From: Isoetes taiwanensis
Lineage: Eukaryota > Streptophyta > Lycopodiopsida > Isoetales > Isoetaceae
Length of the DNA: 64,000 bases
Direction of reading: 5' to 3'
Assembly: GCA_021234155.1 (NCBI GenBank)
Contig: JAJEKV010000165.1
Span: 746,001 to 810,000 of the forward strand
Part shown: in pieces, positions 1 through 64,000 of the stretch
Layout: each line of letters begins with the position of its first letter
Position numbering within the stretch: position 1 is the stretch's first letter
Notes under the pieces: generated by a model
Databases searched by the model: none
What the model was told of the DNA's origin: nothing
The model's input: only the letters and a program-made list of their open reading frames with translations
Translations under genes and position numbers: made by a program

Positions 1-1190
1 CCTATTGAAGAATGCTACAAGCTCCATATTTAACAATTCTAAGCTTGTTGTTGTTGATGCTGGCGGCGAATGCATCCTCGTAGTTTTCAAATAATTTGCA
101 AGAAAACGTCTCTAAGGAATCATATCATGTAGGAGGGTGGGTCTTTGGATTACAACATATAGATTTTGTAACGAGGGTCAAGTTTAAGGTGGGTCAAGCC
201 AACAGTTTAATCCACAACCTTAGCTCAACTAAGAGCTGCTCTCGTGATTATTGCCTGACTGACAGCGATGCCTACCACCCACATCCATGCAGGTGAGCCA
301 CAGATCTACATCAAGTTGGCCAACAAAGGCAGATAGCATGCCACATAGACCATCCACATTCAGAAGCTCTTCAATCTCCAAGATCCACACATCGAGCTCC
401 GAAGTCACATGCATAGGAAATATGGGGCTTTCATTAAGGGGATTGGGGGCTTCAATAGGATCAAAGGAGGGCACACCAAAATCAGTAGGTAGTCTAGAAG
501 GAATGGGGTTATCAGGCTTTGCAATTTCCATCACTTCATGCCTTTCTTCCTCTGGAAACCTGTCTGCAAGCGAAAATTGTAAAGACAAGGAACATACCTA
601 GATAGAACCAAATCTCCTAAGCCCACTATAGGGCCTACACTACAAGCCAAGTCATTGCAACCGCCCTTACCAGGTAGAGGCACCAGCATCTTAGGTACTA
701 GCATCTTCACAAAAAACCAAAACAGGACCACAAGGGACAAAAAGCAGGTCGGAGGCACAGGCTCCAGCCAAAACAAACACAAAACACCACACAGTCGGCC
801 CAAGCCTATGCTGCCATTAGAAAATGCCTTCCTCATCCGAAAAAAAATACTAAACGTATAATTTTGACCCAAGAAAACACACAAATACCCAATGGTTTCT
901 TGCAAGAAAAAAAACCGAATTATAGCAACTTCGCAGCCCGTACAAATTGCAAACCATTGGAATGGGACGTTTTGGGTGTATTATCGTTTTGGGTGTCTAA
1001 AAATTATTTTGGGCCATTGGATGCTGGCATATGCCACGACATATGCCATGGGGCGAATTTGGAGCCCTCAAACGCAAGTCAAGATGGGGTCAAAGATGGG
1101 GCCCACCTTTGACTTACCCCTAACATTTTATTAAACCATTGAATAAATAGGATGCTCCACAATTAGTAGCCAAACAAAATAATAAGCACT
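1..1190. other. Unassigned sequence, no recognisable gene
   Basis: Short open frames occur on both strands. The longest is 119 codons on the minus strand at 229-588, and it reads as ordinary, non-repetitive protein rich in P, D and E. I recognise no domain, no splice pattern that extends it and no repeat boundary. It could be part of a decayed gene that starts before the window. Confidence 0.3.
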
Positions 1191-1203
1191 GTAAATAGAG
1201 AAT

Positions 1204-1249
1204 GATGAGCCTGGGGAGTCGAACCCCAGTAGAAGTTCCGACGCTCATC
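1204..1249 (-). other. tRNA-minihelix-like hairpin 1
   Basis: On the minus strand a 7-base stem, GATGAGC with GCTCATC, encloses a 13-base spacer and a hairpin CTGGG/CCCAG whose loop holds GTTCGA, the core of the tRNA T loop and of the pol III B box. The order equals an acceptor stem plus T arm, with the D and anticodon arms missing. It is not a functional tRNA. It may be a relic of a tRNA-derived SINE, a tRNA-like structure, or chance. Confidence 0.4.
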
Positions 1250-1420
1250 CCACACACAAAAACAGAAGCCATCTGTAAGCGAGACACCCCAAATGATAGT
1301 ATTACAAATTTTAAGACACCCCAAATGATAGTATTATCTGAAGCCAAGATCATCGCTGGTTGTTGCCAATCTAACTATTGCTAAAGCCAACATCAGAGTC
1401 TGTTCTAAATCAGGAAGAGC

Positions 1421-1461
1421 AGGGCTTGGGGGATCGAACCCCAACAAAAATCCAATGCCCT
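1421..1461 (-). other. tRNA-minihelix-like hairpin 2
   Basis: It has the same layout as the hairpin about 200 bases upstream. A 5-base outer stem (AGGGC/GCCCT) flanks a spacer and a T-arm-like hairpin, TTGGGG/CCCCAA, with a GGTTCGATCC core on the minus strand. Two such structures so close together suggest a shared repeat origin rather than two chance matches. Confidence 0.4.
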
Positions 1462-1687
1462 TGGCTTACCTGAAGCATCAGCCAGCCGGAAACTTGGCTC
1501 TACAGACAGAGCAATACCGACAAGACAAAAGGAAACACAAGAATTTAACAAATGTAAACTTCCCTATTCAAAAATCCAATGGCCTTGGCTTATCTCAAGC
1601 ATGCGCCAGCCGGAATCTTGGCTCTACAGAAGCCTGTGAAGATTGAAGATAACCAAGCAACACCGACAACACAAAAGAAAACACAAG
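1446..1687. repeat. Direct duplication of about 120 bp
   Basis: Two neighbouring segments (about 1446-1541 and 1569-1687) share the order: AAAAATCCAATG, a CCTTGGCTTA block, a CAGCCGGAA block, CTTGGCTCTACAGA, then ACAAGACAAAAGGAAACACAAG-like sequence. Copies differ by scattered substitutions and a small insertion in the second. The first copy overlaps the arm of the second minihelix-like hairpin. Confidence 0.6.
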
Positions 1688-1816
1688 TTCTGCACCAAAA
1701 TCTCTGAGCCTGTACAACTTTGCCAAATCTGCCAGGCCACAAACTTCTCCACTCCAGAGATCCGATGCCCACAGGAAGATCCTGCTGAAGAAATCCGGCG
1801 CAAGGAAGGTATGGCG
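1643..1816 (+). other. Reading frame interrupted by the large hAT element (left part)
   Basis: A 60-codon frame begins with MKITKQH and runs into the transposon. If the element and one target duplication are removed, the frame continues without a stop into the sequence at 12530-12686, which encodes QQASGTTPAVAGFRKRKHH-like residues. I recognise no domain. This continuity suggests, but does not prove, insertion into an exon. Confidence 0.35.
1809..1816. repeat. 8-bp target-site duplication, left (GTATGGCG)
   Basis: GTATGGCG lies directly outside the left terminus. The identical octamer directly follows the right terminus at 12522-12529. Eight-base duplications are the signature of hAT-superfamily insertion. 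Confidence 0.85.
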
Positions 1817-1834
1817 CAGGGATAGGTTCTATAC
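1817..1834. repeat. Left terminal inverted repeat of large hAT element
   Basis: CAGGGATAGGTTCTATAC. The first ~110 bases after this point (GTACAAAATTAAAATT, an AAAAAATACGTATTTTTT block, then CCTCGCCCG) recur, inverted and with few changes, at the right end of the 659-bp relative near 58060. Confidence 0.85.
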
Positions 1835-1934
1835 GTACAAAATTAAAATTCCTGACGTATAAAGTCAAAAAATACGTATTTTTTAATAAAATCGTATTTA
1901 ACGATAAAAACCTCGCCCGTAGGAAAAAAAAAAA

Positions 1935-2215
1935 AATTGTCGTCTGTAGCGTCTGTGAAAAAACTTCAGCGTCTGACGCTGAAATACAAATTCTGCGCCG
2001 CAAAAGTCACGGTCGACTTTCGGCGTCTGCGAAAACTTGATTCCACAGACGCTGAAGTTTTTCAGCGACGCTTTGAAACTATTTAAGCGTCTGACGCGAA
2101 ACCGGCGATGTTAGCGTCTGGCCGAGTTTTCCGTTTGGCGTCTGCGAAAAAGTTTTCAGCAGTACACGAATGAAGTTTTCGCTATCTGCGAAATTTTTTA
2201 TATATTCGCGGCGCG
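1935..2215. repeat. Left subterminal GCGTCTG repeat region
   Basis: GCGTCTG, its reverse CAGACGC and variants such as GCGTCTGACGC and TTTTCAGCG recur many times in both orientations. Comparable motifs fill the right subterminal region and the small relative. In Ac-like elements such subterminal hexamer arrays are transposase binding sites; that role here is inference. Confidence 0.65.
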
Positions 2216-2219
2216 GATT

Positions 2220-3242
2220 CATTTTTTGCCCTTAAACAAGGTATTTCTGCGCCCAACCTTGCAATTTGCCACCCAAAACCTTTTTTTTTTTTTTGTTTTT
2301 CTTAGTTTTTAGGGTTTTTTGTTGTTTTTTTTTTGATAGGTAGGCCCAGTTAGGTCCATGATTAGGCCCTCGCTTGTTGCCCCCCGTGTAAGGGGCGAAC
2401 GATGGTGAGTGCCTTGTTAAATGGGCTGAGCTTGGCCTATTTTAGAAAAAAAAAAAAAATAATAATAATAATTTAAGCAAATAATAATTTAAGAGTAAAA
2501 TAAAAAAAAAAAAAAAAAAAAAAAAAAGAAAAGAAATTGGTTGCCTTCCCTTAAACAACAACCGAGAGGGCTTTTTAGGGTTGCGTGTTGCCAAGAGCAT
2601 AGGCATGCCCTTGCACGGTATTGCGCATTTATTTGCGCCATCTTGGGGTGGGTGGCAATCCTATGCTTTGAAGCTTAAGGCAACTAGGGTCTCCCTTTAG
2701 TAAGAGTATAACCCTCGCTTTGACGCCCGTTGTTGGCCTTGGTCACGCGGTGTCGAAAAGGTGTCGCGTTGTACTTTTATTAAGGGTTAGGAGAATGTTT
2801 TATCAATTCACACCCTAGTTCCTGATGGTGTTGTTGATGAAAGTCCGACACTAATATAGGAACTGGCGTATGTTTTGATAAGCATTCGATTGGTCTCGTC
2901 TTTTGAAAAAAGCGTGACCTAGGACAAGTGCAATGCATTTAAAACTTGCTAGCCTTGCATTTTGGAAGTAGCTGGGCTATAGATCATAAATCGTGTTTTG
3001 GTCCTTTTATTTGTTACCCTATCCTTGGCCTTGCACATACATACTCATGTTAGGGTCTTAGTGTAGGAAGCATAAAATTAGTGTTTTGTTTTGGTTAAAG
3101 TGAGTTGATTTACCCTCATGTGCTAAGCACTAAATTGAAAGTTTTATCTTTGCTTGACTTGTAGGTGTTGCTGTTGTCAGTTGCGTATTATCGCGGAGTC
3201 GCATTTTGCTAGCCTGCTAGACAATCCCTTAAAACAAGAAGT
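2220..3242 (+). other. Non-coding leader region of hAT passenger gene
   Basis: No credible coding frame. It holds T- and A-rich runs (2280-2335, 2447-2530) and unique-looking sequence. A pyrimidine-rich stretch ending in TTGACTTGTAG at about 3163 looks like a 3' splice site shortly before the first passenger ORF, so part of this may be a 5' UTR intron. Confidence 0.3.
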
Positions 3243-3575
3243 ATGACTTCAGAAGAGAGAGCGGAAGTTAACTTGCAACCAAATGTGGCATTAGTGTCTC
3301 AGATAGAGCCGCAACCAGTAGAGGCATTGGCGTCTCAAACACAGGCTACAGAGCTGCAACCTGAGTCATCTTCTGCAGCACTGCCGCGTAGAAAAAGAAG
3401 TAGACCACAACAAGCATGGTCTACTTTGAGACCAGATTTCATGAACTGGTTGTGTAATCGGTTCTGTGCAATGCCTCATTTCGATTTGGAATTGATTACT
3501 AGCGGTGAGGAAGGATGGCTAGACTACCATGCGAGGGCTGGTAAAAGATGCCGAGGGGCTTTTAAGCTTGAATGA
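3243..3575 (+). pseudogene. Passenger ORF, N-terminal part (unknown, basic patch)
   Basis: It encodes 110 residues: an acidic, Gln/Glu-rich first half with a repeated SQ..PQPVEALASQTQ pattern, then a basic patch PRRKRSRPQQ resembling a nuclear localisation signal, then LRPDFMNWLCNRF and a GWLDYHARAGKRCRGAF tail. Coding resemblance continues in another frame from 3573 (MELEHEKSEQERY), so the stop is probably a frameshift scar. I do not recognise the family. It lies upstream of, and in the same direction as, the kinase-like segment, and may be the N terminus of that protein. Confidence 0.4.
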
Positions 3576-4905
3576 TGGAGCTAGAGCACGAAAAGAGTGA
3601 GCAAGAGAGGTATACATGGATAGTGGGTAATATTAGCCGCACTCTACGGCAATATGATCCGCGAAGTTGCAAATTTGAGTAGTCATCGCTTGAGGCTAGA
3701 GTTGAAAGAAAAAGCCAAAGACATGGAATGCGGCGTGGACCAACGAAAATTGAAGAAAGAGGCCCATCAACCCCCATCTTGTTAAGAAAGTGTTGGCGCA
3801 AACCATAAAAGCCAAACGTCCCCGTGAGACGGATAGGGAGTGGGAAGCTCGTAGAAGAAGCGGATGCCAAGACTACTTGGTTTGCCATGGTAGATTCATC
3901 ACAAATAATAAACGGATAAACGAATTGGTTACGGTTCATATGGCGCAGTGTATATAAGTGCAATATTTTAGGGTCTAGTTTTATTAAGGATGAACCTTAT
4001 TGTGTAAAACTTCAACATAATAATTTTCAGCATAGTACGTAACCCAATAAGTTAGTGGAAGCTATCTTTGAAGAACATGAGGGAGTCGGGGAATGCAAGT
4101 TAGGCACGGGTGTATATAATGTGTTGCATTGGTAGCACAACCGGCCTAGAAAGACAAGGCTTAATTTTCCCTTTTTGGAATGGAGGTTAGTTTGGCAACC
4201 TTCTTTACAAGTCATGGGTCCAATGCCTTTCTTGAGCTTGCATTTAAGAAGTTGGGAGCTGTCCCCGAGTTGAGAGCGGACTTGAGGCTGCTTGAGGAGC
4301 CTTGAGAAAAAAAGAATTATTTGTTGCCTCTAGGGTTGGGGACTTAGCAATGTCATTCTCAGGCAGACTCACAAAGCTCCATCAAGAAAGATATTTGCAT
4401 ATGGACTTGCATCCGGGCAATATATTGCTCCATTTTGATTATGGAAAGGAGAAGGGATGTATTAATCCTCGGTCAGTATACATTGGCATTTGTGATTGGG
4501 GTGAATCCGGGTTGATCCACGAGGCAGTGGAGGTAAAACGATGGCATTACAAGGGTATGGATGGCGAAGGTAAGAAAAGAATTGAGATGGAAAGGGCCGG
4601 GCATCCATATATGCATGATGATCTTTTTTGGTAGTGGCTCAAGACGGTGCACGCAAGGGTTGACTTTGATTTACACGGGCAGGCGTACATTGTCTACTAC
4701 TTAGGCGACTTTGCTAGTAAGCACTCCTACATGGAGTCAATAGGAAACTTGGAGCAACAAGGCAAGCATCGGAGAATGTCGCGACTATTTGAAACATTGC
4801 GTTGAGTCGCCAATGAGGGACAAAACACGAAAATTTGATATGGCCCACTACTTGACACAATGCGGGCGATTTCATTGCTCTCAATTCGTTACCAGGAGGC
4901 CACAA
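3573..4905 (+). pseudogene. Kinase-like passenger gene remnant
   Basis: The best-preserved stretch (4302-4634) encodes RLTKLHQERYLHMDLHPGNILLHF and, about 30 residues later, ICDWGESG. These correspond to the protein-kinase-like catalytic loop (H-x-D-x-x-x-x-N) and a DFG-equivalent DWG metal-binding motif. The downstream frame continues past a TAG at 4632 with GQAYIVYYLGDFASKHSY and a charged helix-like tail. Upstream, at 4140-4300, an alternative frame encodes RKTRLNFPFLEWRLVWQPS, perhaps part of the N lobe. Several frame changes and stops break it. The DLHPGN form recalls atypical, aminoglycoside-kinase-like or ABC1-like folds as much as classical receptor kinases; substrate unknown. It lies inside the hAT element on the strand opposite the transposase. 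Confidence 0.5.
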
Positions 4906-5239
4906 TTGGAATCAGATTGGATTCTTCAACTTGGCCGGGTGGCGGCGATGCATTAGACCAAGCTGGTCCTAGTCACGCTAAGCGTGCATATTCACTTACA
5001 TTCAAACATCCTTGTATTACATAATATTCCAACTAAATTCATTAAACACTTATCCGATGCTACATGAAAGATTATTGTCTATGTGTGTTGTGTAGCTTAG
5101 TTTTTCCTTTTAGTGTGTTTTGTGTTATTTATTCTATGCTTTTTATATGTCGCAGCTAACGAACATTATAAAGACAAGAAGTCAAAGCACACCTATACAA
5201 GTCGGTCCGGTGCACCTATAGAAGTCAATGAGTCAAATT

Positions 5240-6660
5240 ATGTCCCACGAACGGGGGCGAAGAATTGAATCGACACCCCGGAATGTGGGTGCGTCGAGGC
5301 AGCAGGATCAGCATGGATTTTCTGGTTCCCTCTAATTTGAGGACCCCCCTCTACTCGATCTCCTTGGCATGAAGGGTTGGAGAACGAGCTTGAGATGTCA
5401 CCGCTTTCGGCAAATGGAGAGAGCGGCGGCACATGCAAGGGCGAATGAGTTTCGCCTGCCCGAGTTAAGAAGGTTGCGTCGCGATGGATGAAGTTTCAAA
5501 GAGGGATAATTGCACCATCACGGAGGTGCATAATGTAGCTGGCGAGGCGGGGCACGCTATTGTCCAAGTGGAGCGGATCTGACGATGTAATCACAAATTT
5601 GGACAAGAATGAGTTTGAAAGTGAGTGGCCTAGTAGGCGGGGGTAAGTATAAGGCTCACGAGTGCAAGAATGCGTGGTTCGAGCAAAAGCACTCGGCGTC
5701 ATGTCCAAGTGAAGGGACATTTACCCCACAAATCGGTGAGTTTAGTAAGAGTTTTGCGCAGACAAGTATACTCTGAGCTTGTGAAGGAAGTGCCCGTAAA
5801 TTATGGGAGTAGGAAATGGAGGCAAGGGAAGCGGCAATTGGCAGCACGAAGAGGGTCAAGCTATCGGAAGATAGCGAGAGGGGGCCACATGGTGAGCCCA
5901 TCACCATTACATACCTTGTTCTTTGACGCTATCCAACTTTTGGAGGTGATGAGGGGTAGCCGGTGGAGCCGTGAATGACCTTGTGGATATTCGGGCCCAA
6001 CTAGAGAATGAGAGAAGTCGGAACGACACTTTCGAGGAGAATATTAAGCGAAAGGACCGTGCCGATGGGTATGATAAGATGGCGCTGAATTAGAGGACGG
6101 CTAAACGGCAACTAAGCGGCATTAAACAGGAGGCAACGGTCCTTAGAGAAAACAACGAGCACTTGCGCCAATTTGACCAAATCGTTAGACTCGACCCTTT
6201 TAGGGTGACTTGAGGGCAGTCGATATCCTATCTCCCTCGCGAGTATTTGTATGAGAGTCGATGGGAAGAGCTAAAGGTTGTTGATTCTGAGACATTGCCA
6301 ATTTTGTGGTGACAACGACACGAGTGGGCTGGTACACTCTAGGGTGTGGGCATCGTATGCACATGCGATGTGTTCTTGATTGGATGTTGCAAAGCCGCTT
6401 CATCCAACCTTGCAAGGCGGATGGATTTTTCCCGAGTTACAATATGCCATATTTAATATGCAAGGTCGCATGCCGGCGTTGACCACATTTGACCGCCGAG
6501 GAGGGATGGGCGGATGCACACTTTTCAAACCTTTCGCGAGATGGAATTGTGGAGGGGGAGGAGCCGCGTGAAGGAGAGCGATGCCGGACATTAACCAGTT
6601 CTTACCACCACCTCCGGGGCCTTGGGTGATTATATTGATCCAAATGACCAATGAAAATGA
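5240..6660 (+). pseudogene. Coiled-coil and RING-like passenger gene remnant
   Basis: From about 5980 to 6190 one frame encodes a heptad-like, charged segment (LVDIRAQLENERSRND, then LSGIKQEATVLRENNEHLRQ) typical of a coiled coil. After a frame change, 6300-6470 encodes FCGDNDTSG, then WYTLGCGHRMHMRCVLDWML, then PCKADGFF and LICKVAC: a C...C, C-x-H-x3-C, C...C pattern resembling a RING finger of E3 ubiquitin ligases, though the last pair (C-x3-C) is irregular. Several stops break it. It follows the kinase-like segment in the same direction and could be the C-terminal part of one large protein or a second gene. Confidence 0.45.
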
Positions 6661-6784
6661 GATATTACATTTTTAGACATGCCAAATTTTGACCTGTATC
6701 ATTTTGTGAATGGCGGGTATAATGACGTTATTTCAAACAAGGTGTAATGATGTTATCAAAGGATCGAGTAGTGCTCATAGTAAA

Positions 6785-7440
6785 AGCATCGAGACTTCCA
6801 AATCGCTCTTTCGTTTTCTGTTTGACGAGTAAAGGCATTGAGACTTCCCAATCTCTTTTATCCTGGCTTAGTCTCTTTTGTTTGTCCTAGTGGTCACCCT
6901 GGCTCACCCTGGCTGAGTCTCCTTCGTTTTCTGTTTATCGTATCTAATTTGCCCCCTAGGATGACATCGCTCACTCAGGTGGCGAATTAGATACGTTAAG
7001 CAGGAAACTCGAAAAGGGAGTAAGCCAAGAGCGCGACCCTCTTGGATGGTCATGGTTGGATGGTGAGTGAGTCAAAACATCTGCACACGCAACCCTCTTG
7101 AATGGTTGTCAGGTCACCAGGCCTTATATTCTCAGTGGCAAACAATATAGACTTCTCGAAATTCTTGTTACCTCCTTTAGAAGGAGCGAGCTTTGCTCTC
7201 ACTCTCTTTTAGCGTGTCTACATTGTCAATGTATCTTAGATACTTTGCTAGGTTATATTACACAAAGGCAGCGCCAAAAATGGGGTCGGGCGTAAATCGT
7301 TCGTTCTAGAGGAGGTTACAAAATTTTTTGAGTACTCTATTTTATTGTGGCCACGGAGGATATAAGGCCTAGTGGTTGCTTAGCGATTACGTGTGTTCAT
7401 TAGATGTTAGTGATTGAAGCAAGCTTTGACTCCTGAATTC
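6785..7440. other. Hairpin-cluster spacer sequence with repeated fragments
   Basis: It contains partial copies of the hairpin families (AGCATCGAGACTTCC at 6787, CATTGAGACTTCCCAATC at 6838) and a block AACCCTCTTGAATGGTTGTCAGGTCACCAGG at 7087, which recurs near 8060. No coding frame of note. Confidence 0.5.
6911..7026. repeat. Hairpin family A, copy 1
   Basis: An imperfect inverted repeat: GGCTGAGTCTCCTTCG... pairs with ...CGAAAAGGGAGTAAGCC, and an inner stem GTATCTAATTTGCC pairs with GGCGAATTAGATAC around a ~30-base loop. The length suits a foldback MITE or a small-RNA precursor. Confidence 0.65.
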
Positions 7441-7556
7441 AAGCATCGAGACTTCCCGTTTTCTTTCCCCGGCTCTTTGGGCAATGTAGCTTAGTTTACA
7501 TGCTAAGTTCCATTGTCCAAAGACCCGGGAAAGAAAGATTGGGGCGTCTCGATGCG
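7441..7556. repeat. Hairpin family B, copy 1
   Basis: AGCATCGAGACTTCCC at the left pairs imperfectly with GGGGCGTCTCGATGC at the right. The inner arm CTTTGGGCAATGTAGCTTAG pairs with CTAAGTTCCATTGTCCAAAG around a TTTACATG loop. The arms are about 50 bases with few mismatches, like plant MIR or MITE hairpins. Confidence 0.65.
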
Positions 7557-7741
7557 GACCCAGTCTCGGGGCGTCGGTGAGGCGCACTCTAATTTCAAGC
7601 CAAAGTGGTGCACGGGCGTTGTCCATCTATCAAAGATGGCGTTAGGCACCAAATCATGGAACATCCTAACTCCTTCTATTGATGGAGAACCTTGAGCATC
7701 ACTATGACTTGAAATTGGAGGGGGCAGCGTCCGTTAACTTT

Positions 7742-7914
7742 GGTATGCCAAATCGCCATTTGGATGCCATCTGGACCTAATAATTTGTACCTCCATTCCT
7801 TTGGGTGGCACATGCCATGCAAACCCATTTGGGTATTCACGCATGTGCCACCCGGAGGAGAAATAGAGTCTGAATTATAGGTCCGATAGCATTCAAAGCC
7901 CAATTTGGCATACC
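7742..7914. repeat. Hairpin family C, copy 1
   Basis: The outer arms GGTATGCCAAAT and ATTTGGCATACC pair perfectly. Further in, GGACCTAATAATT pairs with AATTATAGGTCC, and GGGTGGCACATGC with GCATGTGCCACCC, around a CATGCAAACCCATTTGGG loop. The total span is ~170 bases. Confidence 0.7.
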
Positions 7915-7941
7915 GGAAGTGTCTTCAACTTCGCTCACCAC

Positions 7942-8056
7942 GGCTTAGTCTCTTTTCGTTTTCTGTTTTGTGTATCTAATTTGCCCCTAGGATGACATCG
8001 GCTCACTCGGGTGGCGAATTAGATCGCCAAGCAGAAACTTCGAAAAGGAGTAAGCC
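7942..8056. repeat. Hairpin family A, copy 2
   Basis: Near-identical to the copy at 6911-7026 (GGCTTAGTCTCTTTTCG against CGAAAAGGAGTAAGCC; ATCTAATTTGCC against GGCGAATTAGAT). The downstream flank AGAGCGCAACCCTCTTGAATGG is also duplicated, so the repeat unit extends beyond the hairpin. Confidence 0.65.
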
Positions 8057-8184
8057 AAGAGCGCAACCCTCTTGAATGGTTGTCAGGTCACCAGGCTTTA
8101 TATTCTCCATGGCAAACAATATAGACTTCTGTAGAAGGAGCTTGCGATTCTGTGGGTTCATTAGATGTCGTTGATTGATGAGTT

Positions 8185-8306
8185 CAAGCATCGAGACTTC
8201 CCAATCTTTATTTCCCCTCCTCTTTGGGCAATGTAGCTTAGTTTACATGCTAAGTTCCATTGTTCAAAGAGGGGTGAAAGCAAGGGTTGGGAAGTCTCGA
8301 TGCTTG
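8185..8306. repeat. Hairpin family B, copy 2
   Basis: The best of the three B copies. CAAGCATCGAGACTTCCCAA pairs with TTGGGAAGTCTCGATGCTTG without mismatch, and CCTCTTTGGGCAATG...CTTAG pairs with CTAAG...CATTGTTCAAAGAGG around TTTACATG. The whole ~120-base span folds on itself. Confidence 0.75.
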
Positions 8307-8377
8307 TACTCAGGTCTCTTTCATCCCGGCACGGGCGTGATCCTTGGGGTTAATTGGATGTTAGTGATTGATGAGTT

Positions 8378-8493
8378 CAAGCATCCGAGACTTCCCAATC
8401 TTTCTTTCCCCTCCTCTTTGGGCAATGTAGCTTAGTTTACATGCTAAGTTCCATTGTTCAAAGGGGGTGAAAGGGTTGGGAAGTCTCGATGCT
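8378..8493. repeat. Hairpin family B, copy 3
   Basis: Repeats the preceding copy, including the TTGATGAGTT upstream flank, with small losses in the 3' arm. Tandem spacing of ~190 bases from copy 2 suggests local duplication rather than independent insertion. Confidence 0.7.
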
Positions 8494-8541
8494 GTACTCG
8501 TGTCTCTTTCATCCCGGCACGGAGGCGTGATCCTCTTGAAT

Positions 8542-8712
8542 GGTTGCCAAATCGCCATTTGGATGCCATCACGGACCTATAATTTGTACCTCCATTCCTT
8601 TGGGTGGCACATGCCATGCAAACCCATTTGGGTATTGAGCATGTGCCACCCGGGAGGAATAGAATCTGATTATAGGTCGGAATAACATTCAAAAGCCCAA
8701 TTTGGCATCACC
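8542..8712. repeat. Hairpin family C, copy 2
   Basis: Matches copy 1 in loop and inner stem (GGGTGGCACATGC / GCATGTGCCACCC, and the CATGCAAACCCATTTGGG loop) and retains GCCATTTGGATGCCATC. The outer arms are slightly changed (GGTTGCCAAAT / ATTTGGCATCACC). Confidence 0.7.
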
Positions 8713-8747
8713 GGTTATTCCGACTTGGATGTACGAAGGTACCTTGT

Positions 8748-8899
8748 GAACCTTCGATGGATCAGATTAGGTAGGGCTGGTCCGAGGCTGTTTTGGCCCC
8801 TTCGCATGCGTAGATTACTTCTCATCAGCAAGATTAAAAGCGCATGCGAAGAGGCAACAACAACGGAGGTCGAGGCGGGTCTGATCCAACGAAGGTTTT
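8748..8899. repeat. Hairpin family D
   Basis: GAACCTTCGATGGATCAGA pairs with TCTGATCCAACGAAGGTT. Inside, CCTTCGCATGCG pairs with CGCATGCGAAGAGG. It is a fourth, unrelated hairpin next to the transposase 3' end. Confidence 0.65.
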
Positions 8900-9078
8900 C
8901 GAAACTTCTAGCGGTTTACACATGAAAAAAACATAGAAAGAAACATAGAAAGAACTATCATACATTAACGAAACATTTGTGACAAAAATTATAACCAAAA
9001 ACTTCTTTTTTATTAATAGTGCGGGGGCCGGTTACAATAGTATGAAAATACTCAAGACCAATTACAACGGTGAAGATA

Positions 9079-11810
9079 CTCATCACATCATTTTTCTAGG
9101 CGGCGCCTTCTTCATCGGTTTCATCATTTGCGGTTCCATCCTCTTCTTCTTTGGGAACCTAGGTTCAACCTCCGATGACCCTTTCCTTTAGTGAAACGTC
9201 CTCGAGACGCGTGTTTTCCTAGCCCGTTCTCTGTTTGTCAAGGTAAAGCGCAAAGGTGAGTCCGTTGGATCACGTAAGCCCGATCCGTCATCAAAGCGCA
9301 TTGCTCGAACACGGCCTTTACGTATCGGACTCCTCGGTATCCTCGCTGTCCGGCTGATCCGTGCGAGAATATGGCTTGGTCTATATCATCTTCCATCATC
9401 AGCGAAGTGGAGTACGTTGAATGTCTTCATCAACATGGCTTGCGGCATTTATTGCAAGCATCTCGTCCTCACCGTCTTGGAGAAGTTGTCCTCTTCCACT
9501 TGAATCTGCATCCATGAAAGGAAATCAGGCTTATCGATTGCGGATGTACCCATTTTTCGATTCAATAGCCGCTAGTTTGAGAAGTTGTATACAAGTTTGT
9601 ATGCGCCTTCTTATGTAGCAAGCGATTGCGGGTGACAACGTGTATGTACTTATAGGCACTCCAATTCCTCTCACTTGCACTATTGGAAGATACCAAAGAG
9701 AGGATAGTCATTGCAATTGCCTACAAGGTATCGATAACTTGCCCATGGGCTTGCCACCATGCATATGATTCCATATTTGGTTCCTTCTTATGACTCTCCG
9801 GTCGTCGTGAAGCTCTTCATCGCCCACCTTCCACTTTCGTTTACGGTATTGATTAACTTCGGCAATGAAAAGCTTGTAGTCCGAGCTGTTGGAATAGAAC
9901 ATTTTGCAACCTTCTTCAACGAGCCCATCACTTCTTTATCGTATGCTGGTCCATATCGTGGTTGTGTGGGTCTAAGGCATGCGCGGGCGCCATGAAGATC
10001 AACGTATGACTTCTTCCATCGTTCATTGAAGTCTCACGAGTAGTCTTTGCTTGGCGCTTAGCATTGTCAAATGGCGCATTGGGACCATCACGTTCTAGGA
10101 AGGATTGAATGGAGTTCCAACACCTCCGGACCTTTCCGATGCTTTGCCTTGAAGAATCAAGGGTTTTGATGGCATGACAAACAGGTTGCATGCACCTCAC
10201 AACATTTTTTACACCTTTCCAAAATGTCTCCCGCCCAAGCATTTCTCGAAGGGCAGCAGCTTGCTGTCGGTGTTTGGCGGCATTTTTCCCTTTCTGCCTT
10301 CTTTCCCAATCAAAAAACTCTGTATGATTAAAGGTTGAGATAATCCAATCACGACACTTCAGCACTCTTTCAAGACAGATATAATTGGAACCAAACCGAG
10401 TTTGCCCAGGATTCATGAGTGCTAGGCTCTTCTGACGCAATGACTTGTAAATGGCATAAATTGCCGGCTTCTTTGTGATGAATTTTACAAGCCGACGCGC
10501 TTTCTGAATGGGATCTTTGAACCACGTGTGCTGTGAGAACCAGTCCTTCAGCAATAGGTTCAGGCAATGGCATTGGCAACTAGTAGCATGCAACCCTGGA
10601 AATTCGGCCTCCAGTAATTGACCCGCTAGCTTGCAATTAGACGCGTTATCCATTACAACTTGAAATATTCTCTTCGGTCCAAAACTCTCTATCACGGCCT
10701 TTGTTTTCTGAAAAATCCAATCTCCGGTCACTTGGTCAGTTTTGGTTTCTACGGTTTTCAAAAATACTTCACCCCCTGGATACACGATCATGAAATTAAT
10801 AAGATGGTCCTTGTTTACATTGCTCCAACCATCAGTCACTAATGAAGCTGGCCGCGCTTCAGTCACACGACACAACTTCATCTCCACCCTCTCAACCATT
10901 TTTCCATGTATTTCATCAACCATCTTATTGTTGGCATGCTTGTATGAAGGCAGTCTAAAAGCCGGTCCTGCTTTGGCAACTTCTTGGAAGGCTTCTTTCA
11001 TTGCTTTATGCTCCAGAATATGTGGAGACAACCCAGCATATAAAAATGCCTCTACAACCTTCAGTTGTGTCTTCTTCAATTGCTCTGATGTTAAGCAATG
11101 ATCAACCCTCTGTTGCTTCGTCTGTCTTTCCACTATTTCAATTGTCTCTATCATTCTCTGTTCTCCCGTGCTTATACCTATTGACCCTAGTCCGCCCTCT
11201 GATCGGTATCTTTGTCCCAACAGGGGGTATAGTTATCTTAAATGCCTTACGCCCCCACGCTCTTGAGTATTAAGTAACTTCGTCTTTTTCTCATATTATT
11301 CTTAGTTTTGCGTATCCCATCCGGTCGAGACAATCTCTCGATGGCATCCTTTCGCAAGTCAGCAGAATCAGATGCAGTACAAGTTGCGACACCGACGTCT
11401 CGTTCACGTAAGATGTGAGCTCGAATTCTTGTTGCAGAACCATTTACCGATGTGTATCCACAAAACACACATTCCCACTCATTTGCGCCAAACTCTTTCA
11501 CAAACTCCCATTCTGGGCCTCTTTTCCGACCATAACTCCGGTCTGGCGACCATGTGCACGAGTTGCGGTCCCGTCAGCCCTGCCACGCGCACACCTGCGC
11601 CCCTCGCACCTCTAGAGGTAGATGCATGACCGCTGCCTGCACCTCCAGAGGTAGATGCATGACCAGTAGCCACCATTGCTCGGACCCGGCTGACAATGTC
11701 TCTTAATCTGACTCCTTGATTACACGAACTAAAGGAAGACGTATATATGCAAAGGAGCAAGCTCACAATGCATATGTTACGTCGACGTTCCGTCTTGAAA
11801 AGAATCAAGG
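9079..11810 (-). pseudogene. hAT-superfamily transposase (BED finger, DUF659), decayed
   Basis: Read on the minus strand. An N-terminal Ser/Gly-rich stretch is followed by a BED-type zinc finger (WECVFCGYTSVNGS...RAHIL...GVATC, about 11400-11500). A 430-codon frame at 9928-11220 carries the DUF659/hAT core: TDGWSNVNKDHLINF, VVMDNASNCK and CQCHCLNLLL. Another frame then gives the C-terminal hAT motif SASERNWSAYKYIH...RNRLLHKKA near 9600-9700, ending with a basic tail and a stop at about 9080. The enzyme family cuts and pastes DNA ending in terminal inverted repeats and makes 8-bp duplications, matching this element. Frame changes near 11230, 9930 and 9720 may be introns or decay; I judge mostly decay. 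Confidence 0.8.
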
Positions 11811-12060
11811 GGGGTTGGGCGGGACCCTATAGGATATTCTATGGAAGCAGATGCCAACCCAAGGCTGGAAACCACTGGGACGGAGTAAACTCACGTTCCA
11901 GTATCCAACGTCAGTTGTGACTCGAAAAACGACACCTCAAAGGCAAACCGTTTCCCAAGGAGTATTTTGACTCAACCCGGGCGGTCAGCGTTCGAGGTGA
12001 ATTCTAGGGCTAATCCGTTTTCTTATATATACTATTAACGATTGCCACAAAACAGGCCAA
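11811..12060 (-). promoter_or_regulatory. Putative transposase promoter region
   Basis: Upstream of the transposase, the minus strand reads AGTATATATAAGAAAAC (about 12018-12034), a reasonable TATA box between the subterminal repeats and the first coding frame. No transcription start can be seen directly. Confidence 0.3.
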
Positions 12061-12109
12061 ACAATTGGGCAAAATATTTTTTGCTTAGTAAATCCCGGGC
12101 AAAAGCGGC

Positions 12110-12380
12110 TAGAAAATTTTTTCGGCGTCTGCTTGAAAGCAACAAAACCGCGTCACCGAAAATATTTTCGCTGCGTCGCCGAAGATTATGTTTTCGTCGT
12201 CGCCGAAGTTCAAATTATTTGGCGATGCGAAAAACTCTTAACCGCGTCGGCCGAAAAATTCAGCGTCTGCGGTGGCGTCGTTTTCGGCGTGCGCTTGAAA
12301 AATTGGTTTGGCGTGCGGCGCCAAATCTGTAATCTTCAGCGTCTGTGAAAATATTTTCAGCGTCTGCAGCGGTTTGTTGC
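12110..12380. repeat. Right subterminal repeat region of large hAT element
   Basis: Dense GCGTCTG, GCGTCGCCGAA and TTTTCAGCGTCTG motifs in both orientations, interspersed with GAAAATTTT tracts. The composition and motifs mirror the left end. They produce spurious Arg-rich open frames on both strands, which I do not treat as genes. Confidence 0.65.
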
Positions 12381-12503
12381 TTTTCGGCGTGGCGAAAATT
12401 TTCTCGGCGCCGAATTGTTTTCCAGGTATTTTTTTGTTTTATCACGGCAAATTTGTGCCCGGTATCATTCAATTCATCGTGTATTTATATAAAGCGTCTG
12501 CAT

Positions 12504-12521
12504 GTATTGAACCTATCCCTG
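12504..12521. repeat. Right terminal inverted repeat of large hAT element
   Basis: GTATTGAACCTATCCCTG, the inverse of the left end with one mismatch. The next ~80 bases inward (ACACGATGAATTGAATGAT, GGGCACAAATTTG when reversed) match the left end of the 659-bp relative. Confidence 0.85.
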
Positions 12522-12529
12522 GTATGGCG
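12522..12529. repeat. 8-bp target-site duplication, right (GTATGGCG)
   Basis: Exact copy of the octamer at the left border. Beyond it the flanking sequence is GC-richer than the element end. Confidence 0.85.
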
Positions 12530-13450
12530 GAGCAGCAGGCCTCCGGAACGACACCTGCAGTGGCCGGATTTAGAAAGAGGAAACATCACCCGGAGCTCCG
12601 CCATCCCTGCAGCAGCCCAAGGAGAAACCACCAGTTCCGGCCAAACAGCTATCCGGAACTCCAATATGCCTGCCCAAGATTCTAGGGTTGGGAATCCCAG
12701 TTGCCACCGTCAGCAATATACGGTTTGACTTACGAATACCCCCATAAAACCTTCAGAAATTTCAAGTTATAAATATACCAATTCCAATTTCGGACACATT
12801 ATAGAGGATAGAACACTATGAAAATGTTGGTGAAAAGAATTTGAATTGTGGTGTTTAGGAGGCTTGAGGTATGAGATTTTCTTCGATTCTACATATCGAC
12901 GTGTCTACCACGTCATGAAATTAGTGACGTGTTTTCCCTTCTTTGATATGTTATCTTCTTTCATGTCATCTCACGTCTGAGATGCAATCGATTATTTTTG
13001 TCTTATGAACGGGGTAAGGCGGTGAATGGCTGGGCCGTATTTGAGCTCCATCAGCTGAAGATGACCGTTGGTTTTACTAGAATCATGGTAAACTATCAAC
13101 CTGCTTGTATAGCCTTCCTGACTCCGATGCTGGGAGTATAACGAGCCTTGACGAGCCCTAATTATAGGTGGTTATGCAAGCCAATCAGATTTTGATTGTA
13201 TTATACCTTAACGGTTTTAGCGACTGAAACTGCAGTTGAAGAACTATTTGAAATGAAGCATATTGTGTAATAGTGTCTCAGACATTTTTGTACTCAGGAA
13301 CTAGAATTATTGGAAGCTGCTTTGACCTAGGAAAAATGGGATAGAAGCAATTGAAATCATGGTTTCGTTTTTTGAAGTGTTATTCTTGATAGCTTAGTAC
13401 AGGGAGTTAGTTATTTCTCACCTAGACATAACAGGTTTTAATCGCTCACA
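12530..13450 (+). other. Flank of hAT insertion; no gene recognised after the ORF tail
   Basis: The first ~155 bases continue the interrupted frame (to a stop at about 12685). From there to 13450 I see no long frame, repeat or RNA gene. Confidence 0.35.
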
Positions 13451-13487
13451 CTATCTCCCCCGATTGGGGTTATTAAATAAATTAATG

Positions 13488-13580
13488 GAAACCCTTCCGG
13501 GGTTTTATGTGGAAACCCTTCCGGATTTCCATTGAACCCCGGAAGGGTTTCCATATTAGAACCCCGGAAGGGTTTCCACT
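13488..13580. repeat. Inverted GGAAACCCTTCCGG array, small
   Basis: Two forward copies of GGAAACCCTTCCGG are followed by two reverse copies (CCGGAAGGGTTTCC), so the segment folds into a stem. The same 14-mer dominates the larger palindrome at 16855-17033. Confidence 0.75.
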
Positions 13581-13675
13581 AAAAATAGAATTTTTTGGGG
13601 AAAGATATCCGCCATTCATTAATGATAGAATTAACGAGCGACTTTGGCGCCTCTTCCTGCGATGGCTCCGATTTA

Positions 13676-13915
13676 TGCAGCGACTCCATTCTTTCTATTC
13701 CCGACTCTGTTTTTTTTTGTGCAGCGACAATGTTCTTTCTAATCCCGATTCTGTTCTATTTTGTTGTGCAGCGACTCTGTTCTTTCTGTGCAGCGACTCC
13801 GGCAATGGCGTAACAAAGCTTTCTTCCTTTCGAAGCGTTTCTTTCTTTCTTTCTTAAGCTTTTCTTTCTTTCTGTCTAAAGCTTTTCTTTCTTTTCTTTT
13901 CTTTCTTTAAGGTTT
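13676..13915. repeat. GCAGCGACTC tandem repeat and CTTT microsatellite
   Basis: The unit GCAGCGACTCTGTTCTTTCT recurs about five times with changes to ~13800, followed by CTTT-rich microsatellite sequence. The 116-codon plus-strand frame over this region is an artefact of the repeats. Confidence 0.6.
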
Positions 13916-14142
13916 TCCTGTGTTGAGCAATGCAAATGATGTACAACCGTGATCCAACTCCTATTTTTCCATGAGGCTAAACAAATTTACATGGCTTTCT
14001 ATTTTAGCTAAAGCAAATCATGGACACGACATGGCCACGTAGCATGAGACCACATGCTCAAAAAGCGAGAGAAATTTGCCCGGCAACATTTTAATCTTGC
14101 GCCAAATACATCCGGAGACCGCTATGCGTTCTTGGAGCGCCC

Positions 14143-14451
14143 TTGTTCTTCTTGTTGAATGGCCAAGAACAAATTAACAAGGCCCGTAATGGTAGCTCGA
14201 TCAAAAGGGCTGGAATCGATCTACGTGCCCTTTGCAAGAAAGAGGGGAAATCTTTGCTCGAGCATTGTAGAGAAGTATCGGTGGCGAAAAGTCCCAACAC
14301 AAGGAAAGATGGAGGTATTAGCAAATATATTTCACATGCAACTAGCAGCAGGGTGGAGGATACACAACAAGCATCAAGCGCACAGAGCAAGAACACGAAA
14401 TATAGCAAGTGCGAGCAATTGAGGACGAAATGGATTTGGAGCTTCAAATGA
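14143..14451 (+). CDS. Hypothetical ORF, unrecognised
   Basis: It encodes 102 residues, Lys/Ser/Arg-rich, with no recognised domain. An overlapping frame from 14159 (MAKNKLTRPVMVARSKGLES) is equally plausible, so a frameshifted gene is possible. No neighbours support either frame. Confidence 0.2.
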   Translation: MFFLLNGQEQINKARNGSSIKRAGIDLRALCKKEGKSLLEHCREVSVAKSPNTRKDGGISKYISHATSSRVEDTQQASSAQSKNTKYSKCEQLRTKWIWSFK

Positions 14452-14460
14452 ATTAGGTTC

Positions 14461-14862
14461 TTTATGCATTGAAAATGTTAATCTAATTTTACAGAGGCAA
14501 ATGGAAAAGTCGTGCATAAAATAAGAGTAAAATAACCTTAAAAGCTGGGTTGGTCACATAGGGGAATAATCTATAATAGGGCAAGGCGACAAATAAACTT
14601 CTTTGTTGACATTGAGTAAATGCGAAGCATAGATTTAAATTCATGAATCTTGTATCCGATTTATGCATTGAAAATGTTATTCGAAGTTTACTGATGGCAT
14701 ATGGAAATGTTTGTGCATAAAATAAGAGTAAACTAACCTTAAAAAGCCGGGTTGGTCACATAGGGAATAATCCGTAATAGGGCAAGGCTGCAAATAAACT
14801 AGGCTGGCGAGCATGGAGTAAATGCGTAAACATGGATTTTAATTCAAGAATCTTGTATATCC
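14461..14862. repeat. Tandem duplication, ~200-bp unit
   Basis: Two consecutive units each begin TTTATGCATTGAAAATGTTA and contain TGCATAAAATAAGAGTAAA, GGTTGGTCACATAGGG and AATAGGGCAAGGC, ending with ATCTTGTATCCGAT-like sequence. The second has drifted modestly. Confidence 0.75.
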
Positions 14863-15154
14863 GATCAGTAGGGACATGTAAATCTAAATGGTAATGGTAA
14901 GGTTCATCTACATTTAGCATGCACATGGCTTGACATGAATGGATTGCCATAGATGGAGACAACACTATGCCATACCACCAACAAAGACACAAGATAGCTG
15001 ATGGGGCAATGCACTTGTCTTGTGCCCATGTGGACCGACATTGAGTTAACAGAGACTGATCAAGACAATAACCAACTACTATGTGCAATCACGCAAGGGG
15101 GTTATGATTAGCATTACAATAGAATAGCTGAATCATAGGCTCGTATGCTTTGAA

Positions 15155-15235
15155 ATTTAAGTGTTGTTTTAACTATGGCATAGCCGAGTATTATTTGCAT
15201 GTTGTTTTAACTATGGCATAGCTGAGTATTATTTC
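15155..15235. repeat. Short tandem duplication (~43 bp)
   Basis: TGTTGTTTTAACTATGGCAT followed by AGC(C/T)GAGTATTATTT occurs twice in a row. Confidence 0.7.
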
Positions 15236-16585
15236 CAAACGGCCCAAAAATGCATGTTGTTGCATGCATACTCCCGTATCCTAGAAGCGCAATAACTTGA
15301 TAGCTTAAATGGACGTCATTTTGCTACCCAAATAACATTTCGGGTTATAAGTAACCACATAGCATCACAAAATATGCACTGGCAGACTAAATCGCGACTA
15401 TCGAGTATTCCATTGGATTGCAACTCTTCATTGCTTAATAGTGTACATTCCTCTGAAAGAGCGAACTATTTAACAACCTTACCATCCTTGGAGTCGTGTC
15501 TATGCATGTAACATGTAAACAATCAAAGTAACTTGTGCATATATCTATATAAACGAATATGTACCGTTAGCATTAAAATAAATGGCAAGTTTCAGTTAGA
15601 CACCATGCTCCTCTAATTGTATGCTGAGGCTGGCTCTTGAAGTAGCGAGGCTGGCTTGCTGATAACTCTGAAGTAAATTGAGGCATTTATCTGGGGAATT
15701 TTATATGCACTTAACTTCCTCTGGCCAAGAGCTGAGGCACTGGCAGATACACTTGAAAAAATAGTAGAGAAGATGGATCCTTTATGGTTATCCCTGCAGT
15801 TGTCTATGTCTGAAAAGCATTAAGGCCAGTTCTTGTTTATTGAATATACAATTGTCTTTGAAGAGGCCCTCTCTCCCTTGCATTTTGGCAACTCCATTAC
15901 AATGTCTGTTTTTGCACTTGTTGCAATAGGTTTTGAAGGTCCATTAGGCAGAACACAATCCAACTTTTCATTTGACAGAGTCTTCCCTTGGCCAACACTT
16001 TTTGCTACATTGATATTAACTTGTGTTGCCTAAGAACTAAATGCTAAGACACAATAGAAAAACATGGACGGTATTCAAGTGCAAATAGAACCTGCTCTTT
16101 AATCATTATCAAAGATTCAAAAAATCAAAGGTTCTGTTGGAGCTTTTTTTTATTCAAAGTTTTCCTTATGATCAATCAAAGTTCAAATAGTCTTTGGGAT
16201 TGCCACCTTTTGGCCACATGGGGATCACAATATAGACAGAAAACCATTGTCTACTCCCGATTTGGAATCGAGCTACTTCCATAGCAATCAAATGGATGTG
16301 CTAATGTTATAGTAGAATGTGCTGCAGCCAGATCCCATAGTGGAGAACCCTTGGGACTCATATGTATCAAAACACTTGTCACATTTATCAAGTACTTGAG
16401 TTTGCTTACATTTATCAAATACTTAAGTTTGTTCTTTCATGTTACATTTATCATGGTCTCTCGCATGTACGACGGAAGAATATTTAACAAAGACAAAGGT
16501 TATGCAATAGAGATTATGTAGAGCATAGTGCCATGATGCAACATAATAGAGTGCAACTTCACACGTACGCACTATCGAGTTTCTA
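15236..16585. other. No gene recognised
   Basis: AT-rich sequence with only short frames, the longest 66 codons at 15833-16033. A short duplication TTACATTTATCAA(A/G)TACTT occurs near 16379-16430. I see nothing else. Confidence 0.4.
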
Positions 16586-16589
16586 ACTG

Positions 16590-16735
16590 CATGTGGAAAC
16601 CTAACCTATTTTCCTCCTCATGTGGAAACCTAACCTATTTTCCTCCTCCTGTGGAAACCCTTCCTATTTTCCTCCTCCTGTGGAAACCCTTCCCAATTTC
16701 CATCATGCAAGGAAATCGGGAAGGGTTTCCACTCA
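16590..16735. repeat. Degenerate GTGGAAACCCTTCC array
   Basis: Four units of about 34 bases, each GTGGAAACC(T/C)... followed by TATTTTCCTCCTC. The last pairs with one inverted copy (GGGAAGGGTTTCCAC), so the right end folds back on itself. The units grade toward the canonical 14-mer. Confidence 0.65.
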
Positions 16736-16854
16736 AAATTTGAATTTTGAGTGACGTGCGCTCGATGGACGTGCGCCTTAATGTCGGGCGTCCATGTGGA
16801 AAGGCGTGAGCCATAAAGGCTCACGTGTGTAAATATTTAAAAAATAATAATTTT

Positions 16855-17033
16855 GTGGAAACCCTTCCGGGTTTTAATGGAAACCCTTCCGGCTTTCCAA
16901 TATGGAAACCCTTCCGGCTTTCCATGGAAACCCTTCCGGGTTTTATTGAAAACCGGAAGGGTTTCCATTAAAACCCGGAAGGGTTTCCATGGAAAGCCGG
17001 AAGGGTTTCCATTAAAACCCGGAAGGGTTTCCG
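16855..17033. repeat. Large imperfect palindrome of GGAAACCCTTCCGG units
   Basis: Four forward and four reverse copies of the 14-mer form two ~88-base arms meeting near 16947 (TTTTATTGAAAA). Linkers alternate between GGTTTTAAT and GCTTTCCAT types. Both strands therefore show matching open frames encoding KPFRVLMETLP-like repeats, which are artefacts. Confidence 0.8.
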
Positions 17034-17537
17034 TGGGAGGCCAACCCAAATCGGGCGTACTTAGAACCATCGGGTTTTAATGGACAACCCTTAAGGCAGC
17101 AGAACTTTTGTAGCAGCCAGAAATTCCTATATCCAGGCAACATGCTTACAGCCTTTTACAGGACTCTACAAAATCACAAGACCTGGAACATAGTCAGTTT
17201 ATCTTGGTTCATAGTGGACTCATTTCATTTTTGTTATGGCTAACCGCCTCATTCCCTCTTTGGTGCATATGTATGCTTAAATGAATCAAATCAAGCATTT
17301 AATCAGATTGGAAAACCTTGTAAACATACACGGGTTGGAATTATTGCAGTTTATGCGAGGTTTAGGCAAGGCGACAAGGCGATTTCATTGTATTGAAGAA
17401 TGCTGAATTAGGGTTGCCAAGAAATACCTACATCTAGGTGGCTACCTTGCAAGAGTGCACTGCAAGAGCAAATCTCATCAATGGAAGGTCTGTACATGGA
17501 CAAATCATAAAGTGGCATACAATCTGATAGTCTCGTA

Positions 17538-18520
17538 GGGAGTACACTGATAGATATGTATGCCAAATGTGGTAGCTTGTCAGTGGCGTGTGGAGCCTTT
17601 GATACTTTACATAATCGAGATGTTGTCTCATGTGGCAGTAATGATGGCTGGATGTGTATCATGGCAAAAACGAACTTGCCTTAGAAGCTTTCTACAATAT
17701 AGAATCAGGGGATGAAGCCAAACAGTAGTGCATTTTTAAGTGCTTGAAAGCTTCTAGCAATACTGGGGGATTAAGCAGATGTGATATGTATAGTAAATGT
17801 GCAAGTTTGGAGGAAGCAGGCAATGTCTTTAGTACTTCATCAGATCGAAATTTGGTATCTTGGGATGCAATAATTGCTGGATATGTGCAACATGGTGAAG
17901 GTAAGTTGCCAATCACTTCTTTGATTCCATGAAGCAGGAGGAGTACAGCCCAATGAAGTAACATTGTCAAGCACATTAAGAGGTAGTATTATTGGGGTCC
18001 TACAACAAGGTAGACTCGTTCCTGAGGAGATCAATGACGATAGTTTCTTCATATATTGTCCTAGGAAATACCCTCATTGGCATGTATTCTAAATGTGAAC
18101 ATACGGAGGAAGCTCAGGAGGCCTTTTACCAATTGCCAAACTGGGATTTAGATTCATAAAATGCCATGATTTGTGGATATGCCCAGCTTGCAATGCCAGG
18201 TCGACTGTCCAGTATTTTGATCTGATACAATATTGTGATTTTAAACCAGATCAGATGACTTTTACTGCTCTCCTCAGTGCATGCAGTTGCACAGGCTTAA
18301 CAAATGAAGGCCTTGTATTTTAACTTGATGCGTGAATCTCATGGCATAACACGAAATGTATTTCACTATAATTGTATGGTTAATCAAGCTGGATCAATAA
18401 GTGTCATGCTGGATGTTTCAAAGAAGCAGAAAATATGTTGCAGGACCAATCAACTGTTTGTGGCTGGATATCGTTGCATGGTAACAAAGATTTCAATGGA
18501 AATTTTGTTTCGTTGAGATT
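17538..18520 (+). pseudogene. PPR (PLS-type) protein pseudogene
   Basis: Degenerate PPR repeats are readable in changing frames: LIDMYAKCGSLSVACGAFD, HNRDVVS, DMYSKCASLEEAGNVF, DRNLVSWDAIIAGYVQHG, LIGMYSKCEHTEEAQEAF, DFKPDQMTFTALLSACS. The VVSWNAMI, DMYSKC and T-F-x-x-L-L-S-A-C signatures are those of plant PLS-class PPR proteins, which bind organellar RNA. Stops, gaps and frameshifts separate the repeats. No C-terminal DYW domain is visible. Fragments near 18360 may be the motif before the E domain. Confidence 0.8.
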
Positions 18521-19079
18521 CTCCACCTAGATTCTTATTGTGTGGCAGGATGTATGCTCATATCAGATATTTACCGTAAAGCACCTTGCGCATCTGAACG
18601 ATGACATCATGTTAATATAATGTACAAAAAAACTATGATTGGCTGAATCTTTATCAGATTGAAACAGAGAAAGCATGTTAATGCATCTTAAAAAGCTTAG
18701 ATGCGTCATGGAAAGATCTTTAACTGAAAATGTATATTTCTGAAAGCATATCTCTGAATACTACAAACAAGTTAACTTAGATCATAACACAAATAACGGA
18801 AATTGAAATCTTATGTGTCTATTTGCCACATATTACAGGTACATATATTATTCGCTTCCTTATTGCCTTAATAATTTGCACTCTGAGGACAAAAGTGAAA
18901 CTCATGAACATTTCAAACAGGTGAGTCTTATGTATATATTTTGGTACATATGAATGCCAGTATGATTCATTGTCACATTTGGTCATGATGACAGTATTGG
19001 TGCAAATATAAGACACATTCAAAATGGGTAATGTGTAGCAAGTTGTTTCTTTTGGTGTTAAACAAGGATTCTCTGTTAT

Positions 19080-19217
19080 TCAAGTACAGAAAGCGAATGG
19101 TTGAAGTAAAGCCATACATTTCTGGCTTTAGGAAAGCGGATGACAACCGGTATTCCTCTTTGCGACAGGAACATGGATGATGGCAAATAGAAGTAGCTGT
19201 ACCTCGTGATTCTCCTT
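19080..19217 (+). pseudogene. Host reading frame interrupted by Copia (upstream part)
   Basis: One frame gives KYRKRMVEVKPYISGFRKAD, with one TGA, then WQIEVAVPRDSP up to the insertion point. Removing the Copia element and one copy of TCCTT lets it continue in frame into SPSIAQGQDNAETQAN at 23992 onward. I do not recognise the protein; the composition (Lys, Asp, Asn, Gln) is not repeat-like. Confidence 0.4.
19213..19217. repeat. Copia target-site duplication, left (TCCTT)
   Basis: TCCTT directly precedes the 5' LTR and recurs exactly after the 3' LTR (23987-23991). Five bases is the usual Copia duplication. Confidence 0.9.
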
Positions 19218-19550
19218 TGTTGGATTTTTCGAAGGTAGATCAGAATTTCCACGTCATCACAATGCCATCACAACACGAAGTCTTCTGTTGTAACAGTTTG
19301 TCTATTCCTAGAAGCAGTAACAGTTTGTCTATTCCTAGAAGTAGCCGTTCAAAGGACTCCTATAAAGGGAACAACCAAGCATGCCACGATCACTCTGAAG
19401 CGAGCTCCGTCCTGATTTCTTCTCTCTGTTGTCTTTCAATTCCGACTCTCTATTTTCTGTTATTCTCAGCTTGATTCAAGCTGACCCCATTGTACTGTTT
19501 CTCAGATATAAACATAGTTTTCTTCTACTCTTATCTTTCGTCTTTCAATA
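19218..19550 (+). repeat. Copia 5' LTR (333 bp)
   Basis: Begins TGTTGGATTT and ends TCTTTCAATA. It differs from the 3' LTR at about five positions, three of them adjacent (TCC versus AAG near 19358). It contains an internal tandem copy of AACAGTTTGTCTATTCCTAG and a TATAAAGG box at 19361, the probable promoter of the genomic transcript. Confidence 0.9.
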
Positions 19551-19564
19551 GGTTATGGGCCCAC
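19551..19564 (+). promoter_or_regulatory. Primer binding site complementary to initiator tRNA-Met anticodon arm
   Basis: GGTTATGGGCCCAC abuts the LTR. It is complementary to the anticodon stem-loop region of plant initiator tRNA-Met, not to the tRNA 3' end, for which plant Copia elements usually carry TGGTATCAGAGC. It is the type of site used by Drosophila copia and yeast Ty5, which prime from a tRNA-Met half. Confidence 0.75.
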
Positions 19565-19654
19565 ATCTCGGCTGAACAAATCCGCCTCAGACGCACCCGC
19601 CATTTCCTCTTATTTCATTCCTTCCTTCCATTTCCTTCCCTTCTTTCAAGAAAC

Positions 19655-20623
19655 ATGTATGCCGTTCATGGAGCTCAAGGTTCACAAACAGAGTGGAGAA
19701 TGACGGATCGCTTTGAGGGCAAAAACTTCCATCTTTGGAAGTGGCGAATCCAAATGATTCTTGAGGATAAGAATCTGTGGAATTTGGTTAAACCCCTGGA
19801 TCAAGATGAGATCCTTGGGAACGAAGATGGTCATGGTATTCTGCAGGGAGAAGCAGTTGATCCAGCCACGTTGGAGACCCGGGATCTGAAGGCCCGGATA
19901 ATTATCTGCAGTAGCTTGGGAGATACTGCAGCCAAGTTGGTGAAAGATGCCTCTAATGCACGGGATGCATGGATGATCTTACAGAAACGGTATGCCTCTA
20001 ACACTGTCGTCAACCGAGTATTGCTCCGGAAGAAACTGCACGACCTAGAGATGCATGATCAGGATGATGTTGACAAACATATCAGGACCATGAAGGATAT
20101 TCTGGATGACTTAGCAGCCACAGGAGCTGCTGTTGTCACAGAGGACGAAAAGGTCTGTGTTCTTTTAAATAGTTTACCAGATTCTTATGGGAACTTGGTT
20201 ACATTTCTTGAAGGGAAGATTGAAGATTTCAATTTTGAAGCCACCATCGATCGAATCAGACTTGAAGCATTGCGCAAGGCCAAGCATTCCCCCTCAGCCA
20301 AAGAAGACTCCCTTCAGTTTGCCAATGCCCGCAAGAGATCTAATTCCTCAAATCCCTCACATTCTCGTCGCCCTCGTCCTGACAAAAAGCAGATCCAATG
20401 TTTCAGATGTCAATTGTTTGGTCATTATGCACGGGACTGTTCCACTGTGATCACTACTCCACTGCTTCCCACACCAGTGCAAACCACTCCTGCCTCCAAA
20501 TCCATTCCTGAAGAAAGAAGCAACCTCACCATTGACGATGTTGAGCCAAATGAATTCTTATTTTCCAGTGCAGATTTTGGAGACATTACTGGTATCTTGA
20601 TTCAGGTGCTACATCGCACATGA
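19655..20623 (+). pseudogene. gag: Copia gag (capsid, zinc knuckle)
   Basis: The likely start is the ATG at 19655 (MYAVHGAQGSQ), after a leader. The UBN2-like gag domain follows: RFEGKNFHLWKWRIQMILED, WMILQKRYASNT, LRKKLHDLEM, then LLNSLPDSY. A CCHC zinc knuckle CFRCQLFGHYARDC is encoded at 20399-20440. The frame ends just before the protease active site because of a one-base-type frame change near 20580, so gag and pol are not joined as usual in plant Copia. Gag forms the virus-like particle. Confidence 0.85.
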
Positions 20624-21136
20624 CATTCAAAAGGGAACTCTCTACTTCCTATCAGCCTTTGTGCCCTCCAAGAATCGTTCGTTTAGGCGATGACTCTCAG
20701 CAACAAGGCATTGGAATTGGCACTGTATCTTTTGTTCTTCCTAATGGTTCCACGAAATTGATCCGCCATGTGTTACATGTTCCAGGACTAACCAAGCATC
20801 TTCTTTCTATCAGCCGTATAACAGATGCAGGTTACAGGGTCACATTCCATCAACAGCAGTGTCACATATCAGATCATCAAGGCGGCTGCATTCTCATTGG
20901 TCATCGTTGTGGCTATTTATATCAGTTACACATGGAGGAATCTGCAAATTTGTGCACTTCTGTGACGTCTCCCTCTCTCTGGCATCAAAGACTTGGTCAT
21001 CTCGTCTTTTTCATCTCATTCACACAGGTCACATCTGCTCCAAGACTCCAGACAATCAACCCTGCAATGCTTGCCTACAGTGTAAGGTTACCAGAAACCA
21101 TTTTCCTCTTTCTTCTAGTCGTGCCACACTCTTGCC
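20590..21136 (+). pseudogene. Copia protease and integrase N-terminal zinc region
   Basis: The aspartic protease motif WYLDSGATSHM lies at 20590-20622, followed by the LRHVLHVPGLTKHLLSISR-like signature. The pre-integrase region continues as SLWHQRLGH, then after a frame change near 21000 as CNACLQCKVTRNHF (the HHCC zinc region). Another frame change near 21130 precedes the integrase core. Confidence 0.8.
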
Positions 21137-22018
21137 TTGGTGCATGCAGATCTTGTTGGACCAGTTCGATACCCAACATTTGGAGGAGCAAAATACATTC
21201 TTGTTATCCTGGATGACCACTCCCGCAAGCTCTTCACTTATCTGCTCCAGACCAAAGCCCAGACCTTCAATTCCTTTTGTTCATTCAAACAACTCTCTGA
21301 AAAATCTGCTGCCTGCTCTATTGTGGCCCTTAGAACTGATGGAGGTGGGGAATTTACCTCACACACCTTTCGCAACTTCTGTTCCCACCATGGAATTCGT
21401 CATGAGTTCTCTTCTCCACAATGCCCTGAACAAAATGGTCGAGTGGAGAGAGCCAACAGAACTCTTCTTGAAATGGCTAGAACTCTGCTTTTATCCATGA
21501 ATGTACCCCACAGATTCTGGGGTGAAGCGATTGCCACTGCCACTTATCTCATAAATCTGCTTCCTCACCGTGCCATAAACCAAGCCATCCCTGAAGAAAT
21601 TTGGAGCCATCGTCCAGCATCTCATAAACATCTACGAGTATTTGGGTGTAAAGCCTTTGTTCATTCAACGTCCACCACCAAAATGGCACCCAAAGCCTAC
21701 CGGTTCTATGATTTGGATGCCCAAAAGCTTATAGTCAGTCCCAATGCTGCCTTTAACGAGCATGAACCGTGCCATATTTCCCCCATTCCACCCAACATGA
21801 ATCTGATTGAGATCCTTCCAGAGAGTTCTAACCTTGACTCCTCAGTTGATCCTCCACCTGATTTTTCTGTTGCACCTGCCCATTCTATTGACAATTCCCC
21901 CTGTCCACCACTTCACCACCACTTCACGCTCCTCCTTCCTGCACCCAAACTGCTCCATCATCCAGCCGACCTGTTAGAGAGAGGCGACCTCCAGCATGGA
22001 CCTCTGATTATGTCATGA
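21137..22018 (+). pseudogene. Copia integrase core
   Basis: The rve catalytic triad is complete: D in VHADLVGPVRYP, D in LRTDGGGEFTS, E in NGRVERANRTLLEMAR. KHLRVFGCKAFVHST follows. The usual lysine-rich FLGY segment before KAYRFYDLDAQKLIVS is missing, an in-frame loss of roughly a dozen codons. The frame then drifts in the Pro/His-rich linker, where a frameshift separates it from RT. The enzyme inserts the cDNA. Confidence 0.85.
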
Positions 22019-23595
22019 TCTCTAATGATCTTGTTCCTGAACCCAAGACTTTTCGGGATGCCATGAGTTGTTATCATCGTGCAGATTGGCAGCAAGCCAT
22101 GGATGCTGAATTGGCCTCAATCAATACTAATGGTACATGGTTAGTTGTTCCCAGACCTCCTAATCGCCCCATTGTTGGCAGTCGATGGGTGTACAAGGTT
22201 AAGTATTCTAGTGATGGACAGATCGAGCGTTTCAAAGCCCGGTTTGTGGCAAAAGGGTTCAGCCAAATCGAAGGAATCGACTTTGATGAGACATATGCAC
22301 CTGTTGCCCGTTTGACATCTATCAGAACTCTCTTGGCATATGCAGCAGTACAGGGTTTTCACATTCATCAGATGGATGTACAAAATGCTTTTCTCCACGG
22401 CACTCTTGATGAAGAAGTATATATTGATGTTCCGGAAGGATTCTCATTTCCACCCAACTCGGTGTGCAGACTCCACAAAGCGCTTTACGGACTTCGACAA
22501 GCTTCGCGATCTTGGTATCACACTCTCCGTTCTGTTCTCCATAATCTCGGATTCAGTGTTTGTCCAGCAGATGCAAGCCTTTATTTCCAACTTCATCCTT
22601 TTCCCATATTTCTTGCCGTCTACGTGGATGACTTGCTCATACTAGCCCATCCACAAGCTGACCTCCCAAATCTGAAACAACAGCTCTCCTCTCACTTTTC
22701 TACGAAGGACTTAGGACCTGCTCACTACTTTCTTGGCATCCAGCTTAAATATGATCAAGCTGCTGGCACCCTCTTCATTCACCAACAGAAATACCTGCAA
22801 AACATCCTTTCATGTCACAACTTGCTCCAATGCAATCCTACCTTGACTCCTTTGGATCCCAATTGCCAACTCCTTCCCTCTGATCCGACCTGTTCACCAG
22901 ATTTTACGTACTTTGCTGACCATTACAGATCTATTATTGGTTCTCTCAATTTTGCTGCTCAAGCTACTAGACCTGATCTTGCTTTTCCCATATGCAAACT
23001 GAGCCAATATCTTAATGCTCCCAAGCACTCTCACTGTGTTGCACTCAAGCGTACTCTCCGCTATCTTGCTGGTACTCTCCATCATGGTCTCCTCTATAAA
23101 GCTAGTGGGGGTTCTGATCTTATTGGTTATGCTGATGCTGATTGGGCTGCCGACTCTCATGATCGCAAATCTGTGTCTGGTTATGTTTTCACACTTGCCC
23201 ACACTGCCATCTGCTGGAGCAGCTCCAAACAACAATGCACTGCTCTCTCTACAACTAAGGCTGAATACATCAGCCTATCTCATGCCACCAGAGAAGCCCT
23301 TTGGCTTCGACAACTTGTTCATAGCTTGCATCTCCATATCCCTCTTCAAATTCCTCTGCACAACGACAATCAAGGGGCCATAGCTGTCGCTCACAATCCC
23401 GTCAACCACCGCCGTCTCAAACACATTGACCTCCGCTATCACTTTCTCCGAGATCATGTCACCAATTCTGATATCTCCATCCTATTTTGCCCCTCTGATT
23501 CCATGCCAGCTGATATGTTCACTAAACCTCTTGCATCACCAAAACTGTCAACTTTTTCTACCAAGATTAGGCTCCTTTCACCAGCTTGTCTCTGA
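22015..23595 (+). CDS. Copia reverse transcriptase and RNase H (open)
   Basis: A continuous 526-codon frame. RT motifs: WVYKVKYSSDGQIERFKARF, FDETYAPVARLTSIR, QMDVQNAFLHG, LYGLRQASRSWY and YVDDLLIL (catalytic YVDD at 22621). RNase H motifs: GYADADWA, TKAEYISL and DNQGAI, closing with KHIDLRYHFLRDHV and DMFTKPLA. Stop at 23593-23595. The ATG at 22015 overlaps the preceding stop and is internal to the original polyprotein, so independent translation is unlikely. It copies genomic RNA to cDNA. Confidence 0.9.
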   Translation: MISNDLVPEPKTFRDAMSCYHRADWQQAMDAELASINTNGTWLVVPRPPNRPIVGSRWVYKVKYSSDGQIERFKARFVAKGFSQIEGIDFDETYAPVARLTSIRTLLAYAAVQGFHIHQMDVQNAFLHGTLDEEVYIDVPEGFSFPPNSVCRLHKALYGLRQASRSWYHTLRSVLHNLGFSVCPADASLYFQLHPFPIFLAVYVDDLLILAHPQADLPNLKQQLSSHFSTKDLGPAHYFLGIQLKYDQAAGTLFIHQQKYLQNILSCHNLLQCNPTLTPLDPNCQLLPSDPTCSPDFTYFADHYRSIIGSLNFAAQATRPDLAFPICKLSQYLNAPKHSHCVALKRTLRYLAGTLHHGLLYKASGGSDLIGYADADWAADSHDRKSVSGYVFTLAHTAICWSSSKQQCTALSTTKAEYISLSHATREALWLRQLVHSLHLHIPLQIPLHNDNQGAIAVAHNPVNHRRLKHIDLRYHFLRDHVTNSDISILFCPSDSMPADMFTKPLASPKLSTFSTKIRLLSPACL

Positions 23596-23644
23596 GTGGG
23601 GGCTTCTACATGGTGATTCATTCAGAGCCATGCTGATCTACTTC

Positions 23645-23653
23645 GAGTGGGGG
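23645..23653 (+). promoter_or_regulatory. Copia polypurine tract
   Basis: GAGTGGGGG directly precedes the 3' LTR and would prime plus-strand DNA. A second TGAGTGGGGG lies just after the pol stop (23594-23603). Confidence 0.85.
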
Positions 23654-23986
23654 TGTTGGATTTTTCGAAGGTAGATCAGAATTTCCACGTCATCACAATG
23701 CCATCACAACACGAAGTCTTCTGTTGTAACAGTTTGTCTATTCCTAGAAGTAGTAACAGTTTGTCTATTCCTAGAAGTAGCCGTTCATAGGACAAGTATA
23801 AAGGGAACAACCAAGCATGCCACGATCACTCTGAAGCGAGCTCCGTCCTGATTTCTTCTCTCTGTTGTCTTTCAATTCCGACTCTCTATTTTCTGTTATT
23901 CTCAGCTTGATTCAAGCTGACCCCATTGTACTGTTTCTCAGATATAAACATAGTTTTCTTCTACTCTTATCTTTCGTCTTTCAATA
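23654..23986 (+). repeat. Copia 3' LTR (333 bp)
   Basis: TGTTGGATTT to TCTTTCAATA, the same length as the 5' LTR. It is followed by TCCTT and the resumed host frame. Confidence 0.9.
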
Positions 23987-23991
23987 TCCTT

Positions 23992-24218
23992 CACCTTCAA
24001 TTGCACAGGGCCAAGACAATGCTGAAACACAAGCAAATTCAAGTGCCAAAATAGACAGAAAAATGGCTATTGGAAATGGCAGAACCATTCGCTCTTTGCA
24101 AGACGTTCATGGTGAAACAAACAAATGGACAAGAAAGGTGTTTTTAAAGGGGCAAAAGAAGACCTGTATGGAAACAAACATGTCAGATGTTGCATGCTTC
24201 AGAGGCTTAAACTATTGA
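23992..24218 (+). pseudogene. Host reading frame interrupted by Copia (downstream part)
   Basis: Encodes SPSIAQGQDNAETQANSSAK, then MAIGNGRTIRSLQDVHGETN and KKTCMETNMSDVACFRGLN, then a stop. It is in frame with 19080-19217 once the element is removed. At 24390-24480 another frame gives YIPSNRATDFITGEENCPGT, possibly a further exon. The family is unrecognised. Confidence 0.4.
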
Positions 24219-24567
24219 ACATCCAGCGTCCTCTAGCCAGTCCCTTCACCAAGACTGACCTGGATTGGAAAATTTGAAGAACTCCTGAAGCCTATTTACA
24301 ATGTGAATGCAAATGTAGCTTCTGTCGATGATGAAATGGCGGGTAGTGGGCAGCAGACCTAATTTGTGTGCACTTGCTACATTCCTAGTAACAGGGCCAC
24401 TGATTTCATAACTGGAGAGGAAAACTGCCCAGGCACAAACACTAATCTTTACAAAAGGACTTCTAGCAGCAGAATTTAGAGGATCTGAAGAGGAAGATTG
24501 ACGAAAACGTGCACCCGAACAACATTATGTGAGTTATGTCTTTTAATTTACATCATTCAGTGCAAAT

Positions 24568-26040
24568 ATTTTACTTGTTTCTTATACCAATGGTACTTGA
24601 ACACAATGCATTTCCTACAATGTCCAGATAAACCACTAGGACATGTCTAGATAAACCACTAGGTGGTGTCCAGATAAACCACAAGGGTGCTCTTATACAT
24701 GGAGTGCAAATACCATTGGCATGAATACTCGATATATTTATACCAATAGTACTTAAACTCAATGGATATTCCAACAATGTCCAGATAAACCACTAGGACA
24801 TGATCAAATAAACCACTATGTGGTATCCAGATAAACCACAAGAGTGCTCTTATATATAGAGTACAATACTAATGGCATGAATACTTGGTGTATTTATACT
24901 AATGGTACGTACAAATGTCCAGATAAACCACTACTTGGTGTCCAAATAAACCACTAGATACAAATACCATTGGTATCAATACTTGGAGTATTTATACTCA
25001 ATACATATTTCTACATTGTCCAGATAAACCATCAGGTGGTGTCCAAATAAACGACTAGGACAATGTCCACATAAACCACTAGGATGCTCTTCAACATCGA
25101 GTACAAATATCATTAATATAAATACCTCGAGTATTTATACCCATGGTGCTAAGATTGCATATTCCTATGATGTCTAGATAAACCACTAGGTGTTATTCAG
25201 ATAAACCACAATGGTGCTCTTATCAAGTACCATTGGTATAAATACTTTGTATATTTATACCAATAGTACTTGGACTCGATGCATAATCCTACAATGTTCA
25301 GATAAACCACTAGGTGGTGTCTAGCTAAACCACAAGGTGGTGTCTGGATAAACCACAAGGGTGCTCTTCAACACTAAGTATAAATCTATTTGTATAAATA
25401 CTTGTTGTATTTATACCAATGGCGCTTAAACTCAATGCATATTCCAACAATGTCAAGATAAACCATTGGGACATGTCTAGATAAACCACTAGGTGGTGTA
25501 TAAACCACAAGGGTGCTATTATACATGGAGTGCAAATACTATTGGCATGAATACTTTGTGTATTTATACAAATGGTACTTGGAATCAATGCATGTCCCTA
25601 CAAAGTCCAGATAAACCACCATGTGGTATCCAGATAAACCACAAGAATGCTCTTATACATGGAGTACAAATACCATTAGTATGAATACTTGGTGAGTTTA
25701 TACCAATGGTACTTGGGCTCAATGCATATTTCCTACAAAGTCTAGATAAATCATTATTTGTTGTCCAGATAAACCATTAGGTAGTGTCCAGATAAACCAC
25801 AAGGGTGCTCTTATATATGGAATGCATGAATACTTGGTATATTTATACCAATAGTAAAACTCAATGCAGATTCATACAATGTCCAGATAAACCACTAGGT
25901 GGTATCCAGATAAACCACTGCATAGTGTCTAGATAAACCACATCTCCATGAAGACTTTTCCCAAACGGATATTGCAACGGTACTTTTTGTGAGGAACGGT
26001 TTGTGCAACAGTACTTTTAGTATGAAATTATATAAACCAC
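24568..26040. repeat. Minisatellite, ~125-160-bp unit, about nine copies
   Basis: Each unit holds one or more CCAGATAAACCACTAGG and CCAGATAAACCACAAGGG, then GTGCTCTTATACATGGAGT, AATACCATTGGTATGAATAC, TTGGTGTATTTATACCAATG and a GTACTTGAACTCAATGCAT block with TCCTACAATGT. Anchors near 24670, 24825, 25070, 25195, 25347, 25500, 25632 and 25790 give the period. Units drift and lose parts. The TACCATTGGTA core is a near palindrome. Confidence 0.9.
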
Positions 26041-26044
26041 TAGA

Positions 26045-27690
26045 TTGTAAGAATGAGTTTGAAGATAGGAGAAGATATGCAGCAGCAGAAGGAGCTTTGT
26101 CAGTCCAGTCTTAGCAACATGAAACACTCTAGATGATGTTCTGTTCCATAGTATGATGTGGGGTTAGAATTTGCTAAGGAGAATAGCTTTCATCCATTCA
26201 CAAGTCAAAATCGTGGTCTTGTTCTTTCTATCATATGATTCCAGCTGCAAGTTTCATGTCGAGAACGTGGAGAAGGGGAAGTTCAAATGTACCACCAGGC
26301 CTCTCAATTAAAATGCTGATAGGCTAAACCAGGGATCCATGCTAGCTGACTTGAAGAGGTGCATGATCTAGGCCAAAGCATTGAAGAGGTTGTTAGCCAT
26401 GGACTTGTGGAAGGACAGCTGTGACGTTCCACGCAATCATAGGGTATATGTATAAAGACCATGACATGTCACCATGGCTATTTTAGAGCCATTATGGATT
26501 AAACTAAAAGGGTTTAAGTTAGCTATGCTAAAATGTCGGCTGATTAAGCTAGTTAATAATTAAACGCCTAGTTAATTATTATTAATTTGTGTAATTTGAC
26601 TAGTACATTGAGGCCACCTAGGCCAACTCGATTGGCCCAGGCAACTTGCCTATCTGGGAGGCAATCATGCGGGTCTCCAACCCCAATTCTGCCCCAAATC
26701 AATTTGGGCGGATTTGGTGAAGGAGAAGCTGCTTGATCATCCCCAATCAGACCAGTTTTTGGAGACCTAAAGAGATAATGGCTCTAGCCAAGACACGTGT
26801 CAGTACTTAGATAGTTTGGGCTTCTAGCTAACCCTTGTATGTGTAGTTGTATGATTGATCTTTATTTCATGCTCCAATTGAGGTTATGGATGGATATATA
26901 TATGATAATTGTTCTCTTTCTGTTCCTCTCATGTCCTAAAGGCCATCTAGTAGTAGAGATGCTCCTATTTAGAATCCCTTAAATCCCATTAATTGTGGCA
27001 TGTGCATGAGAGCCCACCTGACTGTGGATGCTGCCAAGAATGAACACCATATAACGAGTATAATGGTCAAGTGAAGTTGGGGCCTTGCTGAGCGTGGCTA
27101 CTGGGCCCCCCTATAGTATGGCAGGCTTATAGTCGGTCACCACGTGTGGGCTGGGTATAGGTCCGACACCCCCTGGGTTGCAAGTAACATCCAGTGGGAC
27201 ACCTTGGGCTTGCTAGATGTGGTGAGATAACCTATAGATTTAGAGGGGTGAGTCAGGTACGGATTCGTGGTTGCCCCTGGTGCCACAATCCTCTAGCTGC
27301 CCATGGAACCATCGTGCTCCAAAAGGGGATACGTCCTCTTCCTACCTCATCGGACCAGGGACATTCAACCTGGAGTAGTTTCATAGGGTGAATCTATGAG
27401 ATTACATCTCCGGAAGGTTACATTCATGCCATAGCATGTTTCAGCCTATCTACAAAGTGCGCACAGGAGGGAGGATGGACTGGACTACCCTAGCCATTGT
27501 TTTATGCCAGCCAATGCCATTGTCTTGATTCTGTCTGTTGTTATCTAAAGGCCCTGACTGTCAGTTGAACCCCTTGGAGTCTGAGCATTCTTGATGCATT
27601 TTGTACGTGTATTGTTATTATGTAATCTTGTCTTGATGATGGATGGACCACCCATTGTAACAAAGAGAAGAAAATCAGAATAGGGAAACG
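26045..27690. other. No gene recognised upstream of LINE
   Basis: Only short frames. The last ~600 bases (GGGCTGGGTATAGGTCC, CACCACGTGTGGGC, multiple C-rich tracts) are GC-richer and may be the 5' end of the following LINE or part of another element. I see no ORF1-like protein. Confidence 0.35.
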
Positions 27691-27704
27691 AGACCCTAAA
27701 GGTC

Positions 27705-28364
27705 ATGTGCTGGAATATCCATGGTTTACACCAGGCTAAAATAGATGCAACAGTACACATTTGGGAAAATGCAGATGTTATAATTTTTCTGGAAACATGG
27801 CAGCACCAGTCAAGTTCATTACCAGATTTGACAGGTTTTGCCTTTGTTGATGCAGTATGGAATATGAAAGATTCGTGCATGGGTCGTGGTTTTGGAGGCA
27901 TAGCATTGTATCCCCGAAAACAATTTACAGATAGCATCTCAGTGGCACAAAAAGACACACAGAGTCAATTTATGTGGATAAAAGTAGGAACATCTCACCC
28001 AATATTCCTGGCTGCTTGCTACTATGCGCCGTTGAATATGAAGGTGTATAAACAGGAAGGAATGGACTCGGACCATCCATACCATGCTCTTACATTGCAG
28101 ATTCAAGATTTTCAAGATAAAGGACAGGTCCTAGTAGGGGATTTTAATGCCAGGACACGAAATATGCAATGTATCAAATATACTTCTGAGGATAATCAGA
28201 TGTTAGAAGAAGTCTATGATCCCCAATTTGACAGAAGCTCGGCTAACCAGAATAAAAACCAAATGGGTGCGCTACTGTTAGAGCTTGGCTCCATCTGCAA
28301 TCTAAAAATACTCAATGGCATTTCGAAATATCCAGGCACTAACAAGCCAACATGTTTTACTTAG
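27705..28364 (+). pseudogene. LINE endonuclease domain
   Basis: APE-type endonuclease motifs: VMCWNIHGLHQAK (N), ADVIIFLETW (catalytic E), GRGFGGIALYP, FLAACYYAP and VLVGDFNART (D and N). After a TAG at 28362 the same frame continues with DYLLAQSTERVP and LDHVPVLFAL, where the SDH motif has become LDH. The domain nicks target DNA to prime reverse transcription. Confidence 0.85.
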
Positions 28365-28734
28365 CAAGGAGACAGTACGGTTGATTATCTGCTAGCGCAG
28401 TCCACAGAACGAGTCCCTTATCTCAAGCTGATTGACAAGCAACCAGAATTGGACCATGTGCCTGTCCTTTTTGCTTTGGATATGAGTTTGCGAAAATGCA
28501 AAGTGGAAAAGGAATTTGCCCCAAAAATCAAACTGGATTATGTGAAAAGAGACGCCTACCAACAAGCTTTGTCTAGATTGCTTGAAAACGTAAGGGAACT
28601 GCCCAAATGCTCAATCCTTATCCCAAGTTATCCTGAATGCAGCCAGAAAAAGCTTTGGAGAAACCCGAGCTTGCCCACCCGGCTGGAAATCCAAGTCTTG
28701 GTGGGACCAAGAATGCTCGCAACTGAGAAGGTCA

Positions 28735-30843
28735 TTGCCATCAGGTCTGAAAATGAAACCTCAGTGGTACAAAAAAGCTTTAAAGAAGAAGAAGGCGGCT
28801 TTTTACAAGACTCGACAGGCTGGCCTTAGTGCGCTTTTTGAAGAAAAGCCAAGAAGCTTTTGGTCTAAGTTGGCCATGCCCACCACAGGGCATAATTTGG
28901 AGACATCAAAGCTGCTAGAATTTGTCAAGGAATTGTATTATGCCCCACAGGCTTCAAAGATGAAAGGTTGCACCATTTTAGAAGATCTTTTCACCGAGGC
29001 AGAGGTTAAAGAGTACACTCAGTCATTGGCAAATGGGAAGGCAGTCGATTTAGAAGGGCTTTCGGCTGAATTGATAAAATGGGGAGGAGATGGGCTGATT
29101 CCATATCTCACGAAGGTTCTTAATGATGCAGCAAAGGAGGGTCTCCCTAGACAATGGCAAACATGCAGAGTAGTATCTATTTACAAAGCAGGAGATAGAC
29201 AGGATGCGGGGAGCTACAGAACAATCTTAGTAGGCATCATTTTTTCCAAAATCTTTGGAGGCATTCTCGAGAAGAAAATTGCTGCATGGGCTGATTCTCT
29301 GGATAAGAGGACCATCACCCAAGCAGGATTTCGGAAGGATCATAGCACTTATGATCACATTTTTTCAGTCCGAGTCTTAATGGAGAGAGCTAAACGTCCC
29401 AGAAAATCGTTGCACATGGCTTTCATTGATTTCTCGAAGGCTTTCGACTCAGTCCCCAGAGCAGGCCTAGAAGAGAGGATGGAAGAGTTAGGCCTTCCAG
29501 AGAATATACGTGGAGCAGTGGCCAAATTGTATGAAGAGGTAATTGCTAAACTTTCCTGTAAACTACCAGATGAGGTTCACACGGTGGGCGTGAAACAAGG
29601 CTGCCCCTTATCTCCTACGCTCTTCGGGCTTTACATTGACTCCCTAGAAGAATGGATGAGATCCAAAGGACAAGCTGGAACATTGCTTGGAAACTTTCTT
29701 ATCCACTTAATATATGCAGATGACGTGGTCCTTCTCTCAGAAACTTCACAAGGGTTACAAACATATCTAGACAATCTGGCCCTCTTTTGCACAGACAAAT
29801 GTATGAAGGTGAACTTATCCAAGTCTAAATGCATGGTAAGTGGCACGTTCTCAAAACCAGATTTCTTTTATCAGAATGAACAGTTGGAATTGGTTAATGT
29901 TTACAAATATCTAGGATTGGAATTCTGCTCAAATTACAGCTAGAAGGTTTGCATTGAAAAACGCATTGCAGGAGGCAAGCGTGCCCTGTACGGCATGTTG
30001 CAAAGATGCCATAAAGCTGGTTTAGCAGGATGGAAGCTCCAAAAAATGCTCTTTCGTACCCTGGTGCAAACTGTAGTGCTATATGGCTGTCCAATTTGGG
30101 GGCCATCTCTATCAGGCAAAATGTGGGAGAAGATAGAAGGAGTGCTCAAACTCTTCCTTCGGGAAGAACTTGGGATAAAAAAACAAGTGCCTTATGCAAT
30201 GATTTTAGCGGAGACAGGGATGCTTCCCTTAGAGGCTGAAGCTTTGTGCCAAACATTATCATATGTTAACAGGATCAGCAATCTAGAGGAGAGTCGGCTT
30301 CCTCACCTTGCAATGCAAACCTCGAGCAGCCAAGGGTGGTTCCAAGAAGTAAAAGAGTGGTTACATAAATGGGGACTGGAAGAACATAATTGGCCTACCA
30401 CAGACGAAGGGATCCGCGATCTGGTTCAGGCCAAGGTCATTGAGAAACTGTGGCAAGAAAAGGGTACAAAGATGGAGTTTTATCAGTCAGAGATTAACCC
30501 AATGTTAATATACGCAGAACAAGATTATCTGAAAACATCTCCACGTGCCAGGAAAGTCATTGCAAGATATAGGCTCAGCTCTCATCACCTAAGAATCGAA
30601 ACAGGTCGATGGATGAAAATCCCAAGGGGAGAAAGAATTTGCCTGTTTTGTGAAGACGGCCAGATTGAAGATGAAGAACATACCCTTCTTCGATGCACAC
30701 AATATGATCCAATAAGAGCGAGACATGAGGCTGAACACTCTAACCTTTTCTCTCTGTGGCAGATGGATCCTCTCCGTCTCGGAGCATTCATATCTGATAT
30801 AGATAAGCATCATCTTATGTTAAAAACTCTGCACAATACTTGA
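28735..30843 (+). pseudogene. LINE reverse transcriptase and C-terminal finger
   Basis: The frame differs from the endonuclease frame by one base. RT motifs: RVVSIYKAGDRQDAGSYRTI, TQAGFRKDHSTYDHIF, MAFIDFSKAFDSVPR, GVKQGCPLSPTLFGLYID and YADDVVLLS (catalytic YADD near 29711). A TAG at 29941 follows NYS, and the same frame then continues with RALYGMLQRC, YGCPIWGPSL and the finger ICLFCEDGQIEDEEHTLLRC. Apart from that stop the frame is open to 30843. Confidence 0.9.
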
Positions 30844-30916
30844 TACTTTATTGTATTTCAGCTTCATGCCCTTTTGGGTCTTAAGAAGCTCGATTTAATC
30901 ATATTATTATTATTAC

Positions 30917-31665
30917 TAGAAAAATTGCCCAGCGTTGCTGGGCTTTTCGTCGATCAGAAGTTCAAAAATTAATAAATTGTTGAGAACATCATTGGGCATA
31001 TCTTGGGTCCATGTTAAAAAAGGAAATGGATTTTATAAAGAAAATAAAGATAAGAGACCACGTCCCTTCACTATTATTGCTTAAAAAGACATTAATTCGC
31101 CAAGCATATTATTGTACACATGGACTTATATTGTTGTTTGATCAAATGTTAACTGAAATGGAATATTTCTGCCTTGTTATATTCGCTGCTACTTAGAAGT
31201 AGATATCTAAGTAAACAATAATTGCCACTTGATGTGGGTACGTCCATTCTTTTTGTTTTTTAGGTCGTGTTTGGTATAGCTGTCAAAGAAGTCTGCCAAT
31301 TTTGAGATTATATTATTTGAGATTCATATAATTTTTACTGTATGAGTTTGATTTCTTTGGGCATATAGGCATGTGCTTTGTTTTTCTTTACCATTACTAA
31401 GTCAATTTTTGTCTCTGATATTATACCACACCAGACCTTCAGCTTGGCAACTTAACTTCCGAGCATTCTTCCTTCAGTACATGCAAAACCATATCTTATA
31501 AAGGAGAAGCGGCATGCACTTCAAACAATGTAAAATTTTCAAATGCAAAGTCTTGCACCAAATTGCCAAGTTGTGCATATTCTGCAACACATTTTTTCCT
31601 TGTTCACAACATGAGATCACCACAGACTACATTCTTTCTTTTTTAATCTAAGTCGCTTATCCCTC
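30917..31665. other. No gene recognised
   Basis: AT-rich; the longest frame is 61 codons at 31011-31196. I see no repeat or RNA gene. Confidence 0.4.
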
Positions 31666-31669
31666 GAAA

Positions 31670-31790
31670 ACCCTTCGGGGCGGGGGTTTTTTAACCCGGA
31701 CAGTAATAAGTTTGCTGCGCTCCTTCTGGGTCCCATAGGCCGATTGGTCTCAGTGGACGATAAAAAAACTATTCTATTCTATTAATATTA
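31670..31790 (+). mobile_element. 5'-truncated LINE 3' tail
   Basis: CCCTTCGGGGCGGGGG, then GGGTCCCATAGGCCGATTGG, then TCTCAGTGGACGATAAAAAA, ending in an ATTCT-type repeat. The same ordered blocks end the fragment at 53706-53795, so this is a shared LINE 3' end. Confidence 0.6.
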
Positions 31791-32147
31791 TACATGTCAA
31801 ATTTGCCAAAAGGTATAGTTCCTTCATGATGTACTGATACATAATCTCTTGTGGAAATGCAATACATTGGCAAAGACTTCAGAGCTATATTTTTCGCAGT
31901 TCTTTCGCTAGACGTATTGCTTGCTCTAAGTGGCATAATGCCAAACAGAAGACCCTAATATCCCTCTCAACTCCAGCTTCCCTCTTATAGTAATGGGGTA
32001 TGCTCTTTCTTCATTAGGTTATCTCTATTTAGATGAACATACCTTCACGCAAGTAGAAGAAGAATCCAAATAAAGTTTCATATGACGATATTTGTGGCTA
32101 TTGCTGCATCTAGGACAATTGTGTCCTAGAATTAACTGTAATTTGTT

Positions 32148-32483
32148 TCAGCGGATGACAAGATCAAGCACGTGTAATGCTTTTAGACTGACACTACTGG
32201 TAGCATACATGTTAGAAATGAGCACATACCCTGCAGCACAATCAGAATCCAAACAAACAATCTCCTTAAAACACTGTCTTCTCAAGTCCATATTACCGTG
32301 CGTTCTGCAAGCACTAAGCAATGATCTCCAAGCGTCTGGCAGTATAATACCTGAACTTTGCACTCCTGCTGCCACGTTAAACAATGCTTGTTCCCATAAA
32401 TTCTGATGCCACATGCAATGGACAGCTGGTACAAACACACAAACAATTTGGTAAGAAAATAGCATAAACCATATGCACGACAA
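32148..32483 (-). pseudogene. PPR protein C-terminal (E-type) fragment
   Basis: The minus strand encodes PDAWRSLLSACRTHGNMDLR, then VCLDSDCAAGYVLISNMYAT, the E-motif region that follows the last PPR repeat in plant PLS proteins. The rest of the protein is absent. It may derive from the same kind of locus as 17538-18520, but in the opposite direction. Confidence 0.75.
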
Positions 32484-32889
32484 AGGTCTCCACGTTTCAT
32501 ATCACATTTTAACCTGAATAGTCAAATACAGAAGACCCCAGAATATATTATTGACTAAAAAAGGCATGTCATAAAAAATCAATCGTGTAGCCATCTTTTT
32601 ATCTGCGTCATTCATTCTTCACATTGTCTTACAAACCTACCTTCTTAATAGATCTCCATATATACAACTTATGTCCTGATTAGTGCTTGAACAGTCTTCT
32701 AAAATTCTGTCTATTATGTTCAGCTCAGAACGCATCGCATATGCTCTCTTAACTACTGTCTCATCATGATTGGATATATCATAACATACCTTCAAGTTAA
32801 GAATGCATTGAATGGATGCCTTGGCTTTGAAAAGGACTTCTTCATCTTTCACTGGGGAACTTCCTAAATATATCGGCAGATAGTTTCAT

Positions 32890-33705
32890 CGTAAGGCCTG
32901 GATATTTGGATATTGATCTGCCGAATAAAGTGAGATACTCTATGGGGCAGTTTAGAGTGTCATTTCACCACTTGGAGATTGAGGTTGGTAGGGCGAAAAA
33001 TATTAGTCATGAAGATCGGAAATGCCCAATGTGCGATTTAAACATGGCTGAGTCGGAACATTATTTTTACCTGCCCAACCTACTACATCATTAGAGGCAG
33101 ATATCATTGTCTTTTTAGAGACCCCACATCTCTATGACAGCTGATAGAATATTACGATTAGAAATATGTATCTCACTTTGTATATAAAACTATCCCTAGA
33201 AAGGAGAAACATTCTCAAACAAAAGAATCCAACGTGCACGAAGCAAAACGAAATAACTAATTTCTTTTCATCCGAGTCAAACGATGATAAGATGATATTG
33301 GAGGCATCACGTAAGAGGAAGTATCCTGATTCTAACGGGGTGACTTTGGCACCGCTAAGAAGATAAAACGATCGGCAGTCATGAAACATAAAAGGTCTTT
33401 CCGTAAGAGGCCGAGCATCAAGCATCAAAGCAAGCCAAGAAAGGGTATTATAAATTACCTTTGCAGCTATCCACGAGAACGAATGGGCTATCCCCATCAA
33501 ACCCTACTTGAGCAGATTCTTATATTTTCACTATAAGTTACATTAAATTAATATTTTTGTTTGTATATTTTAGATAACGTAAGGGTTTTCCTCCCGGAGT
33601 CCTTGAATTCTGTATGTGTTATGGTCTCATAGACCCTTCGGGTCTTACGTAGACGTTAATAAATCTTTCTTTAGTTCTTTCTTTCTTTCTTTCTTCCTCC
33701 GAAAA
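32890..33705 (+). mobile_element. 5'-truncated LINE, C-terminal finger and tail
   Basis: Encodes GQFRVSFHHLEIEVGRAKNI and a finger CPMCDLNMAESEHYF, parallel to the C-terminal SSHHLRIETGRWMK and CLFCEDGQIEDEEH of the LINE at 27.7 kb, though divergent. The final C of the finger is lost. It ends in TTCGGGTCTTACGTAGACG, AATAAA and a TTTC microsatellite tail (33660-33705). Confidence 0.65.
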
Positions 33706-33861
33706 TGGTGGTTTTCACATCATTAACGGCTCTAAAAGTTGTTTTTTCCTAACCACTTCCACCCATTTGTTAGTGTCTGCTTGCTTGTTCCATCCCAACC
33801 GTTTGTAATTGCTCAATTTAGGCAACCTGATTTGTTGAACTCGATGCTTGCCGCTTTTGCC

Positions 33862-34224
33862 CTAAGATTTGTCATTTGTCTCTAGTAAATGTAACCTGTC
33901 TAACAGTTCATTCAAATACCTCCCAGTTGAAGCACAAAATCTGGGGTCAACAAAGAATCGAGTAAGGAGTTCCTGTTCCAATAGAGCTAGAAGTTGGCAA
34001 TTGTACTGGTGTAACGGTCGAAGAATCTTCATACATTTCGAACAAAGACGAGGATGGTTTTGGCAAAGGAGAAGGTCAAATTGTGAGGTTAAGGAAAAAG
34101 AAATGGTCCCAAAGAGGCCGGAACAAGCAAATGGACAGAAAAAGACTAAATTGGTAGTCCAAAAGTGGACAAGGTAGACCAGAAAAAAAGGTGGTCGGGC
34201 TCTTGGATCATTTGTGGATGACAT
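33862..34224 (-). CDS. Hypothetical ORF, unrecognised
   Basis: The 120-residue minus-strand product has a hydrophobic middle, then LCSKCMKILRPLHQYNCQLL and FFVDPRFCASTGRYLNELLD, which reads like an exon of a real helical protein. The opposite strand also has a 102-codon frame, so the choice is uncertain. I do not recognise the family. Confidence 0.3.
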   Translation of the reverse strand: MSSTNDPRARPPFFLVYLVHFWTTNLVFFCPFACSGLFGTISFSLTSQFDLLLCQNHPRLCSKCMKILRPLHQYNCQLLALLEQELLTRFFVDPRFCASTGRYLNELLDRLHLLETNDKS

Positions 34225-34229
34225 TCATT

Positions 34230-36100
34230 CAGGTAAATGGGGTTGCTAGGGTTAGCACCATAGCCACCGCCAAAGGAGAGAGAGGTCAAAAAGATAAAGA
34301 AAGATTATATTAATGTTCAAGAGAGACCATTTGGGTATATGAGATTTACTACAGCAATTATCATATACAACTGGGGAGCATTGCAGCCCTCTAGATACGT
34401 GCATAAAAATGAGAAAAACAAAAACTGGAACTTTGAAATTAGGAAACTTTTGTCTTTTTTCTAGCCAGGCTCAAAGCATGATTTTATCTGAGTCCTGTTT
34501 TCTCTTTTTAAATGACTGCTTATGTTTTTTTTTTCTTTTGCTATATTCTTCTCAAAACTTTCATGGTTACACCTCTTGGAAAAGGATTGAATGGCCCTTG
34601 GTGCCAATAAATGATGTTGACAAACTTTCTGGGGAAGAGGATATGAGTACCACATCATCCATTATCTGAGAGGGGATGAATATGCACACCTCAGCTAACC
34701 TCCAACTGCTCCTACAAATCTCTCTATAGGTCAAAATGTACAACAAAGAGCATAGAGGATAAGGAAGAAGATAAAATTTGAGAAAAGAAGTATCACATCA
34801 CCCCATACTTTGAACCAGGGGAGAAAAGTTTCATAAATTTCAATGTTCTATTTGTTATTTTATTTTCAGGGCACATATCTAGAAGGCTGCAATGCAGCCC
34901 TAGTTTATATATTATTTGCTCTAATAAATGGACTCATTTGGCAAGCAAAACATCACAAAGCATTCCCCAAAGCTATATTGAATAGAGATTACATAATCAT
35001 CTAGCATGGGCTTCCCACAATATAGAAATGAAATGAAATGAGATTTATCCATGCCCCATACAATAAGCAACAAGAACCCGTTTGGTCACAGAAAGCTATA
35101 TTAGTTTTCAATAGCTGCAACCAAAAGTACCTTAAAGATAAGGGAACAAAAACCCACCAAGTAAGCCACAACAGAAAGAATATGAACACAGTTTTACTGC
35201 TCCATAGCTAAAGTTTTGAGAGCACCTATCAGGTATTGTCGGAAAGAATTAGGCCCGATGCACCCGCATCGAATAGATATAGATGAAATGTCTGATAAAA
35301 CCACGAAGCTGCATTGCCTGTCAAAATTCAGGCAAATTCATGCGAAGCCTAAAGACCTAATCAAAATTTTACAATCCGTAACGATTTGCTTTACCTATGT
35401 GAACATTGCCGCCATCGACTTCTCATGCAAGAAAGCCCAAAACATCATAAAAATTTACCTTTGAATGCAGAGGCATATGCTATAGCCAGAACTGTAGGTA
35501 CGGCAAAAGATCCGGCATTGTGCCCTTATCAGTAGCCGATTGCCTTTCACAAATCCTTGCCCAGCCGGATCCTGGCTTCCGGATCAGGCCGCCATCAGCA
35601 GTCCGGACTATTTTAGCAGGTCCGCGATCTGTCCATTCATTCAGAAGACATAACTGACCATGAACCATTCCATTCCACTGCGTTTGCCCATGTATTGCAA
35701 ATCTAAAACCTAGCCAGGCCGGTGCAAATCCGACTAAATACAAATCAAATCAACTATTGCAACTGGTAAAACCTAGCCAGGTCGATTTCAAAAGCCACAC
35801 CTGAGAGGAATTAAAACCGAAAATCCAATGAACCAAAATAAAATGAAAAAATCAACGGCCAAAAAGTGCGCCTGATTATCCTAAAATGTCATTATTACTA
35901 TATATATAGAAGATTATTATTTGTATTGTTGCCAGGTGCTAACATGTATGTACGCTTTCGCTATATAGGATTCCCATAGAAAGCGTGGGACGAATGACGC
36001 CCCGTGTAGTCCTAGTCAGATGGAGGGTCTTCAGTGGTGATGGAGTTGCCATGGGAGGGGAATTTCCTGTATTTATACGATGGGAGCATCACATAGATTC
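34230..36100. other. No certain gene
   Basis: A minus-strand 87-codon frame at 35480-35743 (GFAPAWLGFRFAIHGQTQWN, LLNEWTDRGPAKIV) looks protein-like but is unrecognised. The rest is AT-rich and uninformative. The last ~150 bases may be a 5' LTR, because a retrotransposon primer site follows. Confidence 0.3.
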
Positions 36101-36114
36101 GTGGAGCGTCACAA

Positions 36115-36127
36115 TGGTATCAGAGCC
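36115..36127 (+). promoter_or_regulatory. LTR-retrotransposon primer binding site (tRNA-Met 3' end)
   Basis: TGGTATCAGAGCC is the classical plant site complementary to the 3' end of initiator tRNA-Met. The preceding GTCACAA could end a 5' LTR, but I could not find the partner LTR or both borders. Confidence 0.65.
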
Positions 36128-36854
36128 ATGATTTTGGTAGACTGGATCATAGCCCTAGCCATATTCTAACTCATTAGATTGATTAGCTAGTAGTGGATCT
36201 TAAATGTAGGATATTATCCTAAATCCATATGTAGTATGCTATTTATCCTAAATGCGTGAAGAATGGATAAATTAGAAAGTAGATTGTAGCATATAAACGT
36301 CAGACCCTATTGAGTCTTGGAAGAATTAGGTCTCTTGCTCCTGGAGGCCATAACTGTTTTAAGAGGCTCGGATGAAGGGATTCTTGCCCCATTGCATCAG
36401 GAACACTCCAATTAGATAGGATTCCATCGGATGGCACACTAGGTGTCATCATTTCAGCCCTAGGCTTAAGGTGGCGTAGGGGAAAAGATGGTCTCAGAAT
36501 TGAGACTTAAGAACCAAAAGCCCCCTACACGGCATCCTATATGCGTCTGCCATATAAATTTTTTTATATATATTTAGAAAATAAAGAAAGAAAAACAAAG
36601 AAAAGGTTAGGATTTAAATTTTTGAGACGTTTTTTTTTTCCTCCCTTCCCTTTTGTGCTTTCTCTCGCTTTCTCCTTCTGCCATAGCCATCGTACTTCAA
36701 GCTTCCTTCCACCAGTCACTGTACTTCAGGCTTCCTTATGCCATAGCCAGGCTTGACCATCCGTCGGAGTTGACCTCCATAGCCGAGCTTGCCTCGCCAT
36801 CGCCAAGCATCGCCCTTGTTCCGTACATAGGCACCTACCCTCGCCTCCATAGCC

Positions 36855-37540
36855 ATGGCTCGCACTACACAAACCCAGAGCTATGAGACCCTTGATATTA
36901 TCCAAATTTTTGCTGAACTTGGATGCAACCTTGCTGGAGATCCCGAGAAGATCGAACTTTTTCTTGAGCAGTTGGTCCAACATTTTAGAGTAGGAGGTTA
37001 GATACCTTATCCTGCTTTTCATCTAACGGAGCGGTTATTGCTTAAACTCAATGCAGTTGGCAAGAAGTATATACTAGTGGAGTAGCCAGATCAAACCATG
37101 ACACTAGTCCACTATTACCCCCCCCCAAATCTGTGACGGGCAATGATGAGGAAGCTGCCAGAGTAGAGACGCGGCGGATTATGGACATGGCTATAATAGG
37201 CGATGCACAAGAGGTCGCAAGTGGAGATCAAAGGTTAGAGACGAGCAATACATTTATTTAGGAGATGGAGAATTTGTTGTAGGAGGATGTGCTTTCACCA
37301 TACCCCATTATTATTATGACGAGGAGACACAGAGTGTCATTTGGAAGGAACTATCTGCATACCTTACGCCAGAGGTCCTGCAACCCATGAACTAGAGATG
37401 ACGGTTCGGCCGGACAGGTACATAACCGAGATACAAAGGAGGACCGTCTATTATGGGAAAACAGCATGCATAGAGGGAAGCTGAGCGGATAGCAGAGAAC
37501 CAAGTCAAGCAGGATGTTGACCAACTCAACACTCTTAGAA
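36855..37540 (+). pseudogene. Retrotransposon-associated ORF remnant, unrecognised
   Basis: From ATG at 36855 one frame reads MARTTQTQSYETLDIIQIF, CNLAGDPEKIELFLEQLVQ, then, past stops, LTERLLLKLNAVGKKYILV, a charged segment, and RIAENQVKQDVDQLNTL. Four or more stops interrupt it. It follows the primer site and may be a gag-like protein, but I cannot assign a family. A C8 run lies near 37120. Confidence 0.35.
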
Positions 37541-37544
37541 TAAA

Positions 37545-37835
37545 AAGAAAGCGTAAGAGTACCCCAAACAAATTGGGAAGCAGCTACAAGCAGCATCGTG
37601 AAGGATGAGTCCTAGCTGCTAACCATCCTACAACTGGGGGTAAGAGTCTTTCTAAGCTGCCTCCTCGCCTGAAGAAGCCCCATAGGTGGATATTCGGCTC
37701 CGTGGCATTGAGGGAGATTCAGAAGTACCAGAAGTTTACTGAACCACGCTTCACATAGCCCGACATTCCAAATGACTTGTTAGGAGATCGCCTAGGAGTT
37801 CAAATCTGACCTTACGTTTTAGAGGGTAGAAGCAT
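37545..37835 (+). pseudogene. Histone H3-like pseudogene
   Basis: RKST, then PTTGG, then LKKPHRW and VALREIQKYQKFTE match the canonical H3 run from the N-tail through the alpha-N helix. After a frame change, EIA-stop-EFKSDLTF matches the H3 alpha-1/loop region (EIAQDFKTDLRF). An insertion of about ten codons (KSLSKLPPRL) sits before KKPHR, and stops replace two glutamines. The histone fold after this point is missing. It is followed by AATAAAATCT and an A run at 38041, consistent with a retroposed copy. Confidence 0.7.
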
Positions 37836-38012
37836 GAAAGGGTGATTGAATTTTTTTGTATATTGATGTAAAAATTTGAACTGGGTTAAAGTGTTTGTAA
37901 TGTACATTTTGAATTTTACATGGAGTTGCCTATCATTAATAAAGGCGGTTCCGCATTACAATATTCTCCATAATTATACCAAATCCTCCCAAATCTTGTA
38001 CTAGCTTCTCTA

Positions 38013-38051
38013 TCAATAAAATCTAAATATCTTGCCTGCGGAAAAAAAAAA
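38013..38051 (+). other. Polyadenylation-like signal and A run
   Basis: AATAAA near 38016 lies about 25 bases before GAAAAAAAAAAA. It supports either a retroposed 3' end or the end of the preceding retrotransposon-like segment. Confidence 0.4.
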
Positions 38052-38418
38052 ACTTTGGCGCACATTTTGAACTTTACTCAATCGATCAAACATGGCTCAG
38101 TTCTACCTCAACGAAAACTTGGCCCGAATCGATTATAGGCTTTTGCTCTTAAATCGAATGCATTTCAAGAAACAAATGTATCTTGAACAAATTGAAATCC
38201 CTTTCCTTCAAGCGATAATACAAATCCCTTCAAACAAGAGTACAAATCGGTTAATAATCTGATTTCTTGTGCGGGGATGTTGTATCCCCTTTCTACGAGA
38301 ATGGATCGATGTCTTAAAGCACCGGTTGAAGAAGAAACTATGGAAGAAGGATTGGACTCTCATGCAAGCACTTGAGGTCAACATCGGGTTCAGATTTCAA
38401 TCCTCCTGTTGATGAAGT

Positions 38419-41400
38419 TTGGAAAAAACCTTGTTACAAGCGGGCAAAGAAAATCGAAGCAGAGGGGTTTGTAGGGGTGGATGCGTGACAAAGCCAATTA
38501 GAAGAAAGGTGAATGCTTACGTAAATCTCATAATGAATGAGGTATCTAATTTGACTCCAAAACAACAAAAGTATATTTGCAAGAAGATTATTGCGGGGAC
38601 AAAAGATTGCAATTCCTATTGGAGCCGGTCATTGGAAGGCCTCAAGAGGCTATCGTGAAAACAGTCTGGTAAAAGAATTTAAAGGATGGCCTCCAAGGCG
38701 TCAAAATGCAAATAGCAATGATGACTTCTTTGCAAAGCATTACGTACTATCTATGGTGGTTGGAGAGGAAGGAGAATTACAGAAGACTTCACTAGCAGCT
38801 AAGTTGCTGAAAATACATCCTAGAAATATGAAACTAGTAGTCGAGAGAAGGAAAAGAATGTCACTAGGTGGAGCAAATCTGTGGGCATTAGCAGGTCGAA
38901 ATCCAAGAACAAATACGATAGATCAGGCTATGAAGGATATGGTTGCTCAGTTTTGGTTAGATAACTCAAAGGTTTCACCAAAAATTAGAGATGTCATGAA
39001 GAAGAGGACACAACCAATTCAATATATTGACATTACACAGGTACGACTGTAATTTAGCTGTAATTGCATCTTGTTTTTCAGAATAAAGAATGTAAAGTTT
39101 GTAAATTTCTTTACTTTTTGGCAGAATAAAGATGTCTTTTATTTTGTAACACTGATGTAAGGTTTGTAACAGATTTCTTTACTTTTTGAATATAATGTAG
39201 ATGCAGTCTGCCCTAGTTGTTCTACATGGAAATGTCAAATTATTTCATGGCAACACGTACATGTATATTTGTTTACATGTATGTTCTGGATGTATATTTG
39301 TTTACATGTATATTCTGGATGTATATTTGTTTACATGTATATTCTGGATGTATTGTAGATGTAGGCAGTAACTAAGAAGAAATTAGTGTGGAGATGTATT
39401 GTTTGTTAAAAAATTATATGACTTCATAGTAATTGAAATAAAATTCATGTCAGAATGTACATGTATGTGTGGGAGTTTAGAGTCTTGAATATGTAAAAGA
39501 TTTGTATGTAATGTAATGTAATATAATGTAATGAGGTGACTAATTTTATTTCACTGTAATTTTACAGGCTGAATTATTCCAGAATTTTGTGGATCAGTAT
39601 CCAGAGGTTCGGATTGGGCTTAGGCAATTTGAATACTTAAAACCTTCTTGCATTAGAAAGCTAAAGGAAAGAAACACATGTTGTTGCGTGAAACATGAGC
39701 AATCAGATCTGTACAAGCAGGCATTTAATTTGATGAGATCAAGACTCCATGAAAATTGTTCGTGCAATTGTGGTGTGTGCGCATCTGAAGCTCATGCTGG
39801 AATATGTCAAGCGAAGGACAAGACATTTGATAATGTTAGCACATTTTGGAGGGCTATGGTATGTGATGAGAAAGGCCCAAAGCAGCGAACGAGTGGCATA
39901 AGCTACAATGTATCAAATCAGATTGTGGAAATTGTGGGAAACAATTAATTGAGTTGTGTCCAAGAGAATACAAGGAGCAGATTGATCAAACGCTTGATTG
40001 GCAAGTCTATAGTTACGTTAATGAGCCCTCGAAGAAAGGAACTTCACGAAGATTAAAGCTAATTGACAAGAAAGGCAGCTCCAGTAATATGTTGGATAAC
40101 ATGTTTGATCATATGTCGAAGTTTGTATATCATAACTTTGTGGCACATTGGCGAGAGCAAACAATTCAAGGAATCCATGAAGAGTCTTCGTGATGATACC
40201 GTATTATCGGTTGTTGATTTCTCGGAGAATTATACTTTGAAGCCATTCAACGAGATTCAAGCACAACATTGGTACAATGAACAAATCAGACATATTGGTC
40301 CACATCATGATGTTCAAGGTGCGAGGGTAAAATGAGGAAATGTGTGCACTTCTTTATTTCAGGATGACAAAACACATGATACTCACTTTGTACAAAAAGC
40401 ATTCAAGATGCACCTCAATTGGCTGAAAGAAAATGGTCTTTGGTCATATGAAATACCACTTAGTTTGGTCGACGGGTGTGCAGCCCAATTCAAGTCGAGA
40501 AGAGCTTTCTATCATGTAACTAGGTATCATCAAGAGCATAAGATCAGAATGCCTTTGGAATTTCTTTGGCTCGGGGACATGGGAAGGGCACACATGGCGG
40601 AGAAGGAGCCATAGCCAAACTATGGCTCGAGGCGAACAAAAAGAAAAAAGGATGGGAAAGTGATAAAAAATCGAACCGCATGTGAGGTTCTTGAAGAGAA
40701 AGTTTACGATGTGGAAAGGGTATTTTGGAAGGTGTCGACATTGACCGTTCCCAAAGATTTGATGTGCTCCCATTGAAAGGGGTGCAATCTCTTCATTAGC
40801 GTATCATCCATAGATCCAAATGATCCAACAAAGTTAATGTGTAGATCTCTTTCATGTTTTTGTAAGGCATGCATCAATTTTGATTGGCCTGCTTGTGAGA
40901 ATCTTTGATCATTGTGGCGGTGGGAGTTGAAAACTAGAGCCTACAAAATGAGGGACAATGTTGAAGAAGATGGAGTGCGAGGCGAGAGGACTTGTGGGCA
41001 AATGGCGTGGATAATGTGGATGAGGCGGTCACGGGTTTGGAGATTATTTTGCATCATTCACATCCCAGACACAATTATGAAAGGGTCCCTTATTATCTCA
41101 TCGATTACCTGAAGTGAAAACATGCCCTCGAAGAAGACACCAAGGATGACTATGGAAATGAATTTTATTGTGGTAATGAAGTTATAGCTGGTAACTACTT
41201 TGAATTGATTCACGGTTGCCATCAAAAGTACAGGCTTATTCAAGGAAAGAAAGTTCTTATCCATCCCGAAATCGATGGTGGGGTGAGATTTCCATTGGAC
41301 CCGATCAAACATAAGATTAAAGGTACATCTTATGCATATGAACTGACTAACTATTGGCATGAAATGTTCTTTGGGAAATTTGCGAGAGATTGTAGAATCT

Positions 41401-41431
41401 ACGTAATGTCGTTAACTTTGTTGTTGAAGTA
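38419..41431 (+). pseudogene. Transposase-like gene with DDE-type core, intron-containing
   Basis: The N-terminal exon encodes FAKHYVLSMVVGEEGELQKT, LLKIHPRNMKLVVERRKRMS and MVAQFWLDNSKVSPKIRDVM (helix-turn-helix-like). After an intron: YPEVRIGLRQFEYLKP, CCCVKHEQ and CSCNCGVC (zinc-binding). Then VVDFSENYTLKPFNEIQAQH, LVDGCAAQFKSRRAFYH and a GDMGRAHM segment, with aspartates placed as in an RNase-H-like transposase core. Near 41110-41400 a further frame encodes ELIHGCHQKYRLIQGKK and YAYELTNYWHE. The DFxEN...DGCAAQFK arrangement recalls unnamed transposase-like proteins common in animals (from memory). Stops near 39945 and 40335 and frame changes show decay. Confidence 0.55.
39041..39567 (+). 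other. Intron in transposase-like gene
   Basis: The donor GTACGA follows ACACAG and the acceptor TTTTACAG precedes GCTGAATTATTCC. The flanking frames join to read ITQ-AELFQNFVDQYPEV. Inside are three copies of TGTATATTTGTTTACATGTA with a TTCTGGA spacer (39265-39360) and a TAATG microsatellite near 39500. Confidence 0.65.
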
Positions 41432-41917
41432 ACTTTTCTATGCACTAAGGCATGGACTTGCAAACCGAATGTAATCGAGAATGTGAACCAGATTAAAACA
41501 CAAACATTAATATAATGTTTATATACTTCCAAAGGCTGTTATGCTTAGTGTAAGTTCAATTGGTTTCCCTGTTGGCATTGATCTCCTCAAGAATCGGGTG
41601 CGCCGGTGAGTTTGCATTTGAATTGGGGATATGGATTGTGATCTAGTCGTTCGATCTCCTCCCGCCATCCGAATCAACCCGGTCACCACAGGGTAAAAGG
41701 AATTTTTATCCCTGTCTATTCCCTTCTCCCCTGTTTCTGATATGGCTCGTACCATGCCAATGATTTGTTCCTTAACCAATGATTTGTGCCAATGATTTGT
41801 TCAACATCCTTTTCTCAAAATCTATCCCACTGTCCTCTTTTTAACCCAATTGGCCAATGGTTGATCTTTGGCATATATCCCACAAGCCTAGCTCAAAGGA
41901 AAGGGCTATACTCAATG

Positions 41918-42165
41918 TGGAATATTCCTTTCAATGTAATAAGGAATATTCTTGATAACTAGGCACTAAGGAATATTCCTTTCAATGCAAAAGGAATATT
42001 CCTTTCAAAAAACAATAGGAATATTCCTTGTAACTATGGGTGCACTTAAACAAACTAAAGAATATTCCTTTGAAGGTAATAAGGAATATTCCTGATAACT
42101 AGGTGCTAAGGAATATTCCTTTCAATGCAATAAGGAATATTCCTTTCAAGGTAATAAGGAATATT
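41918..42165. repeat. Cluster of ten GGAATATTCC palindromes
   Basis: GGAATATTCC or one-base variants recur ten times, joined by CTTTCAATGCAATAA, CTTGATAACTAGGCACTAA and CTTTCAAGGTAATAA. A larger ~125-bp unit (GATAACTAGG(C/T)(A/G)CTAAGG...) is present twice. Confidence 0.8.
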
Positions 42166-42729
42166 CCTTGTTATCTCTATATTGTTGACTCACGCTTTAC
42201 CAAACACAATATGCATAGGCACACAATATGCCTTAACATAATCCATTCATTTGGCATTTGTTGATTTGGCAATTTGTTGATTTGGCAATTGTTGAGGAAC
42301 ATTGAATGCATGTGGGATATTTGAGCCCATTACTAAAAAAAGGGTGGACTAGGATTACATCTTGGACAGTTATGACACGCTGGCCTGTAATTGAAGATTA
42401 CAAGCCAGCGAGCCATAACTTTTCAACATCTAAATCTCTATCCACACTTATCAATGATAAGCAAAACCCTATTTATATATGTGCACGTTTTTTGTGATAT
42501 ATGCATGTGGGATATTGCTAACTTTGTGTTAGGGTTGTGCTAGGGTGTGAAATCGTATGCATGGATACATCCCTTTCCTCTTCTGCCTAATTTCCAAAAC
42601 AAAATCGTATGCATGCAAACATCCCTTTTATTCCCAAAATTCTGCCCTGTAGCTTCATTCCATCCCCATCGTCTATTCCGCCATCTCCTTCACTCCTTCC
42701 CCATTCCGTCCATCTCCTTCACTTCCGCC

Positions 42730-42954
42730 ATGGCCAAGTTCAAGACCACACTCCGCAGGAACACTATCCCGGCCATTGTGCCTGCTCCTCCCCCGCCAGC
42801 ACGGTCCTCCTCTTCCTCCGGAGAATCCGTGTCTTCCTCCGGAGAATCCGTGTCTTCCTCCGGAGGCCACCCGATTCTGATCGGTGAGGTTCACTCCACC
42901 CGGAGGTGGAGAAGCTCATCATGGATCATCGGTGCATCCTTCTATTGCGGGTGA
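42730..42954 (+). CDS. Small Ser/Pro-rich hypothetical protein
   Basis: Starting at the ATG after a C/T-rich leader, it encodes MAKFKTTLRRNTIPAIVPAP, PPPPARSSSSSGESVSS and two more SGESVSSSG repeats (24-bp tandem DNA repeat at 42811-42865), ending at 42952. A longer in-frame start exists at 42547, but the MAKFKTTLRR start has the more plausible leader. Family unknown; it may be a remnant. Confidence 0.3.
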   Translation: MAKFKTTLRRNTIPAIVPAPPPPARSSSSSGESVSSSGESVSSSGGHPILIGEVHSTRRWRSSSWIIGASFYCG

Positions 42955-43649
42955 TCAGTGGGTGCATGAGGCTTACCTCGGCGAGGCGACTCCTCTCGAA
43001 ATGAAGATGTATGCCATGGAGGGCGACCTTCATATAGAGTGAAGATGGCACGAAGATCAAGCCTTGTTTTTGTAATCCACGGTTTCAATTTTTTTTGGTA
43101 ATAGTCCTTGTGACTATTCTTTGTAAAAACTTTTAATTAAACACGAAGCAATAGTCCTTGTGACTCCATTTTTGTAAAGCTTTTTCATTAATGACAGAAC
43201 TCCTCTTCTCTACATTTTTTTTGTGACTATTTTTTTGCTTTAAGCTGTTCTCACGAGTTTCCATTTGTTCTTTTAGTTAACTGAACTATTTCTATCCTTT
43301 ACGTATAGATATAAGAAACATGTTTGGTACTTAGTTTGCAACTCAAGTTTTTGGTGCAACTCAAGTTAATGGCAGTTTTGTCATTAATTATAAAATGCAA
43401 AGTACAATTCTTGAAATAGTATACCAAAACAAACATTAAAGCCAACAAGGAATTTCAAGGTGCAAAATTTATGATCTGCACACTAACAAAATATGGTAAC
43501 CAAAGAAACCAATAGGAAAATATGTTGAGTATTTTTCTTTAAATGCATCTTGAAGCATCTGAAGCATCGCCAAAAATTTACGGATGTTGGTCGAAACCTC
43601 TTGAACAATACCATCTGCATGAAATGAACACTAAAACTGTTAGGATGTG

Positions 43650-44210
43650 TATACCACACCAAACCATGCACCATACCATGCCCACACTATCATATTCACG
43701 AGCGAGCACATCCCACCACGCACCACACCATTCACCACATACCCCACCACACACCACACCATTCACCACACACCATACACCATAGACCATACACCAACTA
43801 TCATATTCACGAGCGAGCACATCCCACCACACACCACACCATTCACCACACACCCCACCACACACCCCACCACTCACCCCACCACACACCACACCATTCA
43901 CCACACACCATACACCATAGACCATACACCAACTATCATATTCACCAGAACGAGCACATCCCACCACACACCACACCATTCACCACATACCCCACCACAC
44001 ACTCCACCACACACCACACCATTCACCACACACCATACACCATAGACCATACACCAACTATCATATTCACGAGCGGATGTGGTGTGTGTGTGGTGAATGG
44101 TGTGGTGGTGTGTGGGGTGTGGTGGTGGGGGTGGTGGTGGTGGTGTGTGTAGTGGTGTGTGGTGGTATGATGTGGTGTGGTGGAGTGTGGTGGGGTGTGG
44201 TAGTGTGGTG
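43650..44210. repeat. CACCA-rich minisatellite with strand switch
   Basis: Up to ~44075 the plus strand carries ACCACACACCACACCATTCA arrays within a ~110-140-bp higher-order unit marked by CTATCATATTCACGAGCGAG (43687, 43797, 43936 altered, 44058). After that marker the sequence switches to TGTGGTG/GGTGGTG-rich, the inverse complement. Long His/Pro/Thr or Trp/Val/Cys frames on both strands here are artefacts. Confidence 0.85.
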
Positions 44211-44399
44211 TTGAAACAATCAAAACAATCAAGTATGTTGTAACAGTCGAAACAATCAAATGCTTGTTTTGATTGACCAAAAAGGGTACAAGGGTTCTTT
44301 AAATCAAAATCTTTTTTCTTCAAAAAAAAAAAAAAAAAAAAACTTACATAGTCATAAAGTATACTATCGGTAGTATACTATTCAGCATAGTGTCATTTA

Positions 44400-46660
44400 C
44401 ACATTCCTTATGATAGGAAATGTGAACACAAATGTGAACAAAAGATATATATAAACTGTTACATAGTTCATCTTGCAAAATCGGATACTTTCGGACTCAT
44501 GATCATTTCGAAATCGGAGGAGGGCTGGCTGGCTGATCACGTTTTTCGGATTGGCATCACAATGCATGACCAAAGCATCTATTAGAAATTGTCGTCGTGG
44601 ATTGACGGTATTCATGAGAGAACCATTTAGATGTAATCTGTGACATCCATAAATAAGGTTAGAAATATTTAAAGGAACATGAGATCACGGTACATACAAG
44701 GGAAGGCATACAACTTACTTCCATATCTCTACCGAGAGACAAGAGCTTCAACATATTTGTGCATAAATCCCATCACATACAACCCACATGATGTTAAATC
44801 GGACTCTTTGTGGCACCTCTACTTGCTGAATCCGATTAACATTATTTCTCTTCATGAAATCGGCCTCTAGATACTTGACCGTCGATGTGGTTAACATTTG
44901 TGTGTGCAGCCCTACATATCCGCGAAATTTAGCGACCGAATTAGCGAAGAAAAGCAAAGCAACAACTTAAAGTATTACATACCCTTTGATTGCTTTCTCG
45001 TTCGTCGCATAACTTGTAAGAGGATTCAAGGCGTGAATTCACAGTGCGGGTAGGATCTTGGAATCGAGATGGTGCGGCGTAAAACATCCAAAGACAAAAT
45101 GGTCATTCTCAAGGATAGGTGCAAGGATATGATGGCATTTAGCTACCACAATCCCCTTCATCCCCGATTTCACTATTTCAATGACATTCGGTGATCCTTC
45201 AATTTGATTCACCCTTTCTTTTCTTTGCTGGTAGCTTCTCTAAACCTTATATAGTTGTAAGCGGGATAAAAAAGATTTTGCTCTTCCACTTTCGAAGGCA
45301 ATGTCCGGATTAGATTAAGATTAACATTAGAGACAAGGAATAGCAACAAATACAGCTTCGGTTACAACCAGTTATTACCTGCCATAAAGATCCACTAAGC
45401 GGCTACTCATTTTAGAGTTAGTTGCACATAAAATTGCTATGTCAGATGCAACCACTTTCATTTCAGCCGGCGGACAGTTCTTGAATGGCGTGAATGGCGC
45501 GAATTCCATAAGTTTATCCTTGTCATCATTTACGTTTATCGGATCCAAGATGTTAGTGTCATATTAACAATTGATCCATGACAATAAAGCATAAATTGAT
45601 ACCTTCCAATCTCTGTTTCTAGTGGATTAGACCTTCAAAACGAGTAGAATATACTAAGCTACTGAAGTATAAGTAAGTCATTGTTAGTGTCATATTAACA
45701 ATTGATCCATGACAATAAAGCATAAATTGATACCTTCAATCTCTGTTTCCGATGGTTTAGACCTGCAAAGCGAGTAAAATATAATAAGCTACTGAAGTAT
45801 AAGTAAGTCAATGTAAGCTAGCAATTACCGTTTTTCGGATGTCCACGCCTACGGTTTGCACTCTCTTTTTCCAATTTGTTTTGGCATCGGCTTTGACCAT
45901 AAATTTAGTCGTTGCCTTGGCTGCAATCTCCAAGGCTTCTTCAACATCATCTAGCTCCTTTGAATGCAGTCGCAAGTCTCAAAGACAAGAAAGTGCTTCA
46001 TTCTAATGTTTTGAAAGCAAGACAAAAAAAGAAACACGTACCTGCCAAAGAACAAGCCTTTTCCTCAACTTGAAAAACAGCAGCTTCAGGATTGTTTTCA
46101 ATGTCGTCACCGACATCTTGATAATTTTATCGTAAACACGTCAACGTAAGTTTCAAAATACAAAAAAAAAAAAAATAGAAACCCTGAAAAGGAGAGAGAA
46201 TTACTTTCTGGGCTTTCAGCTAGTTGCTCCAATAATAGCAGCTCGGCTTCAACAGGTGGGATCTCTTTTTGGAAAACAACCTCTGCTGCAAAATATTGAA
46301 CATTAGTGAACTCTAACTACAACAGGATGCAATCTTAATGTAATCGAGAATGTCATCACCCTACCTTCCACATACCCCTCGTCTCCAAATCCTTCACTTT
46401 GATTGCTTATGAGTTGTTGCAATTCTCAAAGGTGATGTAGATGTGGATGGACTTCCAACATCGATAGCAGCAGCATCTTTTGTGCCAGGTTCAGCAATTG
46501 GGATGTCTGAGAATGGTAAATGCAACCCCATCTCAATAACATTCTTCTTTTCACCTACAACATGAAATTTTGCTATATTCAGAACTTAAGCATAGTGCAC
46601 GAAACATGAATTGTTTAGTTTACCTGCAGTTTTACTTCTTCCTTTCTTGATACTACCCAT
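44400..46660 (-). pseudogene. Multi-exon minus-strand gene, unrecognised
   Basis: It begins ATG at 46660 (MGSIKKGRSKTA) with donor GTAAAC, then GTTGTAG acceptor and EKKNVIEMGLHLPFSDIPIA. Further exons read VVFQKEIPPVEAELLLLEQL, DIENNPEAAVFQVEEKACSL (donor GTACGT), LDDVEEALEIAAKATTKFMV (donor GTAATT), FAPFTPFKNCPPAEMKVVAS and, near 44750-44957, MLTTSTVKYLEADFMKRNN. Conserved splice signals argue for a once-real gene; a TGA near 46400 and other stops argue for decay. It lies downstream of the coiled-coil/RING gene on the same strand. No family recognised. Confidence 0.4.
45545..45815. repeat. Tandem duplication, ~130-bp unit
   Basis: TTAGTGTCATATTAACAATT, CCATGACAATAAAGCATAAA and ACTGAAGTATAAGTAAGTCA occur twice in the same order, 45558-45680 and 45682-45815. 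They lie within an intron of the minus-strand gene. Confidence 0.75.
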
Positions 46661-47238
46661 GTCTGCATTGACACAATTGGGTGTCAATAAGAAATGTAAA
46701 CACTTGATTCAGAATCAAGGGAAGATGTAGAGTAGATAGAAGCAAAATCTGAAGAAAAAACAATCAGATGCAAATCAAAACAGAACAAATGTTAATTACA
46801 TGCAAGTAGGTTTTTACTACAGGCAAACTTTCTGCTGATAATGTAACGACAAAATAGAAGTACATTAGTGTACATAGCTATCACAATGTAAAGGAAAACC
46901 AAATACTAAATTCAAATGTATTTCAGAACAAAATATTTTATCAATACACCCTATCAAATACATCATTCAAAGATTGAATGTAAAGGAAAGTCAAATACCA
47001 AATTCATATGCATTTCTAATCACATGTAAATGCAAAGTAATGCGATCAATGCAATACACCCTATTAATACACCACAGAAAAGGAATTCGAGAAAAGCACT
47101 TCATGGCACATGTAAATGTAAAATCGAGGAAGCAAATACATTTCCTCTTTACAGTAAAGACAAAACCACGTCAAATCAAATGTTAATACAGTTATGTACA
47201 TGATGGAAACTAACTACATCTAAGTACACTCAAACTAA

Positions 47239-48491
47239 TTATGTAATCAAAATAGAAATAGATGTACTTTCAGAAGGGATTCCTAAGCAGTGTCGCAGGT
47301 CCTCGGACCATGAACAATCATGTACACATGTATTCGTTGTTGAAACCCTGAATATAAGACAAAATAGACAATATGTATGACCACAAAGTGGAGATATTAC
47401 CATGGTCGAGTCAAGGCAATCATTGCAGCTGCTGCAAGTATTGCTTATATGTGAGAATGAAGCGCTCCGTCTTGCTGCGAGTATGGGAGCGGGCTGCAGG
47501 CCTATCGGGTCTGACCTTTCCAAATGCTTAGTCATCTCCTTTATTCTATTCTCACAGTTGGAATTAACTTCCAAATCCTTGCTGATTTTTTCAATGGCAG
47601 CTTCTAACTCTTGCAAATCAGCCTTTAAACAATCAATGGGAATCATTAGAGCATCTAAGTCAGCAATATAACTTGATTTCTCCTCCTCTAAATGGGATGC
47701 CAAAGCCATTTGCACATCAGTTGGCTTCCCGCTTGCTTTTAAACCTGCCATAATGCTGAACTGCTCACATATTTTTGCATCTTTACTCTGCACAAGTCTT
47801 GTCAAGAAGCTCTTATCACTCTCATGCTTCAACAGTTCAATTTCCATTGTTTTCCTTTTCTCTTTTAAAGTCTGTATTTCATCAAGCATGGAGGCAGAAT
47901 CTAATGCTCTTGTTTCCCTCCACCTTTTCATCATTTCTAACTGCTGCCCCAATTCTACCTGAGGCATACATTTAATAGCTTTAACATTGGAAGACTTTCT
48001 TCAGAGCTAATTACATCCGTCTCAGATTCTTTTTGAGAGCCTTTTGAATGAAGACTTGCACTTGCTTTCACCTCATCCCAATCAATGCTTACTCCTTTGT
48101 AATGAAGTGCATATGCTCGGGCAAAATACAATGGAATGTGATGATTTGCAATGTCCCTCCTACAAAAAACGTGCTCATACACAGAAAAAAAATCTGCCAT
48201 CCAACCAGGCTTAATCCTGCACTCTTGATAACCCCTAACAGCAGGGGCTTCAGAACCCCAAACATCCTGCACTATTTGCACTAGCCCTGGAAACATGCTA
48301 TCAAAATTGTTGCTCCTAAGCTGCCTGATGCTTACCTTGTCAAACTCGGGCGGCAAGACCTCCCGATCTGAAGAAGACCCACTCTTGAGTTTTCGGGCGA
48401 CAGTTCTAGTGGGAGACATTGGCATGGGCTTTACAGGTTTGTTGCGAGGAGATTTCCTTGGAGATGTCTTTGTTCCAAGCTGTTTCGTCAT
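47239..48491 (-). CDS. Coiled-coil protein with C-terminal RING-like finger
   Basis: Two minus-strand frames abut. 48491-47955 encodes a basic N-terminus (TSPRKSPRNKPVKPMPMSPT), then VQIVQDVWGSEAPAVRGYQE and WMADFFSVYEHVFCRRDIAN. 47967-47239 encodes a coiled coil (LGQQLEMMKRWRETRALDSA to KISKDLEVNSNCENRIKEMT) and a finger CSSCNDCLDSTM, PLCGHTYCLFC, TCVHDC. A frameshift or a small intron links the frames near 47980. The C-x2-C, C-x-H-x2-C-x2-C pattern supports RING-type zinc binding and hence possible E3 ligase activity. It may be a host gene or the partner of the nearby transposase-like gene. Confidence 0.55.
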
Positions 48492-48539
48492 GATCTCTTC
48501 CCTGGTGCTTCAGCTCTCTGAAAATGCAAGCTTTTGGCT

Positions 48540-48668
48540 ATGGAGGTCCTGATCTTGGCTATGGATGGATGTCAAGCTTTCGGCTATGGAGGTTCGAATA
48601 TGGATGTCAAGCTTTCGGCTATGGAGGTTCGAATATGGATGTCAAGCTTTCGGCTATGGAGGTTCGAG
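48540..48668. repeat. 35-bp tandem repeat
   Basis: GCTTTCGGCTATGGAGGTTC followed by GAATATGGATGTCAA recurs three times, with a more diverged copy upstream (from about 48525). It lies just before the minus-strand gene start and generates FGYGG-type frames on the plus strand. Confidence 0.8.
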
Positions 48669-48799
48669 CGGGAGGAAGGTTGAACAGAGCGCGGGAGGAG
48701 AGTTCAAAATTATTTGCCCTATTAATGATTCATTCCAAGAATAATAATTTCTGGGGGGAGGGATTTCCTTACATTTTGAATTTGTAAATATAAAATACG

Positions 48800-49400
48800 G
48801 GCGCTTGTTTTGCCCACCCTTTCATGCTTCTACCCTAGACCCATGCTATCCTTGCCTTGCAGGAAGCCACAGAAGATTACTTGGTGGTCCTTTTTTGCGA
48901 TACAAATCTTTGTGCTATTCATGCCAAGCATGTCACAATAATGCCAAAGGATTTGGCACTTGCTCTGAGGATTCGCGGGGACCACCTATAGTATAAAAAA
49001 GAAAAATTGTATATTTGTTTTATAACGAAACATGACTGTATATTTTATCTCTTGTATAAAGATGAACCTTTTGGCCTTCATGTACATGCGCAGGTATTTT
49101 CTGTAATTTTATTTGTGTTTCAAAAATAAAAATAAAAATAAACATAGAGAAAATAAATATTGATAAAATAATTTCCATTGACGCTGACGTCAGCATTTTT
49201 TACTTTTAGAATTTCATTATCTCTTGCTCCACCAAGCGCCTTTCTTCCTCCTCCTCTTTTCTTCTTGCATTTTTCCTCTTTTCCTCCTCCTCTTCTTTTC
49301 TTCTAAGCGCCAGCAATGGTACATGGATAGAGAGCATTGGGGTTGCTAGGTTTTCTTCGAGCTTCTCCATCCTTATTTACTGCAGAAAGTTGATTTCATC
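48800..49400. other. No gene recognised
   Basis: Contains AT-rich sequence and a TCTTCCTCCTCCTC-rich pyrimidine tract at 49243-49310. Confidence 0.4.
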
Positions 49401-49406
49401 ACCAAT

Positions 49407-49643
49407 ATGCAGGCCCATCCCGACTGTGCTGCATTTCTTGAGTTCTACATTCAGGATATAATTCCCCAATGCATCCAGCACGGAGTCCCTCCTCAGTTGT
49501 ACCTTAGCCAAGCAATCTTGATCCAGATGTTGGGTGGCGACAACCACGCCTCCAATATCCTCCGTGGCATCATTCGTTGGGCCAAGCAGCTCTCGACCTT
49601 ACGGTGGGATGCACAGACTTTCTTTGAAGTCTGTTTCGCCTGA
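49407..49643 (+). CDS. Hypothetical helical ORF
   Basis: 78 residues (HPDCAAFLEFYIQDIIPQCI, LSQAILIQMLGGDNHASNIL, IIRWAKQLSTLRWDAQTFFE). The composition is protein-like and it follows a C/T-rich leader. No family recognised. It overlaps the start of an opposite-strand frame. Confidence 0.3.
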   Translation: MQAHPDCAAFLEFYIQDIIPQCIQHGVPPQLYLSQAILIQMLGGDNHASNILRGIIRWAKQLSTLRWDAQTFFEVCFA

Positions 49644-49913
49644 GCCATCCTCATAGACCATTTTGTGGAGGATGAGGACATACCCATGGAGCAAGGAAAG
49701 ATGCATGCTCCTCCGCCTTGAAAGGATGATGAGCATATTGGCCAGGATGATTTCGTATGATGGAAGTAGTCGGCCGAGGAAATGCCAGTACATAGAAGCC
49801 AGGGGTCTAAACTTATCGCGTTGGATGCCTTGCCGGTAATTCACGTCGGGTAGGAGTACCTTTTGCTTGAGGATATCATGTGGACCTATCATGTTATTGC
49901 TAACCTCAAGCAC
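49599..49913 (-). pseudogene. Possible plant transposon-associated protein fragment
   Basis: The minus strand encodes KFRPLASMYWHFLGRLLPSY and ILANMLIILSRRRSMHLSLL. This resembles, from memory, the conserved part of gag-like proteins that accompany some plant retroelements (LKPLASMWHHII...). The assignment is tentative. Confidence 0.25.
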
Positions 49914-50149
49914 AAAAAGAAGACAAAAGTCCTATCTTTTGGTGGTGGGGTACTGCATATACGACTTCCTCAACTTCTCCCCTTTTAACCCTAAGAAGTA
50001 CAAAGCAAAATCCATTGCTTTTGAAATGAAAGCATGATGAAAGAGAGAATAGTATGCAGTTATTACAGAGCAACATAGGCTGAATAAATCCTATATCCCA
50101 GTAATATCCAAAATGAACTGGAATGATGAGAAAAATTTGAAGCACCAGA

Positions 50150-50530
50150 GGTCTTTAACATTCGAAGCAGCATCCCACCAATGTCAGAGTGAAATAATAT
50201 CCGTTGGCAAACCTTAGATCTCAAATCCCGTTCAAAATATAAACCAACCAAAATAGTGAAACAAGATAAAAATTTAGATAAGAGCACACCAATGTAGGTA
50301 ATCCGAAATGAAAGGAGGAAAGAAAAATCAGATCAACCAACAAAGATTCCATGCTCAAATCAAAGGACTATGACTATACAAAGAGGATAGAATCGAAGTA
50401 GGCGTTGAAGGAATCAGTTGTTCCAAAGGTATAGGACTTGGCCGGCCAACTATTACTGTAGAATAGACGAAATGTATCAACGTCTCCCAAGAGTAAAATC
50501 AGTGATCCGTAGACATCTGCAAGTTGCTTG
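50150..50530. other. No gene recognised
   Basis: Unremarkable AT-rich sequence between short frames. Confidence 0.4.
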
Positions 50531-50533
50531 TGG

Positions 50534-50833
50534 TTATAGTACATCGGTCTTTATCTTGATAGTTAATTGCCTTTCAGTTAAACTGAAATGATTGTTGATT
50601 AGAAACGACCATAAGCAACGGATCTGAACCACCTCTCTGCAGAAAATGGCAGCCCATAAGTCTTCACTATCCTTCTGATAATGTGACAAGCCAACCCTCA
50701 TCATATATGACTCCATTGATGTAGCCAAATTTTTCTCGAACATGGCATCACTTGAGGGTTCACGAAAAAGAGATTGATTATCAAACTTGCTCTTCCCTGA
50801 TCCTCGCAGGAACTCAAGATATTCTAGGATCAT
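50534..50833 (-). CDS. Hypothetical ORF near LINE 3' end
   Basis: 99 residues, including MESYMMRVGLSHYQKDSEDL and AAIFCREVVQIRCL. It reads like an exon but is unrecognised. It lies just past the presumed 3' end of the minus-strand LINE and could be host sequence at the insertion site. Confidence 0.3.
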   Translation of the reverse strand: MILEYLEFLRGSGKSKFDNQSLFREPSSDAMFEKNLATSMESYMMRVGLSHYQKDSEDLWAAIFCREVVQIRCLWSFLINNHFSLTERQLTIKIKTDVL

Positions 50834-51236
50834 CAGAAAAAAGGATGTTAGAATCTATCACATTCAAATTTGAAGCAAACAAATCAAAACAACACCTGTA
50901 TTCTCCATATCAGTCCCATTTCCTGTCATAGTTAGGACCAAATCTTTTTTTGTGAGCACTAACAAGAGTTTCAAAGTCAAATTGAAAATGCAGCTTAATC
51001 CAGAAATAGAAAGTTTTTTATTTCATATAAAACACGGTTTTTTTATTTCCAGATATTCCAAAGAGCAGAATGAACAATAGTGTTAGTGAATTTGTCATTA
51101 GATTGAAGAATAGACAGAAGATCTTGATTATGAGATATTCCAAATTATTAGTTTAAACCAAGACCAGAACCCGTTAGCTTATTGCAGAAGAAGATAAGAC
51201 TCATATTTTCATCCTTACCACAGAGCATGGGACAAT

Positions 51237-51472
51237 CACGGGGGGTTCACCTTTATCACATGAGCATATGCCACCTGCGTGCTTAAGGTGAGAAGAAACA
51301 CCCCTATATACGTACGCAAAAGTGTTGGAAAAAACCCCTTCCGTGGAAAAAAATACACTAGAATGTCAGTAAGAGGGGGATTTAAACCCCTAGTATACGT
51401 ACGAAAACGTCGAGAAAAAACCCCCTTCCATGCACCTAGGTTTATACGGGTCTTCTGTGTGAATCCCCCATG
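51237..51472. mobile_element. 236-bp MITE with 8-bp duplication inside the LINE
   Basis: The ends CACGGGGGGTTCAC and (reversed) CATGGGGGATTCAC are inverted repeats. GGGACAAT flanks both sides exactly (51229-51236, 51473-51480). Removing the element and one octamer restores the LINE frame as DCPMLCGKDENM. The 8-bp duplication points to a hAT-type transposase. Internal AAAAAACCCC and GTATACGTACG motifs are also repeated. Confidence 0.8.
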
Positions 51473-53705
51473 GGGACAATCTACCAAAACATTAGAATTC
51501 CTTCTTGACAAAGAATAAAGATTATTCAAACTGCCATTAGCAACCAACCAAATGAAATAAGAGATCTTGGGAGGACAATAAAAAAACCAAACATTGGAGA
51601 ATAAGGTGTTAAGCTGATCATTATTGATTGGCCACTTTGTCATTGCTTTACAATTTGCATCATTAGCAAAGAGAGCATTATACGCAGTCCTCACCTTATA
51701 TCCCACTTTGCCATCAATACCCCAATCTCCATTCCCTGGACTGGTAGAGAGATTACACAAAAGATTCTTAATATGGAAGAAGACTTTTTTATCCGAGGTG
51801 CCCCTAATGAGCTCTTTTAGCTTAGTCCAAGAGATAATCCTGTCTTTTAAGAAAAGGTCTTTAATGAAACCAGCATCAGACCATTTCGTGCAGATCTTTG
51901 GATGTCGAATAGCTAGCATAGAAGAATCATGATCTGCAAGAATTGGATTCGAGAAAATAGGCATTTCACCATGAAGTTTATCTCTTGAAACAAAAGCATA
52001 GTTTGGAGAATTAGAATTCCATGTTTTAATTAAATTGCACATCAGAGGAGAGATATTGGTGGTAGGCTTATAGATTAACAAAGGCAGAGTGAGGAAGCAG
52101 ATGCTGAATAGAAGGATAACCATAAGGATGACTTTTATAAATCCAATATCTAATGAACTTAGAGGCAGGAGATTGATTACCATGAATGGCCTTCCAGATG
52201 AACTTACCTGCTAAGGATTGAGCTTGAAGAAATAAATTCTTGCAGCCAAGTCCCCCTATGACCTTTATAGAGCCCCAGTTCACAAGATGTTTACCATTTC
52301 GGATAAAGCCTCTTATAATTTTCTCAAGATCATGATAGATTAATTTAGGAACTACTAGAGCAGTGGAGAAGTATACATGAGAGCTCGTTAAGACTGAGTT
52401 TATAATTATAGTTCTACCAGCAAGGGATATAGTAGTCCTGTAATTATTAAGCTTCTTCTTGATTCTAGAAAGAATAGGATCCCACAATAGAGGCATACCC
52501 AACAATTTATAGTAGCTTGAAGAGGGGAGAGAACTTTAATACCAACCAAACTTTGATGAGTAGTATCTCCAACTATCAATCTCTTGTCAAGGTTAAGGTG
52601 GATACTAGAAGCAACTGAGAATTGCTTAAGAATTTTCATAAAGAACTCAATATTTAATTATCAGCATCAAGAAAGGAAAAAGAGTCATCAGCATATTGTA
52701 GAATACTAAGAGATTCATTGGAAGCCGAAGATCTTTAATAAGACCAAGATTCTGATAATGAGAAATAGCTTTAGTAAAGAACTCAGCTGCAACTAGAAAA
52801 AGATAAGGAGCAAGGGGACAACCTTGCCTAACACCACAAGTAAGGGGGAAGAATTTAAATGAAGAACCATTGATAAGAACAGCTCAATTGCATCTAGAAT
52901 TAAGACCAAAAATGAGATTTCTTAGCTTGGGAAGAAAACCAAGCTTAGACATTGCAAAATCAAGAAAATCCCATCTCACTGAATCAAAAGCTCGTTTAAA
53001 ATTCAGTTTAAGAAGAACGTAAGTCTGCTTAGAGATCTTATTCCAGTGGAGACCCTCCATAGCAGCCACATAATTATCTAGAATATATCGCTTGGAAAGA
53101 AAAGTAGATTGATTTAGGCTGATATTCTTCTGGAGATAATTCTTAGAGCAATGATTTTAGCACAAAGCTTAAAAGTAATGTTTGTTAAAGAGATAGGCCT
53201 CCAATCTTGAAGATTGGTCGGATGATCGACCTTGGGAATCAAGGAGATGAAACCACTAGAAATAGAAGGATGCAAATGCTCAGCACTCCAGAAGGCATGC
53301 ACAAGAGAAGTAAGATCATTTTTAAGAATATCCCAGAATTTAACATAGAATTCAGCAGGAAGGCCATCTGGACCAAGAGACTTCCCATTGTTGAAACTAT
53401 TAAGAATGTTAAAGATTTCATCTTGTGAAGGCAAAGAGATCATTGAGCAATCCATAGAATCAGAGGCAAAAGAAAGAGTATTGTCAATGAGAGACTTAAA
53501 AGCATTAGCATTCTGGAGATCATTGGAAGGAATAGGCTTACACTGACAGATATCCTTAAATTTAGCATGCAAAGTGTTAGCAATATCCCTTTGAGTGGTG
53601 CGAGTATAGTCAGTCTCATCCTTAACCTCAGTAAAGGAGTTCCTCAACAATCTACTATTTGCAACCCTAAAGAAGAACTTTGTACTACCAGAATCCATAT
53701 CATTT

Positions 53706-53795
53706 ATATACTTGATTTATATACTTTTTGTATGGGTCCCATGACCTATTGGTCTCCGTGGACATAAAAAATCTATTCTATTCTATTCTATTCCT
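53706..53795 (+). mobile_element. LINE 3' tail inserted in the minus-strand LINE
   Basis: GGGTCCCATGACCTATTGG, TCTCCGTGGACATAAAAAA, then an ATTCT repeat, on the plus strand. It interrupts the host LINE frame upstream of MDSGSTKFFFRVANSR. It shares its consensus with 31726-31784. The duplication at the borders is not clear. Confidence 0.65.
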
Positions 53796-55173
53796 CCATT
53801 TCTGCAATATTTCTGATTCTCCTCTCTAAAATATCTTCTTCCAACTGCAGATTTGAGTTACAGGAATCATTTTGAAGCAGACCTAACTAACTTCATATAC
53901 ATCAAGAGTTGATCCTTTTCCATATGACATTCTTCATGCTTAGACTTAGACCAATTCTTGATCCAATCCTTAATTTTCTTTATCTTAGAGTAGTTTTTCA
54001 TAGATAGGGAACTATTGTCCAATCTGTTGCTTTCCTCCAAATCCATATAGAAATTCCTGAATTTAAGAACACAACTTCTCATTATCAAGAAGAGAAACAT
54101 TAAATTTATAAGGAACATTAAACTGAGACTGATGATCAGATATAGAGGTACCTTCATCACTAGTAACAAACCTGTTGTCCCACATAGCAGAAGAAGGATT
54201 AGAGACATAAAATCTATCAAGAGAACAATAAACTCCTGCATTATTCTTCTGCTTATTAGACCAAGTGAAGGTTGAAGTAGAAGAGGGAATAGAGATAAGA
54301 CTATTATCAGAGAAAAGAGTTTCTCAATTCATTTTTTCACTTCTTGTCATATTAATCTTATTTCCCAATTTAAGATCCCAAGAAGGAGTCTTATTGAAAT
54401 CTCTAGCCACAATCCAGTTATCAATACTTTGTGAGGTAAGCCAATTGTTTATTTCAATCCAAATAGGCTCTCTATCTTTAGGGTTGGTGGGAGCATAAAT
54501 GTTGATAATTCCAAATGAATAATCAGACACAAATAGAGTAACAGATTGCCATATCTTGGAAGGACTATTGTAGAAATGGTGATGACTAATCTCTTTTTTC
54601 CAAATTATTGCTAAACCACCACTAACTCCTGATGACTCAATCCAAGTAGATGATGTTCCAAGATAAATCCAATCTCCTAAGTTACCACACTCAAAGATAG
54701 GCAGCTTCAATTCTTGCAGAAGGATAATATCATCATTATAAAGTCAAATTTGAGCTATAGCACGTCTTCTTTTTAGAGGACCCTTAATTCCTCTCATATC
54801 CCAAGAAAGAACCTTCATTGGAACAGCAGAAGGAATGGGAAAGAGGGTTGAGAAGCTACTTTTTAGCTCTTGTAGATTTCCTTTTACTTATCTTATCTTA
54901 TCTTATCTTACTTTTACTATTTTTACTTTTTGTATTTTGTGCAGGAGTTTTATCCAATCCAAAGAAAATAAGCCCATTATCAATGTTGCTATCATTTTTC
55001 CTAGCATTTTTTTTTAAATGATTCTGATCAGCCTTAGACTCAACATGAGAGCTCCCCATAAGATACTCCTCCTTGTCCCAATTTTCTGTATCACTTCCGT
55101 ATCCCTCACTATCACTTGAATCCGAGAATCCCCCAAGAGAAAATTGAAATATTCTGTTATTCTTAGAATTAAT

Positions 55174-55370
55174 GCATATTCACACGGGGGGTGACTCCGG
55201 GCAACGAGAGTTGTTGGATAGGCATATTCACCCCTTATTCTTTAATCTACACCGTACACAAAGTTCCTCATTTGTGGGGTATGGATGTATGGAATTTGCT
55301 ATACTGTATAACAAGATTTGCAAAATACTCTAAGATTTGAGATAATATACCCATTAGATGTTAGAAACCC
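55174..55370. mobile_element. Truncated copy of CACACGGGGGG inverted-repeat element
   Basis: Begins GCATATTCACACGGGGGGTG, then ACTCCGGGCAACGAGAG, GGATAGGCATATTCACC, CTCATTTGTGGGGTA and TATACTGTATAA. The same blocks occur in order at 63650-63790. Only the left part is present here; the inverted right end is missing. Confidence 0.7.
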
Positions 55371-55399
55371 TAAACAAACATTTAAAGAGAAAGAAAACA

Positions 55400-57230
55400 T
55401 CACTAAGAGGTGGAAAAAGAAAAAATAGCATCACCAACAGGTGGAAATCATCTAGCATCACCCAACGGCTTGAAGAATATAGATAGCATCACCTTGTAGG
55501 TGGAAAATAATTTGCAGCAGCCATCGGGTGGAAAAAAGCATCACCTAATGGGTGGTCAGTACTGAACAAAAACATATAAAAAATAGTCGAACTCAAAACA
55601 ACATATAAGGGCGGGTAGGGTGGGAAGCAATGGACAAGGAAAGAGATGCTGCTGTGAGAAGACGCCGATAACGAGCCATAAGAATGACGAGCACATATAT
55701 AGCTACTCGTCCCGTCTCAGAATAAGGATCCGAGGGCTTGAATCGATGCCATTCTGGGAAGGGACTCCCAAAAAACACAAAAACCGGTCGATCACCAGAT
55801 AACTTCCTTATCTACAAGCCCAATCGACGGGAAACATATAAATGTTGAGCAACATCGTGAACAACGTAGCGAGAGGGAGAGCATGATGACCGCCATCTGC
55901 CGTGAACACGAACATCAACACGTGGATCTCCCTGGGCAATTATTGCAGATGGAAGAGGAAGATGGCCAAATGACGATGCCTGCGACCATGTGCACGAACA
56001 ACAGCAGGGTAATAAAGAGAGGCTAAAACTCGTCAAATGGCGATTTTCTAGACCTTTACTAAAATTTCGTGGCTAAAGTTTATAAGGGTCATTTCTTAAA
56101 AAAAATAAAAAATTAGCCATTCCAAAAGGGGGGAAATTTTGGACGTTCAGGGTTTAGCCGAGATTGACTGCGACATTGGCGTGCTGAATCGCCTTCCCTG
56201 AAGCTGATTAGGCATGCCCACCCAGATCAATTCAAATAGCCATGTCTAATCTATTCAGATACATCTTTCATTTAGGAATCACCATATTGAAGAACCACGA
56301 CCATTACACTCTTGCAATGTTAACATTGGAAAAAACTCCCAACTTTTTTATTATGTTTGCTATTTCCATTCACATAGCATACAATGTAGTTCGTCTGAAT
56401 ATGGAAGATTGTCAGACCCAACCCCATGGTTAGATATGCACCATCATCATCATCTTTTTATTGTTGTTGGTACCCACAGATACATGCACATTATCACTTC
56501 TCTTTAAATATATCAACTAAAATACGCATGATAACTTGCTTAGTTCAACAGTTGTCGTTTAGCTACCACCAACAAAGACAAAATTGCCAACATAAGAATT
56601 TTTAAATTATACAAACTTTATAATTTCGCCAAGTGGGAAGAAAACTAAAGGGCTTGACTGTATCACATTTCGCCAAAAAATAAATGTACGGACTCTTGTT
56701 TTTATAGTTTTAGCCAACCTTTATTTGGATAGAAAACATTTAGGGTCCTTAAAATTTACCCTGGAACAACAGCATGCATAAATCCGTGATAAATGACATC
56801 CAAGTCGATCCATTTGAGGTAGAGGTTGCAAATATTAGCATAAATTCAAGAGGAAGGTCAACACGGAATTTGAGATTGAAATGAAATGTAAATCACATCG
56901 TTGGGTCGAACAAAAGTGAGACAAATCCGAAGAAAATTAAAATGGTTATACACGAAAGGAGAAGGTTGAAATATGAGGTCGAAGGGGAAAAAGGAGATGA
57001 AGATAAGGTTATAGCCGAGGGGAAAAAGGAGATGGAGGTCAAGAGTGCCAAGGTGGGGTTGGATTGTATGGAGATTGAGCCATAGTATTTAAAGTGACAT
57101 CGTGCTAGTAAAGTTAGCGTTGCGCATATTGTCTGCAATAATAAAGCGAAAGACGTAATGTACATACAAAATGAAAATGAAAATATAATGACTCAGTAAA
57201 GTGACATATTGTTAGTAGAGCCATCCAAGA
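55400..57230. other. No certain gene
   Basis: Contains a drifting ATAGCATCACC(A/T)..GGTGGAAA repeat at 55400-55560 and otherwise AT-rich sequence. The short frames here are unsupported. Confidence 0.4.
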
Positions 57231-57234
57231 AAAA

Positions 57235-58300
57235 AGTTACTCACTAAAAAGGAGAGAGTTGATGGGTGAGTCATAAACAAATTCGAGACGAAAAAGCATG
57301 TCTGGTCACTGTAGATGCACCATTTCTCGTGAAGGAGGTGAAATCGATCGAATGGGTAAATGGACAAAATGATAGAAATCAAGGTTGAGGTCAGGGGAAA
57401 GCAGGGATAGGTTCAATACGCTGTACGTTTTATACGGAATACGTATGAATTGTATGATACGGCACAAATTTGTCGATATAAAGCATAAAAAATCGACCAA
57501 AAACAATTAAAATTGCGTCGAAGATTTTGTCTGTGGCAACTATATCAGCGTCGCTGAAAAATTTTCGTCTTGAAAACCTTCGTGAATCAGCGACTGTGAA
57601 ACCAAAAATTTTGCCCCCAGACGTAAACTCGCCTCAACAGACGCTGACTTTTTTCGCCAGCGATTTAGTTGTTTTCGCGTGCCGGTAAATCTTTCGACGT
57701 ACCGGAATTGTTTTTTGGTATTTTTTGCCGTATTTTTTTTTTTTCAACACCGTAGGCTTTCAGCGTGCGCCGAAATGAACTGATGTAAGCGTGACGCGAA
57801 AAATTTTCGCGTGACGCTTATCCGCGAAGCTTTTGGACGCAGCGAATCGTCGCCGGAGCCTTTCCTTTACCAGCTGATTCTTTCTATTTCGGCGACTGTG
57901 AAAAATTTTATCGACGCTTTCCGCGGTTTTCGCGTGCCAAGATTTTTTCCTACCGGGCGAGGTATTTATAATGTTAAATCATGTATTTTATTAAAAAATA
58001 CGTATTTTTTAACTTTATACGTCAGAAATTTTAATTTTGTACGTATAGACTCTATCCCTGGGGGAAAGAAGCAGAAATTGAAGTTAAACTGACATGGAGG
58101 ATTGATTTTTGGTAGAAGCGGTTGGTTGGATACACATGAAAATCAAGCAATGGGACAAAGTCAAAGTCGAGAAGGGCGTCTTGAGGTCGAAGTTGAGATC
58201 ATGTCAAGAACAAAGCTAATGCCAAGGCCAACACGAGGGGGGGAATTCAAAATAGTTATAAAAATGTAAAAAATACCCGAGGAAATTGGGAATATAGCAC
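57235..58300. repeat. Dispersed repeat, copy 1 (split by small hAT element)
   Basis: The blocks CTAAAAAGGAGAGAGTTG, GTGAAGGAGGTGAAATCGAT, CGATCGAATGGG, GTTGAGGT, then, after the inserted element, AAACTGACATGGAGG, ACACATGAAAA and GAGATCATGTCAAGAACAAAG match the order at 62000-62450. No coding frame. Confidence 0.65.
57402..58060 (+). mobile_element. 659-bp non-autonomous hAT relative of the large element
   Basis: The termini CAGGGATAGGTTCAATAC and (reversed) CAGGGATAGAGTCTATAC are flanked by the perfect octamer GGGGAAAG (57394-57401, 58061-58068). Its right ~110 bases match the left end of the 10.7-kb element, and its left ~75 bases match that element's right end, so it lies in the opposite orientation. 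Its middle holds the same GCGTC/CAGACGC-type subterminal motifs and no transposase. It could be mobilised only in trans. Confidence 0.9.
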
Positions 58301-58319
58301 CCACCATCTAATACATTAT

Positions 58320-59830
58320 ATATGATCGATGAACATGTTTAACAGTTCTATTGGATGAAACAACATTAAACTTTAGAAAATGAGAGAAAATATTAAAGAA
58401 ATGCGTGAAATGTCTGAAAATAAAAAAACCACATGACTACTGCAAGGAAAAGGTTAGAACACAAGCACCTAAATACAAATGGAACTATGGCATAATCCCC
58501 AAAGATCCATGGAATTAAATGCTGACTGAATGCAGAAGACGAAAAATAGTCGAGCTAGCCTAGTAAAATACGTGGGGATAGAAGAGCAAGCAATGAAAAA
58601 ATAGTGGAAGAAGCTCCAATATCTAGCATTATAACAGGGGGTTTTTTTTCTGTTTTTGTACTGTTTTCTCTAAGGTTTTCATATGATTTGGTGGCCGTAT
58701 TCATCCAGGTGTACTAAATAGTATTTCTAGAGTGCACTTTTTTCTTAGCCGTTGATTTTAGAAAAGGGGGCAAATCCTGTGGTGGAGACTTCTTTTGTGG
58801 TGGGTGTGAATATCCTCCCATTATTTTTAGGGTTGTTTTTAGGGTTGTGTGGATTAGGGCGATAATTGAGATCTTAGTTGAATGCCGCAGGGATGGGACC
58901 TTTGAGGCCTGTGTTGATGCCAGAAACTTCTCCAGGGCTATGTATGTTTATGGCCCCAAGATGATGTACCGAGATGATGGCATAGATATGACAAGAAGAT
59001 GATCTACATCTTCGATGGCGGAAAAAGCCTCTAGTAGATGTAGGTCAATCTTTGATTCTATGGGTAATGCTTCCATACCCGTCATTGCCTCCGGCCTGGA
59101 CACATTTTTTGTCTTTCCCGACCGGTTGGTGCGGATCGGTGTAGACAGATCGGAGATCGTGGATTTGATGGCACCATGGTTTGGTGCTTTGTGAGGCCTT
59201 CCGAGACTTAGCCCATAAGGGCATAGAAGGGTAGAACAGACCTTATAAGGTGGAAGCTTTATGTGCCGAAGCTACCTTTGGGTGAAAGGTCTTGGGGAAA
59301 GGTGAAAGGAGAGCTGGCTTTGTTTACGCAATTACATGGATCCGGATCTCATGAATCGAGATTAAGATGTCTAGAGCTATGTTCCTTTTGTGTGCCACTC
59401 TAAAAGGGGAGCTCAGATTCGCTTTGAACTCAAGGTTGCATGGCGAGTTAATCCACCGTTTCTGCTGTCCATGTGGATTGTGACCATATTTCTCTTGTGG
59501 TCCTCTGTGGACTAGCTGTGTGGACTAGCTGTTCGTCAAGTGCTGCTTTTACTGAGAGATCGCTATGTATGTTTATGGCCCCAAGATGATGTTGGAGCTG
59601 CTGGGTGTTCCAATGCTAGGTGTTCCAACAGTAAATTCTCGTGGAAAATAATACGGAGTAAACAGACCGGATTTCAAATGCAAGTTGTTCTTCTTGCCGT
59701 TGAACGCATTTGTACAAGTTCAACCCGACCTTGTGTGTACCGTGGGCTTACATTCATGCCCGCCTGGTTATGTCTTGTAGAGGTACTTGTAAGTTGGGAT
59801 GCATTGTAGTTCTTTGAGAGTAACCTCACT
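58320..59830. other. No certain gene; repeated 31-mer
   Basis: GCTATGTATGTTTATGGCCC with CAAGATGATGT occurs at 58937 and 59562 in direct orientation, indicating an internal duplication. The frame around 58880-58990 (ACVDARNFSRAMYVYGPKMM) looks protein-like but is unrecognised. Confidence 0.35.
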
Positions 59831-59856
59831 GACAGTTGCTACCAACTTTTATGCAG

Positions 59857-60468
59857 GTTATGTTTACATTAGATGTTAGATCAAAACATAATGATCTTAT
59901 TGAGCAGACTGTCAACAAAATTAGAGCTTCTTTAAGTGAAACTCAGAGGCAGCCGCAAGCTTTCCCCAGATCGCTAAGAAAATGGTGCGTCTTTGTGGTT
60001 TCAACATCCGGGTCAGATTTTGGGGTTGATTTGTATTGAAGTTTGTTCTCGTGTTATAGCACGAGGCAAAAGCCACAAAATGCGATTGTAACTAGTTCGC
60101 CATCCGAACACCACCGCTCGATCTACTCTCAAGGACTTGGTGGTGGCCAATGTTGAAGGACATTCCTTACTAGAGGAAGTTCTTCATATACCGCTATTGA
60201 CAAGTGGAGCAGGGCATGATGCGATGGCATTGGCTCACTTAACCCAGGTACACAGTCATGCAATTGGAATGTTGGTTCTGAAATGCATGTAATATTGTAA
60301 AAACTCTAGAAATTGCAATAACCCCATGCCACTGGTGTAATGCAGGTTGGAATGCTGTTTGTTAGATGTAAAGCTGGAGTGAGTCATTCACCTGCAGAAT
60401 ATGTGTCAGATACCGATGTATGGGTAGCTGGAGAATCTCTCCTGCAGTTCTTGCAGATGAAAATTTGA
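59857..60468 (+). pseudogene. AAH: Allantoate amidohydrolase (M20 family) gene fragment
   Basis: After a TTTATGCAG acceptor, the first piece reads VMFTLDVRSKHNDLIEQTVN, like the VxFTVDxR strand of M20 amidases. A second piece (about 60105-60247) encodes LLTSGAGHDAMALAHLTQ, including the metal/substrate-binding SGAGHDA motif. A 98-base GT-AG intron (60248-60345) leads to VGMLFVRCKAGVSHSPAEYV and DTDVWVAGESLLQFLQ, ending in TGA. This is the C-terminal part of the plant enzyme that breaks down allantoate in purine catabolism. Intervening exons are lost. Confidence 0.7.
60248..60345 (+). other. Intron retained in amidohydrolase fragment
   Basis: The donor GTACACAG follows ACCCAG and the acceptor TAATGCAG precedes GTTGGAATG. 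The frame joins as AHLTQ-VGMLF. The retained intron excludes simple retroposition. Confidence 0.7.
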
Positions 60469-60594
60469 AGGAAGTTTTTGGTCCAACATTGTATATATCG
60501 CAGATGTATATACTTCCTTTCAACGTAGAGATGGAATAGCTGTAATATATAAAAATGGAAAAGTGGTTGAATTTTTAACCCATTCCGAGCGCGA

Positions 60595-60795
60595 AAAGTG
60601 CTTCAAACTTATAATGGAATGCCAATGCCAAATTGTCAACAACTTTTTCGGTTAAACTGGGCATCTTTTGGCATAGGGACAGGCGTGGTGATTCTGATCC
60701 ACATCATTCCATATTTATTGGAGATCTTGCACCAGATGTTACAGATTATGTGCTTCTGGAAACAACCATTAGGGATTGCCCAACTTTGTTATAAA
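60595..60795 (+). pseudogene. RBP45/47-type RNA-binding protein fragment
   Basis: LQTYNGMPMPNCQQLFRLNW and ASFGIG, then in a shifted frame DSDPHHSIFIGDLAPDVTDY and VLLET, match the linker after RRM1 and the RNP2 start of RRM2 in plant RBP45/RBP47 proteins, which bind U-rich and poly(A) RNA. Upstream codons (60500-60590) are unclear. It follows the amidohydrolase fragment by about 130 bases in the same direction. Confidence 0.7.
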
Positions 60796-61064
60796 ACTAC
60801 TGTGACATTGCCATAATTGTGGTTTTTCTAGAGAAGAATTCGCAATCTTGGCAGCTCGGGGATGATTATAAATCATATCTTGTTTTTGATCCTATGAATA
60901 TTCTTATTTGTGGATATAGCACATGTTACCATATGCACTAGCATATGCATATGCATGACAATGTGCAGTTTACAATAGAAGGGGGTATTTATTTTGATAG
61001 TTGATTTTCTTGAACTAGTGGTACTGTTGCGTTAGTTAGGGCCGAAGGGCCCAAAATTTTTTTT

Positions 61065-61437
61065 AATATAACAATCAACACACAACTACTATAAACATTA
61101 TTAACACAAACCATTGCATTTAACACATTTTAATTAAAACCCCCCTTAAACCCCCTTTGGTTTGGGTGCATATTCACACGGGGGGTTACGTAGGGCAGCG
61201 AGAGCCCCAAAAATATATTTACAATATATGTATAAAATTAACACCATTAAGTATAAACTCTCAAACCTTATAGTATTTTACAAATCTCAATATACAGTAT
61301 ATAAAAACTTGTACATGCATACCCCACAAACGAGGATCGCTATGTACGGTCCAGATCAAGGAACAAAGGCCAAATATGCCCATCCGACAGCTCTCGATGC
61401 CCGGAGTAACCCCCCGTGTGAATATGCACCCAAACCA
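61065..61437. mobile_element. CACACGGGGGG inverted-repeat element, copy 2
   Basis: Left GGTTTGGGTGCATATTCACA, CGGGGGGTTAC and right GTAACCCCCCGTGTG, AATATGCACCCAAACC are inverted copies ~280 bases apart. The outer left arm (TTAACACAAACCATTGCATT) also matches the outer arms at 63.6-64 kb but has no partner on the right here. No transposase is encoded. Confidence 0.7.
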
Positions 61438-61639
61438 CAAAACCACAAATACCAGAAACATATATATGAAGTAGTATGTCTTAAATAAAAAGCCAAAATC
61501 AACATGCATCGAATGAGTCCACAAATATAGAACATGTCAAATTGCAAATGCAGGGCAGAGACGAGAATGGACGAGTGGAAGAGGCAATGCAAGAATATCA
61601 ATGGGATGATCATTTAGAAATATAATAAGATATGAAGGT

Positions 61640-62000
61640 CCTATAACAAAAACGTGATCCATGATACTATATAGCAATAGAACAGTATGTCTAAAGGAAA
61701 ACGACGTGAACCAATTCTTTCATCCTAGGGAATCTAATTAAGTAGCAAGGCAAAGTAGGCCAGATCCCTCTAAGATGAAGTAACTGAATGTGGCAATTAG
61801 CAAGTCCACCAATGCAAAAATGATCATATCCCTCTAAGATGAAGTAACCCAATGTTGTCTAACAACAGAATGATAAGCAAATGTAGGAGAAAATTGATGG
61901 CCAAATTAATTGCCAGTGCGGACTACAATGTGAATAGTATGTGGTGAAATGTGGATGCAAAGAAAAAACTTTATTTGAATAGACATGGAAAGAGGATACC
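61640..62000. other. No gene recognised; short duplication
   Basis: ATCCCTCTAAGATGAAGTAAC occurs at about 61766 and 61829, followed each time by a CAATGT/GAATGT variant. Confidence 0.5.
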
Positions 62001-62450
62001 TACTAAAAAAGGAGAGAGTCGAAGTTTTAGTCGTACACAGATATGAAAAGTACAATTAAAACGTATGTGCGATTAGTGCAGATGCGCCGCTTCTGTGAAG
62101 AAAGGCTAAGCCGATCGAATGGGGTAGAGGTCTATGTTCAAATGAACAAGTAAACAAAAGGACAACAAAACAAAGTTGAGATAAAGGGTAAATCAGCTAA
62201 ATTCGAAATCAAACCGACATGGAGGTGGAACTTCGATAGAAGGATCTGCATAGATACACATGAAAAAGGCAAAGGGGCCAAGTGAAATTTGAGAAGGGAA
62301 ACTCGAGGTCGAGAGAGAGATCAACAACGAAGATAAAATTAATGTCAAGGCCAAATTGAGGGGGGAAAATGAAATTTTTTCATAACATGCAAAAATGTTC
62401 ATGAAGATCTGGGAATGCAACACACTATTATCGAATCCACATGTAATCGA
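62000..62450. repeat. Dispersed repeat, copy 2 (unoccupied hAT site)
   Basis: Parallels 57235-58300 without the inserted element. Around 62175-62225 the sequence passes from GTTGAGATAAAGGGTAAAT directly to the CAGCTAAATTCGAAATCAAA block and GACATGGAGG. Confidence 0.6.
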
Positions 62451-62459
62451 TAAACATAG

Positions 62460-63585
62460 ATACCAGAAATGAAACTGGAACTAAACAAGAATCACCACTT
62501 TGCAGGATGCTCAATGACTAGCAAACAACTTCAAAAAATACAACCCTGATGCTCAATGTGATGCTCAATGACAAATTCAAAACGCTAAATATAGATGCAC
62601 ACAAGGACAAAAAAACCTATGATGCCTCTTGACAACAACATGGAGAGCCATCAGGGAAAACAATCAAAGAATATAATAAGCTCCAAAACACATACTTGGA
62701 AAAGTAGCCAAGAGTTGCCATACTTAAACAAATAGGATTCGACGTCTAACAACATGAATTGTGCATCAATCACGTTAGTTAGACTCATAGATGCAAGAAA
62801 ATAACGAAGACGGACGCTTCAAGGAATGATGTAGGGCCCCTTCTAGGAATGGTTCGGAAACAATCTAGAAAGGATTCAGGTCCTATATGCCATTTATGCT
62901 ACACATTTTACATTCATAAGAAAGATGAAAATGTATAAATTGTGTATGGCCCAACAATTGTATATCTTTATAAGCATTCAATCAGAACTAAAAGTAGCCA
63001 TGAAAAATATGCAGATGACTCAAATGGATACTAAGTCTGCCCCACAGCAAATTTGAACCTGGATCTATACCGAAGAAGTCCAGCATCCTCACGAAGCCAT
63101 ACATGAATAGAAATGCTTATACAGACTATAGCATGAAAAACTATACTACACCAAAAAAGAACTGGAATTATGCCTACTTGCAATGAAAATACAGGTCCAG
63201 GATAATTTACTGTTGTGATGTTCAGAAAAATAGCCGAGGTGTGTGGTGCAACAAAGCTCAAATTCGATGGCTGAGGCTGGGGATGGAAAAGTTTAAGAGC
63301 TTCGTGGGCTGATACTGGTTGCGGGGAGCCTGGGCAAGTTAAGAAAAGGAAGCATAAGAAAGGTTGAGGCTGCAAAGCAGTATCACTAAAAAATCGATGA
63401 AGCAGATGTTGCATGCAGCTCCAACCCTGCTTCGTTCCTGCGCACGCCCAGCCAGCCTGGCCAAAATCCAACCTAACAGATCGGAATGGAAAGACGAAGC
63501 TCAGATCTGGATCCCCTGTGAAAAATCGATGGCTTAGACTGGCAATCGGTAGTTCTTGAAAAAATTAGAAGGACCAAGATACATC
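62460..63585. other. No certain gene
   Basis: A 146-codon minus-strand frame at 63031-63471 (PVLFWCSIVFHAIVCISIS, HVWLREDAGLLRYRS) has one hydrophobic stretch that could be a membrane segment, but the family is unrecognised and no splice or promoter signal supports it. Confidence 0.3.
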
Positions 63586-63587
63586 CA

Positions 63588-64000
63588 ACATAAACCACTA
63601 CATCCAACACTTTAAATTAAATTCCCCCTAAAACCCCCTTTGGTTTTGGTGCATATTCACACGGGGGATGACTTCGGGCAATGAGAGCTATTGGATAGGC
63701 ATATTCACGACTTATTCTTTGATTTGGACCGTAGATAGCGATCCTCATTTGTGGGGTAAGCTCGTACGAATTTTTTTATACTGTATAATGAGAGTTGTGA
63801 AATACTATAACGTTTGAGGCAATGTACTCAATTGTGTTGATTTCATGCATGTATTATACTGTTTTAGGGGGTATAAAAGCGGCTCTCACTGCCCCGGAGT
63901 CACTCCCCGTGTGAATATGCACCAAACGGGGTTTTAGGGAAAATCTAATTTAATGTGTTGGATGTAATGGTTTGTGTTAACTAACAAATTTTTTGGCCCC
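63588..64000. mobile_element. CACACGGGGGG inverted-repeat element, copy 3 (reaches window edge)
   Basis: Long imperfect terminal repeats: AAACCACTACATCCAACAC, CCCCTAAAACCCCCTTTGG, TGCATATTCACACGGGGGAT on the left and their inverse on the right (CTCCCCGTGTGAATATGCA, CCAAACGGGGTTTTAGGG, GTGTTGGATGTAATGGTTTG). The centre is ~200 bases of AT-rich DNA with a TATACTGTATAA palindrome. The right border may lie beyond the window. Confidence 0.75.

Follow-up and report, generated by a model that had tools for sequence, protein, structure and literature searches.

The hAT element at positions 1817–12521 (10,705 bp) of a 64,000-nucleotide stretch of Isoetes taiwanensis DNA, here called the window, very probably belongs to a high-copy hAT family in which a kinase- and RING-like passenger region is a fixed part of the transposon.

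A hAT element with intact ends and a second coding region

The terminal repeats, CAGGGATAGGTTCTATAC from 1817 and CAGGGATAGGTTCAATAC read inward from 12521, agree at 17 of 18 bases and are flanked by an exact 8-bp duplication, both as claimed by an earlier sequence-only reading of this DNA. The subterminal repeats of that reading were also recovered: GCGTCTG clusters at both ends (seven and five copies), is absent from 2331–12099 and occurs three times in the remainder of the window outside both family copies (the second is described below). These clusters are putative transposase-binding sites.

The features of the element are as follows.
1809–1816, no strand: left target site duplication, GTATGGCG, 8 bp, identical to 12522–12529
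1817–1834, + strand: left terminal inverted repeat, with many matches in the host assembly
1930–2330, + strand: left subterminal region, GCGTCTG seven times
3243–4988, + strand: passenger part 1, basic N-terminus and protein kinase domain; frame broken here, open in family copy L017
4985–5159, + strand: low-GC stretch (29.7%) between the kinase and coil/RING parts
5160–6740, + strand: passenger part 2, with a coil-like stretch at about 5971–6210 (by eye) and a RING-H2-like finger at about 6293–6490
6780–8900, + strand: array of ten hairpins
9085–11830, − strand: hAT transposase gene, with DUF659 at 10492–10950, dimerisation domain at 9595–9780 and open ORF at 9928–11232
12100–12500, − strand: right subterminal region, GCGTCTG five times
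12504–12521, − strand: right terminal inverted repeat, pairing with the left repeat
12522–12529, no strand: right target site duplication, GTATGGCG, 8 bp

A search of the complete window for inverted ends, requiring an exact seed of 7 bases, agreement at 10 or more of 14 bases, a spacing of 150 bp to 25 kb and an exact 8- or 9-bp duplication with more than two kinds of letter, returned the hAT ends as the sole pair, at 13/14; five shuffled windows gave 0, 0, 1, 1 and 1 pairs, the best at no more than 11/14.

The 434-aa ORF at 9928–11232 matched Pfam DUF659 (E = 1.3e-28), and, when stops were read as X, Dimer_Tnp_hAT was matched at E = 1.4e-6 and 28.5 bits (cut-off 21.4). The element thus combines an 8-bp duplication, short terminal inverted repeats and a DUF659/dimerisation-domain transposase, as hAT elements do. 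Of the BED/DUF659 transposase proposed from sequence, the DUF659 half held, joined by the dimerisation domain; the BED half is a CxxC and His pattern seen by eye at about 11250–11573, a stretch for which Pfam gave no match. A protein-database search with the transposase ORF found a single distant DUF659 protein, from Trifolium, at 25% identity. By inference, the element would move by cut-and-paste, its transposase recognizing the terminal and GCGTCTG subterminal repeats.

The passenger is shared by family copies across the host assembly

First-look candidates in the 1.658-Gb host assembly numbered 1,429 for the left end, 648 for the kinase DNA and 642 for the transposase DNA, and all 40 candidates scored for each query were matches. 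With the kinase query (3243–4990), 38 of the 40 scored matches, the window included, span at least positions 14–1748.

The genome search from the element ends that had been proposed earlier was run in part, on the 20 best-scoring left-end loci besides the window, which are not a random sample. Transposase sequence was present in 11 of these loci, and in all 11 the passenger lay in the same place and order: nine carry it whole, L022 lacks its last 0.2 kb (3′ tail), and L013 has lost most of it through a deletion running from mid-kinase into the hairpins. The other nine comprised five short two-ended copies, which retain the ends and little else, and four with a left end only (BLAST).

Perfect duplications, differing from one another and from that of the window, flank six passenger-bearing copies: L009 (11,275 bp), L010 (9,523 bp), L012 (10,342 bp), L014 (10,281 bp), L022 (10,209 bp) and L023 (10,607 bp), a span of ~9.5–11.3 kb. 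An 8-bp duplication was also found in L013 and in short copies L011, L016 and L024, while it was imperfect in L015 (6/8) and without a match in L017, the copy with the best kinase frame. Since the whole unit occurs at different sites, each with an 8-bp duplication of its own, the ends, passenger, hairpins and transposase move, or moved, as one. The distance from the left-end match to the start of the kinase DNA is 1,411–1,421 bp in L017, L022 and L012, and 1,434 bp in the window. One locus chosen because its left end lies unusually near the transposase (L035) has transposase and no kinase, but its hairpins and the 3′ end of its RING region are still there; it is a deletion derivative, and transposase-bearing copies without the kinase thus exist as deletions.

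The sequence-only reading had left two explanations side by side, a cargo-bearing hAT lineage or large nested insertions. The first is supported by the same-place passenger in all 11 loci, and no enclosing second element was found. A second transposable element carrying the kinase/RING stretch into an ordinary hAT would fit a length about twice that of Ac and a passenger on the strand opposite the transposase, but we regard it as scarcely credible. A scan of 1800–12540 for nested elements (9-base inverted seed, duplication of at least 3 bp) found no second pair of ends with a duplication around the passenger, only the hAT itself standing out and the runners-up having duplications of 3–4 bp; the 20 largest families of direct repeats listed include none that borders the passenger; the passenger keeps its place in the copies examined; and its GC content is near that of the transposase.

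The passenger has kinase and RING-like parts

As the earlier reading had it, kinase and RING lie on the + strand, opposite the transposase. Passenger part 1 carries the basic motif PRRKRSRP at about 3384, in its N-terminus, followed by a glycine loop at about 3927, HMDLHPGN at 4398 and DWG at 4494. The kinase-like segment seen at first holds up: the window stretch matches Pkinase at E = 1.3e-4 and 21.9 bits, under the curated cut-off of 31.7, and the score exceeds that cut-off in other family copies. L017 contains an unedited 564-aa kinase ORF that matches PK_Tyr_Ser-Thr at E = 5.2e-12 and 46.0 bits (cut-off 23.1) and Pkinase at 43.8 bits (cut-off 31.7). Together with the glycine loop, lysine, HxD...N and DxG in order (by eye), the above-cut-off L017 match identifies a eukaryotic protein kinase, although the profile match stops at position 154 of 258–263 and so leaves the far C-lobe uncovered.

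A protein-database search with the 111-aa kinase ORF gave no match. Against the PDB, the kinase matched ULK1 and casein kinase I weakly and over part of its length (E about 0.1), the same comparison with the L017 ORF gave nothing at 1e-4, and alignment-free structure prediction of the kinase C-lobe was uninformative (mean pLDDT 42.9).

The stretch at 4985–5159 would be either an intron of a single gene or a spacer separating two genes. Beyond it, the coiled coil is a by-eye reading, and the RING-like finger noticed earlier was matched by zf-RING_2 at E = 0.0017 in the window and 4.8e-4 once two frames were joined with X; the best score was 22.2 bits against a Pfam cut-off of 27.3, and every RING match fell below that cut-off. 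The RING-H2-like ligands read CQFC ... CGHRMHMRC, with the final CxxC pair present, in one frame, in L017. The passenger product would be a kinase with a basic N-terminus of nuclear type (by eye), with the RING finger either on that protein or on one encoded next to it.

Broken reading frames probably reflect sequencing error

Most copies have broken reading frames. Methylated sites are a source of nanopore base-calling errors. With L013 and L014 left out and L017 as reference (the copy richest in CAG/CTG, with 100), 45 of 59 hypervariable spots fell on CAG/CTG against 12.1 expected, whereas a control set of 80 two-allele blocks had CAG/CTG in 6 against 5.7 expected. CAG/CTG is depleted at broken frames, and depleted less at open ones. 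This test superseded two on CG, one with recurrent single-base indels (4 of 17, background 0.143) and one with indels that distinguish duplicated hairpins (11 of 23 close to CG, background 0.235, p = 0.009).

Frameshifts in the window copy, clustered at CAG/CTG, are probably nanopore errors, and the broken kinase and RING frames as first read are, by the same tests, probably an effect of the assembly; given the clustering and the depletion, we dropped decay as the cause of the frameshifts. A wholly dead family, its transposase and passenger truly frameshifted and its copies fossils mobilized in trans long ago, is unlikely. It would explain why none of 12 copies has a complete transposase frame, why five of the 12 have no 200-aa frame at all, and why the window transposase shifts frame both ahead of and past its 434-aa ORF. 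Against it stand the excess of hypervariable spots at CAG/CTG, the stronger depletion at broken than at open frames, the open L017 kinase frame, and the presumed assembly, which the accessible text of PMC8566536 describes as nanopore-based. We found nothing on base-calling errors in the accessible text of a nanopore methylation-calling paper (PMC8514461). Anyone working with the I. taiwanensis assembly should reckon with the possibility that methylated CAG/CTG sites have made its transposon genes look broken.

Part of the passenger bears a mark of purifying selection

Ten copies entered the passenger selection test, with L013 (deleted) and L014 (the most diverged) left out and L022 kept despite its 0.2-kb loss. 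Variants shared between copies comprised 131 nonsynonymous (N) and 83 synonymous (S) changes in the passenger frame (normalized N/S 0.51), against 210 N and 71 S among private variants (0.95; Fisher p = 0.0017). Private variants are a weak neutral control because many of them are probably sequencing errors; the better control, scoring the shared variants in two shifted frames, gave 0.95 and 0.93. By part, the shared-versus-private contrast was found in the N-terminal frame (p = 0.0026) and stood at p = 0.050 in the kinase frame, and was not significant in the coil, RING and C-tail frames (p = 0.50, 0.74 and 0.78); the RING frame is if anything less constrained in its shared variants (1.08) than in its private ones (0.81). 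As judged from these variants, purifying selection on the passenger, in the lineages from which the copies arose, is clear in the N-terminus and borderline in the kinase, and it looks as if the kinase gene is kept working by selection. Such selection implies that the element gains from its passenger.

The transposase, compared across ten sequences (L013 in; L014 and L019 out, with too little aligned), gave no such contrast (private 0.71, shared 0.66, p = 0.82), nor did a shorter majority frame (private 0.70, shared 0.85, p = 0.62).

That a host kinase/RING gene was taken up once and then copied along without service to the element, in the manner of Pack-TYPE elements or transduplication, seems improbable to us. 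Gene uptake by hAT elements is known (from the accessible text of PMC6710886 and PMC8903248) and selection is significant in part of the passenger only, but passive carriage sits poorly with the frame-specific shortage of replacements among shared variants, with a passenger in every transposase-bearing left-end locus and with the unbroken L017 frame.

A hairpin array separates the two coding regions

Between the convergent passenger and transposase genes lies an array of ten hairpins in six families, with folding z-scores of −6.7 to −16.9 on the + strand and −4.9 to −14.5 on the − strand.
6885–7046: H1
7115–7374: H2
7443–7555: H3
7582–7725: H4
7742–7914: H5
7942–8056: H1b
8179–8312: H3b
8373–8499: H3c
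8538–8720: H5b
8749–8897: H6

The array might form the 3′ portion of the passenger's transcript, or buffer the convergent genes from each other; more speculatively, its transcripts may be processed into small RNAs. That the array is a functional RNA locus, supplying small RNAs or a silencing decoy, and not a by-product of tandem and inverted duplication, is a possibility that we hold to be doubtful. Consistent with it, the families keep largely the same order in 12 copies, the array folds strongly and better on the + strand (−972.8 kcal/mol) than on the − strand (−846.0 kcal/mol), and G.U pairs outnumber A.C mismatches, 34 to 12 by family majorities and 42 to 17 in the window copy (p = 0.0015). 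A transcription-linked mutation bias could equally yield that excess, however, and copies have anywhere between 6 and 13 pieces, with H6 not seen in L026. Current hairpin variation shows no strand preference (G.U 36 to A.C 33 among shared variants, 34 to 27 among private ones). Nor are compensating changes in excess: of 34 changes that affect both sides, 15 restore the pair, close to the 4/9 reckoned for a C-G pair. Among duplicated hairpins within the window copy, one of five comparisons held two both-side pair changes and the other four held none. On these compensating-change and strand tests, we set aside the hairpins as conserved RNA.

Relation to known elements and a possible role

Ac ends start with CAGGGAT. 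Maize Ac/Ds, in the accessible text of PMC3260210, shares with the Isoetes family the 8-bp duplications and short terminal repeats, a set of several short repeats in each subterminal region, and short non-autonomous relatives with little beyond the ends in common; it differs in that Ac is 4.6 kb with one transcript and the subterminal hexamer AAACGG, against 9.5–11.3 kb, GCGTCTG, a hairpin array and a further, convergent gene region here.

Fungi are known to have large hAT elements in which an additional gene is a regular component (PMC6710886 and PMC12730594, in their accessible text). The Pseudocercospora fijiensis hAT with captured histone H3 (full length 9.5–9.9 kb) shares the size class, DUF659, 8-bp duplications, high copy number and a regular non-transposase gene, but is fungal and RIP-inactivated, whereas the Isoetes element is from a plant and carries kinase and RING with evidence of purifying selection (PMC6710886, accessible text). 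According to the accessible part of PMC12730594, hAT7 and other fungal DNA transposons regularly carry a passenger enzyme, the TET/JBP dioxygenase, which in IS3EU elements lies between oppositely facing transposase and alpha-kinase genes; hAT7, from rust fungi, has 7-bp duplications and a dioxygenase in place of the 8-bp duplications, Pkinase-fold protein kinase and RING seen here.

The plant case found in the literature searched is of the Pack-hAT kind, with hAT ends around non-transposase coding DNA, and is non-autonomous (PMC8903248, accessible text), unlike the Isoetes element with its transposase sequence plus cargo. Pack-TYPE elements lack a transposase of their own; in the Isoetes family, 11 of the 20 left-end loci have transposase sequence, and every one of the 11 has the passenger too. 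VANDALs are Mutator-like, and we know of none with a kinase or RING. As plant DNA transposons with an extra gene that works in the element's favour, encoding the VANC anti-silencing protein, they offer a model for a cargo role; VANC, in the accessible text of PMC5735166, acts on DNA methylation of the target elements. No hAT with a kinase or RING gene appeared in the titles and abstract openings that our search found, a search whose coverage excludes most subscription papers.

With lower confidence, the passenger would modify host or transposase proteins through phosphorylation and ubiquitylation, and the simplest gain from it may be weaker host silencing or tuned transposition. We tentatively suggest, while thinking it more probably wrong than right, a lycophyte hAT with a selected accessory module (nuclear kinase, RING ligase and hairpin array) that counters host silencing. 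If so, silencing would be countered through protein modification by the enzyme plus array-derived small RNAs or a decoy, and the literature searched would show no earlier plant hAT whose accessory module is under selection. The family would make it possible to test whether a DNA transposon can have a signalling or ubiquitin enzyme of its own.

Other observations in the window

Rfam at gathering scores had no match in the whole window, and a plasmid collection queried with 1817–9000 gave none. Among the 120 of 736 protein-database matches listed for the copia polyprotein, identity reached at most 45%. A second family copy, missed by the sequence-only reading, lies in the window at 58060–57402.
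57402–58060, − strand: 659-bp non-autonomous family copy, with CTTTCCCC duplications at 57394–57401 and 58061–58068

A complete hAT element with matching ends

Positions 1817-12521 of the window form a complete 10,705-bp hAT element, whose ends agree at 17/18 bases and are flanked by the perfect 8-bp duplication GTATGGCG, as the sequence-only reading had claimed. It was the sole pair in the 64 kb with at least 10/14 matching end bases and an exact duplication of 8 or 9 bp; five shuffled controls gave 0, 0, 1, 1 and 1 pairs, the best at 11/14. The subterminal repeats were also confirmed, GCGTCTG occurring seven times in 1930-2330, five times in 12100-12500 and nowhere in the intervening 9.8 kb. 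The minus-strand transposase matched DUF659 (E 1.3e-28) and, at 28.5 bits against a cut-off of 21.4, the hAT dimerisation domain; this upholds one half of a proposed BED/DUF659 transposase, the BED finger having no Pfam confirmation in the window protein. The features discussed here are as follows.

3243-4988, plus strand: basic N-terminus and protein kinase domain
5160-6740, plus strand: coil-like stretch (by eye) and RING-H2-like finger
58060-57402: short copy, 659 bp, duplication CTTTCCCC, end identities to the large copy 90% and 79%

The short copy is absent from the end-pair scan because that filter discards two-letter duplications.

The kinase and RING passenger

The passenger frames are broken in the window copy, where Pfam matches to Pkinase (E 1.3e-4) and zf-RING_2 (E 0.0017) each fall under the curated cut-off. 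The majority sequence of 11 copies (longest frame, 316 aa) passed the Pkinase cut-off (41.8 bits; cut-off, 31.7). At L017, another copy in the host assembly, a single unedited 564-aa frame spans N-terminus and kinase and scores 46.0 bits against PK_Tyr_Ser-Thr (cut-off, 23.1), matching profile positions 4-154 of 258 with the C-lobe end unrecognised. The kinase-like segment that had been read from the sequence is thereby supported; the RING-like finger is visible in its CQFC and CGHRMHMRC motifs, with a best profile score of 22.2 bits, under the cut-off of 27.3, and the coil was seen by eye. A stretch of 29.7% GC lies between the kinase and coil/RING parts. Because its end resembles a plant 3' splice site (by eye), and because CCTAGC, which precedes it in 7/11 copies, gives a stop in one frame of L017, both readings stand: the two parts may be one spliced gene or two genes.

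The passenger recurs in other copies

We searched the host assembly (1,658,258,908 bases, 1110 contigs), described as 1658.30 Mb (204 scaffolds, 909 contigs), sequenced by nanopore (flow cell v9.4.1) with racon and pilon polishing (PMC8566536); the main text of that paper makes no mention of hAT elements. A first look with the left end yielded 1429 candidates, and all 40 that were scored matched. The best-scoring 20 of the 39 matches outside the window were fetched, each with 10 kb inward. Ten (L009, L010, L012, L014, L015, L017, L019, L022, L023 and L026) carry N-terminus, kinase, coil/RING, hairpin and transposase sequence arranged as in the window, L022 lacking 0.2 kb at the end of the coil/RING part together with the hairpin start; in L013 a deletion runs from the middle of the kinase into the hairpins. 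The remaining loci were short two-ended copies (5/20) or a left end only (4/20). The passenger was thus present at 11/11 loci of this sample of 20 with transposase sequence, as the idea of a cargo-bearing lineage had proposed. The transposase of L019 and that of L026 are shortened or rearranged within the fetched stretch; in L026 (G000:C1067:15138776-15148770) it runs at 9039-9990 into an inverted second copy at that copy's right end, an insertion or rearrangement.

With kinase DNA the first look yielded 648 candidates, 40 of which were scored: the 39 outside the window were 89-94% identical, and 38/40 spanned 14-1748 or more of the 1748 query positions. For the transposase DNA there were 642 candidates, 40 of them scored. 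Six of the 40 listed kinase places, window included, paired with a transposase match on one strand, at a spacing of 5.0-6.7 kb and once 11.9 kb; both lists being the best 40, the other 34 places are uninformative in either direction. At L035, a locus fetched separately, a transposase match lies just 3.3 kb from the left end and the kinase is absent: this is a deletion derivative that still has the hairpins and the 3' portion of the RING region.

Target site duplications at other copies

L009: perfect, GAACTTAT
L010: perfect, CCACACGC
L012: perfect, AAGCATCT
L022: perfect, TACAAAAC
L023: perfect, GCTATTAG
L014: perfect, ATAAAGTG; one or few odd bases at right terminus
L013: perfect, TTCCTAAT; one or few odd bases at right terminus
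L015: 6/8 flanking bases match
L017: unmatched, CTTCCACT vs CCCAATTA

L017 (G000:C1010:385935-395930), which has the best kinase frame, may be a recombinant or a misjoin in the assembly. L014 (G000:C946:546650-556649) is a mosaic, with 3.0% mismatches to L012 in the kinase, 12.5-13.5% in the transposase and 8.9% in the coil/RING part, as if modules had been exchanged between subfamilies.

Large cargo-bearing hATs are already known from fungi: elements of 9.5-9.9 kb with DUF659 and histone H3 (PMC6710886), and hAT7, which carries a TET/JBP gene (PMC12730594). Our literature searches brought up no plant hAT that combines a kinase with a RING finger. Ac/Ds resembles the window element in its duplications, clustered subterminal repeats and swarm of short relatives (PMC3260210). 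Pack-TYPE elements are non-autonomous by definition (PMC8903248), from which the window element differs at least by gene content.

Signs of selection on the passenger

Across 10 aligned copies (L013 and L014 excluded), changes private to one copy in the passenger frames look neutral (210 replacement to 71 silent; normalised ratio, 0.95), whereas replacements are rarer among changes shared by at least two copies (131 to 83; 0.51; Fisher p 0.0017). Sequencing errors probably account for many of the private changes, which makes shifted frames the better control; two wrong frames of the same alignment gave 0.95 and 0.93 for shared changes. By part, the shared-versus-private contrast was significant in the N-terminus (p 0.0026), borderline in the kinase (p 0.050) and absent in coil, RING and C-tail (p 0.50, 0.74 and 0.78). 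The transposase ORF gave 0.71 for private and 0.66 for shared changes.

A hairpin array between convergent genes

The array sits between the convergent passenger and transposase genes, and its hairpins, with 60 shuffles each, have folding z-scores of -6.7 to -16.9 (plus strand) and -4.9 to -14.5 (minus strand). Hairpins of six families turn up again in other copies, usually in the order H1 H2 H3 H4 H5 ... H6, with extra copies after H5 and 6-13 pieces per element (12 compared); H2 is absent or partial in L010, L013, L015 and L019, and H6 was not found in L026. G.U pairs outnumber A.C mismatches in the window copy (42:17, p 0.0015), with one copy per family (27:13, p 0.038) and in the family majorities (34:12). 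Current variants show no such preference (shared 36:33, private 34:27), and changes on both sides restored pairing in 15/34, about chance. A role for the array at the RNA level is possible.

Broken frames and CAG/CTG

The aligned copies agree save at hypervariable spots a few tens of bases apart, at least four alleles occurring in 84/202 variable blocks (10 copies). Blocks with at least five alleles held CAG or CTG (in L017) in 45/59, where 12.1 were expected (sd 2.9; maximum 20 in 200 trials); two-allele control blocks had no excess (6/80 vs 5.7 expected). The count of CAG/CTG in the passenger is 100 for L017 and 45 for the window copy. Within the window, CAG and CTG reach 0.41 and 0.44 of expectation in the frame-broken passenger and 0.17 and 0.40 in the frame-broken transposase stretch 9085-9927, with milder depletion in open frames (transposase ORF, 1.01 and 0.67; copia, 0.98 and 1.01). 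Duplicated hairpins of the window differ by 23 indels and 32 substitutions; between the two copia LTRs there are no indels and 5 substitutions.

Both CAG and CTG belong to the symmetric CHG sites, a target of methylation in plant transposons, and methylated contexts are misread by nanopore base callers. The hypervariable CAG/CTG spots (window 1817-12521, loci L009-L028) are probably such miscalls, and we infer that the frameshifts are mostly artefact. Such CAG/CTG miscalls would be a hazard for transposon ORFs in the Isoetes taiwanensis assembly.

Other features of the window

Two adjoining minus-strand ORFs (253 and 184 aa) at 47239-48509 have a coil-like stretch along with Cys/His spacing of RING-like pattern; Pfam matches are weak (E 0.0055 and worse), and the hAT element's ORFs had no match there. 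The copia element at 19218-23986 has LTRs 98.5% identical (5 mismatches, 0 gaps in 333 bp) and a pol with at most 45% identity among the database matches listed; a diverged tandem repeat array (24572-25942) lies shortly past it. A simple His/Pro/Thr-coding repeat occupies 43628-44152, with tandem copies at 43653-44075.
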